The notes under the pieces are model-generated. The model was not told the origin of the DNA, made no database searches, and saw only the letters and a program-made list of their open reading frames with translations. A program made the translations under genes and the position numbers. From Butyrivibrio sp. MC2013 (lineage in GTDB: Bacteria; Bacillota; Clostridia; Lachnospirales; Lachnospiraceae), in NCBI RefSeq assembly GCF_000424585.1, contig NZ_AUKE01000004.1, forward strand, positions 1 to 64,000: a stretch of 64,000 nt of DNA, read 5' to 3'. Every line of letters begins with the position of its first letter. Within the stretch, counting starts at the first letter, position 1. This document shows, one piece after another, positions 1 through 64,000 of this stretch.

Positions 1-325
1 TCCACAATTCCCCTTTCCATAGTTTGGATTTTATTTCAGGGAACTGTTCAAAAAGCTTTCTTCCTGTAATGCCCTTAAGGTACTTTACAATAGTTGTGAC
101 CGATAACTTTGGTGGTGCAGTAACAAAGCAGTGGACATGATCCATTTCGCCACATTCAAAAAGCTGAACAGTGAACCCCTTCTCATCAGCAATTTGATTG
201 ATAAGCTGTTTTAGATACGTTTCAACTTCATTATTGAGTATCTTACGCCGATATTTGACAGACCATACCACATGGTAGTTGATATTGCACACAGAAGTGC
301 GGTAATGTATTAGATTTTCTTTCAT
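1..325 (-). CDS. tnpA: IS200/IS605-family Y1 transposase TnpA, C-terminus beyond window edge
   Basis: Reading the minus strand from the ATG at 325 gives about 108 residues of a small single-strand transposase. It starts MKENLIHYRTSVCN, then NYHVVWSVKYRRK, and carries the HUH metal-binding motif in EMDHVHCFVTAPPKLS, followed by the VKYLKGITGRKLF segment typical of TnpA. The catalytic tyrosine lies near the C-terminus in this family and would be left of base 1, so intactness cannot be judged. No tnpB is visible to the right. The family cuts and pastes single-stranded DNA at hairpin-bearing ends. Family identity is confident; whether it mobilises the hairpin repeats elsewhere in this window is only a possibility. 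Confidence 0.88.
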   Translation of the reverse strand, partial: MKENLIHYRTSVCNINYHVVWSVKYRRKILNNEVETYLKQLINQIADEKGFTVQLFECGEMDHVHCFVTAPPKLSVTTIVKYLKGITGRKLFEQFPEIKSKLWKGELW

Positions 326-401
326 ACACATAGTATAGCACAAATACAAGAAAAAGCAAACATACATTCGTTGTATGCTTGTTTTTTCTTTTGACCTTTT
401 T

Positions 402-1820
402 TTATAGCGCTTTCATCTCGGCAATTGAATTACCGAGGATTCCCGCTTGATGTCCTAAACCTGCTGATACTTTCTCATCTTTTATTCCAAGTGAACCTTC
501 CTCAATCTCCATCTGTGGCTTTACAAAGACTAAGATTGCAAGAATAGCTATCGCAAAAATTACGCATAAAACAAGAATTACTTCTGTGCTGATCTTAGTT
601 ATGACTGCGCTTAAAAGAAGTGATCCCACAGGCATACATGCTGTTCCGCAAGCGCCCATTACTGCTGCTGCTCTTGCAATATATTTGGGATCAGCATTTT
701 TCATAAACTGGATGTTGATCGTACCGCCTATAATTGAAGCTGCCACCATCATGATAAAAAATGATGCTGCTACGTCCACATAACAAGCAATATTATTTCC
801 AACAAAGACTCCGCCGAGGGCAATACCAAGCATTCCTGCTCCGAGAAGTGATGTTCCAAGCATGATCATCTTAAGCGGAGATAGTTTCTGTGAAAGAATA
901 GGTACAAGTGCGGATCCGGCAATACCTCCGATTGCAGCAAATACACCTGCAATACTAAGGATTTCTCCGCCCATCTTGAATATCTCTCCGGCAATTGGTG
1001 CCTGAAGTGCATTTATAGGAATGAGCATGAAGTTAAGGGCAACTGCAAGTAAGCCATAATTGCAGATAACTCGTGAACTTGCCACATATCTAAATCCATC
1101 CAGAAAGAATTCAATTTTACTCTGTTCTTTGTTCTCTGTTTCTCCAGCCTCGGATGTTGTCTTGGATGCTTCATTCCGTGCTACTTCGGTAACTTTTGCT
1201 CTCCCAGCCTTCATTGCACTGATAAGCACCGCTGCAACTGCAAAAGTTACTACATCAATCATCATTGCTGCAAAAACGCCTGCAGTTGCAATGATCACGC
1301 CGGCAGCACCTGTACCTGCCAGTGATGCCGCACCCCCAAGCATGGAATTAAGACTCATTCCGCAGGTCATATGCTCTTTCTTGACCACCTGGATTGTAAA
1401 TGCTGAAGTTGCAGGAAGATTAAAGGATTCCACTGTCGTGATGACCAAAGTGAAGATTGCCATAACCAGTGCATTCACCAGGCCTGCTCTATATAGAAGT
1501 GCAAACAATGTAATAATTACTGCCCTAAGAAGATGTGTTGCTATAATCACATGCTTCTTGTTCATCTTCTCAACAATAGCTCCGGCAAAAGGCTGTACCA
1601 CCACGTTTGGAAGTGTATTAAGTGCAAAAACTATTGCTGACCATGCTGCGCTGTGTGTGATCTGATAAACCAGCCATGTAAAAGCGATTGCATCTACAGA
1701 ATCGCCAAATCGGTTGATAACCGTAGCAAAAATCAGCTTTCTATATTCACGTTCCTTAAAGATTTCCCCATACATTTTCTTGTTCTGTTCCATATCTGAA
1801 GCCTCCATACTTGTTTTCAT
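402..1820 (-). CDS. MFS transporter, probable drug/metabolite efflux
   Basis: A 472-residue membrane protein with about 12 predicted hydrophobic segments in two blocks, separated by a polar charged loop around residues 205-235. The N-terminal block has the pattern seen in MFS_3/MacA-like exporters: FGDSVDAIAFTWLVYQITHSA in helix 1, and EKMNKKHVIIATHLLRA, matching the inter-helix basic loop of the superfamily. It would act in the cytoplasmic membrane as a proton-driven exporter; the substrate cannot be told. No strong ribosome binding site precedes the first ATG, so Met5 or Met10 are alternative starts. It stands alone, with a hairpin terminator upstream that ends the neighbouring transcript. 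Confidence 0.85.
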   Translation of the reverse strand: MKTSMEASDMEQNKKMYGEIFKEREYRKLIFATVINRFGDSVDAIAFTWLVYQITHSAAWSAIVFALNTLPNVVVQPFAGAIVEKMNKKHVIIATHLLRAVIITLFALLYRAGLVNALVMAIFTLVITTVESFNLPATSAFTIQVVKKEHMTCGMSLNSMLGGAASLAGTGAAGVIIATAGVFAAMMIDVVTFAVAAVLISAMKAGRAKVTEVARNEASKTTSEAGETENKEQSKIEFFLDGFRYVASSRVICNYGLLAVALNFMLIPINALQAPIAGEIFKMGGEILSIAGVFAAIGGIAGSALVPILSQKLSPLKMIMLGTSLLGAGMLGIALGGVFVGNNIACYVDVAASFFIMMVAASIIGGTINIQFMKNADPKYIARAAAVMGACGTACMPVGSLLLSAVITKISTEVILVLCVIFAIAILAILVFVKPQMEIEEGSLGIKDEKVSAGLGHQAGILGNSIAEMKAL

Positions 1821-1876
1821 GACTTCATTCTACATGGAACTTACACAAATCATAATACACTTATTGTACTAGTTAT

Positions 1877-1914
1877 AAAAGAAAAACTTTCCATTACGGA
1901 AAGTTTTTCTTTTG
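1877..1914 (-). terminator. Intrinsic terminator downstream of the SGNH hydrolase gene
   Basis: A perfect inverted repeat with arms AAAAGAAAAACTTTCC and GGAAAGTTTTTCTTTT around a 5-base loop. It is A/T-flanked on both sides, so it could work in both directions. It sits about 65 bases after the stop of the SGNH gene and before the MFS gene start. Confidence 0.8.
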
Positions 1915-1978
1915 CCCACTGGTATGAGGTAAGTGATATATTTAACTGTAAGTTAAAGTGTGTGATAGTACTATTGCA

Positions 1979-2683
1979 TCATCCCAACAAACTTGAATTA
2001 TCAACATGTTTTCTTATTATTTCTGTAATCTCCTTGGATAGCATAATTGTCTCTTCTTCAACGTCCTCTTTTACCGGAATAAAGTAATTACTATCTGGAA
2101 TAACAAAATCAAATGCCTCCAAGAAATCTTCAGATGGAAGCTTGCCAGTAATTGTCTTTGTAAGGACCATTGAAACAAGGTAGTCGCCAACAGCTGAGGC
2201 ATGTTCTCCGTCTCTAAAGTACAGATCTGATTCAAGGCATGCAAGGTCCTTCATAGTTGCACTCCACACTTCTCCGATTGGAGCAAGCAACACGTCCTGA
2301 CTTTTTGCAAGATTCTGATATCTGCGGTTCATTTCAACTTGATTCTCTGGTTTTTTCTTCTCTGCCCAAGTTTCGAAGATGACTGGTTTAGTGCCGGCAA
2401 TTTTACACAATTCTATGATCTTACTGGCGTTTGTTATAGTATCCTGCTCATCTCCCATTGGATGAGCCTGTTCCTGAATTACGCAATAGTCGTAACCGCC
2501 ATGCAGTATATTAAATCGCTCAGAGAAGTACTCTTCTTCCATATGCCATTTTAGGGATCTCCCAGAATACGCCAACATAGTGACCAGGCAAGGCTGACCA
2601 GTGGCACTCTCAATCATCCGTCTTGTGAGCTCCGGCATGTCATTCATATATGTGTGGCTGTTTCCGATAAAAAGTACCTTCAT
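1979..2683 (-). CDS. SGNH/GDSL-fold hydrolase-like protein
   Basis: The 234-residue product starts MKVLFIGNSHTYMNDMPEL. The GNSHT stretch is block I of SGNH esterases with the nucleophile Ser, and DGEHASAVGDYLVS near residues 170-183 matches block V with Asp and His. A probable oxyanion Asn lies in the middle (VIQEQAHPMG region), as in the DUF4886-like subgroup. There is no signal peptide, so it is probably cytoplasmic. Family members de-esterify small substrates or sugars; the substrate here is unknown. It is preceded by AGGAGACA just before the ATG and followed by its own terminator, so it looks monocistronic. Confidence 0.78.
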   Translation of the reverse strand: MKVLFIGNSHTYMNDMPELTRRMIESATGQPCLVTMLAYSGRSLKWHMEEEYFSERFNILHGGYDYCVIQEQAHPMGDEQDTITNASKIIELCKIAGTKPVIFETWAEKKKPENQVEMNRRYQNLAKSQDVLLAPIGEVWSATMKDLACLESDLYFRDGEHASAVGDYLVSMVLTKTITGKLPSEDFLEAFDFVIPDSNYFIPVKEDVEEETIMLSKEITEIIRKHVDNSSLLG

Positions 2684-2773
2684 TGTCTCCTCCGCTAGTA
2701 AATTATTCAGTAACCGTCCTTAAGATCAGTCTTTCCGTTTCTATCCTTCTTTCCATAATTTCTATCTCCCTGT

Positions 2774-3142
2774 CTACTTTTTTCTTACGCACCATATGAC
2801 ATTTTTAGCCGATCCATCGCCGGATTCTTTTCTGTATCCACCATACACATTTACGATCTCATAGCCCGTCAGTTCCAGCAGATACTTCATTTCCTGACGA
2901 TATGTCTGGCGCATTTTCAGCGGACGTACTCTTTCATCTATGACATTGCCATAGTCGTCCAGCGTTTCAAACTTCCAGTTGCCGCTCATGATCTGCGTAT
3001 AAGGATCATAGGAGATCGCATTATACAATTTCTCGCATTTTCCGTCCTTATTCACATATTCCAAGCGGAAGGAATAATCCGTATCCTTCGTGTTCATTTG
3101 CTGAGCCTGAAAAACAGGGTGCGGATCAAAGGTTAATTGCAC
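2774..3142 (-). pseudogene. C-terminal remnant of a class I SAM-dependent methyltransferase
   Basis: The 122-residue frame begins at a GTG without its own ribosome site. It matches what I recognise as only the last third of a SAM methyltransferase family, with LEYVNKDGKCEKLYNAISYD, RPLKMRQTYRQEMKYLLELT and a final NVIWCVRKK. The Rossmann part with the SAM-binding GxGxG motif is absent. The open frame runs a few codons further upstream into the 3' end of the lipoprotein gene, in another frame, so the junction lies near 3140-3165. Most likely the 5' end was deleted in a rearrangement. Whether a short protein is still made is unknown. Confidence 0.6.
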
Positions 3143-4071
3143 CTGCTCAAAGATGAACCTCCTCTGTAGGTGTCACCATATTCTTCCTCTTTCCACGTCT
3201 CATAATATTCCAGCACATCTTTATCGCTTTCAGCGGTCTTTAATGTATATTGGATCCCGGCTGATGTTTCAGCCTGCACAATATATTTCCCGGGCGAAGT
3301 TTCCTCCAAGTAAGAAATTTCATCTGCATGGTCCACAATAAAGTCAGCATCTTTCATATGTCCGTAGTTTATCTGAAGACCCTCAAACTGAACATAGTAT
3401 TCCGGCTGTAATTCCCCATCCATCTCATATCCTATGGAAGCTGTCTGCCATGTACCTGAAAGCACGTCTTTCTGATTCTCCGAAGCCATGTCTTTTCTTT
3501 CCATGTTAAATTCCATATGCCCGGTATCATATCCGCAGTCAATGGGAACGGTCTTGTTCTCAATACTATTATCTGACTGGACCGGATAAGTAAAGTAAAG
3601 TCTGTCACCTTCCCACTCAAACTCCGGCTTATCTTCTGCCTTTGCTGTATAAGCCCAGGCCTCATATGAATAATTGACATTATCCTGTGTTCCGTCTATG
3701 GTATCATTCAGGATTATTCCATAGCAACCTGCTTCTTTACTGATGATACCCAGTGCCTTATATCTTCCTGTTGGATCCAGCGCCAGGGAAACAACAGCAT
3801 CTGTTTCTCCCATAAGGTCAATTGCAGTCCCCCATTCCTGATCATCTGATCCGCATTCTCCAAGTATCCTGTCAATCACCATATAGTATTCATCACCATC
3901 AATCGGATCCGAATATCTGAACCCTTCGCTGCCGGAAGAAGGTGCTAGATAAATTGAAGTCGGTCCATCTGCGCCACCTATTATCGTAATGTTATCATCT
4001 TTCTTTTCCCCACATCCTGATGCGCTCACCACAAGAGCTAACATCAAGACGGTAACTACTGCCTTTTTCAT
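3133..4071 (-). CDS. Secreted lipoprotein with N-terminal GGADGPTSI motif, function unknown
   Basis: The start is placed at 4071 because GAGGAG lies 13 bases upstream and the protein then begins with a clean lipoprotein signal, MKKAVVTVLMLALVVSASGC, with Cys20 as the lipidated residue. The mature protein opens with NITIIGGADGPTSIYLAP, a motif I associate with several Firmicute lipoproteins and with sodium-pump decarboxylase beta subunits. The rest (about 290 residues) is acidic and shows no domain I can name. It is anchored on the outer face of the membrane. Its transcript begins with a leader and terminator shared with the Big2-RHS operon at 19.5-19.7 kb. Confidence 0.72.
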   Translation of the reverse strand: MKKAVVTVLMLALVVSASGCGEKKDDNITIIGGADGPTSIYLAPSSGSEGFRYSDPIDGDEYYMVIDRILGECGSDDQEWGTAIDLMGETDAVVSLALDPTGRYKALGIISKEAGCYGIILNDTIDGTQDNVNYSYEAWAYTAKAEDKPEFEWEGDRLYFTYPVQSDNSIENKTVPIDCGYDTGHMEFNMERKDMASENQKDVLSGTWQTASIGYEMDGELQPEYYVQFEGLQINYGHMKDADFIVDHADEISYLEETSPGKYIVQAETSAGIQYTLKTAESDKDVLEYYETWKEEEYGDTYRGGSSLSRCN

Positions 4072-4138
4072 ATACTTATTACTCCTCAATCTAGTCCTAA
4101 TAAAAGCTTTTTTCTCCGTATTATATTTTTTGGTAACA

Positions 4139-4294
4139 CAAAAAGGAGACTGGACCAATATCCAATCTCCTAATTCACAAATATATATTCAGAAATATAA
4201 CTATTACATTATCTGTCTGATACATTACCTTCTGTCAACCCCCGGGAAGCTATATTACAAACACTATCGTATAATATACAAATAGTAATATCAA
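4139..4294 (-). promoter_or_regulatory. Promoter, conserved leader and leader terminator for the lipoprotein gene
   Basis: On the minus strand a -35 TTGATA (4289-4294) and -10 TACGAT (4266-4271) are 17 bases apart. The leader then carries GGGGGTTGACAGA and TCAGACAGATAATG. It ends in a hairpin at 4145-4170 with arms GGAGATTGGA and TCCAGTCTCC, followed by six T, about 70 bases before the start codon. The same order of elements and much of the sequence recur before the gene starting at 19384. A terminator inside a leader suggests attenuation; the signal is unknown. Confidence 0.6.
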
Positions 4295-4297
4295 ATG

Positions 4298-4446
4298 AGT
4301 TAAACTCGCAAACGCTTCGCTTTTTGCTCGTTATAAAATCACTGCTGACGCAGTTCTACGGGTACGGGGCTTATAACCCCGCACCCGTAATCAAGATATT
4401 CCCACCACCTAAAGGTGGTGGGTTATCTTGATTATTTTATATATTC
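4298..4446 (+). repeat. Structured 149-bp dispersed repeat, copy A (complete)
   Basis: This copy is nearly identical to 40472-40620 and, inverted, to 28738-28882. From left to right it contains AAACTCGCAAACGCTTCGC, a hairpin ACTGCTGACGCAGT, a strong hairpin with arms ACGGGTACGGGG and CCCCGCACCCGT, and a nested hairpin in which AATCAAGATA pairs with TATCTTGATT around CCACCACCTAAAGGTGGTGG. It fills most of the gap between the leader and the GNAT gene. It may be a non-autonomous IS200/IS605-type element or a structured RNA. Confidence 0.85.
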
Positions 4447-4458
4447 CGATATAGCTTG

Positions 4459-4914
4459 CTATCCTTTTGTTAATACCATACACTCTGTCGAATTAGTAAA
4501 TCCCATTTTTTCATATAGTGGTCTTCCCAATGTAGTAGCATCGAGACTAATCTCTGTAGCACCTTTTTCCCACGTCTTCTCAATCAGCAATTCAACCATT
4601 TTACGGGCAATCCCCTTACGACGATATTTGCTTTTTGTATAGACATTCATCAGATGAGCTCGCTTCCCCGTGGGATGTTCAAATGTAGGCATTATCCTAA
4701 TAAAACTCATTGATGCACAACCGATAACCACATCATCATCCATAGCAAGAACAGTCAGATGGTCTCCATTTAAAAAGTAATCACGACTCTCATTTATTAT
4801 TTCTTCAGAGTACTTGTAATCTTCAGGCAGATCATTGACGACCTTAAGCATTTCAAGACGACTGCTCATCAGTTCATTTATATTATCTTTTGTTGTAATT
4901 TTAATATCTATCAT
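4459..4914 (-). CDS. GNAT-family N-acetyltransferase
   Basis: The 151-residue protein has the GNAT fold order. An N-terminal strand and helix (MIDIKITTKDNINELMSSRL) are followed by central strands with VIGCASMSFIRIMP, motif A with the acetyl-CoA pyrophosphate loop YRRKGIARKMVELLIE near residues 95-111, and motif B with GRPLYEKMGFTNSTECM at the end. It transfers an acetyl group from acetyl-CoA to an amine on an unidentified substrate in the cytosol. The length is typical. The stop lies only a few bases from the end of repeat copy A. Confidence 0.9.
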   Translation of the reverse strand: MIDIKITTKDNINELMSSRLEMLKVVNDLPEDYKYSEEIINESRDYFLNGDHLTVLAMDDDVVIGCASMSFIRIMPTFEHPTGKRAHLMNVYTKSKYRRKGIARKMVELLIEKTWEKGATEISLDATTLGRPLYEKMGFTNSTECMVLTKG

Positions 4915-4948
4915 TTTTTCCTACTATTCATCTTCTTTTTGAATTAAT

Positions 4949-5326
4949 TCACGCCGTCTTTTCAGCTCTAGCTCCAGCATATCTTTCTTTAATTGTCTTC
5001 ACAAAATACCTGTTATATGCAAAGGCCTTAAAATGAAAGGATCCTCCCTGCCATTTAAATCTGAGATTCGCAAGGACAGGAATATCATTACCCTTAATCT
5101 CTTCCATCTCAGACATAGGAATATCATACAACAGATCCTTGATCCTGCCATTTATGCCCGCATATTCTGCATCCCATATAAGGAATCTATCCTTATTGAT
5201 TCCGAAACATACAAGGCCATATGCTCCATCCGGAAGCCTCACAGCATCAGCATAGCTGAACTTCCTGTCATCGTCCAGCATTCCCTTACCATAAAGCTCT
5301 TCTACCTGTTCCTTAACACTACTCAT
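4949..5326 (-). CDS. Hypothetical protein, 125 residues
   Basis: The start at 5326 (MSSVKEQVEELYGKGMLDDD) is preferred over the upstream ATG because GGAGG sits 6 bases in front of it. The product is soluble and mixed alpha/beta, with LPDGAYGLVCFGINKDRFLIW in the middle and a basic C-terminus (YNRYFVKTIKERYAGARAEK). I do not recognise a family. It lies between the GNAT gene and another unknown gene, all on the same strand, and could be part of the accessory content around the toxin locus. Confidence 0.6.
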   Translation of the reverse strand: MSSVKEQVEELYGKGMLDDDRKFSYADAVRLPDGAYGLVCFGINKDRFLIWDAEYAGINGRIKDLLYDIPMSEMEEIKGNDIPVLANLRFKWQGGSFHFKAFAYNRYFVKTIKERYAGARAEKTA

Positions 5327-5394
5327 TGTTTTCCTCCAGATTTCATAGATAATATATATCCTCATGATAAAAAGAATCTCTTATCATAAAAGAA

Positions 5395-5883
5395 TCACTC
5401 TGTAACTGCCTCACAGTAAGTAAATGACTCCACAACTTTCCCTATTTCATAGACTTTGATATCAACAGTTTTCTCGCCGTTACTACTGTATCTTTTTTGG
5501 ATATCATCTAAATATTTCGATAATGTAAAGAAGAATACAGACTCTGCCCCAGTCGCAGTTTTTGCTGCTTCTTTTTCATGAACAACAAGCTCATAAACAA
5601 GGTTGCCTTCCCGGCCTCTATATGTTGAAATCGGAATCATATCTATTCCCAATGACAAAGAAGGTAATGCAGATAAAAGCTCAGCTTTCTTGTCTTCAGC
5701 AGCCTGTTTTGATGCAAACATTCCTATTGTTTCCGTATGATCCCCAAGTTTGCTATACAGTCTTGAAAGTCTGAATTCATTTCCGTTAGAAAAATGTTTT
5801 TTTACCCTTCTGAACACGACTATTACCACAAATGCACTTATAAGCCATGTATTATTTGTGATTAACTCTGCTATAGTATTCAT
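5395..5883 (-). CDS. Hypothetical single-pass membrane protein, 162 residues
   Basis: The start at 5883 (MNTIAELITNNTWLIS) is chosen because GGAGAG lies just upstream; the longer frame has no ribosome site. Residues about 10-26 (TWLISAFVVIVVF) form one membrane helix near the N-terminus, followed by a basic stretch and a cytosolic domain of about 130 residues containing GMFASKQAAEDKKAELL. No family was recognised. It follows the immunity-like genes of the RHS locus on the same strand, so a role there is possible but not shown. Confidence 0.6.
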   Translation of the reverse strand: MNTIAELITNNTWLISAFVVIVVFRRVKKHFSNGNEFRLSRLYSKLGDHTETIGMFASKQAAEDKKAELLSALPSLSLGIDMIPISTYRGREGNLVYELVVHEKEAAKTATGAESVFFFTLSKYLDDIQKRYSSNGEKTVDIKVYEIGKVVESFTYCEAVTE

Positions 5884-5998
5884 TTGATGTCTCTCCACTA
5901 TGTCCTTATATTCAATCTTTCTAGATAAATCTATAGCCAATAATATGAGAGGCCTTTTATTCTGCCCCTCATATTATTGCCAAATTATCACAACAAAT

Positions 5999-6364
5999 TT
6001 ATTTCATATACAATATTTCGATATCACCATCTACAAAGCCTGTTCCAACGGCCGTTAATCCCTTTAAAGAACTGGCATATTTTCCTTTCTCGAGATATTC
6101 CTTGATAATTCCAATCACGTTCCCAAGAACAGCTTCCCATTCTTCATCTGACTCCATTGTAAACAGGTTCTCTCGAGAGCCAAAGTCGGTAATTTCATCA
6201 CATGCCCAATCCTCATCTTCTTCATCAAATGATCCTGTGCCCACTATTTCGATCGACCAGTTATTTCCTGTTTCTTCGTAGATATTAAAGTTAACAGCAA
6301 CAACCTCTTGCGGAATCCCTTTCTCTAAATAGCCATTTAACCATTCTTCAAATAGCATATACAT
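5999..6364 (-). CDS. Small acidic protein, probable immunity protein of the orphan toxin cassette
   Basis: AGGAGG nine bases before the ATG at 6364 decides the start (MYMLFEEWLNGYLEKGIP); the upstream start overlaps the previous gene. The 121-residue product is very acidic (FDEEDEDWACDE near residues 45-56) and ends with GLTAVGTGFVDGDIEILYMK. Its size, acidity and place behind a toxin tip fit an immunity protein, but I cannot name the family. It is the second gene after the AHH toxin tip, following a DUF1629-like gene. A plain alternative is an immunity gene left over from an earlier, lost tip. Confidence 0.6.
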   Translation of the reverse strand: MYMLFEEWLNGYLEKGIPQEVVAVNFNIYEETGNNWSIEIVGTGSFDEEDEDWACDEITDFGSRENLFTMESDEEWEAVLGNVIGIIKEYLEKGKYASSLKGLTAVGTGFVDGDIEILYMK

Positions 6365-6399
6365 CAAACCAAACCTCCTTTTGTTTCTTTGTGTTTTCA

Positions 6400-6966
6400 T
6401 CAAATTACATCAATTTTTTTAAACGAAAAGCCTGTTAGTTTTTCTTGCTCTATAATACTTTTTATCTTTTCAGAACAAAACATTGCAACAGAATGTTCTT
6501 TTAGTCTAAATAAATCGTAATTCTGGATTATATTCTCATTTAGAACATATTTCCATATAGCATATATTTTTTTATCACCATCCTTTAATACACCATAACC
6601 AGATTTTTCAAAGTTAATTGCTCCCTCCAATACATGAAGAATATTAACAATATACCCCATTGTATTGGAACCATCTTTACCATTTCTTATAACAATCGGC
6701 AAAAACTGTACCCCTGTATATAACTCTTGCTTTAGCACGTGATAACACCTTGATGAAATAATAAACCAATCACGTTTATTATTAATAAAATCAGTAATAA
6801 TGTTCCCCTCGCCAGGATCATATGTGTATATAAGTTTTCCTTTTTTCGGTATATACGTTCCTCTATGAAAATCATGCAAATCATATAATGACTGATCACT
6901 CAATTCCGTACAAAAAATAGCATCTTTACTTCTTGAATATGAATAATCCATATCATAATAAATCAT
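6400..6966 (-). CDS. Imm11/DUF1629-like immunity protein
   Basis: The 188-residue soluble protein has the overall pattern of the DUF1629 (Imm11-type) immunity family: an N-terminal beta-rich part with short aromatic motifs (RDWFIISSRCYHVLKQ), then a C-terminal signature AMFCSEKIKSIIEQEKLTGF in which a helix is followed by the TGxxFxxI ending. It starts 11 bases after the stop of the AHH-nuclease toxin tip on the same strand, where a cognate immunity gene is expected. It should bind and block that toxin in the cytosol. The family call is from memory of the pattern, not from a search. Base composition is visibly more A/T-rich than the RHS core, as is usual for exchangeable tips. Confidence 0.66.
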   Translation of the reverse strand: MIYYDMDYSYSRSKDAIFCTELSDQSLYDLHDFHRGTYIPKKGKLIYTYDPGEGNIITDFINNKRDWFIISSRCYHVLKQELYTGVQFLPIVIRNGKDGSNTMGYIVNILHVLEGAINFEKSGYGVLKDGDKKIYAIWKYVLNENIIQNYDLFRLKEHSVAMFCSEKIKSIIEQEKLTGFSFKKIDVI

Positions 6967-6977
6967 AGCTGATCCCC

Positions 6978-7775
6978 TTATTTAGGTGTGTACATGATTC
7001 CAGGAGTATTTTTAACTATTGTCTTCAAATTTTCAAACAGCCTCAAAAACTCGTCTATATTTCCTGCAGCTTCTGCATCAATCAGTTTCAAATGCCTAAG
7101 CATAAAATTATGATAAAAATCTGTATGTCTTCCAATATGATTTGTCATCGCTTCAATATTCCATGATGCATCATTCAAATCCAAACCATATTTATCTGTA
7201 ATCTCCATAAATTTTGATGTGAATTTTTTGCTCTTATTGCTAAGAAAATGATGATCCTGGGTATCTAATTTTGTCTTGGAAGCACACATATTATGCACCA
7301 GCACATTTGTGCTGCCCACAAAATACGTGTGGTAGTTATCAACAGCAAAGTTGTAGACGGGGACTGCATCTCTAAGGTGCTGCCAGCGCTTGTTTAGAAG
7401 GTGGATCTCATTACCTTCGTTGTCAACAAGTGTTGTGCCTACGGTAAGCTTTTCTGCAGTAACAAAGCCCGTGTCCTTTACATAGAAGGGATGAGCAGGA
7501 GTTGTTACTATCTCCTCTGTTTCAGCCTTCTTGCCATCTTTGCTGTCCTTGCTAATGGTCAGATGTATGAGGTCATTAGTATCATTCTCATAGGTCTCCC
7601 ATACCATCTGGTAAGTAACATCACCTGTTTCTGGATCTTCTGACAGGACCAGGTCACCGGGACTGATGTCCTCTATGGGCACCATGCCGTCTATAGTCGC
7701 CACAAGGGTCTCTGCTACAAAGCAGTGCTTCGACGTCATGCCTCCCGTGATAAATCCTGTTATGGCTCCTGACAT
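6978..7775 (-). CDS. Orphan RHS toxin tip: HINT domain plus AHH-type nuclease
   Basis: The frame is open from a stop near 7911 but its first ATG is at 7775, so it is a displaced C-terminal piece rather than a normal gene. Residues 1-17 copy the Gly-rich pre-HINT region of the big RHS protein. Residues 18-165 are a HINT domain (CFVAETLVATIDGMV through VYNFAVDNYHTYFVG and VLVHN). Residues about 170-265 form a new tip with DTQDHHFLSNKSKK, NHIGRHTDFYH and a helical end, which fits the AHH family of HNH-like nucleases. The block 7291-7885 is nearly identical to 9476-10070. No ribosome site is seen, so it is probably silent until recombined into the full RHS gene. The HINT motif reads CFVAET where the active copy has CFVAGT. 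Confidence 0.75.
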   Translation of the reverse strand: MSGAITGFITGGMTSKHCFVAETLVATIDGMVPIEDISPGDLVLSEDPETGDVTYQMVWETYENDTNDLIHLTISKDSKDGKKAETEEIVTTPAHPFYVKDTGFVTAEKLTVGTTLVDNEGNEIHLLNKRWQHLRDAVPVYNFAVDNYHTYFVGSTNVLVHNMCASKTKLDTQDHHFLSNKSKKFTSKFMEITDKYGLDLNDASWNIEAMTNHIGRHTDFYHNFMLRHLKLIDAEAAGNIDEFLRLFENLKTIVKNTPGIMYTPK

Positions 7776-7885
7776 AAAGCCGTCACATGCACCGTCTACC
7801 GCTGCTTGCTTTGTCTTTTCAAGGTCACCTCCGCTGGTAACAAAGGTGATACCTGCATTAACTGCAGCTCCCGATACCGCACCTG
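7291..7885 (-). repeat. 595-bp direct repeat shared with the RHS gene (9476-10070)
   Basis: The two blocks align base for base at a constant offset of 2185 with few substitutions, and homology ends abruptly on both sides. The right limit is at the point where the orphan tip diverges from the RHS coding sequence. Recombination between the copies would remove the GIY-YIG tip and Imm26 gene and place the AHH tip on the RHS protein. Confidence 0.88.
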
Positions 7886-7915
7886 TGACCGTACACGCTA
7901 CACAGTATTAGATTA

Positions 7916-9046
7916 TCAAGAACAGTTAAGTGCTATAATATCTTCCTTAGTCAATCCAAATGTATTCAAAACCTCATCCAAATCTTTTTGGTTTACAGGA
8001 TCCCTAAGATCTATTTTATATGAATTCTTTCTTTTATTATCCCAAAAAGGTTCGTTGGAATCCATCCTGATACACGAAGCAATTACAGACATATTAACAG
8101 TAGGCTCAAACCCAATAGTATTATTAATATATTTGCTAGTATCTACCACCGCTTTTGACAGATCACATTCTCTGTATACTTTTCCACAGGAAAAACATAT
8201 TTTATCTCTATCAATTGCCGATAGGTTTCTTCCGTACATTATAGGATATTCATTTGTGGACTGCGATGATAAGTTGCCAATAATATCAAAATCACCATAA
8301 TACAGAACATTATCCATAATATATTCAGACGGACACTCTTTGTATTTTACAATTTGTTCCGGAGTAAGGAATGCATTTTCTGTTATAATACGAAAAATCG
8401 ATACACAGAGAGGCTTACCCATCAATATATCCCAAAACTCACCTCCGCTCTTCTTCCACCTGAAAACATCTAATAATACCCTTCCATATCCATACATTCT
8501 TCTGTTATATCGAAAGCGAAAAAAATCTCCTTCTTTGTATCTATGATGACTTCTGGATTCGTTTCCCCAAACAGCTATTTCATCTAAATCGTGTTTAGTC
8601 GTTTCTGTGACCCATTTATCTACAAACTCTTCCGGAACGTATCTAATACCATCTCTTTCACTACTGTAATATGTTTTTTGCGAATCATAGTTTCCTATAC
8701 AGATATCCGCAAGTCCGTTTTCGAGTATATTACATCGAAAATATATGCCTTTGGGTTTACACATGAATATATTATTATGATTTAGTTTTCTGATTTTTGC
8801 CTTGGATGAAGCGGGCTCTATCGTTGTATAAGTCTCGTTTGTACGCATGACGAGAGAACCTTCATAGTAATTGCCGTTATCATAAATTGAAATCACCTTT
8901 TTCAAAACATTCTTATCAAAAAACAGATAATCAATTCCCAAAGCTCCCTCTTTACGTGAAACAATAGGGATTTCTATTTTCGTCCAGGCATCATCTATTA
9001 TCTCAAGTCCAAAATATTTTCTGTAATTATTTTTGATCATCATCAT
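7916..9046 (-). CDS. Imm26-domain immunity protein for the GIY-YIG RHS toxin
   Basis: The 376-residue soluble protein starts at the first of three tandem ATG codons after GGAGTG. The middle (about residues 170-225) carries YKEGDFFRFRYNRRMYGYGR followed by ILMGKPLCVSIFRI. This matches the Imm26 pattern, in which a GDxFxxxxxxxxYGYGRVL segment begins a beta-rich immunity fold. The rest is unassigned, so the protein is longer than a minimal Imm26. It lies directly downstream of the RHS gene with its nuclease tip, the usual place of the cognate immunity gene. It would neutralise the toxin in the producer and its kin. The 3' end abuts the orphan tip. Confidence 0.72.
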   Translation of the reverse strand: MMMIKNNYRKYFGLEIIDDAWTKIEIPIVSRKEGALGIDYLFFDKNVLKKVISIYDNGNYYEGSLVMRTNETYTTIEPASSKAKIRKLNHNNIFMCKPKGIYFRCNILENGLADICIGNYDSQKTYYSSERDGIRYVPEEFVDKWVTETTKHDLDEIAVWGNESRSHHRYKEGDFFRFRYNRRMYGYGRVLLDVFRWKKSGGEFWDILMGKPLCVSIFRIITENAFLTPEQIVKYKECPSEYIMDNVLYYGDFDIIGNLSSQSTNEYPIMYGRNLSAIDRDKICFSCGKVYRECDLSKAVVDTSKYINNTIGFEPTVNMSVIASCIRMDSNEPFWDNKRKNSYKIDLRDPVNQKDLDEVLNTFGLTKEDIIALNCS

Positions 9047-9061
9047 TTACACTCCACAAAA

Positions 9062-9105
9062 TGTAGGTGTTTCTATACAAATGAAACATGTATATAACAC
9101 CTACA
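9062..9105 (-). terminator. Hairpin between the RHS toxin gene and its immunity gene
   Basis: Arms TGTAGGTGTT and AACACCTACA are perfect and can be extended inward by ATATACA with TGTATAG. On the minus strand the stem is followed by only four T, so it could be a leaky terminator or an RNA stability element that sets the ratio of toxin to immunity transcript. Confidence 0.5.
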
Positions 9106-9129
9106 ATCAATGAAAATAAAGTAGTATTT

Positions 9130-12100
9130 TTATTTCGATTTAGCAATATATTTAGCAGCCCATTCCATTGCTTGATAATAGTATTTATTATCTGGCGAGA
9201 TACTATTAATTATATTGCGTAAATTTGGCCCCTCTGGCATTTCTATAAAGAATTGTTCTATTGCTCTTGCTTGATTCCTTGTCAATTTAGGAAATCTTAC
9301 TTTGAGTTCATTAAATGGTTTTCCACTTCGTAAGTGTTGATATAATCTGTTTTGTATAGGTTGTTTGGTTATTCCTGTATAAGTCGCGTTACCACCTTCC
9401 ATCCCGTGATACACCGAATTATTTGCCTCACCTTTATTCAACCAAGTATTAAATTCTTCTTCGCTAGCACAAAAATTATGCACCAGCACATTTGTGCTGC
9501 CCACAAAATACGTGTGGTAGTTATCAACCGCAAAGTTGTAGACGGGAACTGCATCTCTAAGGTGCTGCCAGCGCTTATTCTGAAGGTGGATCTCATTACC
9601 TTCGTTATCTACAAGAGTCGTACCAACTTCCAGCTTTTCAGCTGTAACAAAGCCTGTATCCTTTACATAGAAGGGATGAGCAGGAGTTGTTACTATCTCC
9701 TCTGTTTCAGCCTTCTTGCCATCTTTGCTGTCCTTACTGATAGTCAGGTGTATGAGGTCATTTGTATCATTCTCATAGATCTCCCATACCATCTGGTAGG
9801 TGACATCACCTGTTTTGGGGTCTTCTGACAGGACCAGGTCACCTGGACTGATGTCCTCTATGGGCACCATGCCGTCTATGGTTGCCACCAGGGTGCCTGC
9901 TACAAAGCAGTGCTTCGACGTCATGCCTCCCGTGATAAATCCCGTTATAGCTCCTGACATAAAGCCGTCACATGCACCGTCTACCGCAGCTTGCTTAGTT
10001 TTTTCCAGGTCGCCTCCGCTGGTAACAAAGGTGATACCTGCATTAACTGCAGCTCCGGATACTGCACCTGATGCTGCTCCTGCAATAGAGCCTTCAAGAG
10101 CTCCCATTGCGAAGCATGCAAGGCCTCCCGTCGCACCTGCTGTAGCTACTGTCAGTACTGCAGCCACTCCGATCACAGCAAGTCCTACTGCTACCTTCTG
10201 TTTATTGGTAAGTGTAGGCCAGCATCCTGTAGCATCGATCTTATTTACAGGATCATTGTCACAGTATGCATAGAGATTGTAGCCTGTTACATCATCTGAT
10301 ACTCCTGCTATCTGACTATCAGCACTGATAAACCTATGGGTTTCAGGATCATAATACCTGGCATTCAGGTAATAGAAACCCGTCTCAGAATCATAGTAAT
10401 AGCTTCTGTAACGGAGAGGATTCCTATTCAGGATATTGTCAGTATCTGTCACTTTAGAATTAGGAGTGATCGATACAATATTTCCCCAGAGGTCATACTC
10501 ATAATTGCCTACAAGCTTAGAATCTGAGCAGCGGTATATTCCAATGATATCTCCCTGACCATTTCTGGTATAGAAGTATCTGTTCTCCTTGGAATATTTA
10601 CCGTTTGCATCCTTGGTCTTATAGCCGATCTCTGTTACTATGCCGTCTGAATCATAGTAGAAGTTTATCCTGTCACTATCAGTCTCTTCAGCGATCAGCA
10701 TACCATTATTGTAGAAGTATACTGTCCGCTTACCAGTTTCTGCGCCCTTATCCTTTACTTCCTTGCTCAGGCGGACACCGTCTGTGTAGTAGGAATAGCT
10801 GATATCCTTGTCGGTATCAGAGATACTGGTCAGGCTGTCGTTGACAGCATTCCAGGACATAGCCTTGCCCATATAATTTATGGGATTGCCACATACGTCA
10901 TAGGTGATCTCTTTGCCGTTAAAGGACTTTAGCTGATCCTTCCATACGCTGTCGTATGTATAGCTGTTGGTTGTTTCTTCACCTTCAAAAATGTTATACT
11001 TGGTTTCTTTGAGAATATTTCCGCCTTCGTCATATTCATAGGAAAGTTCAATCCTTGTTCCATCAGCATAATGCTCTCTGGCTCTCCACACTTCGCCAAA
11101 AGCATTATACTCATAGACACGTCCTATTTCAGGATACAGGAAGTACCCATCCTCACGAGGATTTGCCTTTGGCTTCTTGGCAGACTGGTCAATGACACAT
11201 ATATTCCCTCTGTCATCATAATCATATACAAAGGTAGATTCAGTATTATAATTACCGCTTGTACCCGTCCCCAGCTTATTTACATAGCTGCGCACCTTAG
11301 TCTGAGTACCCTTATAGGACTTGCTGCTCGCCTTACCTCCGGTATAGGCTATTATGTTAAGGAGCTTTGCATCATCTTTCGCCGAAGATGTAGGAGCATA
11401 TATTGTCTTGGTATTACGCCTTAGATCATCATACTTGTAGTCCTTAAAGCTGCCTGCCGGAAGCTGAGCCTTGGTGATATTTCCATCCTTGGCATAGCTA
11501 TAATTATATTTCGCAAGCTTATCCGCATCACCTTCCTTATATTCAAGAGCTATCTGCTGAGCAAGGCCCATAGTATTGTAGGTATACTGCATACGGCTTG
11601 AGTAATCAAAGCCGTAGGTATTTCCTTCCACCCTGGTGCGGCTGATCTTGCCAGCCAGGTTGTAGTCATACTCAGTATCTATACCACATAATCCGTCAGT
11701 AAACGAAGCTACCCTGCCATCATTATAGTATTTATAGCTGTCTGTAAACTTCTCACCGTCAGCAGTCTCTATGATCTGATCTGTGATATTGCCATACTCA
11801 TCATAATCCATATATGACCTTGTACCGTCAGCATAGCTTGTGGACTTCAGGCTGCCATTATTAGGATTATAATCACTCTTCTCTACCACAGTTCCGGCAA
11901 CTGACTTAGTAATTATATTACCAAAATCATCATAAGTATAGCTGTATTCAAAGCCGTTATGATTTATACTCTTAAGGTCTTCCAGAGCACCATATTCATA
12001 TGATACAGACCTTGATTCTTCATTTGACTTCCTTGTAACACCTGATATATTGTCTGATTCATCGTACTCATATACCAGCTCATTACTGGTCTGCAACGGT

Positions 12101-15100
12101 GCTTCCGGATTGGTGATTATATATTTTATAACATCATTCGCAATAGGGTATGTTTTTTCAGAGCCCAAAAACTCATATCTGTTTTTCGATTCTCTAACAA
12201 AGATAATGTGTCCCGCATTATATACAGGCTCTTTACTTTCCAGCATCAGTCCCGACTTTTCATCGTAACTATAGCTGGTTACACTGCCTGCAGTATCTAT
12301 TGTGCTCTTTAGATAATTACCATTATCCGTATAGGTATTTCTGGTATATAACTGCAGTGGTGTATCTTTAGCATTGCCATTTTCGTCCTTAGTAATCTCC
12401 TTATTTATTCTCTGCGCCACCACATTTCCGTATTTATCATAGGTCAGATGAGTATTTGGGCCATAGTTTTTAGCCACCTTACTGTTTTTACCTGCCTTAT
12501 TATACGAATATGTTTCAGTAACACCTCCGGGAGATGTAACAGTCTTTACCCTGTTATAGGAATCATATGTAGTAGATGTGCTATTCTCTATGCTCGCTTT
12601 GGAAATAGCATGACCTTCTTTATCATATTTCTTGGTACCTACATTCACCCTGGACAGCTGGAGGCCGTCAATATAGAGGTCTCCTGCATTCTTATTAAAG
12701 GATATTGTGAGCTTTGTATCTTTCCACTGGTGAGCCGGCATTATCATGGAGAAGTACTTCCAGCCGCTGCTATATTCATTTATTTTGAGCTTACTGGATA
12801 AAGTATCATGAACTGCACTTACCGACAGCTCACGTCCTTTTCTCACAGGTGTGCTGGTCGTCCTGATCCATCCGGAGAGGACATAAGAGCTTGTAGCATC
12901 TCCAAGCTGAAGTGTAGTAGTAAGAGTCTTATCTTTACCGGGAATGCCGTTTATATGGTAGCTCCTGCCGCCATCTATTCCTTCTCCTACTATTCCATCA
13001 GGAAGAGCCTGATCTCCTGTCCTCTTCCAGCTATAAGGAAGGCCTTCACTTGCAAGCTCGAAATCACCATCCTCCAGGATGTTATAATCATTTGCCACAT
13101 CACCTTTTTCAAGCTGTACACAGTCATAGACGATATTATGGGAGACGTCAGTGCCGTCGGAAAATACTTCCAGAGCTACTGTCACATCCTGCTTTAGAGG
13201 ATTATCAAAGGTAAGCTTTATCCTATCCCAGCCATCATTAAACTGGCTCAGTGTCTTATCCGTTATCTCTTCGCTCTTATACTCATTTCCAGCTGCATCT
13301 GTTACCTTGATATAAGCCTTGGTCCCTGTAGCCTTAGGATTATATACATAGGCTGAGAGGGTATAAGTCCCTGCTTCCAGATCCTTCTTTAGTTGTCTTA
13401 CGCCTCCTGTCTTATTCTTTAGATTTTTGAGAGCAAATACTGCTGATCTTGCTCCAATATAGGGAGTTGTTTTGCCGTATTTACTTACAGCATTAGCAGT
13501 AGAGCTTCCGTCAGTGATATATGCTTCCCAGCTCTTGTCATCATTTTCAAAGCTGTGGTTCTGAAGAAGGTTAAATGTCTGCCTGCCGGTGACCGCATAA
13601 TCTTTGATCTTATATCTAAGGCCGTTATCCTCTTCCGAAGTAGAATCAGCAGCAGGCGCAGATGATGCCACAGTTGTAGAGTGATCATGTGCCACTGTTC
13701 CCTTTTCCAGATGGATGGTATCAAAATAGCACTTGGTACCATTTTCCGCATACAGTCCCAGACTTATTTCCTGCTGAGTTTTCAGTTCAAAGCTGCCATA
13801 TACCCTGACCCATTTACCGTCATCTGCGGAGGATTTGTACTCTATCTTTTTGGTGTCATAGTCATTATCATAGGCAAAGGCTGTAAACTTTGCATTTTTC
13901 TCATCACTTACAACCTTTATCCTAAAGGAAACGGCATAGGTGCCTGCATCCAGTTTTAGCTTCTGCCTCACCAGCACAAAGTCATCTTCAGGAGCGGACA
14001 ATTTTAAGCTTTTAGAATAGAGATACTTATCCTGACCGGTGATCTCTGCTCTTGATTTATCTTCTGTTATGATCTCCCAAGAATCCATGTCTGATTCAAA
14101 ATCAGGATTCTTTATAAGGTTTTCATATTTGGCTGTAGCCTGATCGTCATAGTCAGTCCTTGCAGTATTCACCACACCATTATCAGCGTAGGTCTGTGAC
14201 TGTGCTCCAAGGACTTCCACAGAATCAGCACGTTTTGAATATTTGGTGATGAGTCTTCCCTTTTCATCAAAGACATAGGTATTTAGGATATCATCAGAAT
14301 TCCCAAATATATCATCCTGTCCTGAGAAACGAAATACGTTACAATCATTATCACCGTATTCTATGGTATAAGTCTGACCCTTATTATCTCCTGACCATTC
14401 ACTGACCTTTGACACTCTGTCATCAGCATAATCAAAGGAAAGCTTATAGCCGCTGTCATCCTGCATAGCTGTCAGGTTATCATCTTCATCATATGTATAA
14501 AGAGCACTCTTGCCATTTGCAAAGACTATACTTGTAAGTCTGCCTTTGTCATCATAGCTGTATGTATTTACAGCATCATCCCTTGTGGGATCAGATATAG
14601 TGCTTACTCTGCCTTCAGCATCATAGCTAACCACAGACTTAAGACCTACAGCATCCATCACAGATACAATTCGCTCATCATGCAGGTCTATACCGGATGC
14701 AGTACTACGAGCACTCTTAAGAACCTTAAGCTCTGAGCTGGTGGTTTTTGTAAGAGTATCCATGTCGTAGGAATTACTAAAGAGCTTATTTAGTTTTTCC
14801 CTAACCTGGTATACCTTTTGGCCAACCCTGTAATCAGACCTTGCATAAGGATCAGAGAGCAGTTCGTTCATCAGCTCCTGGATTCTGTTTACATTTTCAG
14901 TCTTTTTAGTTTCTATTTGCTCATTAGTACTCTTGATCTTTGTATAATCATATATTGCCTGTAGACAGCTGACTGCTTCGTTATATTTGTCTATAGGATA
15001 CTTGTCCCCAGTGTTTTCATGTCCAATAGTCAGGTTATTAGCTACAGTAACGATTGTTTTGTCATTTTTGTCTTTGGCATTCTTACCATTTTCAAAATGA

Positions 15101-17721
15101 TTAGAGTCAGAGATCCTGGCAAGACGACCTGCCTTATCAAAATACTTGACCTTGCTGGCGCTCTTATCTATAAGCTTTAGAGGATATTTGCTCTTTAGCT
15201 TCTTGTCAGTAACAGGAACTATATATAGCTTAAGGCCGTCTTCATCCGCTGCAGCAGGATAAAGTACAGAATCCTTAGGGGTTTTGCTTGCGGTCGTCTT
15301 TTCCCCGTTCTCTATATATGTTACACTTTTCGCCTTGAAATAATGCTTAGTGCCGTCTTCGTCTGTATAGAGATAAGGATAGGTATTAACATCTACAAGA
15401 CCGGTTGGTATCTCTATACGCTCATCATAGCTCAAATGCCAGGCATCCTCCGGTGCAAAGCCTGCATTATATACATGCTGGATATTAAAGGGCATCCTTA
15501 GGCCGTTTGTACTCACGTCTGTATTAACTACAGTAAGTGCACCTGAATAGTCATTTATATAACCTATACCGGATGTTCCGGCAGCCACCTTATGATTTTC
15601 AAAATAGGATTCCAGACCTGTGAAGTTCTTAAAGCTTATCTTCAGATAAGGCTTACCCTTATCAGCAGAAAGTCTTACTGTTTCCTTGGATTTCCAGTTA
15701 GAATTTTCATCATAGGCCATGACGCCTATTCCGTAGTTAGGGCATTTGCCACTGTACCACTGCCTTGCCAGCCTGGTGATATTAAAGTATCCACCGGGAA
15801 CATCATAATCTATAAGGTTCTTCTTGGCTTCATCAGGATCAAGAGGCATTGGCTGGCTATCCCAGCTATTGATAGTACAATTATCTCCATCCTTATATAT
15901 CCAGTCCTCATCCAGTCTGACTATAGCCAGATATTTATCAGAACTAGAGCTGCCTGTTCCGCTGAGGTCAAGCTGAGCATCTGTTACTACACAGCCTTTC
16001 TCGATATCAGGAAGCTCAAATTTGATAAAGGATCTGTAGATAGCGCCATTTTCATTTCCCACATAAAGAGATTTATTTTTGGCGCCTTTGTTGTTTATAC
16101 AGCCGCTATCGATAGCAAGATTATTTTTTACCCTTTTGATAATAGGATCGATTGATACCGGATAAGATGCGGCCGAGAGCCAGTTGTTATCTGCAGTAAT
16201 GGTCAGATAGAAGTAGTCTCCATCAGCATTTTCTGTAACGCCGTCTATGGATGCACCTGAGGAAGTGCTATTTCTATCATCTATTTTATTGTCAGATACA
16301 GTCGATGAAGACTCTTCATTACTATCTTCCAGACTATTGTCCGAAACTGTACGGCTGCCACCGTTTATTTCACCTGTAATATCATCTGATTCGTCATACT
16401 TTCCAACGTCAGCTGCCTCTGCTATGCTATACCATACATCAACAGACTCTTTACCTTTTGCATCTGTCATAAACGGAGCGGGGAAATAATAGACCACTTC
16501 TCCAGATTCTTCATCATATAGCTCTACTTCATTAGAAGAAAGGAGCCTGGCCTTAAGGCCCTTAAGCGCTATCTTAAAAGAAAAGCTGTTACCACTTTCC
16601 TTATTGTCCAGGATAATGTTTTCTTTTACACCGGTGCCAGTTGGAGCATACTCAAGCTTTACTCCGTTTTCATATCCATCATAAGTAATAGTGGACCTCT
16701 TGATGATATGTCCGTATTCTTCTAAGGCTTCCTGATCATAGTCTTCATCCTCTACACTGACATCAAGGTCTGAAGGGATATAATCATCGTCATAGTAATA
16801 GTCATAATCATCATTATCGTCGTAGTCTGCATGATCTTCGTCGTCAGGATCGTTTTCAAATGATCCGTCTTCACTGTCATCCTCGTCAGGATCATAATCC
16901 TCATCAGAAGATCCGTATTCACTGTCATCATCATCGTTATACGATTCTTCTTCGCTGTCCGTATCTTCGTCTGATGATCCATCTTCACTGTCATTATCTT
17001 CGAGTAATCCGTCTTCATCATCAGATGCAGGATCATCGAAAGCTAGTTCATCATTACTTTGAAAAACTACTGCGCTATCAGCTTCAAACTTATGATCAAG
17101 CTCTGAATAATCTGATTCCAACACATCATCTTTTTCATCAATAGTATTGTCATCTTTATCAGTTTCTGCCCTATCTTCATCGTTATTAGCTTTTACCTCT
17201 TCTGATATCTTATCAAAATCATCAGAATCACGAGTTATCAATCCTCTTTCAAGGTACTCCCAACCAATCTCATATTCATCCTCTTCAAAGTGGACTTTTC
17301 CCTGGCTTTCCTCATTATCAGTAAATGTTACATGATAGCTGTTATCAGCGTTCTCATAGCCTTCGTCTGTTTCCACAAGAGAATTATCTATCTCTACGAA
17401 GCTGCCATCTTCACTTTCATAGTGGACAGGTTCGGAATAAACGACGATACTTTTTGAATCATCGCTCATCTGATATTCTTTGATATATTCATCCCTGCCC
17501 TCAACTATCTCACTGACTATGCTTGCTTTTTCGCTCTCACCTACTGAGAGGTTTTCTTCCTCATCTTCTGGAGCAGTCCCATTAGTTACAGCAGCTGCCT
17601 CATTATTACTAGCAGTAGCATCTCCACCGCTTCCTGCAGCATAGGCGTTTGTATGAACTGCCCCTGTTAAAACAACGAGAGTCAGTATCATACTTAAGAT
17701 TCTGTTTGCTCTTTTTCCCAT
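9130..17721 (-). CDS. Giant secreted RHS/YD-repeat polymorphic toxin with HINT and GIY-YIG nuclease tip
   Basis: A 2863-residue protein. Residues 1-29 are a signal peptide ending AYA. About 175-330 is an extreme Asp/Glu/Ser low-complexity tract. About 530-700 resembles a DNRLRE-type domain (YRSFIKFELPDI, ITRLARQWYSGK). Three CBM4/9-like jelly rolls begin near 1203, 1387 and 1549 (KNPDFESDMDSWE, QNHSFENDDKSWE, EDGDFELASEGLP). YD repeats occur around 1065-1200 and 1770-2440. The RHS core ends in GFYYLNARYYDPETHRFISA near 2445-2475 and the boundary DATGCWP near 2494. A Gly/Ala-rich hydrophobic stretch leads to a HINT domain at about 2604-2748 (CFVAGTLV to VLVHN). The last 115 residues form a GIY-YIG nuclease (VYHGMEGG, ATYTGITKQP, RNQARAIEQFFIE, INSISPDN). 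It probably builds a shell that carries the tip to neighbouring cells. It is co-transcribed with the Big2 protein 22 bases upstream. Confidence 0.9.
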   Translation of the reverse strand: MGKRANRILSMILTLVVLTGAVHTNAYAAGSGGDATASNNEAAAVTNGTAPEDEEENLSVGESEKASIVSEIVEGRDEYIKEYQMSDDSKSIVVYSEPVHYESEDGSFVEIDNSLVETDEGYENADNSYHVTFTDNEESQGKVHFEEDEYEIGWEYLERGLITRDSDDFDKISEEVKANNDEDRAETDKDDNTIDEKDDVLESDYSELDHKFEADSAVVFQSNDELAFDDPASDDEDGLLEDNDSEDGSSDEDTDSEEESYNDDDDSEYGSSDEDYDPDEDDSEDGSFENDPDDEDHADYDDNDDYDYYYDDDYIPSDLDVSVEDEDYDQEALEEYGHIIKRSTITYDGYENGVKLEYAPTGTGVKENIILDNKESGNSFSFKIALKGLKARLLSSNEVELYDEESGEVVYYFPAPFMTDAKGKESVDVWYSIAEAADVGKYDESDDITGEINGGSRTVSDNSLEDSNEESSSTVSDNKIDDRNSTSSGASIDGVTENADGDYFYLTITADNNWLSAASYPVSIDPIIKRVKNNLAIDSGCINNKGAKNKSLYVGNENGAIYRSFIKFELPDIEKGCVVTDAQLDLSGTGSSSSDKYLAIVRLDEDWIYKDGDNCTINSWDSQPMPLDPDEAKKNLIDYDVPGGYFNITRLARQWYSGKCPNYGIGVMAYDENSNWKSKETVRLSADKGKPYLKISFKNFTGLESYFENHKVAAGTSGIGYINDYSGALTVVNTDVSTNGLRMPFNIQHVYNAGFAPEDAWHLSYDERIEIPTGLVDVNTYPYLYTDEDGTKHYFKAKSVTYIENGEKTTASKTPKDSVLYPAAADEDGLKLYIVPVTDKKLKSKYPLKLIDKSASKVKYFDKAGRLARISDSNHFENGKNAKDKNDKTIVTVANNLTIGHENTGDKYPIDKYNEAVSCLQAIYDYTKIKSTNEQIETKKTENVNRIQELMNELLSDPYARSDYRVGQKVYQVREKLNKLFSNSYDMDTLTKTTSSELKVLKSARSTASGIDLHDERIVSVMDAVGLKSVVSYDAEGRVSTISDPTRDDAVNTYSYDDKGRLTSIVFANGKSALYTYDEDDNLTAMQDDSGYKLSFDYADDRVSKVSEWSGDNKGQTYTIEYGDNDCNVFRFSGQDDIFGNSDDILNTYVFDEKGRLITKYSKRADSVEVLGAQSQTYADNGVVNTARTDYDDQATAKYENLIKNPDFESDMDSWEIITEDKSRAEITGQDKYLYSKSLKLSAPEDDFVLVRQKLKLDAGTYAVSFRIKVVSDEKNAKFTAFAYDNDYDTKKIEYKSSADDGKWVRVYGSFELKTQQEISLGLYAENGTKCYFDTIHLEKGTVAHDHSTTVASSAPAADSTSEEDNGLRYKIKDYAVTGRQTFNLLQNHSFENDDKSWEAYITDGSSTANAVSKYGKTTPYIGARSAVFALKNLKNKTGGVRQLKKDLEAGTYTLSAYVYNPKATGTKAYIKVTDAAGNEYKSEEITDKTLSQFNDGWDRIKLTFDNPLKQDVTVALEVFSDGTDVSHNIVYDCVQLEKGDVANDYNILEDGDFELASEGLPYSWKRTGDQALPDGIVGEGIDGGRSYHINGIPGKDKTLTTTLQLGDATSSYVLSGWIRTTSTPVRKGRELSVSAVHDTLSSKLKINEYSSGWKYFSMIMPAHQWKDTKLTISFNKNAGDLYIDGLQLSRVNVGTKKYDKEGHAISKASIENSTSTTYDSYNRVKTVTSPGGVTETYSYNKAGKNSKVAKNYGPNTHLTYDKYGNVVAQRINKEITKDENGNAKDTPLQLYTRNTYTDNGNYLKSTIDTAGSVTSYSYDEKSGLMLESKEPVYNAGHIIFVRESKNRYEFLGSEKTYPIANDVIKYIITNPEAPLQTSNELVYEYDESDNISGVTRKSNEESRSVSYEYGALEDLKSINHNGFEYSYTYDDFGNIITKSVAGTVVEKSDYNPNNGSLKSTSYADGTRSYMDYDEYGNITDQIIETADGEKFTDSYKYYNDGRVASFTDGLCGIDTEYDYNLAGKISRTRVEGNTYGFDYSSRMQYTYNTMGLAQQIALEYKEGDADKLAKYNYSYAKDGNITKAQLPAGSFKDYKYDDLRRNTKTIYAPTSSAKDDAKLLNIIAYTGGKASSKSYKGTQTKVRSYVNKLGTGTSGNYNTESTFVYDYDDRGNICVIDQSAKKPKANPREDGYFLYPEIGRVYEYNAFGEVWRAREHYADGTRIELSYEYDEGGNILKETKYNIFEGEETTNSYTYDSVWKDQLKSFNGKEITYDVCGNPINYMGKAMSWNAVNDSLTSISDTDKDISYSYYTDGVRLSKEVKDKGAETGKRTVYFYNNGMLIAEETDSDRINFYYDSDGIVTEIGYKTKDANGKYSKENRYFYTRNGQGDIIGIYRCSDSKLVGNYEYDLWGNIVSITPNSKVTDTDNILNRNPLRYRSYYYDSETGFYYLNARYYDPETHRFISADSQIAGVSDDVTGYNLYAYCDNDPVNKIDATGCWPTLTNKQKVAVGLAVIGVAAVLTVATAGATGGLACFAMGALEGSIAGAASGAVSGAAVNAGITFVTSGGDLEKTKQAAVDGACDGFMSGAITGFITGGMTSKHCFVAGTLVATIDGMVPIEDISPGDLVLSEDPKTGDVTYQMVWEIYENDTNDLIHLTISKDSKDGKKAETEEIVTTPAHPFYVKDTGFVTAEKLEVGTTLVDNEGNEIHLQNKRWQHLRDAVPVYNFAVDNYHTYFVGSTNVLVHNFCASEEEFNTWLNKGEANNSVYHGMEGGNATYTGITKQPIQNRLYQHLRSGKPFNELKVRFPKLTRNQARAIEQFFIEMPEGPNLRNIINSISPDNKYYYQAMEWAAKYIAKSK
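9476..10070 (-). repeat. RHS-internal partner of the 595-bp direct repeat (HINT region)
   Basis: This is the copy of 7291-7885 inside the active RHS gene, covering the pre-HINT Gly/Ala region and the whole HINT domain up to VLVHN. The tip sequences diverge immediately after it, which is the usual junction for toxin-tip exchange. Confidence 0.88.
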
Positions 17722-17743
17722 TATCTTGTCCTCATTCTGATAA

Positions 17744-19384
17744 TCAGTTATAAACCTTCAGATTCCATTTTCTGGTAAAACCTGAGCCATCCTTTGCCTT
17801 TACAGTTAAATACAGATTTTTGTCCGTACATTTAGCTTTTGGGATTATTGTGATATATCCGTTTTCATAGCTTACATCAAGGTACTTAGTCAGACTGGAT
17901 GTAACCTTCAGATCCGGTGTAACACATTTATTTAATGCATTACCACCATCCGGCTCGTTATAAATGACAGGTAAAACTTGAGGGCCATTTGATAAATAGA
18001 ATTTAAAACTGTATGAGTTTTTTTCAGACTCATACGCCTTGGAGTACGGCATAAAGCCAACTGAGATGTTCTTGATGCTGCACACACCTATAAGTTCTAT
18101 AGATGCACTTGCTCCGCTCCCATCTATTGCCTTAGCAGTTATCGTTACAGGTGTATAGGAATCTGCTTTCATTGTTACTACGCCATTTTTCACTGTCGCA
18201 ACTGTACTATTACTGGAAGACCAGCTAACTTTTTTAGCAGAGTCCGTAACCTTCCCGAACGCCTGAAGAACTGTCTTTGACAGTTCGAGTGTCTTTCCCT
18301 TGGCGACATATTTTGTCCTGCCTGATGGAATAGATATTTTAATTCCAGATACAGGATTTACCACATTTACATAAAAAGATGTACTATAATCTGCCTTATT
18401 ATCTGAATTACGTGCGCCATCTATTGCTTTTACAGTTATCTTTACTTTACCATCGCCATTTCCTGTAGTTCGAATATTACCGTCCTCGTCTACTGTCACA
18501 ATTTTTGTATTTGCACTTGTGATCACGTAGGGCCGTTTATTATAATCTCCTTTATTATCTAAAACTGCCTTCACATCCACTTTTGCTGTTGTTCTCGCGT
18601 TAAAATTACCTTCACATTTAAAAAGCTTGATTGTATTGCCATTAATTTTGGATCCACCCTTATATATCTCTAAAGAAGATACATATGAAGGATTAATTGT
18701 TACAATCATATCCGCCTTAATACTACTATCAGTTTTCGAAACCGCAGTAACTGTGCATTCAGTCAAAGTGCAATTTGATTTAACTGACAATACCCCGCCT
18801 GAACTAATGGTAAGATACTTATTCGACGGTGATACAGACCAATTAACATTTTTAGTCTTATTCCCGTTTGCATAGTATGCCTCGTAAGTTCTGCTCTTAC
18901 CTTTACCAATAACATCGCTTCCTTTAACAGAGATTGTGTTTTGTGTTTCAACAGCAGTACCCTGTCCGCCGAAGAGATCAGTCCTATTTCCGTAATCATA
19001 AAAGTCGTATAAACTTTCATTATCATCTAGAGAATATTCATCGCTCACATCGAATTCATCCGTTTCTTCCGAATCTTCTTCCTCTTCGTAATCTTCACTA
19101 TCTTCGACTTCTTCCATGTCATCTTCTTCGCTGGATTCTCCTTCTTCCAACTCCTCTGTTTCTTCCAGGTCTTCTGTTTCTTCGATAGCTTCGGTATCTT
19201 CTAATTCATCATCATCTATCGATTCATTTGTATCCTCTAAATCCTCGGCTTCATCCTCTACATATTCATCTGACGGGACCGATAAAGCACTTGTCGCCCC
19301 CTGTACCTCACTCGCTAACGCTCCGTTTGCCAATGTCGCAAATATCGACACTGCAAGCATTAGTCCCAATAATTTTCTTTTCAT
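17744..19384 (-). CDS. Secreted Big2 (Ig-like) domain protein co-transcribed with the RHS toxin
   Basis: The 546-residue protein starts after AGGAGGACAGAGT. Residues 1-24 are a signal peptide (MKRKLLGLMLAVSIFATLA). Residues about 38-125 are an almost pure Asp/Glu tract similar in style to the one in the RHS protein. The rest holds at least three bacterial Ig-like group 2 repeats, recognised by KVSWSSSNSTVATVKNGVVT and VITSANTKIVTVDEDGNI. It has no sorting signal or membrane anchor at the C-terminus (ends RKWNLKVYN). It would be exported and fold outside the cell, perhaps binding the RHS shell or the cell surface. It is the first gene of the operon, 22 bases before the RHS start. Confidence 0.82.
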   Translation of the reverse strand: MKRKLLGLMLAVSIFATLANGALASEVQGATSALSVPSDEYVEDEAEDLEDTNESIDDDELEDTEAIEETEDLEETEELEEGESSEEDDMEEVEDSEDYEEEEDSEETDEFDVSDEYSLDDNESLYDFYDYGNRTDLFGGQGTAVETQNTISVKGSDVIGKGKSRTYEAYYANGNKTKNVNWSVSPSNKYLTISSGGVLSVKSNCTLTECTVTAVSKTDSSIKADMIVTINPSYVSSLEIYKGGSKINGNTIKLFKCEGNFNARTTAKVDVKAVLDNKGDYNKRPYVITSANTKIVTVDEDGNIRTTGNGDGKVKITVKAIDGARNSDNKADYSTSFYVNVVNPVSGIKISIPSGRTKYVAKGKTLELSKTVLQAFGKVTDSAKKVSWSSSNSTVATVKNGVVTMKADSYTPVTITAKAIDGSGASASIELIGVCSIKNISVGFMPYSKAYESEKNSYSFKFYLSNGPQVLPVIYNEPDGGNALNKCVTPDLKVTSSLTKYLDVSYENGYITIIPKAKCTDKNLYLTVKAKDGSGFTRKWNLKVYN

Positions 19385-19506
19385 ACTCTGTCCTCCTAGT
19401 AGAATTGTTTGTAGTCCTGAAGGCCCGATAGAATCAGCTCAATCTACATTTCCAGACATGCCCCGTTAATGCTTCTTATTTCCCCTCAAAAATAAGCACG
19501 CAAAAA

Positions 19507-19733
<227 letters not shown>

Positions 19734-19743
19734 ATATAAATAC

Positions 19744-20916
19744 TTAGAAATAAATAGTCTGTACCCTCTTTCCCATTTCTTTGAGGTACTTTGACAGCTC
19801 CTCTACCAGGTTCATCTTGATAGAGAAATTAATGGGCAGATCAGGGTTCTGATGAGCAGGATTGATGGCTCTTCCAACGAAGAAGTTGATATCAGTGGCT
19901 TCTTCAAAGAGGATCCTGCATATCAGAGAAGCGCCGTCAGTGCTACAGGCCCAGTCCTCGTATTTCTCATTAAGATTCACATAATCCCCAGCATATTCCA
20001 CCACCCTGTTCATGGTGATGACGCCTTCGGTTACCAGGTCTACGCCGTCTATCTCGGCAATGGGCGGGATATCGCTGTTGCCATAGTCAAGCTTTGGCAC
20101 CAGGGGCCTTTTTAAAAAGCCGGCAACAATAGACGCAGTGGTACCGCCGCTTACTATATGTTTGCCCTTCTTTGAGAAAAAGAGATTCATCATCCTGTTA
20201 CAATCGTCCTTGTTGCTGGGAGGACCAAAGAGGATGTTAACCGGCTCGCGCTTTATGACCTTGACCACACAGGCAGTTGCATCATCACCCGGTTCTTCGC
20301 CGTATAGCTTATTCACCTCATCTATGAGCATGGTGGCCAGAGTCTTGGCAGTGAATTTGCCATTTGACATCATCTTCATATAATCAGCTATATCATCCAT
20401 CTGCCAGCCAAAGTTGTATTTATTGCCAATCCCCGCATGAGGGCAGCCATCACTGACAGCCAGGATCAGATCTCCCTCCTCTATACGGATATTGGTCTTG
20501 TATACCCTCTTACCCTCCATGTTCATCTCGATCCTGGGATAATCCATGATCTCGCCATCTCTGATATATATTACCATAGGATTATCATATTGCATGATCT
20601 CAACATTTCTATTTTCGATGATCCTGATAATGGTAAAAGTGGAATAAGCCACATCCCTCTCTGAACAGACAGGAAGTGTGGCAGTAATGGTGGAGACGCA
20701 GTCCTCTATGGACATACCTTCAGCCATCATAGTGGATATGATCCTGGAAGTGAGGGTAGAGAGGATGCTGGCTTTGACACCGCTCCCAAGTCCATCTGCC
20801 AGTACTATTACTCTGGACTCATCACCCTGTTCCACGATCTCCACATGATCACCGCAGAGGGTCTCACCTACATGATTGATACTTCTGTAACCGATATCTG
20901 CATACAGATCATTCAT
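19744..20916 (-). CDS. SpoIIE-type PP2C serine phosphatase of the HydS module
   Basis: The 390-residue protein contains a PP2C/SpoIIE phosphatase domain in its first half. VIVLADGLGSGVKASILS carries the metal-binding DG, AVSDGCPHAGIG follows, and DDATACVVKVIKRE closes the metal site. The second half (about 230-390, NILFGPPSNKDDCNRMMNLF) is an additional domain often attached to the phosphatase in these hydrogenase-linked genes. No membrane segment or signal is seen. The start overlaps the end of the HydS-like gene by 8 bases, indicating translational coupling. It would dephosphorylate a partner such as an anti-sigma antagonist or HPr-like protein when the sensor signals; the target is unknown. 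Confidence 0.85.
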   Translation of the reverse strand: MNDLYADIGYRSINHVGETLCGDHVEIVEQGDESRVIVLADGLGSGVKASILSTLTSRIISTMMAEGMSIEDCVSTITATLPVCSERDVAYSTFTIIRIIENRNVEIMQYDNPMVIYIRDGEIMDYPRIEMNMEGKRVYKTNIRIEEGDLILAVSDGCPHAGIGNKYNFGWQMDDIADYMKMMSNGKFTAKTLATMLIDEVNKLYGEEPGDDATACVVKVIKREPVNILFGPPSNKDDCNRMMNLFFSKKGKHIVSGGTTASIVAGFLKRPLVPKLDYGNSDIPPIAEIDGVDLVTEGVITMNRVVEYAGDYVNLNEKYEDWACSTDGASLICRILFEEATDINFFVGRAINPAHQNPDLPINFSIKMNLVEELSKYLKEMGKRVQTIYF

Positions 20917-22585
20917 CCGATATTGACTCCTTTAGCTTGGACAGTGCTATCTTGGTCTCTGCCGCAGTTTCACCCAGCAGATATGCTATCTCCTGTACGA
21001 TACGCATCTGCTTGTCTACCACTTTATCAGCTACTTCTACAGTCTCGCGGCTGATCTCCTCTTTCCTTAGATGCTCTTTTTCTTCCTTGGTCACATCAGT
21101 AATAATACAGATCAGCATCTTGCTGTCCTGATCCTGAACTATGGTCTCCTCAACATATTTGCCGTATTCAGCCAGATATGTCCTTTCAGAGAAATGTATC
21201 TTGTCATCTGTCTGCACCTTAAAGAAAGGCGTAGGATCCAGAACCCTGACAATAGGTTCGCCTATGATATCGCTGGCATAGGGTATATTCAGGATCTTGC
21301 AGGCAGACTGGTTGATCTGCTGCACTTCCAATGTGTCATTTAGTACTATCAGGCCGTTTGGCGTATTCTTTACTATGGTATCAGAGAAGCTCTCTGCCTT
21401 GTCCTTGAGGAATGGCAGGCACATGGAAATATCAGCTTTACCCTGATATATGGCAATAGCCTTTTCGCGGCAGGTATTATATCCGCAGGAGCCGCAATTG
21501 AGCTCGTCCGAAGGCTTGTTCTTGCCCATCTTCTTTAGGATATCCGCTATCTCAAAGTCATTTGGCATTTCTGCTGTCTGTCTGATAGGCAGCATCTCTT
21601 TTCTCACTTCACTGATAGCTGTATGAGGTACGTCAAAATCATCTCTGCCTGCATACATGGTCACTGCGCGATAATCACTGATGGGATTCCTGCGGTTCTT
21701 CTCCATCACAGGTCCGTTGATACAGCTTCCTGCGCAGGAAGACATTTCAATAAAGCACTTGTGAACTTTGCCCTCCTGGATATCCTTAAGAGCAGCGATA
21801 CAGTTCTCTACTCCGTCGATAGCAAGATATGTATAATCAGGAGCAGTCTTTTCCATGGTGTTTAGGATACCGCCTGATGTAGGAAACAGCCTTGCACGGC
21901 TCTCCTTCTCGCTATCCATCTCAGGCTCAAGTTCTATCCCTTCAGCCTTCAGCCAGCCTGTCAGCTCCTCAAAGGTCAGCACCACATCCACATATCCGCC
22001 ATAGCTGGCAGCCTCGTCCTTTTTGGATACGCAAGGTCCAATAAAGACAGTCTTGACAGACGGGTCTTCTTTTTTGATCAGCATGGAATGAGCCTGCATG
22101 GGAGACAGTACATCAGCCAGATATGGCAGGCAATCAGGATAATACTTCTGTATCAGGAGATTTACAGAGTGACAGCAGGAGGATATCACTATATCCCTAT
22201 CCTCTTCCACGAGGATCCTGTCATACTCTTTCTTGACAACAGTTGCTCCAACGGAGGTCTCTGATGCATCAGCAAAGCCCAGCTTCATCAGAGCCTTTCT
22301 CAGGGATGCAATACCGCAGCCCGGATAGTTGGCTATAAAGGAAGGTGCCACACTGGCGATCACGCGCTCGCCGCCCCTTATCAGAGTCTGGACCTTTTCT
22401 GTGTCATCCACTATCCTCTTGGCATTCTGAGGACATACCACAAAGCATGTACCGCAGAGGATACATTCATTGTCAATGATATGTGCTTGATTGGCTGAGA
22501 ACCTGATGGATTTCACAGGACAGCTTCTGATACATTTATAGCAGTTCTTACAATTGGACTTCTTAAGCGTCAGACAACTGGACAT
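20909..22585 (-). CDS. hydS: Sensory-type [FeFe]-hydrogenase with ferredoxin, Fe-S and PAS domains (HydS-like)
   Basis: AGGAGG four bases before the ATG at 22585 decides the start (558 residues). Residues 1-60 bind two 4Fe-4S clusters (CKNCYKCIRSCP, CILCGTCFVVCP). The H-cluster domain follows with its three motifs: SSCCHSVN near 136, IGPCVSKKDE with Cys185, and EMSSCAGSCINGP with Cys284 and Cys288. These are the variants seen in group C/D sensory enzymes rather than the catalytic TSCCPxW and MACPGGC forms. A third Fe-S motif CGSCGYNTC (near 364) and a PAS domain (about 400-505, NTPNGLIVLNDTLEVQQI) come next, then a helical tail. It probably senses H2 or redox state and passes it to the phosphatase encoded next. 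No maturation genes are in the window. Confidence 0.85.
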   Translation of the reverse strand: MSSCLTLKKSNCKNCYKCIRSCPVKSIRFSANQAHIIDNECILCGTCFVVCPQNAKRIVDDTEKVQTLIRGGERVIASVAPSFIANYPGCGIASLRKALMKLGFADASETSVGATVVKKEYDRILVEEDRDIVISSCCHSVNLLIQKYYPDCLPYLADVLSPMQAHSMLIKKEDPSVKTVFIGPCVSKKDEAASYGGYVDVVLTFEELTGWLKAEGIELEPEMDSEKESRARLFPTSGGILNTMEKTAPDYTYLAIDGVENCIAALKDIQEGKVHKCFIEMSSCAGSCINGPVMEKNRRNPISDYRAVTMYAGRDDFDVPHTAISEVRKEMLPIRQTAEMPNDFEIADILKKMGKNKPSDELNCGSCGYNTCREKAIAIYQGKADISMCLPFLKDKAESFSDTIVKNTPNGLIVLNDTLEVQQINQSACKILNIPYASDIIGEPIVRVLDPTPFFKVQTDDKIHFSERTYLAEYGKYVEETIVQDQDSKMLICIITDVTKEEKEHLRKEEISRETVEVADKVVDKQMRIVQEIAYLLGETAAETKIALSKLKESISDE

Positions 22586-22593
22586 ATTCCCTC

Positions 22594-22833
22594 CTAACAT
22601 TTGGCCCTGATCTCTTTTTCAAAGAATAGCGCTGCATTTTCAGGTGATACCGAATGGAAGACATCATCAACCATTACGCTCACGCCCTCCTTGCAGTGTC
22701 CCAGACACAGAGTGCCACTAAGCTCCACTTTATTCTCCAGACCGTTATCCTTTATAAGCTGCTGAAGGCTCTCCACCACAGCCTTTGAACCCTTGATATG
22801 ACAAGAGGATCCTATACATATTGTTACTTTCAT
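22594..22833 (-). CDS. Thioredoxin-like 2Fe-2S ferredoxin
   Basis: Seventy-nine residues, matching the thioredoxin-like 2Fe-2S fold of NuoE/HydC C-termini. The four cysteine ligands are in ICIGSSCHIKG and GTLCLGHCKEG, the CxxxxC ... CxxxC pattern of the family. It would carry electrons to or from the HydS-like protein, whose ATG lies just after its TAG. Gene order (this gene, hydrogenase, phosphatase) is the usual one for such modules in clostridia. It is soluble and cytosolic. Confidence 0.88.
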   Translation of the reverse strand: MKVTICIGSSCHIKGSKAVVESLQQLIKDNGLENKVELSGTLCLGHCKEGVSVMVDDVFHSVSPENAALFFEKEIRAKC

Positions 22834-22896
22834 ATTAAATTGCCCCCGATCAGACTGTTAAAGTTTTGACATGCCTGACCATTCTAACATATTTTG

Positions 22897-22912
22897 GTGT
22901 ACAGGGGTACAC
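22897..22912. promoter_or_regulatory. 16-bp palindrome upstream of the H2-sensor operon
   Basis: GTGTACAGGGGTACAC has 7-base arms and lies about 65 bases before the first gene of the operon, overlapping a plausible -35 region (a possible -10 TAGAAT follows on the minus strand). It is the size of a dimeric repressor site. It does not match the Rex consensus. Confidence 0.4.
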
Positions 22913-23022
22913 TTCTGCTGTGAGCGCATAAATGGATTACTGTGAAAAATAACCGCTTCTATGAACTATATCGTCAAAAAGATTATTATTGCTTACTCCA
23001 AAGGTGCCCACGCACTCACCAT

Positions 23023-23059
23023 AAAAAATCGCCCCCAGCCATGCCGGAAGCGATTTTTT
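23023..23059. terminator. Bidirectional intrinsic terminator
   Basis: AAAAAATCGC and GCGATTTTTT pair around a GC-rich interior (CCCCAGCCATGCCGGAA). It ends the aldo/keto reductase transcript on the minus strand. Confidence 0.82.
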
Positions 23060-23080
23060 AATATGCACTTCTATGTCGTA

Positions 23081-24214
23081 TTAGAACATAACTTCCGCGA
23101 TTTCCTGAAGCTTCTCGATAATGCCTATCCTCTGAGGACATGCGCCTTCGCACTGACCACAGCTTATGCAATCTGAAGCCTTGCCTGCTCCGGATACAGC
23201 TTCAGCATAGGCAGCCTTGGCTTCATCCAGCTTGTTCCTATCAGAGAGATATCTGTTATATGCCTTAAAGATATCAGGGATCGGGATCTGCATGGGACAA
23301 CCCTTGGTGCAGTAGCGGCATGCTGTACAAGGTACAAAATCTGTTGCACCCAGTATCTTTCTGACCTTCTCAATGATTTCCATCTCAGCATCATCAAGGG
23401 GCTTGAATCCCTTCATGTATGAGAGGTTATCCTGCATCTGTTCCAAATTGGACATACCAGAGAGTACAGTAAGGGTACCCTTCTGTGAAGCTGCGAATCT
23501 TACAGCCCAGGAGGCAATAGAGCTCTCCGGAGCATGATCCTTCATGAGCTTCTGAGCATCAGAGGGAAGATTTACCAGGTTGCCGCCCTTTACAGGCTCC
23601 ATGATGGTAAAAGGTACGCCATGGGCATTGGCTATCTCAATATTCTTCCTTGCTGCTACGCTGGGATTATCCATATCAGCATAGTTGATCTGCAGCTGGA
23701 TAAAATCCACGTCAGGATGCTCTGTGAGAAGCTTTTCAAGGAGCTCAGGTGAACCATGGAAAGAGAAGCCGTAGTGTCTGATCTTGCCCTCGGCCTTCAG
23801 CTCTTTGACATATTCCCAGATATGATACTCTTCATATTTCTGATAGTTATTATCCTGAAGAGCATGAAGCAGATAGAAATCAAAATATCCTGCTCCTGTC
23901 CTTGCAAGAGAGGTATTGAACTGCTCTTTGGCCGAAGCTTCATCATGAGCTACCATAGCATTGAGCTTGGTTGTCAAATAAAAGGAATCTCTGGGATGTC
24001 TCTTAACCAGAGCCTCCCCGGCAGCCAGCTCGCTTCTGCCATCGTCATATACATATGCTGTGTCAAAATATTTCATTCCTGCTTCCAAAAACAGATCTAC
24101 CATCTTGGAAGTCTGCTCAATATCAATTGTCTTGCCATCTTCAAGCTTTGGAAGCCTCATGAGACCAAAGCCCAGCTTTGGCATTGCATCTACAAAACTA
24201 TTATCCAGCGCCAT
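23081..24214 (-). CDS. Aldo/keto reductase with C-terminal 4Fe-4S ferredoxin domain
   Basis: GGAGG six bases upstream supports a start at 24214 (MALDNSFVDAMPKLGFG). The (beta/alpha)8 reductase part shows GFGLMRLPK, catalytic Asp and Tyr in FDTAYVYDDG, Lys in TTKLNA and His in YLLHAL. From residue about 285 an Fe-S region follows with CTACRYCTKGCPMQIPIP and CISCGQCEGACPQRIGI, enough ligands for two clusters. Such proteins reduce carbonyl compounds with NAD(P)H, probably coupled to ferredoxin. The substrate is unknown. It is monocistronic with its own terminator and typical in length for the family. Confidence 0.88.
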   Translation of the reverse strand: MALDNSFVDAMPKLGFGLMRLPKLEDGKTIDIEQTSKMVDLFLEAGMKYFDTAYVYDDGRSELAAGEALVKRHPRDSFYLTTKLNAMVAHDEASAKEQFNTSLARTGAGYFDFYLLHALQDNNYQKYEEYHIWEYVKELKAEGKIRHYGFSFHGSPELLEKLLTEHPDVDFIQLQINYADMDNPSVAARKNIEIANAHGVPFTIMEPVKGGNLVNLPSDAQKLMKDHAPESSIASWAVRFAASQKGTLTVLSGMSNLEQMQDNLSYMKGFKPLDDAEMEIIEKVRKILGATDFVPCTACRYCTKGCPMQIPIPDIFKAYNRYLSDRNKLDEAKAAYAEAVSGAGKASDCISCGQCEGACPQRIGIIEKLQEIAEVMF

Positions 24215-24311
24215 ACTCATCCTCCTTCAGAGCATTAATTAGCTGATCACATATATGATAACTATAATTTCCTACACTGGATAATTGTAACACAAAAAAG
24301 GCTGCTAATGC

Positions 24312-25274
24312 TTAGAACCTGCTCACAGGTACTATGAAAGGAGAACCGGATACCGGGTCGCTTGTGACCACGCAGTCCAGCTTAAATACCTCTTTTATAA
24401 GCTCAGCATTTATCACTTCCTCTGGAGATCCCTCAGAAATAAGCTTTCCTTCTTTAAGGGCAAAGAGATGATCTGCATAACGCGCTGAAAGATTGATATC
24501 ATGAAGGACCATTACGATAGTAGTGCCCTTTTTGATATTAAGCTCTTTTAACAGGTCCAGGATCTGGATCTGATAAGTGATATCAAGATAAGTAGTAGGC
24601 TCATCCAAAAAGAGGATATCCGTCCTCTGGGCAAGAGCCATAGCTATCCATACTCTCTGCCTCTGACCGCCGGAGAGCTCATCCACATTTCTGTCTGCAA
24701 ACTCCGTAACACCCATGAGCTCCATGGCTTCGTCCACGGCCTCATAGTCTTCCTTTTGCATCCCCTTAAAGGCTTCAAGATAAGGATACCTTCCTCTGGC
24801 TACAAGGTCAGCTACCTTGATGCCTTCGGGAACTGTAGGTGACTGAGGAAGCAGTCCTATAACTCTTGCCAGTTCCTTGCCCGGCATGCATTTATAGTTT
24901 TTGCCATCCAGATATACTCCGCCGTCCATAGGAGATATGAGCCTGCAAAAGGACTTTAGAAGCGTACTCTTGCCGCAGCCATTGGGGCCAAGGATCACAC
25001 TGATCTTATGAGCAGGGATCTGAAGGTTCATATTCTCCAGGATCGCCTTATGATCATAGCCTGCTTTCAGGCTTCTGGCATCAAGATAATGATCTCTTCC
25101 ATAGGAAGATGACTTATCTGCTGCAGGCTCTTTGCCCGGCATTCCTTTAGCGGTCATATTCTTTTCTATATCAGTATTTATATCTCTTTTAACATCCATT
25201 CTCATAACCAATCCGATATCCATATTTTTAGCTCTGTTGCCGCAAGGCTCTATCAGCTCACCGGCAGAATACAT
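24312..25274 (-). CDS. ABC transporter ATPase for iron-siderophore/heme uptake
   Basis: The ABC domain starts only near residue 65 (LKAGYDHKAILENMNLQIPA). Walker A is GPNGCGKST, the signature is LSGGQRQRVWIAMALAQR, Walker B is DILFLDEPTTYLD and the switch His lies in VMVLHDINLSARYADH. The spacing matches FepC/FecE-type importers. The first 60 residues are polar and unlike the family, and the AAAGGA in front is distant, so the true start may be one of the internal Met codons. It energises the two FecCD permeases encoded upstream in the same operon. Confidence 0.9.
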   Translation of the reverse strand: MYSAGELIEPCGNRAKNMDIGLVMRMDVKRDINTDIEKNMTAKGMPGKEPAADKSSSYGRDHYLDARSLKAGYDHKAILENMNLQIPAHKISVILGPNGCGKSTLLKSFCRLISPMDGGVYLDGKNYKCMPGKELARVIGLLPQSPTVPEGIKVADLVARGRYPYLEAFKGMQKEDYEAVDEAMELMGVTEFADRNVDELSGGQRQRVWIAMALAQRTDILFLDEPTTYLDITYQIQILDLLKELNIKKGTTIVMVLHDINLSARYADHLFALKEGKLISEGSPEEVINAELIKEVFKLDCVVTSDPVSGSPFIVPVSRF

Positions 25275-25283
25275 ATCATTTGA

Positions 25284-26339
25284 TCAGCGTCCTTTGCTCA
25301 TCTTCACCAGAAGATATATGAGATAAGGCGCTCCTATGATGCCTGTGATCACCCCCGCAGGATACCTGGTCTCAAAGGCAAACTGACCTATCAGGTCGCT
25401 GACCAGTACCAGTACTACACCCACAAGACCTGACGGGATGATGCCAACGCCTCCTGTCTTTAACAGCCTGCTGCTGATAGGACCTGCCATAAATGCAACA
25501 AAGGACAGGGGGCCTGTCACCGCAGTAGCAGCTGCGCAGAGCATTACAGCAGACATGATAAGGAGGAACCTGGATATGCCCGGATCAGCTCCCAGGGTAA
25601 CAGGAAGCTCCTCTCCCAGCTCCAGTATCTGCAGCCTTCTGGACATGCACAATATGACAATCATGAAGAAGAAGACCAGGGCTGCCAGGACTGCTGCGTC
25701 CTTCATCTTGCTGCCATTAAGGCTTCCGGACAGCCACCTGAGAGCTTCAGCAACGTCATAATCCGAGGACTTTAATATAATATAATTGATCATGGCCTGG
25801 AGCATAGCCTGAGCGCCTATTCCTGTAAGGATCATCCTCTTAACTGCCGCTCTTCCCCTGCCGGATATAAATATGATCCCAAGGGCTGTGAACACTGCAC
25901 CTGCCATTGCTATAACTGATACCAATGGCCCGTCAAGGCCCAGCATCATGATAGAGAATACCGCACCGGCTCCTGCTCCTGAACTGATCCCCATTACATC
26001 AGGACTGGCAAGGGGATTACGCATTATCTTCTGGAAGGTATTGCCGGCCACTCCAAAAGCCAGACCTGCAAGGCTGCCTGTGATCAGCCTGGGAAGGCGC
26101 AATGTCCTGATAGCATAGCTGGCACCTTTGACTTTATCCCCTGAGAGCACCTTGATTACTGTAAACGGCGAATAGTTCCTGTCTCCTATCATAAGAAGAA
26201 GTGCCCATAATAGCATTACCAGGATAGCGAGTATAGCTATGACCAGATATTCTTTTTGTTTATTTTTGCAGCGGCATCTATATGCATAACCGCCTGTATC
26301 CGTTGTTTTTTCTCTAACTCTATGCATCTTTGTTACCAA
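25284..26339 (-). CDS. FecCD-type ABC permease (second subunit)
   Basis: The 351-residue membrane protein has about ten helices and the FecCD hallmarks: LRLPRLITGSLAGLAFGVAG, NPLASPDVMGISSGAGAGA, and the cytoplasmic coupling segment with LGADPGISRF. GPLSFVAFMAGPISSRLL near the C-terminus is the usual GPIxFVGLxxPHxxR block in altered form, with AGP in place of PH. It pairs with the next permease as a heterodimer for iron-chelate import. It is separated by 9-10 bases from the genes on both sides. Confidence 0.9.
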   Translation of the reverse strand: MVTKMHRVREKTTDTGGYAYRCRCKNKQKEYLVIAILAILVMLLWALLLMIGDRNYSPFTVIKVLSGDKVKGASYAIRTLRLPRLITGSLAGLAFGVAGNTFQKIMRNPLASPDVMGISSGAGAGAVFSIMMLGLDGPLVSVIAMAGAVFTALGIIFISGRGRAAVKRMILTGIGAQAMLQAMINYIILKSSDYDVAEALRWLSGSLNGSKMKDAAVLAALVFFFMIVILCMSRRLQILELGEELPVTLGADPGISRFLLIMSAVMLCAAATAVTGPLSFVAFMAGPISSRLLKTGGVGIIPSGLVGVVLVLVSDLIGQFAFETRYPAGVITGIIGAPYLIYLLVKMSKGR

Positions 26340-26349
26340 AATATGATGA

Positions 26350-27369
26350 TCAATTGCTCATTCTGCTGTGCCTTATGATCATGATGAATACAGGTGCTCC
26401 TATAAAGGCTGTTACAATGCCCACCTCCATCTCGGAGGGCCTTGCTATCACTCGTCCTACAATATCTGCAATGAGCAGCAGGCAGGCGCCATATACAGCA
26501 GACAGCGGGATCAGCTTTTTCATATCACTTCCGCAAAAAATCCTGACCATATGAGGTACCATGAGACCCACAAATCCAATAGGCCCTGTCACTGATGTGA
26601 CAGCTCCGCATAATAAGACTGCGCAGAGGGAGGCAAGGATCCTGGTCCTTTTGACATTTACCCCAAGTCCTGTTGCCAGTTCATCTCCAAGAGCAAGTAC
26701 ATTTAAAGATGGTATGAGCAGCAGAGCCATGCATAGTCCTATAAAAAGCAAAGGAGCCACAAGCCCCACACTCTGCCAGGACCCGCCGCCTATACTGCCT
26801 GTCTGCCAGAATCTGAATACCTGCATAACATTGGTCCTGGGCAGCATCACAGTACTGATCAGACTGGAGCAGGCTATGCTCACACATGCTCCCGCAAGAG
26901 CAAGCCGTATAGGATCAGATGAAGACGACACCCCTGCAGATGCTATCTCAGTTATGCCAAATACTATAAATGCAGCTATCATGGCACCCAGCAGGGCAAA
27001 AAAGATATATTGACCGGGCCTTGATATACCAAGAAAGGCAATGGCAGATACCACAGCAAGGGAAGCTCCGGTATTTACTCCCAGTATGGAAGGGTCTGCT
27101 ATGGGATTACGTGTCACAGACTGCATAAGACTGCCTGAGATTCCAAGCGCAGCTCCTGAGAGGAGGCCTATCACTGTCCTTAATAACCTCTTTTGAAGGA
27201 TAGGCATATATAAGGGATCTGCATCTCCTCCGGATATCACCGTTATGAGATCCCGAAGGGGTATATATCTGGAGCCTACCATAATAGAGAAAATTAGCGC
27301 TATGACCAGAATAACAGCCCCGAGGGCTGTTATTAATGGTGTTTCTATATTTCTTTTTTTAGACTTCAC
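26350..27369 (-). CDS. FecCD-type ABC permease (first subunit)
   Basis: Residues show the canonical family blocks: LRTVIGLLSGAALGISGSLM, TRNPIADPSILGVNTGASLA, LGDELATGLGVNVKRTRIL and GPIGFVGLMVPHMVRIF. At 339 residues with about ten membrane helices it is full length. It forms the channel with the neighbouring permease for ferric siderophore or heme import. The gene follows the binding-protein gene by about 100 bases with no clear terminator between them. Confidence 0.92.
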   Translation of the reverse strand: MKSKKRNIETPLITALGAVILVIALIFSIMVGSRYIPLRDLITVISGGDADPLYMPILQKRLLRTVIGLLSGAALGISGSLMQSVTRNPIADPSILGVNTGASLAVVSAIAFLGISRPGQYIFFALLGAMIAAFIVFGITEIASAGVSSSSDPIRLALAGACVSIACSSLISTVMLPRTNVMQVFRFWQTGSIGGGSWQSVGLVAPLLFIGLCMALLLIPSLNVLALGDELATGLGVNVKRTRILASLCAVLLCGAVTSVTGPIGFVGLMVPHMVRIFCGSDMKKLIPLSAVYGACLLLIADIVGRVIARPSEMEVGIVTAFIGAPVFIMIIRHSRMSN

Positions 27370-27466
27370 TTACGTTCTTTATCCTCAAAGTTATGACAAA
27401 TACCAGATATTATCGCATACAGCTATTAATCATCCTGATCAAGACAACTTTTGAACCAAAAGCATA

Positions 27467-28606
27467 TTATTCAGCTGCAGCTACAGCTGTGTTTATCTTC
27501 TCCAGATACTCGTCAATAGTAGCAGGAATGGAAAGAGGTGTAGGTGTGCAGGAAGCTGCGATAAGCTCTGAATTATTGGAGAGGAATACTACTGAGCCTC
27601 TCTCAACAGCAGGGATCCTGCTCATAAGTGGGTCTGCCCTGAGCACATCAAGTGTATCCTCTTCGCCCCACGCAACCAGTACGTCCAGATCATCCAATAC
27701 GTCAATATTCTCAGCACTTACAGTCATAAAGAAGAAGGAGCCATCATCCAGATCTCTGATATTATCAGGGAGCTCAAGCCCCAAATCCTCAAGATAAGCA
27801 GCTCTGGGATCCTTGGGCATATATACATAGAACGAACCAAGGTTACTGGTGTCAAAATAGCAATATGCTCCGGTCTTGCCCTCTATGTCAGGATAAGCAG
27901 CTTTCTTGCTGTCGATCATAGCTTCAAGATCTTCTACCAGCTTATCAGCTTCTGCTTCCAGGCCAAGGGCTCTGCCGCCCTCTCTGGTCATATCCTGCCA
28001 GCTTGTAGCCCATGCCTCCTTGCTGTAAGGAACTGTTGGAGCTATCTCTGACAATGCCTCATAATCCTCCTGGCTGATACCTGAGTATACTGCAAGGATC
28101 AGATCAGGCTCTGCATTGTTGATAGCTTCCAGATCAAGACCGTCTGTATCATCCATTACATTAGCTTCTGTAACGCCAAGCTCTGCAAAAGCATTGTTGG
28201 TCCAGCTAAAGAGTCCATTATCTTCAGTAAGACCGTAAGTAGCCTTGGACACACCCACAGGTGCAACTCCAAGAGCAAGAGGCACATCAAGATTGCCCCA
28301 ACCAATGGTCACTACCTTACGAGGCTCCTCTTCTATTACTGTCTCGCCAAGGGCATGAGACACAGTTATAGGAAACGTTCCCTGCTCATCAGCACTATCA
28401 TCCCCTGCTGCAGTTTCTTCTGAACCAGTCTCACCATCATCACTTGCAAGCTCTTCTACGCTATCAGATGTTCTTTCTTCTATTACAGCTGAAGATGATT
28501 CCATATCTTCTGCCGGCTCAGCTGCTGAAGAACACGCAGTCAGGGCCGCAGCCAGGATAGTTGTTATCACCGCCAGGGATAAAGTCTTGTTTGTAAATCT
28601 TCTCAT
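27467..28606 (-). CDS. Iron-siderophore ABC substrate-binding lipoprotein
   Basis: A lipoprotein signal (LAAALTACSSA, Cys25) is followed by an acidic Ser/Glu linker and a class III binding-protein fold. ITVSHALGETVIEEEPRKVV and TIGWGNLDVPLALGVAPVG match the FepB/FhuD-like N-lobe start, and a long connecting helix is expected near the middle (KLVEDLEAMIDSKKAAY). It captures a ferric chelate outside the membrane and delivers it to the two permeases. It is the first gene of the operon, right behind an iron-regulator-like operator. At 379 residues it is typical plus the linker. Confidence 0.9.
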   Translation of the reverse strand: MRRFTNKTLSLAVITTILAAALTACSSAAEPAEDMESSSAVIEERTSDSVEELASDDGETGSEETAAGDDSADEQGTFPITVSHALGETVIEEEPRKVVTIGWGNLDVPLALGVAPVGVSKATYGLTEDNGLFSWTNNAFAELGVTEANVMDDTDGLDLEAINNAEPDLILAVYSGISQEDYEALSEIAPTVPYSKEAWATSWQDMTREGGRALGLEAEADKLVEDLEAMIDSKKAAYPDIEGKTGAYCYFDTSNLGSFYVYMPKDPRAAYLEDLGLELPDNIRDLDDGSFFFMTVSAENIDVLDDLDVLVAWGEEDTLDVLRADPLMSRIPAVERGSVVFLSNNSELIAASCTPTPLSIPATIDEYLEKINTAVAAAE

Positions 28607-28640
28607 TATGATCCTCCACCAAATAAAAGCAAATAATTAA

Positions 28641-28732
28641 TTAATGTGAACGTTAGTTGTTAATATCTATTCTACATTAGTTATACCTAACTCACATTAA
28701 AAGAATCTATCACAGCAAATCTTTTCAGTCAA
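28641..28732 (-). promoter_or_regulatory. Promoter and nested palindromic operator of the iron-uptake operon
   Basis: The minus strand has -35 TTGACT (28727-28732), a 17-base spacer and -10 TAGATT (28704-28709). Just downstream, TTAATGTGAGTTAG (28700-28687) is the inverted partner of TTAATGTGAACGTTAG at 28641-28656. Within this lies the near-palindrome TTAGGTATAACTAA (28677-28690), similar in plan to DtxR/IdeR boxes. Repression by an iron-sensing regulator is likely from this position. Confidence 0.55.
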
Positions 28733-28737
28733 GTGTA

Positions 28738-28882
28738 AATATATAAAATAATCAAGATAACCCACCACCTTTAGGTGGTGGGAGTATCTTGATTACGGGT
28801 GCGGGGTTATAATCCCCGTACCCGTAGAACTGCGTCAGCAGTGATTTTATAACGAGCAAAAAGCGAAGCGTTTGCGAGTTTA
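28738..28882 (-). repeat. Structured dispersed repeat, copy B (inverted, near complete)
   Basis: The reverse complement aligns with copies at 4298 and 40472 over about 145 bases with a few compensatory-looking changes in stem bases. For example, the large hairpin reads ACGGGTGCGGGG with CCCCGTACCCGT, so the G and A of the two arms are exchanged while pairing (including one G-U) is kept. It lies between the iron operon promoter and a terminator. Confidence 0.85.
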
Positions 28883-28918
28883 CCTAAAAAAACAGCCAAC
28901 ATGGCTGTTTTTTTAGGT
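28882..28918. terminator. Strong bidirectional terminator
   Basis: ACCTAAAAAAACAGCC and GGCTGTTTTTTTAGGT form a perfect 16-base stem around a 5-base loop. It ends the HAD gene transcript coming from the right and adjoins repeat copy B directly. Confidence 0.88.
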
Positions 28919-28942
28919 AGGGATATATGCAGAAGCCATCAA

Positions 28943-29028
28943 ATGAGGTAGGTGTCAAAAGTTCCTTTTGACACCTTATGACTAACGGATTGTTCCGTTT
29001 CTTCGAAACTCTCACAATCCTACGTCAT
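28943..29028. mobile_element. MITE copy 1 (86 bp, internally deleted)
   Basis: The first 75 bases match 30924 onward almost exactly: ATGAGGTAGG, hairpin GGTGTCAAAAG/CTTTTGACACC, ACGGATTGTTCCGT, TTTCTTCGAAA. The right end CCTACGTCAT corresponds to the right terminal repeat of copy 2, so the middle is missing. ATCAAAT occurs at both borders as a probable target duplication. The right border overlaps the stop codon of the HAD gene. Confidence 0.72.
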
Positions 29029-29831
29029 CAAATGCTTATTTGATCAAAATCCTGTATATATGGAATCTCCTTCACTGAATCAGCTGATTTCTCACCAGGA
29101 TCAGGATTCCATCCTGTTATTTGGTCAAGATCAAACATGCTTCCTCTAAACTCAGTTAAACGATATCCTTTATTTTCTGCCAGTTTCGCTGCTGCATTTA
29201 ATTTATCAGAAGACAGGTTACCTGTATAGAACAGGGCTCTCATACCGCATTCCATGGAAGCAAGAACGTCAAGACGCAGATTATCGCCGATCATAAGACT
29301 AGTTGATGCATCTGCAGCATCAAAGCCCAGGATGTACTCAAAGAACTGCCTCTGAGGCTTCTCAAATACCGCCTCTTCACTGGTGACCAGAGAATCAAAA
29401 TAGTCTGAAAGTCCCAGGACCCTTATCTTCTCAAACTGCACATAAGAGGTCATATTGGTGGCAAGGCCTATATGGTAGCCATTTTCATGAAGAGATTTTA
29501 GAAGGGTATCTATACCATGGCCTGGACTTATGCTGTCTATCAGTGTCTTCCAGTAAAGATGGCCCAGTTCCCCCGCTCCGGGTATCACCTTCTGCCCCAG
29601 CTCTTCTAATATCAGCTTATACCTGATAGTCCTGGAATGCATGCCTGAATTGGGATAGGGAGCTTCCTTCTCCTGCCTGTACATGTATTCATTATATTTA
29701 TCTACCCAGTACTCTTTTGATGCTCCATATTTCTCAGAAGCATATCCGGCTACTGTATTCACCGCCAGGTCAGAAGCAGTATCAAAATCATATAGTGTAT
29801 TATCAAGATCAAAATAAATATTCTTTATCAT
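29028..29831 (-). CDS. HAD-family hydrolase, pyrimidine-nucleotidase/phosphatase type
   Basis: The 267-residue protein begins MIKNIYFDLDNTLYDFDTAS, giving HAD motif I DxDxT with the nucleophile Asp. Motif II is in IGLATNMTSYVQ and motif III/IV in EKPQRQFFEYILGFDAAD with SLMIGDNLRLDVLASMECG. The helical cap lies between motifs I and II. It dephosphorylates a small phosphate ester in the cytosol. The gene overlaps the PseG-like gene by 4 bases, so it may remove the phosphate from a nonulosonic acid 9-phosphate. No Pse-specific phosphatase motif was identified, so a housekeeping role is equally possible. Its last codons meet the MITE at 28943-29028. Confidence 0.85.
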   Translation of the reverse strand: MIKNIYFDLDNTLYDFDTASDLAVNTVAGYASEKYGASKEYWVDKYNEYMYRQEKEAPYPNSGMHSRTIRYKLILEELGQKVIPGAGELGHLYWKTLIDSISPGHGIDTLLKSLHENGYHIGLATNMTSYVQFEKIRVLGLSDYFDSLVTSEEAVFEKPQRQFFEYILGFDAADASTSLMIGDNLRLDVLASMECGMRALFYTGNLSSDKLNAAAKLAENKGYRLTEFRGSMFDLDQITGWNPDPGEKSADSVKEIPYIQDFDQISI

Positions 29832-30847
29832 AATATCGCTCTTGCTATCCTCTCACTACCCTTGCCGTCCACATACTTTTGCATTTTCATGCTCAGCTTT
29901 TTTCTAAGTAAGACATCCTCGGACAGGCCCCGGATCATCTTGAGGAGACCTTCGGCAAAAGCCCCCGGATCATTCCTGCAGTCTCCTGCATAGAGCATGA
30001 TATCCTTCTTTTGAAACTCCATGGCATTGATCTTCTGATTGTCAGCAAGGATATATGTAATAGTGGGAGTACCACAGCTGCAGAGTTCGTACAGGGTGCT
30101 GCCTGCTGCAGATACTGCTATATCTGCCTTTTTCATAAGAGACGGCATATCACTGACCCCTGTTAGGATCTCTATATTATCACAGCTGCGGCTGTATTCC
30201 TCCAATAGCTCCAGATCGGGATTATAAGCTCCTGCCAGTATCATGAACTTAGTCCCCGGCATATAGTCTTTTTTCTCACTGATAGCCTTTACCAGGAGAC
30301 CTGCAGTTCCCAAAGGGTCTCCGCCTCCTGTAGATATCAGCACTTTACCCGCTCTAAAGCTTATCTCCTTTGGCGGCATCCCTGCAAACTCACTTCTAAG
30401 AGGGGCATAAGTCGGTCCCAGAAGGGCAGAGCCATTTGGCTTTAAGAGGAAAGTCACATCCTTCTTTTCAGCACCAACAGCATAATCCACCAGCATGTCA
30501 CAGGCTTCCCTGAAGGGATAGTTGTATTCCATTACGCAGAGCCTGACTATAGAAGCCATTTTCTTCACATATTCTTTGTCTGCATAATAATGGTCCAGTA
30601 TCAGCATATCAGGCGAGTCCTTTACCAGCAGCTCCTTCATTCGATCTTCCTCTATGCTCAGATCATCCCATTTACTATCAAGGCAGATCATTTCGTACTT
30701 GCCTGCTACGAGCCTTTCGCTGTCATGATCAGCAGTGACAAACTTAACTTTCTCTCCTTTTGCAGATAGTGCTCCTGCAATGGACAGACATCTCATGATG
30801 TGACCACTCCCGAGAGTCTTATTGGCATCTGCTCTGATATATATCAT
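29828..30847 (-). CDS. pseG: PseG-like UDP-sugar hydrolase of nonulosonate synthesis
   Basis: The 339-residue protein opens with IYIRADANKTLGSGHIMRCL, the diagnostic N-terminal loop of PseG with its catalytic His. LILDHYYADKEY follows, and a GT-B-like C-terminal half with STGGGDPLGTAG and AVSAAGSTLYELCSCGTPT. PseG removes UDP from UDP-2,4-diacetamido-2,4,6-trideoxy-L-altrose before condensation with phosphoenolpyruvate by PseI. A PseI-like gene is present 4.3 kb away on the same strand, but PseB, PseC, PseH and PseF are not in this window. It overlaps the HAD gene by 4 bases. Confidence 0.85.
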   Translation of the reverse strand: MIYIRADANKTLGSGHIMRCLSIAGALSAKGEKVKFVTADHDSERLVAGKYEMICLDSKWDDLSIEEDRMKELLVKDSPDMLILDHYYADKEYVKKMASIVRLCVMEYNYPFREACDMLVDYAVGAEKKDVTFLLKPNGSALLGPTYAPLRSEFAGMPPKEISFRAGKVLISTGGGDPLGTAGLLVKAISEKKDYMPGTKFMILAGAYNPDLELLEEYSRSCDNIEILTGVSDMPSLMKKADIAVSAAGSTLYELCSCGTPTITYILADNQKINAMEFQKKDIMLYAGDCRNDPGAFAEGLLKMIRGLSEDVLLRKKLSMKMQKYVDGKGSERIARAIL

Positions 30848-30923
30848 CTCAACCTCCGTGACAGCATTATTAACAGGCTATCAATAACTAATGATCAAGA
30901 AAGTATGATAGTATGATATCATA

Positions 30924-31115
30924 ATGAGGTAGATGTCAAAAGTTCCTTTTGACACCTTATGACTAACGGATTGTTCCGTTTCTTCGAAACTCTCACAATC
31001 CTAAAACATTCGCAAATCCGCACTACGTGCTACTTTGCTCATGTTTTGCGGGTCATAAATTCATATTCGATTTCGAGCAAGCTCGAATCGAAATGACTTT
31101 TGACCCTTACGTCAT
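30924..31115. mobile_element. MITE copy 2 (192 bp) with imperfect terminal inverted repeats
   Basis: Left end ATGAGGTAGATGTCAAAAGT and right end ACTTTTGACCCTTACGTCAT are inverted copies of each other with five mismatches. ATCATAAT lies at both borders and looks like a target duplication. Inside are several small hairpins (GATGTCAAAAG/CTTTTGACACC, TTTCGAGCAAGCTCGAA) and no open frame. Outside this element, the remaining roughly 200 bases before the MFS gene show only a weak promoter-like A/T stretch and a GGGGGGAG ribosome site. Confidence 0.72.
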
Positions 31116-31243
31116 CATAATATCATATTAATAGATTATCGTCTTAATGATATTGTAGCTGATAAAGGCATAAACTACTGCAGCTGCGCCTGATGAATAC
31201 TTGATAACCAGCCGGCAATGACTGTTATGGGGGGGAGAAAATC

Positions 31244-32638
31244 ATGCAGGGAACTGATGAAAGACTGAAATTCAGAAGCGGTCAGACTGTCAGGATCGGC
31301 TTCGCCTTTTTATCTATATGCGCCTTCTGGCAATTGTACAATACTGTAATACCACTTATCCTGACCAATACTTTCCATATCAATGAGACCTTCAGCGGTG
31401 TGATCATGGCCATGGATAATATCCTGGGTATCTTTCTGCTCCCCTTCTTTGGTTCACTATCTGATAAGACAAAGACTGCCATCGGACGCAGAAAACCCTA
31501 TATTCTGTTTGGCACCATCTCTGCGGTGATACTGATGCTCCTGATACCTGTACTTGATGATCGTTATGCCGCATCTCCCTCAAGGAGTACCCTGATCGCA
31601 TTTATAGCCCTTCTGGGCGTCCTGCTTTTGGTCATGGGCGTATATCGTTCACCCGCAGTAGCTCTGATGCCTGATTGCACCCCAAAGAGTCTCAGGAGTC
31701 AGGGTAATGCAGTGATCAATCTCATGGGCGCCATTGGCGGCATCATATATCTGATCATCTCTTCTGTCCTCTATTCCAAATCAAGGACAGAAGGCCTTAG
31801 CCATGTAGACTACGGCCTGATATTTGTGATAGTGGCTGTGATCATGGTACTATCACTTCTTATCATCATGCTCACTGTAGATGAGATCAGGCTGAGTAAG
31901 GAAGCAGAGGAGATAGAACAATTATTTGAAGAGAAGCTGTTAAATCCGGAAAATACTAATGCTATCAGCGATAATTCATCCGGAAGCATTGCATCTTCTG
32001 ACACAGCAAAGGCTGGCTCAGCTGTTCCGGATGATAACGCAGGTAATGACAACTCCGACAGTGTTAGAAAATCCCTTGTTTTCTTATTGATCTCTGTATC
32101 ACTTTGGTTCATCTCCTACAACGGCATCGAGACATGGTTTACCACCTATGCCAATCATATGTGGAAAATGAGCCTTGGCCAGGCAAATCTCTGCCTCACC
32201 ATAGCCACTGCGGGAGCTATAGTATCCTACATTCCCATTGGCAATCTGGCAGCCAGATTCGGCAGAAAAGCCGTTATTAATTTTGGAATACTGGATATGA
32301 CGGGATGCTTTCTCTTTTGCTTTGTATATACCTATCTGGTAGGCAGCTTTAGCCCCGTCCTCTTTGCCCTCTTTGTACTCATAGGCGTAGGATGGGCATC
32401 CATCAATGTCAATTCTCTGCCCATGGTGGTAGAGATGTGCAGCGAGCAGGATATCGGTAAGTTCACAGGCTACTACTACACCTTCTCTATGGCCGCGCAG
32501 ATAGCCACTCCTATAGCCGCAGGCTTTCTCATGAATAGACTGGGCTATAACACACTCTTCCCCTACTGCACCATCTTTATGTTTGCTGCTTACATCACCA
32601 TGAAAATGGTCAGACACGGAGACGTGAAGCTGGGATAA
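31244..32638 (+). CDS. MFS sugar-type permease (SLC45/GPH-like)
   Basis: A 464-residue protein with 12 hydrophobic helices and a polar Ser/Asp-rich central loop (about 225-275). FFGSLSDKTKTAIGRRKPYI between helices 2 and 3 is the motif GxxSDxxxxxxGRRKPY shared by sucrose/SLC45-like and GPH permeases. It imports a saccharide or related solute by cation symport; the substrate is unknown. Start: GGGGGGAG seven bases upstream. It is the only plus-strand gene between the two Pse genes, so it could either be an intruder or handle sugars for the pathway. Confidence 0.85.
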   Translation: MQGTDERLKFRSGQTVRIGFAFLSICAFWQLYNTVIPLILTNTFHINETFSGVIMAMDNILGIFLLPFFGSLSDKTKTAIGRRKPYILFGTISAVILMLLIPVLDDRYAASPSRSTLIAFIALLGVLLLVMGVYRSPAVALMPDCTPKSLRSQGNAVINLMGAIGGIIYLIISSVLYSKSRTEGLSHVDYGLIFVIVAVIMVLSLLIIMLTVDEIRLSKEAEEIEQLFEEKLLNPENTNAISDNSSGSIASSDTAKAGSAVPDDNAGNDNSDSVRKSLVFLLISVSLWFISYNGIETWFTTYANHMWKMSLGQANLCLTIATAGAIVSYIPIGNLAARFGRKAVINFGILDMTGCFLFCFVYTYLVGSFSPVLFALFVLIGVGWASINVNSLPMVVEMCSEQDIGKFTGYYYTFSMAAQIATPIAAGFLMNRLGYNTLFPYCTIFMFAAYITMKMVRHGDVKLG

Positions 32639-32652
32639 ACAGATATTTCATT

Positions 32653-35127
32653 TCAATATACATATTCACTGATACCATCAAAAATATCTGCTGCAGGCAC
32701 GCCTCCTATGCTATCCGGAGCTGAATAGGAATCGGGGTAGACTCTCACAATATCCCCGTCATCAAATAAGAGATCCAGGTAAGCTCCAAGATCAGGCACT
32801 ATCCTGTATACATAGCAGATATCCCCCTTCACAGCCGTCTTTGTATTACCGGTAAAATAGTCTCCGTTTTCATCCAGAAGGTCCGCTTCCAGATCCCTTT
32901 TTAATGTCAGTCTGTTGACCGCCGTCGGGATGTAATAGGGCGTATCTGCTATAGGTTCATAAGCCGAATAAGCACTATAGGTCCTGTATGCATAGACAGC
33001 ATCAATGCAATAGGGAGTGCTGCCAAGGATCATATAATAGGGATCACACAAGAGGCTGTTCTTGCCGCTGTTCTCACCCTCAAAAGGGAAGAAAGCCATA
33101 TCACTGACATTGGAATAAGAATCACCAAAAGCCACTACCTCATTGACCTCAGCTCCCGTCAGGTCAAAAATAGCAAGTCTGTCCTCTCCTGCGCCATAGT
33201 TTCCAAATAGGTATAGCTTATAGGAAGAGTCAGCTGCTATAAGATAAGCCTGTCTCAAGAAATAATCATTGCCTTCTTCAAAGGTCTGTATCTTTCTGCT
33301 GCGGCCATCTATATTAACGGCGATTTCCCTGCAGCAGCCATCCTCTCTTTGGACCAGAGACAAGGATATGAGCTCTGAGTCACTGTCGTTGTCAAGATCA
33401 GCCAGTATACCCTCCCCTGCTTCTATCGGGCTGATATAATCAGCCGCGCTTCTACTGTACTGAGGCTTTATAGCAGACCCTGCTTCATCAAATGACAGCA
33501 TTATAGGATAACTATTCTGCACTCCCCTTAGATAAAGTGTCACACCGCCATTATCCAGTGACCAGGGAATACCTGTGAGATCCGTAAGCGAAGTATCTAT
33601 CAGAGACGATATCTGCTTTGCTGAAGGTGACGATCCGTAATGAGTATCCACGCTATTTTTTACAGCTTTGATAAACTCATCTTCATCAGCAATGATATCT
33701 GTCAGTGCCAGTTGCTGCCCACTTGCCGCATCAAAGGTCACGCCATATTCCATCATTGATGTCAGCTCATAATACTCGCTGTACTTTTGGATCATCTTGA
33801 TAGAAAAGGCCAGTTCATCTCCCCTTGTCACCACAGCTTCAGTAGTCCTGTCAGCAAGCTTGTAAGCCTTGTTGCCAAGCTCCTCATACTCGCGCTCTTT
33901 TGTCTTAAAAAATTTGTCCTTCTGATAATCATGGCTGGCACTATAATCCCTAAAATACTCATCCAGAGCCTCGCTAAGCTTTGGAAATGAATCATAGTCC
34001 TTGTCAGATAATGTTACTACGGGGTAAGAATAATAGGCCAGAAAATCCTCATCTTTGGAAAAGAGTCTGTCCTCTTTGACCTCCAGATAAGGATGAAGAT
34101 ACAGATTGGAGCCGCCATAATAACCGGCATCTGTAAATTCCACTACGTCACCGGAAGGATACAATCCTCCTGTAAGAAGGTCATAATCTTCCTCGCTGAT
34201 ATACTCAGCTCCCCGTCCCTGCATCTCCTTTATAAAGGCGTCTTCCATGGCAGCCACATCACCATCTTCTGCCCTCTGACCGGCGCAAAAGCTGGTCTTA
34301 CCATTTATAGTCACCGTGCTGACCATGATCTCTGAATCGTCAGTGATAGTATGCTCCACTTCTGATGTATCAGCCCCGGGAATATAATAAGGCATAGAGT
34401 TTGCAAAGCTTCCCCAGAAGGTATTCATATCAGCAGTTTCCACAACAGTTCCATCAGCCTGCACCTGATATATACTGCTGCCATGCGCTCCCGCGCCATT
34501 ACTGCCGCTTATAACAATAGAGCCGTCCTTGTAAAGCGCAGCATCAGATCTGTAGCCATATTCATAGCTGTAATTAATACTAAGCGGAGCACCACCGCTC
34601 TTATTCTCGTAGTTAATAAAAAAGACGCTGGATAAAAATGAAGGATCATTGCTTTCAAATAGCAGTACCAGAGTGCTATTCCCGTCCGAGTCAAAATCCT
34701 CTATAGAATACTTTACAGTGCTGCCGGTCATATTGTACTCAGCAGCTGCTGCTCTTAATCTGTCAAGATTGTAGATACCCTCCGGAAAGCCCCCATAACC
34801 GTCCTCATCAGGAATAAAGAAAGCTCCGGTCTCAGCTTCAAGCCTTCCTTCAAGGAAAGCCATATAAGCAGACTCTGCATCCGCAAAGGACACAGGAGCT
34901 ATTTCATCAGCTTCATCATTTTCAGACTCATTTATTATCATCTCTTCTTCTGATGAGTCTTCATTTGACGAAAGCTCTTCTGATGATGATTTGTCATCTA
35001 CATCATTGACTTTTGTTTCGTTATCATCGAAAACTTTGTCAGATTGGTCTGTGACTTTTTTACATCCATCAAGATTTATAATAATCATCAATCCTAGCAA
35101 TGTAAGTGACAAAAAACGCTTCTTCAT
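32653..35127 (-). CDS. Large lipoprotein with DUF3298/RsiV-like domain
   Basis: The start at 35127 is chosen because AAAGGA precedes it and the product then opens with a lipoprotein signal, MKKRFLSLTLLGLMIIINLD, followed by GC. The longer frame would read through the end of the PseI gene. After a Ser/Glu/Asp linker come an FG-GAP-like or property-list region (IEDFDSDGNSTLVLLFE) and an RsiV/DUF3298-like part (YPVVTLSDKDYDSFPKLSEA to LALTDIIADEDEFIKAV). A second calcium-loop-like piece ILADLDNDSDSELISLS follows. It would be displayed outside the membrane; the ligand is unknown. It follows PseI by 31 bases and is probably in its operon. Confidence 0.75.
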   Translation of the reverse strand: MKKRFLSLTLLGLMIIINLDGCKKVTDQSDKVFDDNETKVNDVDDKSSSEELSSNEDSSEEEMIINESENDEADEIAPVSFADAESAYMAFLEGRLEAETGAFFIPDEDGYGGFPEGIYNLDRLRAAAAEYNMTGSTVKYSIEDFDSDGNSTLVLLFESNDPSFLSSVFFINYENKSGGAPLSINYSYEYGYRSDAALYKDGSIVISGSNGAGAHGSSIYQVQADGTVVETADMNTFWGSFANSMPYYIPGADTSEVEHTITDDSEIMVSTVTINGKTSFCAGQRAEDGDVAAMEDAFIKEMQGRGAEYISEEDYDLLTGGLYPSGDVVEFTDAGYYGGSNLYLHPYLEVKEDRLFSKDEDFLAYYSYPVVTLSDKDYDSFPKLSEALDEYFRDYSASHDYQKDKFFKTKEREYEELGNKAYKLADRTTEAVVTRGDELAFSIKMIQKYSEYYELTSMMEYGVTFDAASGQQLALTDIIADEDEFIKAVKNSVDTHYGSSPSAKQISSLIDTSLTDLTGIPWSLDNGGVTLYLRGVQNSYPIMLSFDEAGSAIKPQYSRSAADYISPIEAGEGILADLDNDSDSELISLSLVQREDGCCREIAVNIDGRSRKIQTFEEGNDYFLRQAYLIAADSSYKLYLFGNYGAGEDRLAIFDLTGAEVNEVVAFGDSYSNVSDMAFFPFEGENSGKNSLLCDPYYMILGSTPYCIDAVYAYRTYSAYSAYEPIADTPYYIPTAVNRLTLKRDLEADLLDENGDYFTGNTKTAVKGDICYVYRIVPDLGAYLDLLFDDGDIVRVYPDSYSAPDSIGGVPAADIFDGISEYVY

Positions 35128-35158
35128 CCTAGTCCTTTCATTCAAACAAAAAAACAAT

Positions 35159-36205
35159 TCATGAGTTGTTTGCGAACATCCCAAAATCCAGTGGTGTTCC
35201 CCTCTTGATATCCACCAGAGCCTTACTTCCAAGCAGTATATCATAATACTTTGGAGGCAGGCCATAACCGGGACGGATACTCCTGACATTTTCCCTGGTC
35301 AGGGTCTCGCCCGCCTTGATATCCTTTACTGCAAACAGGGACCTTCTAAAGGCAAGGCTCTCCATTTCCTGCTTGCTTGGGCCATAGCTTACTCTGCCCA
35401 GTGCCTTCTCAGCCTGTCGCACATCACTTACCATCTGGGCAAACTCTGTAGGATTCATGGAAAAGGCACTATCAGGAGTCTCAATCTCCCTTCCCAGGCA
35501 GAAATGCTTCTCTATTATACTGCCGCCCAATGCCACAGCTGTCACAGGTCCTATGGAACCCATGGAATGATCGGACAATCCCACAGGCACCGAGAACACT
35601 TCCGCCATATTGGCCATAGTCCTGAGATTCATCTCGTCGGTAATAGCAGGATATGCGCTGGCACAGCGAAGGAGGGCTATATTGTCATTGCCCTGGCTCC
35701 TTACAGCATTCACTGCCTCCTCTATCTCGCCTATAGTAGCCATGCCGGTACTCATGATCATGGGCTTACCTGTTCTGGCCACATACTTGAGGAGGGGTAT
35801 ATCCACCAGTTCAAAGGAAGCTATCTTATAAAAGGTCACTCCCAGGTCTTCCAAAAAGTCTACCGAGCTAAAATCAAAGGGTGTGGAAAAGAAATCTATT
35901 CCCACTTTGGCAGCTTCGTCCATTATAGCCTTGTGCCACTCCCAAGGGGTAGTAGCTTTTTCATACAAATGATATAGATTCTCGCCGTTCCAGCTCTTCC
36001 CTTTTATATAAAAATAATCATTATCACAATCAATGGTCAGCGTATCGGGGGTATATGTCTGGATCTTGATACAATCGGCTCCTGCACGTGCTGCTTCATC
36101 CACTATCTTAAGAGCCAGATCAAGCCTGCCGGCATGATTGCCGGACATCTCTGCTATGATATAAGCACTGTTTCCGGGGCCTATCTCCCTGTTATTTATC
36201 TTCAT
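35159..36205 (-). CDS. pseI: PseI-like pseudaminic acid synthase (NeuB family)
   Basis: AAGGAG five bases before 36205 fixes the start (MKINNREIGPGNSAYIIAEM). A TIM barrel follows with NHAGRLDLALKIVDEAARAG, DCIKIQTYTPDTLTIDC (the Pse-type signature where NeuB has KFQTY), FFSTPFDFSSVDFLEDL and SDHSMGSIGPVTAVALGG. The C-terminal SAF antifreeze-like domain starts near residue 285 (SLFAVKDIKAGETLTREN). It condenses phosphoenolpyruvate with 6-deoxy-AltdiNAc to form pseudaminic acid for surface glycans or protein glycosylation. Its partner PseG lies 4.3 kb downstream, separated by two unrelated-looking genes. Confidence 0.9.
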   Translation of the reverse strand: MKINNREIGPGNSAYIIAEMSGNHAGRLDLALKIVDEAARAGADCIKIQTYTPDTLTIDCDNDYFYIKGKSWNGENLYHLYEKATTPWEWHKAIMDEAAKVGIDFFSTPFDFSSVDFLEDLGVTFYKIASFELVDIPLLKYVARTGKPMIMSTGMATIGEIEEAVNAVRSQGNDNIALLRCASAYPAITDEMNLRTMANMAEVFSVPVGLSDHSMGSIGPVTAVALGGSIIEKHFCLGREIETPDSAFSMNPTEFAQMVSDVRQAEKALGRVSYGPSKQEMESLAFRRSLFAVKDIKAGETLTRENVRSIRPGYGLPPKYYDILLGSKALVDIKRGTPLDFGMFANNS

Positions 36206-36339
36206 GCAAACTCCTTCCCATTTATCTATCTGCAGTTTTTTTGATTTTAAACCTATACTACATCTTATCACACTAAAGTCTTAAAAAGTGATATCATATT
36301 CGCGAATGAAATACTTACTCAAATAAAGGATAGCAGACC

Positions 36340-37296
36340 ATGAATTCACATTTACTCTTCGCACTTAATACCACGCTCCCTATGTTCTTTCTCATGATGC
36401 TTGGATATCACCTCAAGCACAAAGGCAAGATTTCTGATTCATTCTTAAAGGATGCCAATAAACTGGTCTTTAAAGTAGCGCTCCCCGTACAACTCTTTAA
36501 CAGCATGTCCACCTGTAATATCAGAGCCAATTTCGATGGCAGATATATACTCTTCTGCGCTATTTTCACACTGATCAGTATAATAGTTCTCTGGGTATCT
36601 GCAAGGATCTTTCTTAAGGACAAGACTCTCGTAGGAGAATTCGTCCAGGCTTCCTACAGGTCATCTGCAGCAATCCTAGGCGCAGCATATATAGAACTGA
36701 TCTACGGACATGCTACGGCAGCAGGTCTTATGATCATAGGCGCAGTGCCTATTTATAATATCTTTGCAGTGACCATACTCATGTTGGAATCTCCCGCTCG
36801 TACAGGCCAGATGGATTATAAGAATACTATCAAAACTACTATTATTAATATAGCAAAGAATCCTATAATAATAGGCATCTTTCTTGGTAGTATATGGGAC
36901 CTGTCAGGCCTGTCCATGCCTGATGTATTCGCATCCACTCTTTCCTATGTGGCCAAGCTCACCACACCCCTTGCTCTTATATGTATAGGTGGAGGACTTA
37001 ATCTGCAGCTTCGTGGCAGCAACCTAAGGACAGCTCTGTCTGCCACCTTTGTAAAGCTCATGCTCCTGCCAATGCTGGGCATGCCCATGGCTATCCTTAT
37101 GGGATTTAGAGAAGAAAAGCTCCTGTCCGTACTTATCATGCTGGGTAGTATCACTACGCCCACAGCTTATATCATGGCCAAGGAGACAGGTCATGAAGGT
37201 TCCCTTACCGCAGCTATCTGCGCACTTACCACCCTGATCTGCTCATTCACACTTACCTTCTGGCTCTTTGTGATAAAGAGCATGGGGTATATATAA
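36340..37296 (+). CDS. AEC-family (auxin efflux carrier-like) permease
   Basis: The 318-residue membrane protein has ten hydrophobic segments in two halves. The N-terminal half has NTTLPMFFLMMLGYHLKHKG and KVALPVQLFNSMST, both typical of the family. The second half has SYVAKLTTPLALICIGGGL and TTPTAYIMAKETGHEGSLTA. Bacterial AEC proteins exchange or export small carboxylates such as malate. It is divergent from the PseI operon, with only about 130 bases between the starts. Confidence 0.88.
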   Translation: MNSHLLFALNTTLPMFFLMMLGYHLKHKGKISDSFLKDANKLVFKVALPVQLFNSMSTCNIRANFDGRYILFCAIFTLISIIVLWVSARIFLKDKTLVGEFVQASYRSSAAILGAAYIELIYGHATAAGLMIIGAVPIYNIFAVTILMLESPARTGQMDYKNTIKTTIINIAKNPIIIGIFLGSIWDLSGLSMPDVFASTLSYVAKLTTPLALICIGGGLNLQLRGSNLRTALSATFVKLMLLPMLGMPMAILMGFREEKLLSVLIMLGSITTPTAYIMAKETGHEGSLTAAICALTTLICSFTLTFWLFVIKSMGYI

Positions 37297-37438
37297 GACA
37301 TTCTTGACTTTTTTTCACATTAAAACCTTGCGTTTTTATCCTTCGAAGTATAAAATAAAAAAATGATTTTAACAACCAAAAGCGTTAAAGCGTTGAAGTG
37401 CAAAAAATGATATTGTATCTTCAACTAAGGAGGAGAAT

Positions 37439-38482
37439 ATGAAAAAGATATCACTTATGAAGAAGCTGGCTGCTGTCAGCATGTCAGCTGCCCTTGCTGC
37501 GTCACTTGCAGCATGTACCCCCACTCCTGCTGCACAGCAGCAGAGCTCCAATGAAACTGCTAACGAGGCTACTGATGATGCTGCTACGCCTTCTACAGAT
37601 AAGAAATATACCGTAGGTATCTGCCAGCTGGTTCAGCATGAGGCTCTGGACGCTGCTACCACTGGTTTTAAGGATGTACTCCTTGATGAATTCGGAGAGA
37701 ATGTATCCTTTGATGAACAGAATGCAGCAGGCGACAGCGCACAGTGCGTTACTATCTGCACAGGCTTTGCAGCTAATGGCGTAGACCTGATCCTGGGCAA
37801 TGCCACACCCGCTCTTCAGGCTGCTGCATCTTCCACTTCTGAGATCCCTGTACTTGGTACTTCCATCACAGAGTACGGCGTTGCCCTTTCAATTGATGAT
37901 TTCTCAGGCACAGTAGGCGGCAATATTTCCGGTACATCAGACCTTGCTCCTCTTGATCAGCAGGCTGATATGATCACTGAGCTTGTCCCTGATGCACAGA
38001 ATGTGGGCATACTCTACTGCTCAGCTGAGGCCAATTCTGTATATCAGTCCAATACAGTACAGTCCGCTCTTGAAGCTAAAGGCCTGAATGTTACTGTATA
38101 TACCTTCTCTGATTCCAATGACGTAGCTTCCGTTACAGAGAGCGCATGCTCAGAGAATGATGTTCTCTATATCCCTACTGATAACACCGCTGCTTCATGT
38201 ACTGAAGCCATCAACAATGTAGCACTTCCTGCAGGCGTGCCCATCGTATGCGGCGAGGAAGGCCTGTGCAAAGGCTGCGGTATCGCTACTCTGTCCATCG
38301 ACTATTACGAACTGGGACGTACTACAGGAGCTATGGCTGTTAAGATCCTGAAGGGAGAGTCAAATATCTCCGACATGCCTGTTGAGTATTACACAAATCC
38401 TGTAAAGAAATACAATGCAGACATCTGTTCTCAGCTGGGCATCAAAGTTCCTGAAGGCTATGAAGCTATCAGCAACGACTGA
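37439..38482 (+). CDS. TrpX-type ABC substrate-binding lipoprotein
   Basis: AAGGAGGAG precedes the start. The signal peptide ends SLAACTPTP, giving a lipidated Cys27. The remainder is an ABC_sub_bind (DUF534) protein with YTVGICQLVQHEALDAATTG, the typical opening that names the family, NVGILYCSAEANSVYQ, the hinge segment, and VCGEEGLCKGCGIATLSID near the end. Relatives bind tryptophan, tyrosine or similar aromatic compounds. It is followed by a permease and an ATPase that complete the importer. A hairpin between it and the permease could favour its own expression. Confidence 0.9.
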   Translation: MKKISLMKKLAAVSMSAALAASLAACTPTPAAQQQSSNETANEATDDAATPSTDKKYTVGICQLVQHEALDAATTGFKDVLLDEFGENVSFDEQNAAGDSAQCVTICTGFAANGVDLILGNATPALQAAASSTSEIPVLGTSITEYGVALSIDDFSGTVGGNISGTSDLAPLDQQADMITELVPDAQNVGILYCSAEANSVYQSNTVQSALEAKGLNVTVYTFSDSNDVASVTESACSENDVLYIPTDNTAASCTEAINNVALPAGVPIVCGEEGLCKGCGIATLSIDYYELGRTTGAMAVKILKGESNISDMPVEYYTNPVKKYNADICSQLGIKVPEGYEAISND

Positions 38483-38555
38483 TCAATTGATCCCCGGATT
38501 ATTAAATCATTGGGTCATTTGAACTTTATCCATTAGCAATTGATCTTTTGACTTT

Positions 38556-38596
38556 TATAGATGATCGAAGTTTTTTCGATCATCTATATGTTTTTT
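38556..38596 (+). terminator. Internal hairpin terminator between binding-protein and permease genes
   Basis: TATAGATGATCGAA pairs with TTCGATCATCTATA, then a T-rich tail (TGTTTTTT). It lies inside the presumed ABC operon, so it probably acts as a partial terminator that makes more binding protein than channel. Confidence 0.68.
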
Positions 38597-38619
38597 ATTC
38601 TATCGTTTAGAGGTTTTAT

Positions 38620-39579
38620 ATGGCACTGATATCTTACTTTGAATCATTGACTTTATCAGGATTCCTTAACTGTTTCCCCAGCGGAGCCGCTCAGGGTCTT
38701 ATCTGGGGCATAATGGCTCTTGGTGTTTATATCACCTTCAGGATCCTCAATATCGCAGACCTTTCTGTTGACGGTACTTTTACAACAGGAGGCGCTATAG
38801 CTGTCATGATGATCATGGCTGGCTTCAATCCTTTCGTTGCTTGTATTTCAGCAACTCTTGCAGGTATGCTGGCAGGCTTTGTAACAGGTCTCTTGCATAC
38901 CATGTTTGGTATCCCCGCTATTCTTGCAGGAATCCTCACCCAGTATGCTCTCTGGTCCATCAATCTGGCCATCATGGGCATGAAGGCAAATCAGGCTATC
39001 AGCGTAGACAGATTCCAGCTGATACTCTCTTCCAGGTATGTCAATCTGGCACTTGGAACAGGCCTTGTGATCACTATGATACTTATCGCACTGCTCTATC
39101 TCTACTTTGGTACTGAGCAGGGTTCGGCTATCAGAGCTACAGGCTGCAATGCCCAGATGGCCAAAGCCAATGGCATCAGCATTAACAAAATGACAGTACT
39201 GGGCCTTTCTCTTTCCAATGGTATAGTAGCCTTCTCCGGCAGCCTTATGGCTCAGTTCCAGGGCTACGCTGATATCAATATGGGCAGAGGCTCCATCGTC
39301 ATCGGTCTGGCCGCTGTTATCATCGGTGAAGTCCTTGGTGATGCCTTATTTGGCAAAAAGATGAACTTTGCACTCAGACTCACCTTTATTGCATCCGGCG
39401 GCGTTATCTATTACATCCTTGTTAAACTGGTATTGTGGCTCAAGCTTGATACTAACTATCTCAAGCTCCTTACAGCTGTAATTGTAGCTATCTTCCTTGC
39501 TGTGCCCTATATACAGAACCAGCGCAGAGCTTCCTTCAAAAAAGCAGGCAAAAACGCGCAGAAAGTCAGGGAGGGCTGA
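38620..39579 (+). CDS. TrpY-type ABC permease
   Basis: A 319-residue membrane protein of the branched-chain/sugar-like BPD_transp_2 fold, with about nine helices. GLIWGIMALGVYITFRILNI and DLSVDGTFTTGGAIAVMMIM match the YtrX/TrpY group, and RATGCNAQMAKANGISINKM is the EAA-like coupling loop facing the ATPase. It forms the import channel for the binding protein encoded before it. Three bases separate it from the ATPase gene. It starts with GAGG in front of the ATG. Confidence 0.9.
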   Translation: MALISYFESLTLSGFLNCFPSGAAQGLIWGIMALGVYITFRILNIADLSVDGTFTTGGAIAVMMIMAGFNPFVACISATLAGMLAGFVTGLLHTMFGIPAILAGILTQYALWSINLAIMGMKANQAISVDRFQLILSSRYVNLALGTGLVITMILIALLYLYFGTEQGSAIRATGCNAQMAKANGISINKMTVLGLSLSNGIVAFSGSLMAQFQGYADINMGRGSIVIGLAAVIIGEVLGDALFGKKMNFALRLTFIASGGVIYYILVKLVLWLKLDTNYLKLLTAVIVAIFLAVPYIQNQRRASFKKAGKNAQKVREG

Positions 39580-39582
39580 GAA

Positions 39583-40395
39583 ATGGCAGAGAAAATGCTT
39601 GAATTACAGAATGTATGCAAAACTTTTAATCCCGGAACCATCAATGAAAAGGTAGCCTTAAACGGCCTGAACCTCACTCTTAATGCCGGAGATTTCGTGA
39701 CAGTGATCGGAGGCAACGGTGCAGGTAAATCAACCATGCTCAATGCCGTAGCCGGTGTATGGCCCATAGATGAGGGCAAAATCACTATAGGAGGAGTCGA
39801 TGTAACAGGACTTCCTGATTATAAGAGAGCCAGCCTTATAGGCAGAGTCTTTCAGGACCCTATGACCGGAACAGCTGCAACCATGCAGATAGAGGAAAAT
39901 CTCGCACTTGCTTACAGAAGAGGCAAGCCCCGTCTTCCCTTCAAGACACAGATCTCCAAAGCTGAGCGAGAGATGTACAAAGAAAGACTCTCTATCCTGG
40001 ACCTGGGTCTGGAAGACAGACTTACTGCCAAGGTAGGTCTCCTCTCCGGTGGCCAGAGACAGGCTCTGACCCTTCTCATGGCCACGCTCCAGACTCCCAA
40101 GATACTGCTCCTTGATGAGCATACTGCAGCTCTTGATCCCAAGACTGCCGAAAAGGTATTAAATGCAACCGAAAAGGTCGTATCAAAGGCAGGGCTCACC
40201 ACCATGATGATCACTCACAACATGCGCGATGCAATAGCTCATGGCAACAGACTCATCATGATGAGCGAAGGCCGTATCATCCTGGATATCAGCGGCGAAG
40301 AAAAAAAGAACCTGACCGTTGAGACTCTTCTTCACAAGTTTGAGGAAGTATCCGGCGAAGAGTTCGACAACGACCAGGCGCTATTATCAAAATAA
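39583..40395 (+). CDS. TrpZ-type ABC transporter ATPase
   Basis: The 270-residue cytosolic ATPase has Walker A GGNGAGKST, Q-loop GRVFQDPMTGTAATM, signature LLSGGQRQALTLLMATLQ, Walker B KILLLDEHTAALDP and switch MMITHNMRDAIAHG. LDEHTAALDP (H in place of the usual P) is characteristic of this TrpZ group. It powers the importer of the two preceding genes. GGAGGG lies just before the ATG, inside the end of the permease gene. A strong terminator follows. Confidence 0.92.
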   Translation: MAEKMLELQNVCKTFNPGTINEKVALNGLNLTLNAGDFVTVIGGNGAGKSTMLNAVAGVWPIDEGKITIGGVDVTGLPDYKRASLIGRVFQDPMTGTAATMQIEENLALAYRRGKPRLPFKTQISKAEREMYKERLSILDLGLEDRLTAKVGLLSGGQRQALTLLMATLQTPKILLLDEHTAALDPKTAEKVLNATEKVVSKAGLTTMMITHNMRDAIAHGNRLIMMSEGRIILDISGEEKKNLTVETLLHKFEEVSGEEFDNDQALLSK

Positions 40396-40408
40396 TAGCA
40401 GATGATTC

Positions 40409-40453
40409 AAAAAGCTATTGTACCAAAAAGTGACTGGTACAATAGCTTTTTTA
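40409..40453 (+). terminator. Intrinsic terminator of the TrpXYZ-type operon
   Basis: AAAAAGCTATTGTACCA and TGGTACAATAGCTTTTT form a perfect 17-base stem with a nine-base loop. It begins about 14 bases after the ATPase stop. Repeat copy C follows directly. Confidence 0.88.
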
Positions 40454-40471
40454 TTACTATTTGTTAAAACA

Positions 40472-40620
40472 AGTTAAACTCGCAAACGCTTCGCTTTTTG
40501 CTCGTTATAAAATCACTGCTGACGCAGTTCTACGGGTACGGGGCTTATAACCCCGCACCCGTAATCAAGATATTCCCACCACCTAAAGGTGGTGGGTTAT
40601 CTTGATTATTTTATATATTC
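40472..40620 (+). repeat. Structured 149-bp dispersed repeat, copy C (complete)
   Basis: It matches copy A (4298-4446) over its whole 149 bases. Left flank is AAAACA and right flank AATCAG, unlike those of A, so the borders are sharp. No target duplication is seen. Confidence 0.86.
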
Positions 40621-40640
40621 AATCAGTTCCCTGATAACAG

Positions 40641-41090
40641 TCAATGAACTTCAATCTTAAGTGGCTCCTGACTCTTCTCTTCGATCTCTTTCTTAGGGAT
40701 GGTAACAGTCAATACGCCGTTATCATAGCTTGCATTAATATCTTCAGGTCTCATATCATCACCAACAGTGAAGCTCCTCTGATAAGACATCTCTCTGCGC
40801 TCACGGCGTACATATTTGCCTTCCTTATTTTTCTCATCCTTGTTTTCCTTGTGGCTAGCACTGATTGTCAGTACTCCGTTTTTCAGATCCACACCGATGT
40901 CTTCCTTGTTAAAGCCGGGCAGATCAGCTTCAAGAGTATAATCGTGCTCGTTCTCTATAACATCAGTCTTCATACCGCTGCTTTGAGTAAGATCATTGGT
41001 CAGGAATCTCTCAGCAGCCCTATTCCAGTTTTCAAATGGATCCCAAAAATCACTATCACAATCATTTGACCAAAGCATAGGCATCAACAT
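40641..41090 (-). CDS. Small heat-shock protein, Hsp20/alpha-crystallin family
   Basis: The start at 41090 (MLMPMLWSNDCDSDFWDPFE) is favoured over the GTG nine bases earlier because AAAGGAAG stands eight bases before it. The alpha-crystallin domain runs from about 38 to 140: MKTDVIENEHDYTLEADLPG at the start, GVLTISASHKENKD in the middle, ERREMSYQRSFTVGDDM and a close with ASYDNGVLTVTIPKKE. This is an ATP-independent holdase that binds unfolding proteins. It stands alone. No CIRCE element is seen in the 275 bases upstream, which otherwise hold nothing I can identify beyond A/T-rich promoter-like DNA. Confidence 0.95.
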   Translation of the reverse strand: MLMPMLWSNDCDSDFWDPFENWNRAAERFLTNDLTQSSGMKTDVIENEHDYTLEADLPGFNKEDIGVDLKNGVLTISASHKENKDEKNKEGKYVRRERREMSYQRSFTVGDDMRPEDINASYDNGVLTVTIPKKEIEEKSQEPLKIEVH

Positions 41091-41374
41091 AACAAACACT
41101 TCCTTTCATTGTTTCTTACCTTGCAGATGCTTTTATAAGGCAGCTGCAGCTACTATTGTTGTTTTGTTACCGCTTTAGAGATTTATTTCTTCTTTTCTCA
41201 TCTCTTGTATATGTTATAGCACAGCTATAACAGTCATTCAATTATCTAACGGTTAAGAAACAATGATATAAGTATTATCTGATTATAAAGAAATTAATAA
41301 GAATCCCCCGTGTAACAGTAATCAAACAAATATCTTTAGCACATATTTTTACCCAATATAATCTAACGCATATT

Positions 41375-42649
41375 CTATAGAATTTTTTTTCTGGCCAACA
41401 GTATCCTATCTCCAATTACCATAGCATTCTCAAAACCAATGGAAGCCAGTTCTCTCGATGATTCCAATATAGCCTTCTCAAAATTGCCTAATACTTCTTC
41501 ATACACCCGTATAGCAATCCTCTGACCTATTCCTACTTGTGAAGCCAATATTTTAAAATCATCTATCTGTATGTCATCCAAAAATCTCTTTCCACCAATT
41601 CCAAAAGCCATTTCTCTTGTTGTAGCTTCATATATTACGGTACTGATCATATCATATGCTGGAGCCAACCTCTTTTTCATAAGATCTTCACTATATAATA
41701 AAGAATAGTTCTTTATATGAGCGTCAGTATTCCCCAGAACAAAATTGAACACAATCCGTCTCCATAACTTTATCTGGTCTTCCAAAGGTATTGCTGAATA
41801 CTTACGGATAATATCAAACATCTTAACGGCATAGTCATCTCCAATTTTTTCATATTTATTTGTTGATGAAATGCCCATAGCCTGGGCAAAATCCTCCTGA
41901 TGAAGCCTAAAAGGACGTTTTAGTCCGTTAATAGTTTCCGAGTTTTCCCTAATTATTCTGTCATATCTCTTCGTTGCAAATAGAACTTCAGAGTCTATTC
42001 CTTTTCCAAGATTAATGATAAAACTCTCCGGTATTTCTATACCGCTTTTAGCAGCAGCCATCATTGATATTTGCTCATTTGTCACAATCCCATCAAGGCG
42101 AATATGACTCTGTTTTACAATATGTGTACTCGGAGCAATTCCTCTTGGAAGGAACCATTTATTGTTCTGCTCATCGTAGTATAAACCAACTTTTCCTGAT
42201 GCGCCTGTTAACGACAGGTGCGTCTTTATCACCAACTCTGAAGATTTGCTTGCTCCTTCGGATGCCAGTTCTTTGACCTGTTTAGATGATATAGCATCGT
42301 AGCCATGTGTTTCTTTGCTTCCTTTTTCATCGATCCTAATTGCGCCAAGGCATTCTTTTCCCAAATGATGTAATATAGACAAATAATCACCTTCGTCAAA
42401 ATGCATGTTACTTGCAATGGCTTTTCTCATAAAACCTTCAGGAAGTAATCCATCAAAATAAGCTTTTGTTCTTTGAGGAGAAAAAGATATTTCTCGAAGT
42501 GGCATAGAAACCGATATTGCCTGTGAACTGCTTTGTGATAAATATTCCGGTGCATAACAAAAACTTGCATCCTCAAATGAATTTCCTTCAATATTCCCTA
42601 CAAGCACCTGCTCACCACTTATTTCCAAAAATACATCATACTTCTTCAT
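41375..42649 (-). CDS. hipA: HipA-family serine/threonine kinase toxin
   Basis: A 424-residue protein with the HipA N-subdomain (FSPQRTKAYFDGLLPEGFMR) and kinase core. SLTGASGKVGLYYDEQNNKW is the Gly/Ser-rich P-loop region, GNTDAHIKNYSLLYSED carries the catalytic Asp and Asn, and APAYDMISTVIYE is the metal-binding DFG equivalent. All needed residues are visible, so it should be active. HipA kinases phosphorylate a translation factor such as GltX and induce dormancy. It is coupled to the antitoxin by a 4-base overlap (ATGA). Confidence 0.92.
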   Translation of the reverse strand: MKKYDVFLEISGEQVLVGNIEGNSFEDASFCYAPEYLSQSSSQAISVSMPLREISFSPQRTKAYFDGLLPEGFMRKAIASNMHFDEGDYLSILHHLGKECLGAIRIDEKGSKETHGYDAISSKQVKELASEGASKSSELVIKTHLSLTGASGKVGLYYDEQNNKWFLPRGIAPSTHIVKQSHIRLDGIVTNEQISMMAAAKSGIEIPESFIINLGKGIDSEVLFATKRYDRIIRENSETINGLKRPFRLHQEDFAQAMGISSTNKYEKIGDDYAVKMFDIIRKYSAIPLEDQIKLWRRIVFNFVLGNTDAHIKNYSLLYSEDLMKKRLAPAYDMISTVIYEATTREMAFGIGGKRFLDDIQIDDFKILASQVGIGQRIAIRVYEEVLGNFEKAILESSRELASIGFENAMVIGDRILLARKKIL

Positions 42650-42864
42650 TTGCCACCTCTTACATTGATTTCAATATCTAGGCCAAGCATATTTGCAAGA
42701 TATATTGCTTTCCCAAGCTCAGCCGTACTTTTGCCATTCTCGAGGTCGGAAATAAAACTCACACTAAAACCGGTGTACTCTGAAATATAGCTCTGAGTAT
42801 ACCCAAGTTCTTTTCTGCGCCTTTTTATAGCATCACCAAATAAATATGTATCTGTTATAAACAT
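42646..42864 (-). CDS. hipB: HipB-like HTH antitoxin
   Basis: AAGGAGAG before 42864 sets the start (MFITDTYLFGDAIKRRRKEL), giving 72 residues. The Xre-type helix-turn-helix covers about residues 9-60: GYTQSYISEYTGFSVSFISD and LENGKSTAELGKAIYLANML. It should bind the palindromes upstream and hold HipA inactive. Unlike E. coli HipB it has almost no tail after the HTH (NVRGGK). Stop and HipA start overlap by 4 bases. Confidence 0.92.
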   Translation of the reverse strand: MFITDTYLFGDAIKRRRKELGYTQSYISEYTGFSVSFISDLENGKSTAELGKAIYLANMLGLDIEINVRGGK

Positions 42865-42915
42865 ATATACTCTCTCCTTATTATGGATTTGTATAGTATA
42901 GCAAATGTATCGCTT

Positions 42916-43011
42916 AGCCGTACGGCTTCGAACCATAAATATACAATAGTTTTAGCCGTACGGCTAAACTCTTATAAGAATAATATAAACTTAGCCGTAC
43001 GGCTAAGTCAA
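42916..43011 (-). promoter_or_regulatory. hipBA promoter with three palindromic operators
   Basis: AGCCGTACGGCT occurs at 42916-42927, inside TTTAGCCGTACGGCTAAA at 42951-42968, and inside CTTAGCCGTACGGCTAAG at 42990-43007. The centres are 38 and 39 bases apart. A promoter on the minus strand (-35 TTGACT at 43006-43011, -10 TATATT at 42982-42987) is arranged so that the first operator fills its spacer. The antitoxin start is 52 bases beyond the last operator. Confidence 0.85.
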
Positions 43012-43133
43012 TCATTTACCAAAAATAAATAGTCTTGTGGTCACGGAATTATTTATGTATTATTGCTATTAGCGGCTTTATTTCACATATTCTTTGTTCT
43101 TCCATGAACACTGACAATTAGGGAGGGTGCAAT

Positions 43134-43580
43134 ATGCGTTTTGTGATACAGCTTGTAGATAATGCAGATGTAAAAATAGAAGGTAAGACAGTGGGCGAGA
43201 TCAGCAAGGGCTACATGGTGCTCATAGGTATAGGACATGAGGATAATGAGCAGATTGCTGACAAGATGGTAAAGAAGATGCTGGGCCTGCGTATATTCCC
43301 TGATGAAAACGGCAAGACCAATCTCTCCCTTAAGGACGTGGGAGGTTCACTTCTTCTCATATCCCAGTTTACTTTATATGCTGATTGCAGACATGGGAAC
43401 AGGCCCGGCTTTACTGATGCAGCCGGACCTGAGCTTGCTAATGATCTCTATGAATATATAATCTCCAAATGCAAAGAGTCAGTTCCATGCGTGGAAAAGG
43501 GAATCTTTGGCGCTGATATGAAGGTGGGGCTTGTTAACAGCGGCCCCTTTACTATAATTCTTGATTCTGATGCATTATAA
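43134..43580 (+). CDS. dtd: D-aminoacyl-tRNA deacylase
   Basis: The 148-residue protein starts after AGGGAGG and contains both DTD signatures. [20 protein letters not shown] holds the SQxT motif, and [14 protein letters not shown] holds the cross-subunit NxGPxT (normally Gly-cis-Pro) motif. It hydrolyses D-amino acids from mischarged tRNA. Length and order are standard. It converges with the helicase gene 12 bases downstream. Confidence 0.96.
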
Positions 43581-43592
43581 AATATCATTCTG

Positions 43593-45746
43593 TCAGTCAG
43601 TCAGGGGCGCAGGAAGGTACTTTTGCCTCTCCCGCTCTATGATCTCGCTGATCAGTCTGTTATTCTCCAGCTTCATATTCTCATGTCCCATAGCCGACTG
43701 ATCTGCATAGTTATCAAAGATAGTCTCCTTCTCCTCAAGAAGTGAGAGTATCTCATCGTCAATGGTATTCTCACATAGGAGATGATGTACAAATACGCTC
43801 CTGACCTGGCCCATGCGATAGGCCCTTGATAGGGCCTGCTGTTCCAGTGAAGGCTTGATCTGAGGTTCGCAAAATATGACTATACTGGCAGCCTGTATAT
43901 TAAGACCTGTACCTCCTGCCTGTATCTGATCTGGCAGTACGGCGCCATCTTCTGCTTCGTTAAACTTATCCACTATTTCCTGACGCCTCATAGGACTGAT
44001 ACTCCCATTTATCATAGGCAGGCATATGTCTCCAAGAGCCCTCATCACCTTATCCAGAGTATCCAGATAATAGGAGAACACTATAATCTTTCTGTGATCA
44101 GCCCTGGCCTGCTCGCAGATCTCAAGGAGCCTTCTGATCTTGGATGAAGTCAGGGGATCATCCTGGAGATATGCTACCCTTCTAAGGGTCATAAAAGCTC
44201 CGCCTTGAAGTGCCTGCTGGTATGCCAATCTGTCTTCATCAGTCATCTCACACCACTCTGCCTTGTCATTTAGCTCAGGAAGTTCCTTTAAGACATCCTC
44301 TCTGTTACGGCGAAGATACGCAGGAGAGAGCATCTCACGAAACTGTGGTATATCATTCATAAAGCTGTTCTGCCTGGCTTTCGCAGCTATTTCAGGCTGA
44401 AGGATCTCCAGCAGATTACAGAACTCCGCCACATTATTTTCCAGAGGAGTACCTGTCATAAAGAGTATCCTTTCTGCATATCCGCATATCTTCTTTAGAT
44501 ATATGGTCCTCTTAGCCTCAGGATTCTTTACATAATGGGCTTCATCAGCCACCAGCATGTCTATGTAAAAGTCGCGGGGCGTCTTCTCCAGAATCTCATC
44601 CACGCTTTCATAATTGGTGACAGCCACACCTCCACTTGCCACCCATTCCTCAGCTGCAGGGTATTTTTGGCTACCGTGGATCATAATGCTCTTTAATTCA
44701 CTGTGCTTTCTGATCTCCCTCTCCCAGTTGATCAGTACGCTGGCAGGACATACTACCAGGAAATGACCCCTTTCAAGCCCTGCTGCCAGAGAGCTGATAG
44801 CTGCTATAGCCTGAATAGTCTTACCCAGACCCATTTCATCTCCAAGTAGCACCCTCTTCTGATGCAGGATATATTTGCAGCCAAAATCCTGATAAGGCCT
44901 GAGGGTTACATTCAGCATTGACAGGTCCGGTTCTTCCTTCATGATCTCATCGGCCAGTCTGGCAGGGAAAGAGCCGCTAAGGGGCGCAGGACTAAAGGAC
45001 TGATCTATGGTCTCAAGTACAGCATAATAAGCAGCAGAGCTGCGCATAAAGCCCTGCCAGGAAGTGTCTGTGCCATAATTCATCAGATCTGTACTAAGAC
45101 CCTGAAGCCTGTACACTTTATCCCCCAGCCCTCCTGCCAATATGGAGAGAAGGGATGTAAAGGCTTCCTGCACTTTATATTTATTATCTGATGATGTAAA
45201 TATCCATTTAATATAATTCCTGCAGCTAAGACCATTTATTGCAGCTACTATCCCTTCGTGCTCTGCCTTGTATATCTTATCTGCTTCTCGGGATATCTCT
45301 CTTTGATTCAGATATCTAAAGAGCATATGTACCAGCTCTATATCAGCTTCTGAGGGCCGATCTGCATTAATATGAATATAGGCAGTCTTTGCCATAGACT
45401 CCAGAAATCCATCTGCAGCCGCCTTGATATTGGCAGCTCCCTGCTCACCTATTCCGGATATCAAAAGGAGCTGTCTGTGACTTGCATCCAATACCTGCCT
45501 GATATTCGTAATGCCGGCCTTTTTAAGAGGCGCCACTCTTATAGAGCTGTCAGCTTCTGAGAGCTTATCCACAGACATATCTCCCAGCAGCTCATAAGCC
45601 TTCTGATAATGAAGCTTATTTATTACAAGGAGCAGCTCTTCTTTTCTCTTATCTTCTTCCTCGATTAATTGAAGAAGAAGAGCATCCAGACTCTCTGCCT
45701 CATGAATGCTCTTCTTCATTTGTTTAAAATCAGGTGTATATGACAT
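43593..45746 (-). CDS. SNF2-family DNA helicase/translocase
   Basis: A 717-residue protein. Residues about 50-115 contain a helix-hairpin-helix-like region (GITNIRQVLDASHRQ, LISGIGEQGAANIKAA). The SNF2 motor follows with motif I LLGDEMGLGKTIQAIAAIS near 300, motif II VADEAHYVKNP near 400 and motif III LFMTGTPLENNVAEF. The second RecA lobe ends in IQAGGTGLNIQAASIVIF and ALSRAYRMGQVRSVFVHHLL. It moves on double-stranded DNA; a cargo or partner is not evident. A zinc-finger SWIM domain found in many clostridial homologues is missing. It is monocistronic, with no terminator seen. Confidence 0.88.
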   Translation of the reverse strand: MSYTPDFKQMKKSIHEAESLDALLLQLIEEEDKRKEELLLVINKLHYQKAYELLGDMSVDKLSEADSSIRVAPLKKAGITNIRQVLDASHRQLLLISGIGEQGAANIKAAADGFLESMAKTAYIHINADRPSEADIELVHMLFRYLNQREISREADKIYKAEHEGIVAAINGLSCRNYIKWIFTSSDNKYKVQEAFTSLLSILAGGLGDKVYRLQGLSTDLMNYGTDTSWQGFMRSSAAYYAVLETIDQSFSPAPLSGSFPARLADEIMKEEPDLSMLNVTLRPYQDFGCKYILHQKRVLLGDEMGLGKTIQAIAAISSLAAGLERGHFLVVCPASVLINWEREIRKHSELKSIMIHGSQKYPAAEEWVASGGVAVTNYESVDEILEKTPRDFYIDMLVADEAHYVKNPEAKRTIYLKKICGYAERILFMTGTPLENNVAEFCNLLEILQPEIAAKARQNSFMNDIPQFREMLSPAYLRRNREDVLKELPELNDKAEWCEMTDEDRLAYQQALQGGAFMTLRRVAYLQDDPLTSSKIRRLLEICEQARADHRKIIVFSYYLDTLDKVMRALGDICLPMINGSISPMRRQEIVDKFNEAEDGAVLPDQIQAGGTGLNIQAASIVIFCEPQIKPSLEQQALSRAYRMGQVRSVFVHHLLCENTIDDEILSLLEEKETIFDNYADQSAMGHENMKLENNRLISEIIERERQKYLPAPLTD

Positions 45747-45825
45747 GTAAGATCCTCTTTATATCTTGATAAAAGTCACTTTTCAATCCACCATCAAGGC
45801 TTTATTCCATTATTTATAATACTGC

Positions 45826-47142
45826 TCAGAAATCCTCTTCGCACTTTATTTTGTCTTCAACACTGATATCCTTGCCCATTTGAACCTCAATAGCTACTAT
45901 CTTGGTATCAGCTATAAGTGTATGGCGCTGGCCCTTTTTCATCTCTATCACATCTCCTGGCCCCACAGGGGTCTTGACACCGTCCACCACTGCAGTACCC
46001 TTGCCGGATACTATTGTCCATACTTCATCCCTGTGCTCATGGGCATGATAGTTCATCCTGTGTCCGGGGCGAAGTGTCACCTTGATGGTCAGGCTGGTAT
46101 CCTCTACATCCACAGCCTTAAAGGATCCCCAGGATTTCTCAGAGAACATGATCTGCTGATTGATACTGTCCACTATAGGCTTGATATAGGATGACTGCTC
46201 CTTGTCAGAAACAAGGACACCTTCAGGAGATGCAGCCACAACCATATCCTTAAGGCCCATGCATACCACAGGTACATCCATCTCATTGATCACATGGACA
46301 TTGGAGCATTTATCATTGAGGACCACCTTGCCGATAGAGGAATCCTCCATAGCCTCGGTCAGTGTATTCCAGGTACCCAGATCCTTCCAGACACCGGAGA
46401 ATCTCACCACTCTGATATCAGACTCCTTCTCTACAACAGCATAATCAAAGCTGATCTTTTCCAGAGATTTATACTTATTGTATAGCTCCTTGTAATCTGT
46501 AAAGTCTATAAGCTCATGTGCCCTGCCCAGTATATAGGACAGCCTGCAGGCAAAGACGCCTCCATTCCAAAGCGCACCTTTCTGAATATATCCCTTGGCA
46601 GTCTCAGCATCAGGCTTTTCCTTGAAAGTAGATACCCTGCTGATCTTATCCTTGGACTCAGGGATGATATAGCCGTATTTCTCACTGGGATAAGTGGGCT
46701 CTATTCCCATCAGGGTAAGTCCTCCCTCTCTCTCCTCAGCAATACCAAACATCTCATTTAATACTCTGAAGTAGTCATCATCCACGTAAGGATCCACAGG
46801 GCAAATGACTACGCCTTCATCCTCTCCCACCTGCTGTACATCCTTAAGATATGCTGCAGCAAGGGCGATAGCGGGAAAAGTGTCCCTCCTGGCAGGTTCT
46901 ACAGATATACCTACCCTCTCGCCTATCTGGTTGTGGATGGCAGATACCTGGCTCTTGGATGTAGCCACAGTTATGGCTGCATCGGGATCTATAGCCAGGA
47001 TCCGGTTATACATGCGCTGGACCATAGATTCATAGGAGCCGTCATCTTTCTTGAATATCTTGATGAACTGCTTGGAGCGCACATCATTACTCAGGGGCCA
47101 GAGTCTTTTACCTGAACCTCCTGATAGTAAAATTATGTTCAT
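45826..47142 (-). CDS. manC: Mannose-1-phosphate guanylyltransferase, with C-terminal isomerase-type cupin
   Basis: The 438-residue protein begins NIILLSGGSGKRLWPLSND, the pyrophosphorylase loop of the ManC/AlgA family. Typical later blocks are FKEKPDAETAKGYIQKGALW and GVWKDLGTWNTLTEAM. The last 110 residues form a cupin like the phosphomannose isomerase part (KSWGSFKAVDVEDTSLTIKV, GHRMNYHAHEHRDEVWTIV). It makes GDP-mannose for surface polysaccharide or glycoproteins. It lies downstream of the UDP-sugar dehydrogenase gene on the same strand, separated by truncated repeat copy D. Confidence 0.88.
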   Translation of the reverse strand: MNIILLSGGSGKRLWPLSNDVRSKQFIKIFKKDDGSYESMVQRMYNRILAIDPDAAITVATSKSQVSAIHNQIGERVGISVEPARRDTFPAIALAAAYLKDVQQVGEDEGVVICPVDPYVDDDYFRVLNEMFGIAEEREGGLTLMGIEPTYPSEKYGYIIPESKDKISRVSTFKEKPDAETAKGYIQKGALWNGGVFACRLSYILGRAHELIDFTDYKELYNKYKSLEKISFDYAVVEKESDIRVVRFSGVWKDLGTWNTLTEAMEDSSIGKVVLNDKCSNVHVINEMDVPVVCMGLKDMVVAASPEGVLVSDKEQSSYIKPIVDSINQQIMFSEKSWGSFKAVDVEDTSLTIKVTLRPGHRMNYHAHEHRDEVWTIVSGKGTAVVDGVKTPVGPGDVIEMKKGQRHTLIADTKIVAIEVQMGKDISVEDKIKCEEDF

Positions 47143-47156
47143 GAACAGAACCTTTC

Positions 47157-47199
47157 GTTAAACTCGCAAACGCTTCGCTTTTTGCTCGTTATAAAATCA
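47157..47199 (+). repeat. Structured dispersed repeat, copy D (left end only)
   Basis: The 43 bases match the left end of copies A and C up to TTATAAAATCA, then break off. It lies between manC and ugd. The last three bases supply the TGA stop codon of the ugd gene on the other strand. Confidence 0.78.
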
Positions 47200-48453
47200 G
47201 TTATCGTGGAAGAGATCCTTGGTATATACCTTATCCTTCCATGCATCCAGATCCTCTGAGTATCTGTTAGCAATGATAACATCAGCTTTTTCAGCAAAAT
47301 CCTTCAGATCATTAACTACAGTGCTGCCAAAGAATGTGGAGCCATCTGTAAGAGTGGGTTCATATACAATACAGGATACGCCCTTAGCCTTTACCCTCTT
47401 CATGATGCCCTGGATAGAGGACTGGCGGAAGTTATCGGAATTGGCCTTCATGGTAAGGCGGTATACACCGATGGTAACGCTCTTCTCGTGGTCAGGCTCA
47501 TAGCCTGTCTCGTCAGAATAGGTATAGTAGCCTGCTTTCTTCAGCACCTGATCAGCAATGAAATCTTTTCTGGTACGGTTGGACTCTACAATAGCCTCAA
47601 TAAGATTCTCGGGCACATCCTGATAATTGGCCAGGAGCTGCTTGGTATCCTTGGGCAGGCAGTATCCGCCATAGCCAAAGGAAGGATTATTATAGAATCT
47701 GCCAATTCTGGGATCCAGACATACACCCTTGATGATATCCTGGGTATTCAGTCCCTTCATCTCAGCATAGGTATCCAGCTCGTTGAAATATGATACTCTG
47801 AGAGCAAGGTAGGTATTGGCAAAAAGCTTAACAGCCTCAGCTTCTGTAAAGCCCATGAACAATACGTCTATATCTTCCTTTTCAGCACCCTCCTTAAGAA
47901 GCTCTGCAAATGTATGAGCTGCTGCTGTGAGCTTATCATCCTCAGGATCAGTGCTGACAATGATACGGCTGGGATAGAGATTGTCATAGAGTGCCTTGGA
48001 CTCTCTCAGAAACTCAGGGCTAAAGATCAGATTACGTACATTCTTGGCTTCTCTGATATGTCCAGTATATCCTACAGGGATAGTAGACTTGATGACCATA
48101 ACTGCTTCGGGATTGACCATGCTTACCAGATCGATAACAGCTTCAACTGCTGATGTGTCAAAGAAGTTCTTGGCAGCATCATAATTAGTGGGAGTTGCGA
48201 TAATGACAATATCAGCCTCTTTATATGCAGCCTCCCCGTCTGTAGTTGCAGTGAGCCTAAGCTCTTTTTCTTTAAAAAACTTCTCAATATACTCATCCTG
48301 GATAGGGGAGATCCTGTTATTGATCTTCTCTACCTTCTCAGGGATAATATCCACCGCTGTAACATCGTGATTTTGGGATAACAGAGTTGCCAGGGATAAT
48401 CCCACATATCCCGTACCCGCAACAGCTATTTTCAGATCCTTAAACTCTCTCAT
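47197..48453 (-). CDS. ugd: UDP-glucose/nucleotide-sugar dehydrogenase
   Basis: A 418-residue protein with the Rossmann opening [20 protein letters not shown], and the dehydrogenase blocks [54 protein letters not shown]. The catalytic Cys lies in [19 protein letters not shown] near 260. It oxidises UDP-glucose (or a related UDP-sugar) to the uronic acid with two NAD. It overlaps the VanZ gene by 4 bases and precedes manC, a pairing expected for exopolysaccharide precursor supply. Its final codon is provided by a repeat copy, so the extreme C-terminus may be recently changed. Confidence 0.92.
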
Positions 48454-48959
48454 TCCTCAACACTCCTCCTAAGAAATATTATTGAACAAAGCTTATATAT
48501 ACCTTTTATGATAAGTGCAATAATAAGCACAATGGTGATAGAAACAAAATACCCCATAGCATCTCTTATGATATCAGCAAAATCAAATTCTCTCCCGGGC
48601 ACAAAGCGCTTATGGAGCTGATCCAAAAAAGAGATGTAGAAACATATAAGAACAGCCAGATAGGACCTGAGAAAGATCCTGACTTTTTTGCCCGGCGCAG
48701 TGAGCACCAAAGTCTCTACGATGACGCCAAAGGCAAAACCCTGATATACATGTATGAGCTTTCTGGGATTATTGAGCTTGAGCATCACCCAGTATTGATT
48801 CTCATGCCAGGGAAAAAACTCTGAAAAAGCTCTCGCACCGGCGTTACTAAGCCACAATGTCTGCTCCCTGGTCTGCCTGGTCAGATAAATGATGATCAAT
48901 ATCCCAAGAAAGAGCAAAAATATTGAAAAATAAAAAATAAACTTTCTTAACTTACGCAA
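48450..48959 (-). CDS. VanZ-like membrane protein
   Basis: The start is probably the TTG at 48959, which has GGAG seven bases before it, giving [20 protein letters not shown]; the ATG at 48986 lies within the kinase gene without a ribosome site. It has four membrane helices and the VanZ-type order: [57 protein letters not shown], and [20 protein letters not shown], the last being the RxFDxxDxxxNxxG-like signature. Function of the family is not settled beyond a link with glycopeptide tolerance. It overlaps ugd by 4 bases. Confidence 0.8.
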
Positions 48960-48961
48960 TT

Positions 48962-49846
48962 CTACTTCTCCATAGCAGGAAGGCATACATAAAAGCTGCT
49001 ACCTTCTCCAACCTTGCTTTCACACCATATAGTTCCGTTATGCATGGAGACTATTTCTCTGGCAATGGCAAGACCAAGACCGCTCCCTTTAGTGCCTGTA
49101 GGAGTCCTGGCATCAGAGACCATATAGGTTCTCTCAAATATGTCCTCCAAGGCGCCTTCCGGTATACCTATGCCGCTGTCAGTCACAGCAAAAATCACAG
49201 CATTCTTGCCTATTATACCATCATTAAAGCCATAGGTACACGATTTATTATCGGCAGCGCCAAGGAGCGAGAGCCTGATCATGGCATCATCTTCGGAATA
49301 TTTACCGGCATTTGTAAATAGATTGTCCAGAACTCTGGTCATAAGTCCGGGATCGATATTCACATATGCAGCGTAGCCCTCATCTATATCCAGCTCCAAC
49401 TTTTTATGAGCATACTTGGAATCGGATTCAATGCTGTAATAATACTCCTCAAGAAACTGGTCAATTGGCACCTTCTGAAGTTTTGGCTCATATCGTCCAT
49501 TTTCAAGGCCGGCCAGATAATAGAGATTATCCACAAGAGATTCCATAGCCAGGGTCCTGGAATCCATAATATGGAGCAGACGCTCCATTTCTTCCCACAA
49601 GCCATACTGTTCCGAACCAGATGAAGCTTTACCCTTAGCTATTCCACGCTTCATAAACTCACTCTCCATCAGCTCCACACAGCTCCTGATAGCTGTAAGG
49701 GGAGCCCTGAGGTCATGAGATATGTTCTCTATCATCATGGTCCTGTGACTTTCTTCTTCCACCAGCTTCTTATTAGCTTCTATAAGTCTGGCAGAAAGTT
49801 CTTCTATAGTACTCTTACTAACATCAGGACTTGTAAACTTCTTCAT
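48962..49846 (-). CDS. Soluble sensor histidine kinase
   Basis: The 294-residue protein has no membrane helix and no recognisable sensor domain. It starts with a short coiled stretch (STIEELSARLIEANKKLVEE), then the phosphoacceptor region IENISHDLRAPLTAIRSCVE with His44. The ATPase has N box RVLDNLFTNAGKYSED, G1 VTDSGIGIPEGALEDIF and G2 TGTKGSGLGLAIAREI. It would read an intracellular or partner-delivered signal. The nearest response regulator, an OmpR type, is 4.8 kb upstream in the RiPP region. It is the first gene of a kinase, VanZ, ugd, manC set. Confidence 0.9.
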   Translation of the reverse strand: MKKFTSPDVSKSTIEELSARLIEANKKLVEEESHRTMMIENISHDLRAPLTAIRSCVELMESEFMKRGIAKGKASSGSEQYGLWEEMERLLHIMDSRTLAMESLVDNLYYLAGLENGRYEPKLQKVPIDQFLEEYYYSIESDSKYAHKKLELDIDEGYAAYVNIDPGLMTRVLDNLFTNAGKYSEDDAMIRLSLLGAADNKSCTYGFNDGIIGKNAVIFAVTDSGIGIPEGALEDIFERTYMVSDARTPTGTKGSGLGLAIAREIVSMHNGTIWCESKVGEGSSFYVCLPAMEK

Positions 49847-50082
49847 AGCTTTAGCCTTTCCAATGAAGGTTATTTTAGACTAGGACAAGTAATCACCAAA
49901 TCACAACACCATCATACATTATAGCGCAATACTCTTCCTTCCGACCTATAAATATTCACAGATTATATATTGTTTTTACAAATAAAATCTAACAATCTTG
50001 TTATATTTATTCACTTTCAACAACAACTTGCTATAATCAGAATATGAGAAAAAACACTCGATACCAAGAGGAGGAAAATGAA

Positions 50083-50241
50083 ATGAAGAAATGGGAAACA
50101 CCTGAAGTACAGTTCTGCACAATTGAGAGCACAAGCTGCCATAGAGAGCGTCCTGTAGAGGATCAGCCTGTAGAAGTAGAGCCTATCATCCCTGCATGCA
50201 ATCCCACAGATTATGCATCAGGAATCGGTGCAGAAGTTTAA
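50083..50241 (+). CDS. RiPP precursor peptide 2, lasso-like leader
   Basis: Fifty-two residues from the ATG at 50083, chosen because GAGGAGG stands eight bases before it. The first 18 residues (MKKWETPEVQFCTIESTS) resemble the leader of the peptide at 58630: both have MKxWxTPEV then IExTxCH. By analogy with lasso leaders, Trp4, Pro7 and Val9 fit the YxxPxL-type recognition site for PqqD and Thr17 the conserved -2 Thr. The putative core then starts with Cys, has Glu and Asp at positions 8 and 9, and runs 34 residues to the stop. A promoter-like TTCACT, 16-base spacer, TATAAT lies upstream. It is 7 kb from the processing genes. Confidence 0.68.
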   Translation: MKKWETPEVQFCTIESTSCHRERPVEDQPVEVEPIIPACNPTDYASGIGAEV

Positions 50242-50263
50242 TCTTCTGAAGTAAGGTTGACTT

Positions 50264-50302
50264 AAGCCGTGAAAACAAATTCGTTTTCACGGCTTATTTT
50301 TT
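50264..50302 (+). terminator. Terminator of precursor peptide 2
   Basis: AAGCCGTGAAAAC and GTTTTCACGGCTT form a 13-base stem with a six-base loop, followed by a run of T. Confidence 0.88.
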
Positions 50303-50316
50303 TATATGATGAAAAG

Positions 50317-50345
50317 GTTAAACTCGCAAACGCTTCGCTTTTTGC
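50317..50345 (+). repeat. Structured dispersed repeat, copy E (29-bp left-end fragment)
   Basis: GTTAAACTCGCAAACGCTTC and the following nine bases are identical to the left end of the other copies. The match stops at TTTTTGC, where unrelated sequence begins. Confidence 0.68.
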
Positions 50346-50402
50346 CAGCTTCTTGGAGTTGATAAGAGGCCCAATGATGGCTTATGTGCATTCCATATGT
50401 AA

Positions 50403-50435
50403 AAGCTGCAGAAAACTTTATGATTTTCTGCAGCT
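50403..50435 (-). terminator. Terminator of the repeat-adhesin gene
   Basis: AAGCTGCAGAAAA and TTTTCTGCAGCTT make a perfect stem with a seven-base loop. On the minus strand it is followed by TTT and comes 35 bases after the adhesin stop. Confidence 0.75.
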
Positions 50436-50469
50436 TATTATCTAAATAAATATCTATTAGGTTCTTAAA

Positions 50470-53400
50470 TTATTTAGTTTTCTTCCTGATGAGAAGAAAA
50501 GCTATTCCTAACGCAGCAATAACTATTACCGTAAGGCTTGCCAGCAGGCTGAAATTATCACCTGTATTCCTGCCTCTTACTCCAAGAACCTCTCCGTCTT
50601 CTGCACTTCTGAATATTCCAAGAACTGCAGGTCCATCAGTGGCACCAAGAACTGTGATGCCGGGCCTCTCTGAAGGGATAGTCGGAGGTGTTACAGGCGG
50701 ATCAACAGGAGGATTGACAGGGGGATTTACAGGCACTGTCTTCTTCACCCAGATAGCATAGAGATCATTCTCTGTCAGATTATCCAGGAGGATATCACCC
50801 TTATATGCTATACCTGATCTGTCGGGCTTTGTATTCCACTCTACAAATGTATATCCGGGATACTTGAAGCCAAGCTTACCTACTGTGCTAATGGTAACTG
50901 TCTTATTATTGGCCAGGTCAACCGTATGAGTCTTACCGCTGCCATTATTTGCATGATAGGTCAGAGATGTGGGAAGGCCAGCATCTGCATACATAGCATA
51001 GAGCCTGATATTGCTTCCGTCATTGTAATTCTCTTTTACAAATTCAACCTTATCATTTGCAAAGTAACTCTTGCCGCTTCCATCAGCAGCTGTATTCCAT
51101 CCTGTGAAGCCGACTTTGCCTGCAGGAGGAGTGAGCACGCTTCCATCCTTTACATCTGCAGCGGAACCTTCAGCATAAAGAACAGTATCCGATACGTTAC
51201 CCATACCACCATTGGGATCATAGATCACCATATGGTTCTCTTTATTGATGTAATAAGGGAAAAGCTCCTTATCCTCATAAAGCCTGGTATTAAAGTTATA
51301 GATGATATAGTTACCGTCTGCATCCTTCTCGGTCCAGCCCACAAAGCTGTATCCTGAAGGAATAGTTATAGCTTCCTGTGCAGATTCTTCTAATGCTGAG
51401 AAACTCTTTTCACCGTTATTTACCGAAGGAAGCCTTCCGCTTTCAAATGCTTCACCATAAGGTACATCATAGCTGTAATAATCAGAGTCATCTTCCATAG
51501 CTACATGAGCTATCAGCTTACATTGTTTCAGACCTTCCCACTTTGCAAATGCCAGAACATTATTGGCAGGCATATTATAATCAAAGTCAAAGGGCACTTT
51601 ACAAGTCTTGTCCTTATACCATCCTGTGAATTCATAGTGAACAGGTACCTCAGCAGGATGGGATACTTCAAAGTCATATGCATCAGCTGCTTTAAGAGCA
51701 CTCAGGATATTATCCTCATACTTTACAGGTACTACCAGCTCCTCGCCATTGTAATTGTAGTATACAAAGTCGTAAGAGAGTCTCTTATAACGAACTGCAA
51801 GGACCTGACCTGTCTTGCCATGATTAAGTCTGGTATTTGCTGTAGCAGATTTCCAATCAGCATTTTCAAACTTATCATCAAAGCCATTCTTATCTATGAA
51901 TGCATAATCATATAGAGCAAATCCAGTAAACTTATCAGTGAGATCAAAAGTATTCTTTTTACCAATGTTGAAGGTCTGGAATACATCCCAGTCTCCATCA
52001 AGGTTCTCTGTGTAGAATCTAACTTCGCACTCAGCAGCTCTCTGATTCCAATATACAGGAAGCAGCTGCTGACCATCTCCCTTACTGTATTCCTGATCCA
52101 ATATGAAATCATCGAAAAGGAATGCATCCAGATAATTCAGAATCCTACCAACTTTATAACTATTAGGCTTCGCTTCTGTAAAAGTACAGAACTGGAATGC
52201 TGTGGATCCCGGCCAGTTATAGCCATACTTAGAGAGCTTTTGTCCATAGAGACCAGTGAAATAGCCGTTCTCACCTATTGTGTAATAATCTTTATATACA
52301 TACTTAGTATCTGTACCATAGTCTACATATTTGAATGCTACCGTCATGTAATCTCTGTCGTAGCATACATTTATAACAGATGTTCCGTCTGCCTTAGCAG
52401 TGGTATCACTTGCCATATCACCCTGGATACCCACATGTCCAAAATGGAAGCCGTGATAATCCAACTCTTTGTCAGCTTCTTCAATACTGATCTCAGAACC
52501 GGTAAGCGCATACCTTGTAACAGACTCCTTGTAATCATAAGTCCTGTCAGTCTCTTCCAGATCCTTATCATCATCTATATTCTGCTGCCAATATACAACT
52601 GTATACTTCACCAGAACCGGCTTCCACTTAGCATATACAGTGGTATCAGCTGTCAGTGCCTTGCCAAACTCAAAGGCAGCTCCGCCTTCAGTAACAGTCC
52701 ACTCTACAAACTCATAGCCCTGGCGAACAGGAGTTTTTCCGGGCTTAACTGTCACATCTCCAACAGCTACAAACATAGGCTCTGTATAGCTGCCCTCTTC
52801 TCCGGCATCAAAATACAGATAATGTCCCATACCTACATTAGGATAAAGTCTGATATCTCTATCAGCAATAGTTACTTCATTTACCTTCTTGGTAAGATCT
52901 GTATCAAGGCACCAGCCTACCAGGCCCTCAACAGAGCTCATGATCACGTTCACATCTGACGTACTGATCACATCACCCTTCTTACCTTCTTTGGTAACAA
53001 GTACTCTGTTGTACTCGCCGTTATCATCTGCTCTGTCCATGAAGAACACATAATGAACTTCTGCATATACGGCATATACATTTACTGTGCCTCCTGCTGT
53101 TACTCCTGTGATCTGCTGATCAAAGGTAAAGCTCTCAGTTGCAGTATCAGCCTTTGCAGTTCCGGCCCATCCAAGGAACTTGTATCCTTCAATCTCATCT
53201 ACTACTGGCTCATATAGCATTTCAAGAGTAGTTCCTGCTCCCTCACCTTCTACAGGAGCTTTCAGTGTCTGTGAAGACAGAAGCTTACTGCCTTCTGCGT
53301 TATAGAAATTGTATGTAAGAAGATAGTACTCATTGCCCTCCTCATCAGTCACGATATCGGGAGCGGCAATAACATATATGGAGAAGTCTGTGGCATTATT

Positions 53401-54381
53401 TACTTCAATATATCCGTCATTGGATGACTCTGCAAGCTTGGTAGCCTCAGAATTCTCATCCTTCATGTGATATATTTCCAGGCTGTCACCTGAAAGATCA
53501 ACATTGGAGAACTCCACGCTGATGGGAAGTCTGGGCTGAAGATCCTCAGTGATATCATTTACATAGAAGCTGATATCAAAAGCAAGGATATCAGACTGCG
53601 CTACTTCTGTTCCTGTCATAGCATCGTTGACATTGTCTACAACGCAGGCTGCGCTTACAGGATTGATCACCACCTTGACTCCTGCAGGAAAAGCGCCCTG
53701 GGGTGCCTTGATGGAGATACCAGTGCTGCCCACAGTCTGAGTGCCAAAATCCACAGCAGGGAAAGAAGCTGTATCTGCAGCCATAGGAGCAAAATTTGCA
53801 GTAAATACAATATTATCGCTAACATTTGCATAATCTGCAGGATTCAGATAAGGCTCAGTGGAAACACACTCTTCATTAACCGTCCAGTTGCTAAAGCTGT
53901 ATCCCTCGCCTGCAACAGCAGTGCTTCCCTGATATGAAGCATTGCTACTATCTGTACATTCACTTGTAAGAGATACGCTTCCGCCCTCTCCTGCCAGATA
54001 TGTAACAGTGATCAGATTGCTGACGCTATCATCTGCGGTCTCTGTAGCAGCTTCTCCGGAAGGCTCACCTGCAAGGACTTCTACTGCTTCATCTGCAGCT
54101 ATAGAAGAATCTCCGACAGTATCCTCATAAGCTATGTTCTCAGTCATCAACTCTGCCTGGGCCTCTGCTGAAACTTCTGATTCAGCTTCGCTTTCAGTAG
54201 CAGGATCTACTGCTGCTTCAAGCTCCTGATCTATTGTCTGAACCTCATCTGACGCCTGTGCATAATCGGCAAGATCGCTGATCTCATCAGCCGTAGCCAC
54301 AAGAAAACTATGGCTGAATGTGGCAAATGCAATAAGCACTGCCATGCACGCAGCAAGGAATCCCCAGATTCTTTTTTTCAT
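50470..54381 (-). CDS. Cell-wall-anchored InlB/Listeria-Bacteroides repeat adhesin
   Basis: A 1303-residue protein with a signal peptide (residues 1-32, MKKRIWGFLAACMAVLIAFA), an Ala/Glu-rich stretch, then many InlB B-type repeats. They are recognised by GYEFVEWTVTEGG, YAKWKPV, FTGWYKDKTCKVPFDFDYNM and GFTGWNTAADGSGKSYF. A Pro-rich stalk (NPPVNPPVDPPVTPP) precedes VLGVRGRNTGDN, a hydrophobic helix and a basic RKKTK tail. This tail is laid out like a sortase signal, with RNTGD in place of LPxTG. It would be covalently or membrane anchored at the surface and bind host or plant polymers. It is transcribed alone and separates the RiPP genes from the kinase. Confidence 0.82.
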   Translation of the reverse strand: MKKRIWGFLAACMAVLIAFATFSHSFLVATADEISDLADYAQASDEVQTIDQELEAAVDPATESEAESEVSAEAQAELMTENIAYEDTVGDSSIAADEAVEVLAGEPSGEAATETADDSVSNLITVTYLAGEGGSVSLTSECTDSSNASYQGSTAVAGEGYSFSNWTVNEECVSTEPYLNPADYANVSDNIVFTANFAPMAADTASFPAVDFGTQTVGSTGISIKAPQGAFPAGVKVVINPVSAACVVDNVNDAMTGTEVAQSDILAFDISFYVNDITEDLQPRLPISVEFSNVDLSGDSLEIYHMKDENSEATKLAESSNDGYIEVNNATDFSIYVIAAPDIVTDEEGNEYYLLTYNFYNAEGSKLLSSQTLKAPVEGEGAGTTLEMLYEPVVDEIEGYKFLGWAGTAKADTATESFTFDQQITGVTAGGTVNVYAVYAEVHYVFFMDRADDNGEYNRVLVTKEGKKGDVISTSDVNVIMSSVEGLVGWCLDTDLTKKVNEVTIADRDIRLYPNVGMGHYLYFDAGEEGSYTEPMFVAVGDVTVKPGKTPVRQGYEFVEWTVTEGGAAFEFGKALTADTTVYAKWKPVLVKYTVVYWQQNIDDDKDLEETDRTYDYKESVTRYALTGSEISIEEADKELDYHGFHFGHVGIQGDMASDTTAKADGTSVINVCYDRDYMTVAFKYVDYGTDTKYVYKDYYTIGENGYFTGLYGQKLSKYGYNWPGSTAFQFCTFTEAKPNSYKVGRILNYLDAFLFDDFILDQEYSKGDGQQLLPVYWNQRAAECEVRFYTENLDGDWDVFQTFNIGKKNTFDLTDKFTGFALYDYAFIDKNGFDDKFENADWKSATANTRLNHGKTGQVLAVRYKRLSYDFVYYNYNGEELVVPVKYEDNILSALKAADAYDFEVSHPAEVPVHYEFTGWYKDKTCKVPFDFDYNMPANNVLAFAKWEGLKQCKLIAHVAMEDDSDYYSYDVPYGEAFESGRLPSVNNGEKSFSALEESAQEAITIPSGYSFVGWTEKDADGNYIIYNFNTRLYEDKELFPYYINKENHMVIYDPNGGMGNVSDTVLYAEGSAADVKDGSVLTPPAGKVGFTGWNTAADGSGKSYFANDKVEFVKENYNDGSNIRLYAMYADAGLPTSLTYHANNGSGKTHTVDLANNKTVTISTVGKLGFKYPGYTFVEWNTKPDRSGIAYKGDILLDNLTENDLYAIWVKKTVPVNPPVNPPVDPPVTPPTIPSERPGITVLGATDGPAVLGIFRSAEDGEVLGVRGRNTGDNFSLLASLTVIVIAALGIAFLLIRKKTK

Positions 54382-54575
54382 TGTAACGCCTCCAATAAAA
54401 CTTTGTTTAATGCCTACAAACCTATAATTCTAATAACTTCAACATAATATGATAAATATCATCATAAAAACAATCAGATTTATAAGTCCACATGAGTTTT
54501 GTCATAATCTTGCATTTTTTTGGCATATTTTGGCATCTATATATTAATAGAAGATTCTCATCCAAAACCAAGTAT

Positions 54576-54619
54576 AAAAAAACCGCCTTGACCCTTATAA
54601 ACAAAGGGCCAAACGGTTT
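54576..54619 (-). terminator. Terminator after the response regulator gene
   Basis: On the minus strand AAACCG and CGGTTT flank an inner stem GGCCCTTTG/AAGGGTC, followed by TTTTTT. It separates the response regulator from the adhesin gene. The rest of the 282-base gap is A/T-rich with no feature I can name. Confidence 0.75.
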
Positions 54620-54663
54620 CATGATATAAAAATAATAAATTATCGTTATTTAGTTAAAACAGA

Positions 54664-55356
54664 TCACCTGCTAACAAATCTATAGCCGTATCCCCATACA
54701 GTCTCAATAAGATTGTCCATCCCGGTATATTCCGTAAGCTTCTTCCTAAGGCGGGATACATTAACAGTGACAGACCTGCGATCAGCTTCACTATAGCTCC
54801 CCCAGATACTAATACCGATATCCTCAAAGGTCACTTCGCGGCCGGCATTATCAACCAGATATCTCAGCACCTCATACTCCTTACCGGAGAGAGGTATCTC
54901 CTCTCCAAAAGCTGTAACTGTATGAGTCACTGTCTGGATGGTAAGGGGCGATATCTCAATAGTATTGGACTCATGTCTGACCTGGCCTGCCACAGCACGG
55001 TTACGCCTGATGTTGGCTACTATCCTCATATATACTTCCCTGATATTATAGGGTTTTTCTATATAATCATCACAGCCTGCCATAAAGCCCTCTTCCTTGG
55101 CCTCTTCAGAAACTTTGCCTGACAGGAAGAGTATGGGAGCATTGGTAAAGCCCCTAAGATCCCTGCAAAGCTCGTATCCATCCATCCCCGGCATCATAAC
55201 ATCCAGCAGGATACAATCCGGATTAAAATTACGAGCAGTCCTGCTTGCAGTAAGGGGGTCGCTGCAGATCATAACCGAGCAGTCATTATTCTCAAAGAAC
55301 TTCTTGTTGATGCTCAGGACTTCTTTATCGTCATCCACCATAAGTATTTTGTACAT
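54664..55356 (-). CDS. OmpR-family response regulator of the RiPP operon
   Basis: The start at 55356 (MYKILMVDDDKEVLS) has GAGG six bases before it. The receiver domain shows acidic Asp8-10, phosphoacceptor Asp52 in DCILLDVMMPGMDGYE and Lys in ILFLSGKVSEEA. A winged-helix DNA-binding domain follows (SGKEYEVLRYLVDNAGREVT, VSRLRKKLTEYTGMD, VWGYGYRFVSR). It lies 17 bases after the B2 protease gene and should be co-transcribed with it. It may be partnered with the soluble kinase at 48962-49846, since no other kinase is in the window. Confidence 0.92.
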   Translation of the reverse strand: MYKILMVDDDKEVLSINKKFFENNDCSVMICSDPLTASRTARNFNPDCILLDVMMPGMDGYELCRDLRGFTNAPILFLSGKVSEEAKEEGFMAGCDDYIEKPYNIREVYMRIVANIRRNRAVAGQVRHESNTIEISPLTIQTVTHTVTAFGEEIPLSGKEYEVLRYLVDNAGREVTFEDIGISIWGSYSEADRRSVTVNVSRLRKKLTEYTGMDNLIETVWGYGYRFVSR

Positions 55357-55373
55357 ATGCAGCCTCACACGTA

Positions 55374-55823
55374 TCAAGCTATCCTGGATCTGAACCTGTC
55401 AACAATGGCATAGCCTTCGCCATTGCCTCCTGTCACATATACTTTGCCGCATCTAACCCATGCATGGGCCACCATTTTACCATGTTCATCAAGCTTACAG
55501 CCCAGATACATGGTGGATTCCACGCCTTTTTCTGCAAGGAGCCTCTGTGCAGTAAGCGCCCTGACAAGACACTTACTCTCCCACCTGGTACGGTTACATA
55601 CATGCTCAACAACGAGAGCCACATTTCTGCACAGACGATAAGCTGATATATCAGCATCTTCAGGAGATTCCTCTCCTTCGATGCCCCATTCCTTATATAT
55701 CTTCTTTGGATCTATAAATAATATCTTGAACCTGAACTCAGCAGAATACAAAAATGCCTTGATAGACATCCTTCTGTGTCTGTTAAAACGAAGAAAACGT
55801 ATACCTCTTCCTATAACACTCAT
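55374..55823 (-). CDS. Lasso-peptide-type B2 protease (transglutaminase-like)
   Basis: The 149-residue protein has the B2/Transglut_core3 pattern. A basic N-terminus and helices lead to TRWESKCLVRALTAQRLLAE with catalytic Cys85, and KMVAHAWVRCGKVYV with His120. The acidic third residue is not obvious, since TGG follows where Asn or Asp is common. In lasso systems B2 removes the leader after PqqD (B1) presents it. It sits between the nucleotidyltransferase and regulator genes, divergent from pqqD. No other protease for the peptides is encoded nearby. Confidence 0.82.
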   Translation of the reverse strand: MSVIGRGIRFLRFNRHRRMSIKAFLYSAEFRFKILFIDPKKIYKEWGIEGEESPEDADISAYRLCRNVALVVEHVCNRTRWESKCLVRALTAQRLLAEKGVESTMYLGCKLDEHGKMVAHAWVRCGKVYVTGGNGEGYAIVDRFRSRIA

Positions 55824-55923
55824 TAAATAACTCCAAACGAATAATAGATCACCCTAAAACCAAAATATATACAAATGCCATCTTACCCACAGGCAGCATT
55901 TGTAATACAAATCCTCGACTCCA

Positions 55924-57090
55924 TCACTGGCTGTTAAAATCCAGCTTTAATTTCTTATATATGGAGATCATGTCAGTAGCGCGGCTCTCACTGCTTTCCA
56001 CCAGCTTCTTTCTCCTGTCCATCTTACTCTTATCTGACACACCTGTGATACCCCTGTGTATCCAAGTGGCAGGCAGAAGAAAGGGAGCCTTCTCCAGTAC
56101 AGGATAATGCTCTTTCATACGATCGATCGAAGGGAAATAATACCTCAGCACAGCATCCTTACCAGATGCTCCGCCCTTGTCCTTGGCCAGCTGGCCCCAG
56201 ACACCGTTCTCACCCTTGCCGTAAATGCCGCAATCAAGCATATAAGCAAAGAGATCATTGTAAAACTTATTGCTCTTTCTCTTATCAAGCCAGATATAAG
56301 CCAGATTCTTCATGTGCTCTTCGAAATCTACAAGGCCGCACCTTGAAAGCTCTGCCTTAAGGATTTCCTGATTCATGACAGCGCCATATTTATTCCAATA
56401 TACATAAATGTCCAGGAGGTTCCTGACACCGCACCCCTGCTCATAGAAGTGCTTGGCCATATGGGAGATCATGTATACATAAAAGTCTTCATTGGTAAAC
56501 TCATAGGTATACTCTGCTCCCTCTTTCTTTACAGATCTAAAATTATCCTTGAAATAGAGGTACTGCCCCTTATCCACATGCTTGTCATAGAGGGACCAGT
56601 GCATCTCTACCATCAGGAAAGGCTTCTTATGAAAAATAATATGATGGGATATAGCCTTATCCATCTCATAGCCCAGAGCCTTCACAACCTCTGTACTATG
56701 ATCCATGGTCTCATCATAAACCATGAAGTCTATATCGCTCATCTCTCTCATCTCAGGTCTGGGATAGATCTGCTTCAGCACAGTACCCTTCAGCACCTGA
56801 TTACGTACTCCGTTTGCTTCAAGAGCTTCTTCCAGCTCTCTGGCTGCAGTAACCTGAGCCAGTGTCTTTAATGTACTCCTGACCAGCACAGGTCTTATAT
56901 GCTCTTTAACCTCTTCCGGAATATCCGTCTGTATAACACCGGACAAGACCATGTAGAGAATCTGACCTCTTCCTGCAACATCAAATAATTCGTCAAAGCT
57001 GATCCCTTCAGGAATAGCAGGAATATCGGTCTTGTCGAACTCTGCCTTAATAAGATCGGCAAGATAGTCCATCATCAGTAAATAGTTCAT
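55924..57090 (-). CDS. Nucleotidyltransferase-family protein of the RiPP locus
   Basis: A 388-residue soluble protein of the NTP_transf_5 type. VLKGTVLKQIYPRPEMREMS is followed by DIDFMVYDETMDHST, giving the DxD metal site of the nucleotidyltransferase fold near residue 122. The C-terminal half is helical and basic, with HYPVLEKAPFLLPATWIHRG. Such genes occur in Firmicute lasso clusters (paeninodin type), where a kinase and a nucleotidyltransferase decorate the peptide. The ribosome site is weak (GGGGATGATATTAAC). It heads the minus-strand operon with the B2 and regulator genes. Confidence 0.8.
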   Translation of the reverse strand: MNYLLMMDYLADLIKAEFDKTDIPAIPEGISFDELFDVAGRGQILYMVLSGVIQTDIPEEVKEHIRPVLVRSTLKTLAQVTAARELEEALEANGVRNQVLKGTVLKQIYPRPEMREMSDIDFMVYDETMDHSTEVVKALGYEMDKAISHHIIFHKKPFLMVEMHWSLYDKHVDKGQYLYFKDNFRSVKKEGAEYTYEFTNEDFYVYMISHMAKHFYEQGCGVRNLLDIYVYWNKYGAVMNQEILKAELSRCGLVDFEEHMKNLAYIWLDKRKSNKFYNDLFAYMLDCGIYGKGENGVWGQLAKDKGGASGKDAVLRYYFPSIDRMKEHYPVLEKAPFLLPATWIHRGITGVSDKSKMDRRKKLVESSESRATDMISIYKKLKLDFNSQ

Positions 57091-57166
57091 GTTAATATCA
57101 TCCCCGTCGTATTTCTTTCATATAGTTAAATATTTAACCAAACCCATATTATAAATTCTAACATAC

Positions 57167-57234
57167 TTGAAATAATTCTTAAATCATTTTATTATAAGCA
57201 TGCACATTAATTTTCAAGAATATATCTGTGCATG
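57167..57234 (+). promoter_or_regulatory. Promoter and leader inverted repeat of the pqqD operon
   Basis: -35 TTGAAA (57167-57172), 17-base spacer and -10 TATTAT (57190-57195). CATGCACA (57199-57206) and TGTGCATG (57227-57234) form an 8-base inverted repeat around the expected transcript start and just before the ribosome site, well placed for a regulator. Confidence 0.65.
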
Positions 57235-57251
57235 ATTACGGAGGATTTTTT

Positions 57252-57518
57252 ATGGACATGTCATCAAGCATCAAGCTAAAGCCCGGCATCAATGTGACTG
57301 ACCTCTCAGGGGAAAAGGTGATGATCGACTTTGAGACCGGCAAGTATTATATGATCAAGGGTGTCGGCAACGATATCTGGGATAGGATCCAGACAGAGAC
57401 TACAGTTTCCGACCTTGTTGCTTCTCTGCTTGCAGAATACGAAGTGAGTGAGGAAGAATGCAAGACATCTGTCATCGCATTTCTAGAAAAGCTTGAAGAG
57501 CTTAATTTCCTGGCTTGA
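57252..57518 (+). CDS. PqqD-family peptide-recognition protein (B1-like)
   Basis: The start at 57252 follows GGAGG by seven bases (MDMSSSIKLKPGINVTD). The 88 residues show the RRE fold of PqqD. VMIDFETGKYYMIKGVGNDI is the strand pair and helix pattern (xxLxxxxGxxYxLNxxGxxIW) and a helical C-terminus follows (VSDLVASLLAEYEVSEEECK). It binds leader peptides and delivers them to modifying enzymes, here probably the B2 protease and kinase. It is the first gene of the plus-strand operon. Confidence 0.9.
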   Translation: MDMSSSIKLKPGINVTDLSGEKVMIDFETGKYYMIKGVGNDIWDRIQTETTVSDLVASLLAEYEVSEEECKTSVIAFLEKLEELNFLA

Positions 57519-57625
57519 TACAAAGATCACCGGGCCGTTTCCTTTTGGGATACGGTCTTTTTCTTTTTGAGCAACAAGACTCCAATTGATAAAAGTTATC
57601 ATACATAGTGAAAGGAAATAATATT

Positions 57626-58504
57626 ATGTATCATTATCAAATGTATGGTCTGACTATCTCATCTGATATCGATATCCCTTATCTGATAGAGGGAGCTTCC
57701 AATGACGCAGATGTGATCATAAGAAGAGGCGATATTCCGGATTTCCTGCGCGGGGCCGACTCTGCCCCATATTACTCTGTGGCCAAGGACGAAGCCTGGT
57801 TTCACAATAGTACAGGCTTCTTCTACATGAGAGAAGGCAAATACATTAACTATCTGGAGAGAGAAAACTCATCCACACATTACGATATCAGAGCCTTCCT
57901 CACAGGCTATGCGATCAGCATCATCCTCATGCAGAGGGGCTATCTGGCTATCCACTGCAGCGCAGTATACGGCCTCGAAGGAGCCGTGATCATATCAGGC
58001 GGATCAGGAGCAGGCAAATCCACTCTCACTTCCCGTTTCCTGGAAAGAGGCTATAAGCTCATGGCAGACGATATTGCTGCGGTTCGCTTTGAAAATGGCG
58101 GCGCTTATCTTTATCCGGCCTTCCCTTATCAGAAGCTCTGCAGAAATGTGCTGGATGACAGCGACAGGGATATGGAAGACCTCATATATATAGATGAAGA
58201 GAAGGACAAATACCTGGTACCCGCAGAGCATTTCCACAATGAGCGCGCCAAGGTAAGCCGCATGCTGGTGATCAGCAAAAAGGACATTGAAGAGCTGAAT
58301 ATATATGAGCTCTCCGGCATGGATAAATTAACCGGTTTACAGAATAACATGTTCCTCCATGAGCTCACAGGCCCCTGGCAGTCTTCTCCTGAATTTCTCA
58401 CCAGCTGCCTTGTATGCGCAGGGGCTTTTCCCATTACCCGCATCGAAAGGCCAAAGGGCAAGGACACTCTAAGCGAGATTGAAAGCCACGTTATCCCAAA
58501 ATAA
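57626..58504 (+). CDS. HPr-kinase-like RiPP kinase
   Basis: The start at 57626 (MYHYQMYGLTISSDIDIPYL) has AAAGGA nine bases upstream. The 292-residue protein has an N-terminal all-beta region, then an HprK-like kinase core. AIHCSAVYGLEGAVIISGGS leads into Walker A GGSGAGKST at about 125-132, and LMADDIAAV at 146-153 is the Asp-rich catalytic loop. YPAFPYQKLCRNVL matches the family pattern. Homologues in paeninodin-type clusters phosphorylate the C-terminal Ser of the precursor. Neither precursor here ends in Ser, so the acceptor is unclear. Confidence 0.82.
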   Translation: MYHYQMYGLTISSDIDIPYLIEGASNDADVIIRRGDIPDFLRGADSAPYYSVAKDEAWFHNSTGFFYMREGKYINYLERENSSTHYDIRAFLTGYAISIILMQRGYLAIHCSAVYGLEGAVIISGGSGAGKSTLTSRFLERGYKLMADDIAAVRFENGGAYLYPAFPYQKLCRNVLDDSDRDMEDLIYIDEEKDKYLVPAEHFHNERAKVSRMLVISKKDIEELNIYELSGMDKLTGLQNNMFLHELTGPWQSSPEFLTSCLVCAGAFPITRIERPKGKDTLSEIESHVIPK

Positions 58505-58559
58505 AAGGGCTTTAAGGACACTGAATATAAATACAATTACAACAATTCTGTTGCAATTG

Positions 58560-58589
58560 TTTACATAATATCCTTCCAAGTGATATTGT
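58560..58589 (+). promoter_or_regulatory. Promoter of precursor peptide 1
   Basis: -35 TTTACA (58560-58565), 18-base spacer and -10 TATTGT (58584-58589). The ribosome site GGGAGG follows at about 58615. The precursor can thus be made separately from, and in excess of, the enzymes. Confidence 0.58.
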
Positions 58590-58629
58590 ATCAATGGTGC
58601 ATATATCATTTTAAGGGAGGATATACAAA

Positions 58630-58815
58630 ATGAAGATTTGGAACACACCTGAAGTAGAAACACTTAAGATCGAGAACACAGCATGTCACGATGAGACACC
58701 TGTTTGTGAGCAGGCCAGCGGCGCTGTAGAGTGCGAGCCCACTCCTTGCCAGCCTGTAACTCCTGTTTGTGGTCCTCAGAGACCTCATAGACCTGGCAGA
58801 TGGGGCAGACACTAA
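58630..58815 (+). CDS. RiPP precursor peptide 1, Cys-rich with lasso-like leader
   Basis: The 61-residue peptide follows GGGAGG. Leader residues 1-18 (MKIWNTPEVETLKIENTA) match the peptide at 50083, including Trp4, TPEV and Thr17. The putative core begins CHDETPVCEQASG and has Glu at position 9, which would allow a nine-membered macrolactam with the Cys1 amine. The remaining core is rich in Cys-Pro pairs (five Cys, counting Cys1, in positions 1-29) and ends in a basic Arg/Pro/His tail (RPHRPGRWGRH). At 43 residues it is much longer than common lasso cores. It lies between the kinase and exporter genes. A disulfide-rich bacteriocin without macrolactam is an alternative. Confidence 0.75.
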   Translation: MKIWNTPEVETLKIENTACHDETPVCEQASGAVECEPTPCQPVTPVCGPQRPHRPGRWGRH

Positions 58816-58850
58816 TTAGTCGGTGATCATTTAGGGTTTTTACTAAAAAA

Positions 58851-58880
58851 GGCCGATGCCGTTTGGCATCGGCCTCTTTT
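58851..58880 (+). terminator. Terminator after precursor peptide 1
   Basis: GGCCGATGCC and GGCATCGGCC form a perfect 10-base stem with loop GTTT, followed by TCTTTT. A second hairpin (GAAACACGCA/TGCGTGTTTC, 58926-58951) comes before the exporter gene. Confidence 0.92.
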
Positions 58881-59018
58881 AATGATAGAATGTTTAAATG
58901 ATATATGTTCTTAGATGATTCTTCAGAAACACGCATTTTACTGCGTGTTTCGTGAGAACATGAATCATACAGTATATATAAGCTTCAAAATACTTAATAT
59001 CAAAGGGGTTAGTAAGGT

Positions 59019-60749
59019 ATGAAGAGTGACAGGGAGAAACTAAAAGAGTTCCTGAACAATAAAGAAAACAACAAGAAATATGTATCGTGGCTCATACATT
59101 ATTCCAAGCCATATATTCCCAGAATAGTTCTGCTGATGCTCATCAGCATGGCCGGAACCTTCTTTTCCATAGAGCTGGCTGTCATATCCAAAAAAATACT
59201 GGATAACGCTGCTAAAGGAGGGGCCATATTCAGCGTAATAGGCCTATATATCCTGGTACTGGCTGCATCTCAGATACTGACTATTGTATCAAGGCTGGTA
59301 TCAACCATGCTCAACGAGCGCTTCTCATTTGGTATCAGGAAGCAGGTCTACGACAAGATCCTCAATTCCGTATGGAAGGATGTGAGTAAGTATCACACTG
59401 GTGACCTGATGACCAGGATGACCAGTGATGCCGGATACATAGCAGACGGTATCGTCAATGTCATCCCTCAGATCATGGTGCTCTTATTTGAGCTGGTAGC
59501 AGTCTTTATCACTCTCTTTATGTATTCTAAATTCCTGGCTATATTTGCCCTGGCCATGGCACCCTTTGCAGCACTTGTTGCACTGGTCCTTGGCAGGAAG
59601 CTCAAGCCTCTTCAGGTCAAGGTCCAGGAATCCGAGACCAATTACAGATCCTTTATACAGGAATCACTCTCCCATCTTCTGGTTGTAAAGGCGTTTGATA
59701 ATGAGACATTCTTTTCAAAGAAGCTGGTCCAGCTCAGAGAAGAAAGATTCCACTGGGTATGGAAGAGAACCCTCCTGAGCACAGGCACATCAGCTGCCAT
59801 GTCAGTACTCTTCGAGCTGGGTTATGTCATCGCCTTCTCCTACGGAGTACTCCAGATAGCTTCCGGCGAGATCACCTTTGGTACTCTGACAGTATTCCTG
59901 CAGCTGGTCAACCGTGTATCTGCGCCTGTTCTTGAGATAGCCAGCAAGCTCCCTTCCATCGTATCTATCATAGCCAGCGCAGGCCGTGTTATGGAGATCC
60001 AGAATATGACTCCTGACGAGAGACTGGGCATAAAGGAAGTACCTGCTGTCAACGTAGGTGTCAAGGTGTCAGATGTATCCTTTGGTTACTCCAATGATAC
60101 AGTACTAAACGGCATCTCCTTTAATCTGAATCCCGGAGATTTCGTAGCACTGGTAGGCGAATCAGGAATCGGTAAGACCACACTTATCAACCTTTTAAAC
60201 GCCTTCTTCCTCCCCGGAAGCGGCTCCATTGAATACTATGATTCCAAGGGCAATGTGATCCCTCTCAATGCTGATGTACGTAAGTTTATCTCCTACGTTC
60301 CTCAGGGCAACTCACTCTTCTCCGGTACCATCAGATCCAATATCCTCCATGGTAAACCGGATGCCACAGAGGAAGAGATTGCAGAAGCTGTTAGATTATC
60401 GTCTGTTGGAATGTTTATAGATGACCTGAAGGACGGCCTGGATACCAAGCTTGGTGAAAAAGGCACAGGTATCTCCGAAGGTCAGGCTCAGCGTGTAGCC
60501 ATTGCCAGAGCCCTGATCAGAAAGTCTCCCTTCCTGATCCTGGATGAAGCAACCAGCGCTCTGGATGAAAAGACAGAGCTTGCTGTACTGGGCGGCCTCT
60601 CACAGCTTAATCCCCGCCCCACATGCCTCATGATCACTCACAGAAGGAGCGTTCTCAAATACTGCAACAGAGAGCTCAGGATCGTGGACGGTGTGCTCAC
60701 AGAGATTGATATGGATAACGATCCTCTTCAGAGGGATGTGTTTATCTGA
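59019..60749 (+). CDS. ABC exporter (TMD-NBD fusion) for the RiPP
   Basis: A 576-residue half-transporter. Six membrane helices lie between about 25 and 320 (IPRIVLLMLISMAGTFFSIE for the first). The ATPase follows with Walker A VGESGIGKTTLINLL, signature GISEGQAQRVAIARAL, Walker B FLILDEATSALDE and switch MITHRRSVL. It lacks an N-terminal C39 peptidase domain, so leaders must be removed by another enzyme, in line with the B2 gene. It should export the mature peptide as a homodimer and may also confer immunity. It is the last gene of the plus-strand RiPP operon. Confidence 0.9.
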   Translation: MKSDREKLKEFLNNKENNKKYVSWLIHYSKPYIPRIVLLMLISMAGTFFSIELAVISKKILDNAAKGGAIFSVIGLYILVLAASQILTIVSRLVSTMLNERFSFGIRKQVYDKILNSVWKDVSKYHTGDLMTRMTSDAGYIADGIVNVIPQIMVLLFELVAVFITLFMYSKFLAIFALAMAPFAALVALVLGRKLKPLQVKVQESETNYRSFIQESLSHLLVVKAFDNETFFSKKLVQLREERFHWVWKRTLLSTGTSAAMSVLFELGYVIAFSYGVLQIASGEITFGTLTVFLQLVNRVSAPVLEIASKLPSIVSIIASAGRVMEIQNMTPDERLGIKEVPAVNVGVKVSDVSFGYSNDTVLNGISFNLNPGDFVALVGESGIGKTTLINLLNAFFLPGSGSIEYYDSKGNVIPLNADVRKFISYVPQGNSLFSGTIRSNILHGKPDATEEEIAEAVRLSSVGMFIDDLKDGLDTKLGEKGTGISEGQAQRVAIARALIRKSPFLILDEATSALDEKTELAVLGGLSQLNPRPTCLMITHRRSVLKYCNRELRIVDGVLTEIDMDNDPLQRDVFI

Positions 60750-60832
60750 TAATATCTTTTCCAAAATGCGTGTTTAGTTAAATAACATCTGATAACACAT
60801 AGTAAGATTAGTTTTACATCGACACAAATGTA

Positions 60833-60874
60833 AAAGCCGCAAACTGTATCCATACGGATTCTGCTTGCGGCTTT
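60833..60874. terminator. Bidirectional terminator between ABC exporter and glycosyltransferase genes
   Basis: AAAGCCGCAA and TTGCGGCTTT pair around a 22-base loop that itself holds TATCCATACGGATTC. It serves two converging genes. Confidence 0.75.
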
Positions 60875-60922
60875 AATTATGTATGTCAGAAGTGCATGGA
60901 TGCACTTCTATGTCATCTGTTC

Positions 60923-61930
60923 TCAAGTATTATAATCCTTCTTCACTTTAAATCTTATGTGGAGTATTTCTACCATTAAATTCATCAAAAGCTTACTGTA
61001 GTGCTTCATGATGTATCCTTTAACGCCGCCTTTTATATAAGGATTGGCGCTCAGATCAGATATATTATGGCGAATATAGTCATAAGACCTGGATACCAGT
61101 TCTCTTCTGTCACGCCTCTTATCAACAAAACTTACTCTGTTTAGATTACTAAAAAGCATCACCTTGCCTATAAGATAGTCCAGCTCGCTCTTATAATCTT
61201 CATAGAGGCCTTTTCCCTTATAGAAGGATAATAATGCATCAAATACAGGCATGATATTGGCTACCTTCTCAGGCCTGACACTGGTCATAGTAGAGCCCTC
61301 ATGAAGAGTCCTGACACTGAGAGCCTCTGTGATATAGACAGGCTTACTGATCCAGGGCAAGAGTTCTGCAAAAAAAGCAGTATCTTCATAGATAAAGCCC
61401 TCAGGATAAAATGCACCGGAATCAACAAGAATCTCTCTCTTAAAAAGAGTTGTAAACATACTGACATTGGCATCTATAAACATCTCTCTGTTAGTGGAGC
61501 ATATAGGCCTCATGTCAAGATCTCGGACAACAATCTCCTTGTCGCCATCATATCTTACAGCCTTATAACCACAGCCCACAAAATCCGCATTATTATCTTT
61601 GGCAGCTTTATACATTTTCTCAGCCCAGGCGGGATCATATTGATCATCCGAATCCAGACAGGATATATATTCACCTGTGCAATATTTAAAACCCATATTC
61701 CTGGCACTGCCCTGACCACCGTTAGCCTTACTATAGCACTTAAATGAATCAGGGTATCTGCTCTCATATTCCTTCATTATAGCGGGGGATATACCATCTG
61801 TAGAGCCATCATCCACTACTACCGCCTCTATATTATCCAGCCCTATAGTCTGTGACACTATACTGTCAAAACATTTATACAGAAGCTCACCTGTATTATA
61901 TACAGGGATCACTATACTTATCATTTTCAT
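60923..61930 (-). CDS. Family 2 glycosyltransferase
   Basis: The 335-residue protein begins MISIVIPVYNTGELLYKCFD, then VVVDDGSTDG and the metal-binding DxD variant ISCLDSDDQYDPAWAEKM. The GT-A core ends near 235 and a helical C-terminal region follows. It transfers a sugar from a nucleotide donor onto a surface polymer or lipid carrier; acceptor and donor are unknown. AGGAG is seven bases before the start. It is not obviously part of the RiPP operon, being separated by a terminator and on the other strand. Confidence 0.88.
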   Translation of the reverse strand: MKMISIVIPVYNTGELLYKCFDSIVSQTIGLDNIEAVVVDDGSTDGISPAIMKEYESRYPDSFKCYSKANGGQGSARNMGFKYCTGEYISCLDSDDQYDPAWAEKMYKAAKDNNADFVGCGYKAVRYDGDKEIVVRDLDMRPICSTNREMFIDANVSMFTTLFKREILVDSGAFYPEGFIYEDTAFFAELLPWISKPVYITEALSVRTLHEGSTMTSVRPEKVANIMPVFDALLSFYKGKGLYEDYKSELDYLIGKVMLFSNLNRVSFVDKRRDRRELVSRSYDYIRHNISDLSANPYIKGGVKGYIMKHYSKLLMNLMVEILHIRFKVKKDYNT

Positions 61931-62117
61931 AAATTATCTCCTTCAATAAGCCTCAATGACAGATTATATCAAATAAGTGTTTTTTGGTAAATCATCACAA
62001 TTATCTGTATCTATTCTGACCATTATTCCATATCAATTTTTTAATGGATCTTCCGAAATATCTAAGTGTGATCGGCCAAAATAATAGTTCTACAAAGCAT
62101 TCAGCAAGGAGGCTTCT

Positions 62118-64000
62118 ATGAAGCGAAGGTTATGGGCACTAGTATTTTCGGTAGCTATTACAGCCAGCACTATATTTGGACATACATCTCCCACCGTCAT
62201 ATCAGCATATGCAGCAGGACAGTCTTATGACAGCTCCTGGTATTTGGACTGGCTATATAGCATAGAGGGATCAGATATTATCCTGGATGAGTATAGAGGA
62301 AGCTCTACAACCGTCACAGTTCCCGGTAGCGCTTATATAGATGGAGCCTCTTATAATGTTGTCATTGATGACCCGGATAGCCTCTGGGGCATGATGCAGG
62401 ATGATATCGAGGAGATAAGCTTTTCTTCTTATTCAGGCTATGTAAGAGCTCTTAGCTGCAAGAAGCTCTTTAATGGTTGCACAAGTCTTAGGAGCGTGGA
62501 CCTAGCAGGTCTTAATACATCCGGAGCCAGCAGTATGGACCGTATGTTCCGGGACTGCAGCAGCCTAAGGAGCCTTGATCTCACCGATCTCAATACTTCT
62601 TCTGTAACTGATATGTTTGGTATGTTTGAAGGATGCAGCCAGCTATCATCTCTTGACCTTACAAACTTTAACACCTCATCAGTCACCAATATGGACGGCA
62701 TGTTTAACGGCTGCCGGGCCCTGACTGATATCAACCTTTCTTCTTTTGATACTTCCGCTGTAACTAATACAGCATATATGTTTAAGGACTGCTCATCCCT
62801 GAGCAGACTGGATCTGTCATCTTTTACTCTCAATAACGCTGATGACATGTGGAATATGTTCAAAGGTGACTATGCATTGACCTCCCTGACACTTCCATCT
62901 TCCATGTCCTCTTCCGTAAAATATTACGCGCTTCTTCCTGTAGAGCTATACAGCTATAATGACGGCGTACTGTCAGGCAGCTACGATATGGGAAGCAGAA
63001 TTGGCTCTGAGCATTCCAGCCTCACTTTGACCAAGGCTATCAATACGGTCAATTTCTATACAGACAGCTCAGTTGAAATTGCTTCTCAGACCTTAGAACC
63101 CGGTTCCCTTATCACAAGACCCGATGATCCGGAGAAAGAAGGCTACTCTTTTACCGGCTGGTACTCTGATCCCGATCTTGAAACACTATATGACTTTAAC
63201 AGCCCTGTATTATCATCAATTACTCTCTATGCAGGCTGGACACATATTAAATGCAGCGTAAGCTATAATAGTCTCGGCGGCTCGGAAGTAGAAGAGGGAG
63301 AAGTATGGTATGGTTCCTCAGCAGAAAGGCCTGCTGATCCATACAGAGAAGGCTATGATTTTGCAGGCTGGTATACAGATGAAGCCTTGACAGAGCTCTA
63401 CGAATTCTCAAGCACCATTACAACTGATATAAACCTCTATGCCAGCTGGCTGATCCAGAGCCGCAGTATCAGCTTTGATCCTCGCGGAGGCAGCGCAGTA
63501 GAGACCAGAGTAGTCTCTTATGGTGAGGCCGCAGAAGAGCCCGGTGCCCCCACGAGAGAAGGCTATGATTTTACAGGCTGGTATACAGATGAAGATCTAT
63601 CCACCAGGTATGATTTCTCATCCTCTGTAACTGAGGATATTACCCTCTATGCCGGATGGTCGCAGAAGGTGCTCAAAGCCCGCTTCTACACATCAAGCGG
63701 TAATGAATGGACTGTAAAGGATGTATTATGGGGCGAAAAGGTAGATAAGCCTGAAGATCCGTCAATGGACGATTACAGCTTTGGCGGATGGTATTATGAT
63801 CTCAGCACAGACAGCCCTTATGACTTTAATAATCCGCTGCTTAATGATCTGGAGCTCCATGCGAAGTGGATAGAGATACCAAAGCCTGTAATCATCGATG
63901 TAGAATCTATCACAATTGATAGAGACAGTATAGAGATCAAAGAAGGGGAAAGTATGCCCCTTAGCGTGACCATCAATCCCGCAAACGCTACAGATACATC
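62118..64000 (+). CDS. BspA/InlB-repeat/Big2 surface protein, 3' end beyond window
   Basis: The open frame runs from the ATG after AAGGAGG to the window edge (627 codons so far). It has a signal peptide (MKRRLWALVFSVAITASTIF, then ISAYAAG). About 90-240 holds DUF285/BspA-like leucine-rich repeats (FRDCSSLRSLDLTDLNTSSV, MFEGCSQLSSLDLTNFNTSS). At least four InlB B-repeats follow (GYSFTGWYSDPDLETLYDF, GYDFAGWYTDEALTELYEFS), then the start of a Big2 domain (VESITIDRDSIEIKEGES). It would be displayed at the cell surface as an adhesin. It is on the opposite strand to the glycosyltransferase. The 187 bases upstream contain A/T-rich promoter-like DNA only. Confidence 0.88.
   Translation, partial: MKRRLWALVFSVAITASTIFGHTSPTVISAYAAGQSYDSSWYLDWLYSIEGSDIILDEYRGSSTTVTVPGSAYIDGASYNVVIDDPDSLWGMMQDDIEEISFSSYSGYVRALSCKKLFNGCTSLRSVDLAGLNTSGASSMDRMFRDCSSLRSLDLTDLNTSSVTDMFGMFEGCSQLSSLDLTNFNTSSVTNMDGMFNGCRALTDINLSSFDTSAVTNTAYMFKDCSSLSRLDLSSFTLNNADDMWNMFKGDYALTSLTLPSSMSSSVKYYALLPVELYSYNDGVLSGSYDMGSRIGSEHSSLTLTKAINTVNFYTDSSVEIASQTLEPGSLITRPDDPEKEGYSFTGWYSDPDLETLYDFNSPVLSSITLYAGWTHIKCSVSYNSLGGSEVEEGEVWYGSSAERPADPYREGYDFAGWYTDEALTELYEFSSTITTDINLYASWLIQSRSISFDPRGGSAVETRVVSYGEAAEEPGAPTREGYDFTGWYTDEDLSTRYDFSSSVTEDITLYAGWSQKVLKARFYTSSGNEWTVKDVLWGEKVDKPEDPSMDDYSFGGWYYDLSTDSPYDFNNPLLNDLELHAKWIEIPKPVIIDVESITIDRDSIEIKEGESMPLSVTINPANATDT

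Follow-up and report, generated by a model that had tools for sequence, protein, structure and literature searches.

The 64,000-nucleotide stretch of Butyrivibrio sp. MC2013 DNA analyzed here (the window) probably carries the central part, or hub, of a lasso-peptide system dispersed over the genome; the hub's recognition protein (B1), leader protease (B2) and exporter would act in trans on remote cassettes. Gene content, copy numbers, a shared leader motif and a split arrangement recurring in relatives are the observations behind this reading. The features of the hub, with positions in the window, are as follows.

48962..49846, minus strand: histidine kinase (HisKA + HATPase_c, Pfam), probable partner of the response regulator
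50083..50241, plus strand: second precursor (MKKWETPEVQFCTIESTSCHRERPVEDQP...), a stand-alone gene with a ribosome-binding site and a leader common to the other three precursors
50263..50296, plus strand: terminator-like hairpin 3' of the second precursor (14-pair stem, then a T run)
54664..55356, minus strand: OmpR-type response regulator (Pfam Response_reg + Trans_reg_C; start set by eye from the translation)
55374..55823, minus strand: B2 leader protease (NF033537, 77.5 bits, cut-off 33)
55924..57090, minus strand: NTP_transf_5 nucleotidyltransferase (Pfam, 164 bits, cut-off 31)
57252..57518, plus strand: B1, a PqqD-type RRE (NF033536, 82 bits, cut-off 80, scored on the frame from 57228; start then moved to the ATG behind GGAGG)
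57626..58504, plus strand: HprK-like kinase (start moved to ATG), with a Walker A motif and homologues that adjoin lasso cyclases; Hpr_kinase_C 26.2 bits, below the curated cut-off of 33.3
58630..58815, plus strand: first precursor (MKIWNTPEVETLKIENTACHDETPVCEQ...), Cys/Pro-rich, with a clear ribosome-binding site
58850..58875, plus strand: terminator-like hairpin 3' of the first precursor
59019..60749, plus strand: MsbA-like ABC exporter (Pfam ABC_membrane + ABC_tran)

The B1, B2, kinase, nucleotidyltransferase, exporter, regulator and Cys-rich precursor named in a preliminary description of this DNA all lie where they had been placed, and most are now identified by profile. The same description took both flanks to be unrelated, which holds only in part, since the second precursor and the likely partner histidine kinase belong to the system; in relatives, 30 hub loci were listed, and 18 of them have a histidine kinase homologue as the direct neighbour of the response regulator homologue. 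Sugar-nucleotide genes also occur near the hub.

In the genome, which is 99.83% complete, B1 and B2 each gave a single match over the cut-off, both located in the hub. Cys85 and His120 of B2 are invariant in all 12 aligned sequences. Two further candidates were judged by eye and rejected: for B1, a 116-aa frame adjoining a polymerase-like gene (C2:35675; PqqD 22.6 bits, below the cut-off of 23.4), and for B2, a sub-cut-off match inside a 461-aa frame adjoining a secretion-like gene (C15:45241).

The lasso-type cyclases of the genome are found in two satellite cassettes, each composed of a precursor, a kinase and a cyclase with open frames. One cassette lies 33 kb off on the same contig and holds the cyclase nearest to the hub B2; the other is on another contig.

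C3:88559-90361: satellite cyclase, Cys2 absent, SGG[LI]DS present
C8:141487-143400: satellite cyclase, Cys2 absent, SGG[LI]DS present

No B1, B2 or exporter was recognised in the 20-kb stretches around these two satellites. Cyclases were told apart from AsnB by Cys2, by their neighbours and by a profile (A1). The satellite cyclases lack the Cys2 of AsnB (N-termini MSAIWG and MSGIFG) and align with those cyclases of relatives that adjoin B2. Their match to A1 follows by construction, because both belong to the 15 cyclases, picked by their neighbours, from which A1 was built. The family NF033535 was set aside as a discriminator of lasso cyclases: both satellites score 158 bits, under its cut-off of 525, and an AsnB-type protein of the genome with an MCGI N-terminus scores 181. 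The suggestion that the cyclase is encoded elsewhere, one of two alternatives in the preliminary description, is well supported, with two lasso-type cyclases in the same genome and split arrangements recurring in relatives.

The absence of a cyclase from the window, also pointed out earlier, was confirmed by tblastn with both lasso-type cyclases of the genome as queries (best E 0.053), and no remnant was detected by the same search. A hub without an adjacent cyclase might be regarded as a decaying lasso cluster that has lost its cyclase and whose own precursors yield nothing, and a relative, Butyrivibrio VCD2006 (L194/L271), does carry a truncated B2 adjoining a truncated cyclase. Decay is nevertheless unlikely here. 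Every hub frame is open from end to end, both precursors retain a ribosome-binding site and a terminator-like hairpin, the window search turned up no trace of a former cyclase, and both satellites are open with no other B1 or B2 over the cut-off in the genome.

Comparison with relatives shows how often cyclase and B2 are found apart. Among 397 genomes of the family, B2 was found in 12, a lasso-type cyclase in 13 (14 less G370, whose protein is AsnB-type with the N-terminus MCGICG) and both in 11 (Fisher p 1.1e-18). Named B2 loci, 79 in number and the best of 322 matching stretches, were also used; 50 were searched for cyclases, 11 belonged to genomes already in the set, and 18 were left out. 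A cyclase lies within 10 kb of B2 in 39 of the 57 examined genomes with both, and in the other 18 there is none within that distance. At least two cyclases occur in 30 of 55 single-B2 genomes. In B2-bearing genomes, 58 of 105 cyclases are separated from B2 by more than 10 kb or sit on a different contig, a count inflated by draft contigs, and one that, like the other distance counts, retains an artefact, the mirrored cassette of G403 (57 of 104 without it). A lasso-type cyclase without detected B2 was seen in two genomes (G285 and G358), and B2 without a cyclase at the thresholds used in five (G346, G405, G423, G433 and G437). The same-genus genome G207 was searched for B2, lasso-type cyclase and precursor, and none was found.

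The other alternative in the preliminary description was a different class of peptide formed without a macrolactam, and a cyclase adjacent in relatives was listed there as a refuting finding. Because a cyclase does lie within 10 kb of B2 in those 39 genomes, a cyclase-independent class is disfavoured for the locus as a whole; for the window's own pair of Cys-rich precursors it is rather doubtful.

Four precursors were found in the genome, two of them in the window. All four have a WxxP leader (W-NTPEV, W-ETPEV, W-NTPVV and W-ESPEI), the W having been part of the pattern in one precursor search. They agree with the leader pattern [Y/W]xxPx[L/V/I] of Bacillota lasso systems, in which paeninodins have W. 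As they share WxxPx[V/I], one B1 could bind all of them. Moreover, each of the four has a Thr followed by an acid at +10, which is Glu in the first precursor of the window; the cores being acid-rich, an acid in this register could be chance. In a set of 134 candidate precursors, drawn almost wholly from relatives and with some evident false frames kept in the count, an acid at Thr+10 or +11 is seen in 104, compared to 14-55 at ten control offset pairs. Glu at Thr+10 is present in 18 of 27 c8-linked candidates versus 2 of 64 c3-linked ones. Ser is among the last three residues in 81 of the 134; neither window precursor has a terminal Ser. Additionally, four precursors remote from any machinery have an acid at position 8/9, two with at least 6 kb seen on each side and two near a contig end.

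Conservation of the precursor frames, on which the preliminary description had laid weight, differs between the two. The first precursor has no profile match, and a protein database search gave one other homologue, 89% identical, in which a one-residue insertion moves the acid by one. For the second precursor, as for that of the relative L168, the search returned only the sequence itself.

On the preferred reading of a shared hub, the window would supply a single RRE (B1), leader protease and exporter together with a two-component regulator; the ring-closing cyclases would come from the satellite cassettes, where each is accompanied by a precursor and a kinase of its own. The leader would be cut by B2 near the conserved Thr, after which a satellite cyclase would close the ring between the freed N-terminus and the acidic residue 8 or 9 of the core; phosphate would be added by the kinases, and the product would leave through the exporter. 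The C8 cyclase may also serve the window precursors. The window kinase is 49% identical to the C8 satellite kinase, and the two are sisters in the tree (support 0.995).

It is conceivable, and rather doubtful, that the two window precursors are not cyclised at all, and that they belong to a side branch of peptides, modified by the kinase, held by disulfide bonds or left linear, which only borrows B1, B2 and the exporter of the hub. The hub would then serve the remote lasso cassettes and also mature its own Cys/Pro-rich precursors without a cyclase, as a B1/B2-dependent peptide type that would recur beside unpaired kinases in the relatives L168 and L198. No cyclase adjoins the window precursors, and the first of them has five Cys. 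In L168 and L198, under a pairing rule of the nearest kinase within 2.5 kb of a cyclase, an unpaired kinase from the same broader clade adjoins the exporter, and the neighbouring Cys/Pro-rich precursor on the opposite strand lacks an acid at 8/9; the shifted acid in the 89% homologue points the same way. Set against this are the acid at Thr+10 in both window precursors and the sister relation of the window kinase to a cyclase-cassette kinase. The arrangement was seen in just two relatives, each with a cyclase for another precursor a few kb away; where other kinases are unpaired, the precursor carries an acceptor or no precursor was identified.

Mining for lasso peptides commonly relies on the co-occurrence of B2 and a cyclase, and one such rule, quoted in PMC13289728, pairs PF13471 with Asn_synthase. 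If a hub serves both remote cassettes and lone precursors, neighbourhood-based mining underestimates how many lasso peptides Lachnospiraceae encode. Several lassos per cell could then arise from one recognition protein, and some "incomplete" clusters of rumen genomes would be simply explained. The system would also offer a natural test of how tightly B1, B2 and cyclase need to be matched.

Among known systems, the linear polyphosphorylated peptide (LPP) clusters, in the portion of PMC13381572 consulted, share with the hub an RRE, an HprK-like kinase, an NTP transferase and an MsbA-like exporter with no cyclase in the cluster, and sugar-nucleotide genes lie near the hub as well. That the hub is itself such a cluster is highly improbable, and the idea was dropped because leader motif, RRE and peptidase all differ. 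As far as that source goes, LPP clusters use an archaeal-type signal peptidase (SpI) and a YxxP leader, whereas the hub has B2 and WxxP, with lasso-type cyclases elsewhere in the genome. For that peptidase, TIGR02228 has no match over its cut-off of 51.85 in the genome, the best being 24.6 bits on another contig. The LPP-specific RRE residues Asn33 and Asp70 are Lys and Ser in the hub B1, where the paeninodin Gly is absent too: Gly42 is replaced by Lys here and in 48 of the 58 B1s of the set, and is kept in 7. The closest solved chain to the hub B1 is PbaB1, a paeninodin RRE (9x90, E 1.6e-16), compared to E 0.28 for LppB.

In prochlorosin-type systems, one processing machine serves scattered precursor genes, which is a likeness to the hub; those systems use a lanthipeptide synthetase with scattered precursors, whereas the hub is a lasso system with scattered cyclase cassettes. 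A citrulassin study reportedly describes a distally encoded tailoring enzyme, a deiminase; in the hub system it is the core cyclase and the leader protease that are apart.

The closest likeness in parts is to the paeninodin-like clusters of Bacillota, including those of rumen Butyrivibrio (Sabino et al. 2020, PMC7533575), which are classed there as complete or incomplete, the sections consulted making no mention of remote cassettes. Going by those sections, the hub differs in having no adjacent cyclase, its cyclases being in distant cassettes, and in window precursors that are Cys/Pro-rich without a terminal Ser. It resembles them in B1, B2, HprK-like kinase, nucleotidyltransferase, exporter, two-component regulator and WxxP leader, and the precursors of the hub system, with Thr at -3 and a possible acceptor at 8/9, may follow those described there.

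All genes named for the lasso-like locus in the preliminary description were recovered in the window by translation and profile searches (regulator, B2, NTP_transf_5, PqqD/B1, kinase, precursor and exporter). The second precursor and a histidine kinase also belong to this hub, whose features are as follows.

48962-49846, histidine kinase, resembling the kinase directly beside the regulator in relatives
50083-50241, second precursor, with its own ribosome-binding site and a terminator-like hairpin
54664-55356, minus strand, response regulator (start moved by eye from the translation)
55374-55823, minus strand, B2
55924-57090, minus strand, NTP_transf_5 protein
57252-57518, plus strand, PqqD/B1 (start moved to an ATG behind a plausible ribosome-binding site)
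57626-58504, plus strand, HprK-like kinase (start moved likewise, to an ATG behind a plausible ribosome-binding site)
58630-58815, plus strand, first precursor
59019-60749, plus strand, ABC exporter

Among the 30 relatives' loci listed, 18 have a homologue of the histidine kinase directly adjoining the regulator, and 1 more has a single gene in between. In the window the two are kept apart by the second precursor and a surface protein (50470-54381, minus strand, 1303 aa) with Flg_new and InlB-B-type repeats. The HprK-like kinase scores under the curated cut-offs of its families, and its putative identity rests on a Walker A motif and on homologues beside lasso cyclases. Neither precursor matched any Pfam or NCBIfam family; their leader and core start are common to both (MKxWxTPEV...IExT[AS]CHxExPV). 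Elsewhere in the window, at 6978-17721 on the minus strand, lies an RHS-repeat protein of 2863 aa that has a pretoxin HINT domain close to the end; judged by eye, the HINT region recurs in a shorter frame with a different tail, giving a polymorphic-toxin-like array.

A cyclase encoded elsewhere had been proposed for this locus as one of two alternatives, and two lasso-type cyclases were indeed found outside the window, in small cassettes, when the genome (3.81 Mb, 48 contigs, 99.83% complete) was searched. Five Asn_synthase-family proteins were over the cut-off, one of them reported as two pieces. The two cassettes, or satellites, are:

Contig C3, 87404-90376, satellite A: precursor MKTWNTPVVEELGVQATAYSPLSGTREDG..., kinase, cyclase (about 600 aa, N-terminus MSAIWG)
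Contig C8, 141487-144702, satellite B: cyclase (637 aa, N-terminus MSGIFG), precursor MKKWESPEIATLEIAETAYGVIPALKEG..., kinase

The 20-kb stretches around them (L010, L011) showed no recognisable B1, B2 or exporter; the single B2 and single B1 over cut-off in the genome are both inside the window. Kinases of the window type number three, with two further weak matches. In NCBIfam, both satellite cyclases match the lasso cyclase model best (scores of 187 and 174 bits, cut-off 525), which is not decisive because that model also gives 181 bits to an MCGI-type protein from this genome. Their predicted identity as lasso cyclases is decided by their neighbours and by the missing Cys2 of asparagine synthetases; both satellite cyclases keep SGG[LI]DS. 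Cys2 is likewise absent from all 15 aligned cyclases, which had been picked by their neighbours. A DDE transposase (L011:14793-16265; nearest IS1634, under cut-off) starts 589 bases from the C8 satellite kinase, hinting that this cassette may be mobile. A few kb from the same satellite, a radical SAM/SPASM maturase-like protein (closest models TIGR04334 and TIGR04463, both below cut-off) and a peptidase-like frame (L011:16791-19610) possibly represent a second RiPP system.

Among 397 genomes of the family (probably Lachnospiraceae), B2 was over cut-off in 12. The cyclase profile, applied to the top three candidates of each genome, matched in 14 at E 1e-60, one of which was dropped as AsnB-type; both occurred together in 11 (Fisher p 1.1e-18). 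A scan of named genomes with the B2 alignment hit 322 stretches, the best of which make up 79 loci; the closest B2 among the loci listed was that of Butyrivibrio sp. AE3009 (65% identity). Cyclases were present in 46/50 of the scanned B2 genomes (E 1e-70). A B2 search of 65 genomes was positive in 62, with two copies in genomes G115 and G431 and one in the others. In this sample of relatives, chosen by B2 similarity, 57 of the 64 genomes having either gene have both; in 5 a B2 was detected and no cyclase, and in 2 a cyclase and no B2.

The arrangement without an adjacent cyclase recurs in some relatives: a cyclase lies within 10 kb of B2 in 39/57 genomes, and all those found lie farther away or on another contig in 18/57. 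Nine of these 57 have it on the B2 contig beyond 10 kb (this genome at 33 kb), and nine on other contigs only, a class inflated by contig breaks. The counts also include a few fragmentary entries (e.g. G415, G438) and one mirror-copy cassette of G403. On the complete Blautia parvula chromosome, the cyclase is 13 kb from B2, with a B1 beside the cyclase. By gene, 58/105 cyclases of B2-bearing genomes are more than 10 kb from B2 or on another contig, and at least two cyclases occur in 30 of the 55 single-B2 genomes that have any cyclase.

Several individual loci were also observed. At each end of one contig of genome G403 lies a copy of one cyclase cassette (L251, L252). The two copies are exact mirror images (14,994/14,994 bases), probably through an error of assembly; if genuine, they would form a long perfect inverted repeat. 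In genome G346, a 53-kb contig (L069, L116, L117) encodes B1 and B2 as a pair, together with an exporter, nucleotidyltransferases, a second PqqD and a VanZ-like frame; neither a kinase nor a convincing precursor was recognised on this contig, and no lasso-type cyclase was found in that genome at the threshold used for the family genomes. In Butyrivibrio VCD2006 (L271, L194), B2 and the cyclase next to it are both truncated, and the contig carries a full-length C8-type cyclase at a distance of 12 kb; this hub is apparently in decay.

Neither B1 nor B2 lies in the stretch in 33 of the 40 remote cyclase neighbourhoods retrieved, a count that takes in the G403 mirror copy and five stretches on the B2 contig that do not reach B2. 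A precursor lies within 2.5 kb of the cyclase in 29 of these 33, and a kinase in 23. Four lone precursors, all with an acid at core position 8 or 9, stand apart from recognised machinery. Those in Butyrivibrio VCB2006 (L321) and a Butyrivibrio MAG (L322) have at least 6 kb seen on each side; two more from VCB2006 (L320) are less than 1 kb from a contig end, with genes beyond possible. Taken together, these findings make action in trans the simplest account of the hub.

The leader DNA pattern had 15 matches in the genome, four of them convincing as precursor frames. A profile built with these four recovered them without adding another at E 0.5, and both pattern and profile would miss a precursor with a different leader. 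According to the accessible part of Sabino et al. (PMC7533575), rumen-bacterial lasso precursors carry a Thr at -3 and a Gly at +1, with an Asp at 8-9; this -3 differs from the penultimate leader position given as usual for Thr in the accessible text of PMC10368454. In the Sabino register, the four cores start with HDETPVCE (E8), HRERPVED (D8), SPLSGTRED (E8 or D9) and GVIPALKE (E8). An acid at Thr+10 or +11 occurs in 104 of 134 candidate precursors, which take in both satellite ones and some evident false frames, versus 14-55 at ten control offset pairs. Precursors adjoining C8-type cyclases have Glu at +10 in 18/27 and Asp there in 3 more; those adjoining C3-type cyclases have Asp at +11 in 41/64 and Glu at +10 in 2. 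Since Glu at +10 is typical of the former, the first window precursor fits the C8 type. The window kinase is the sister of the C8 cassette kinase (tree support 0.995), and the C8 cyclase thus appears the likelier partner of this precursor.

The window precursors are Cys- and Pro-rich without a terminal Ser, and they are acid-rich, so the in-register acid could be due to chance. For the first, one homologue was found (89%, on a 1-kb contig), in which an insertion shifts the acid from position 8 to 9. At two other loci (L168, L198), a wider-clade kinase adjoins an exporter with no paired cyclase, and the adjacent precursor, encoded on the opposite strand, carries Cys at the equivalent position (TAC) and lacks an acid at 8/9. 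Because of these precursors without an acid at 8/9 and the unusual window precursors, the hub might also serve a second type of product that is not a lasso, though this is rather unlikely; cyclization in trans would be the preferred reading.

Linear polyphosphorylated peptides (LPPs) are the published cyclase-less analogue, with an RRE, kinase, NTP transferase, exporter, SpI-type peptidase and YxxP leader in the accessible part of PMC13381572. The first four of these components, without a cyclase, are common to LPPs and the window. Membership was rejected: the leaders here are of the WxxP type, and the window B1 resembles PbaB1, a paeninodin RRE (9x90, E 1.6e-16), and scarcely LppB (9x8z, E 0.28). 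The two LPP-specific RRE positions are Lys and Ser in the window B1, with Asn in 2 and Asp in 2 of 58 B1s. The Gly named there for paeninodin RREs is Lys in the window B1, as in 48/58 (Gly in 7), and no SpI peptidase of the LPP-type family was over cut-off in the genome. Among the open-access PMC articles listed, no title or abstract start described a single B1/B2 hub with its lasso cyclases dispersed; the nearest, as far as the accessible text of each extends, are a lasso-peptide article that speaks of distal encoding (PMC12971885) and one on unclustered lanthipeptide proteases (PMC8960859). Adjoining the histidine kinase, at 45826-48986 on the minus strand, are a VanZ-like protein, a UDP-glucose/GDP-mannose dehydrogenase and a mannose-1-phosphate guanylyltransferase-like protein. 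Sugar-nucleotide genes thus stand beside this lasso hub, as they do for paeninodins and LPPs in the accessible portion of PMC13381572.
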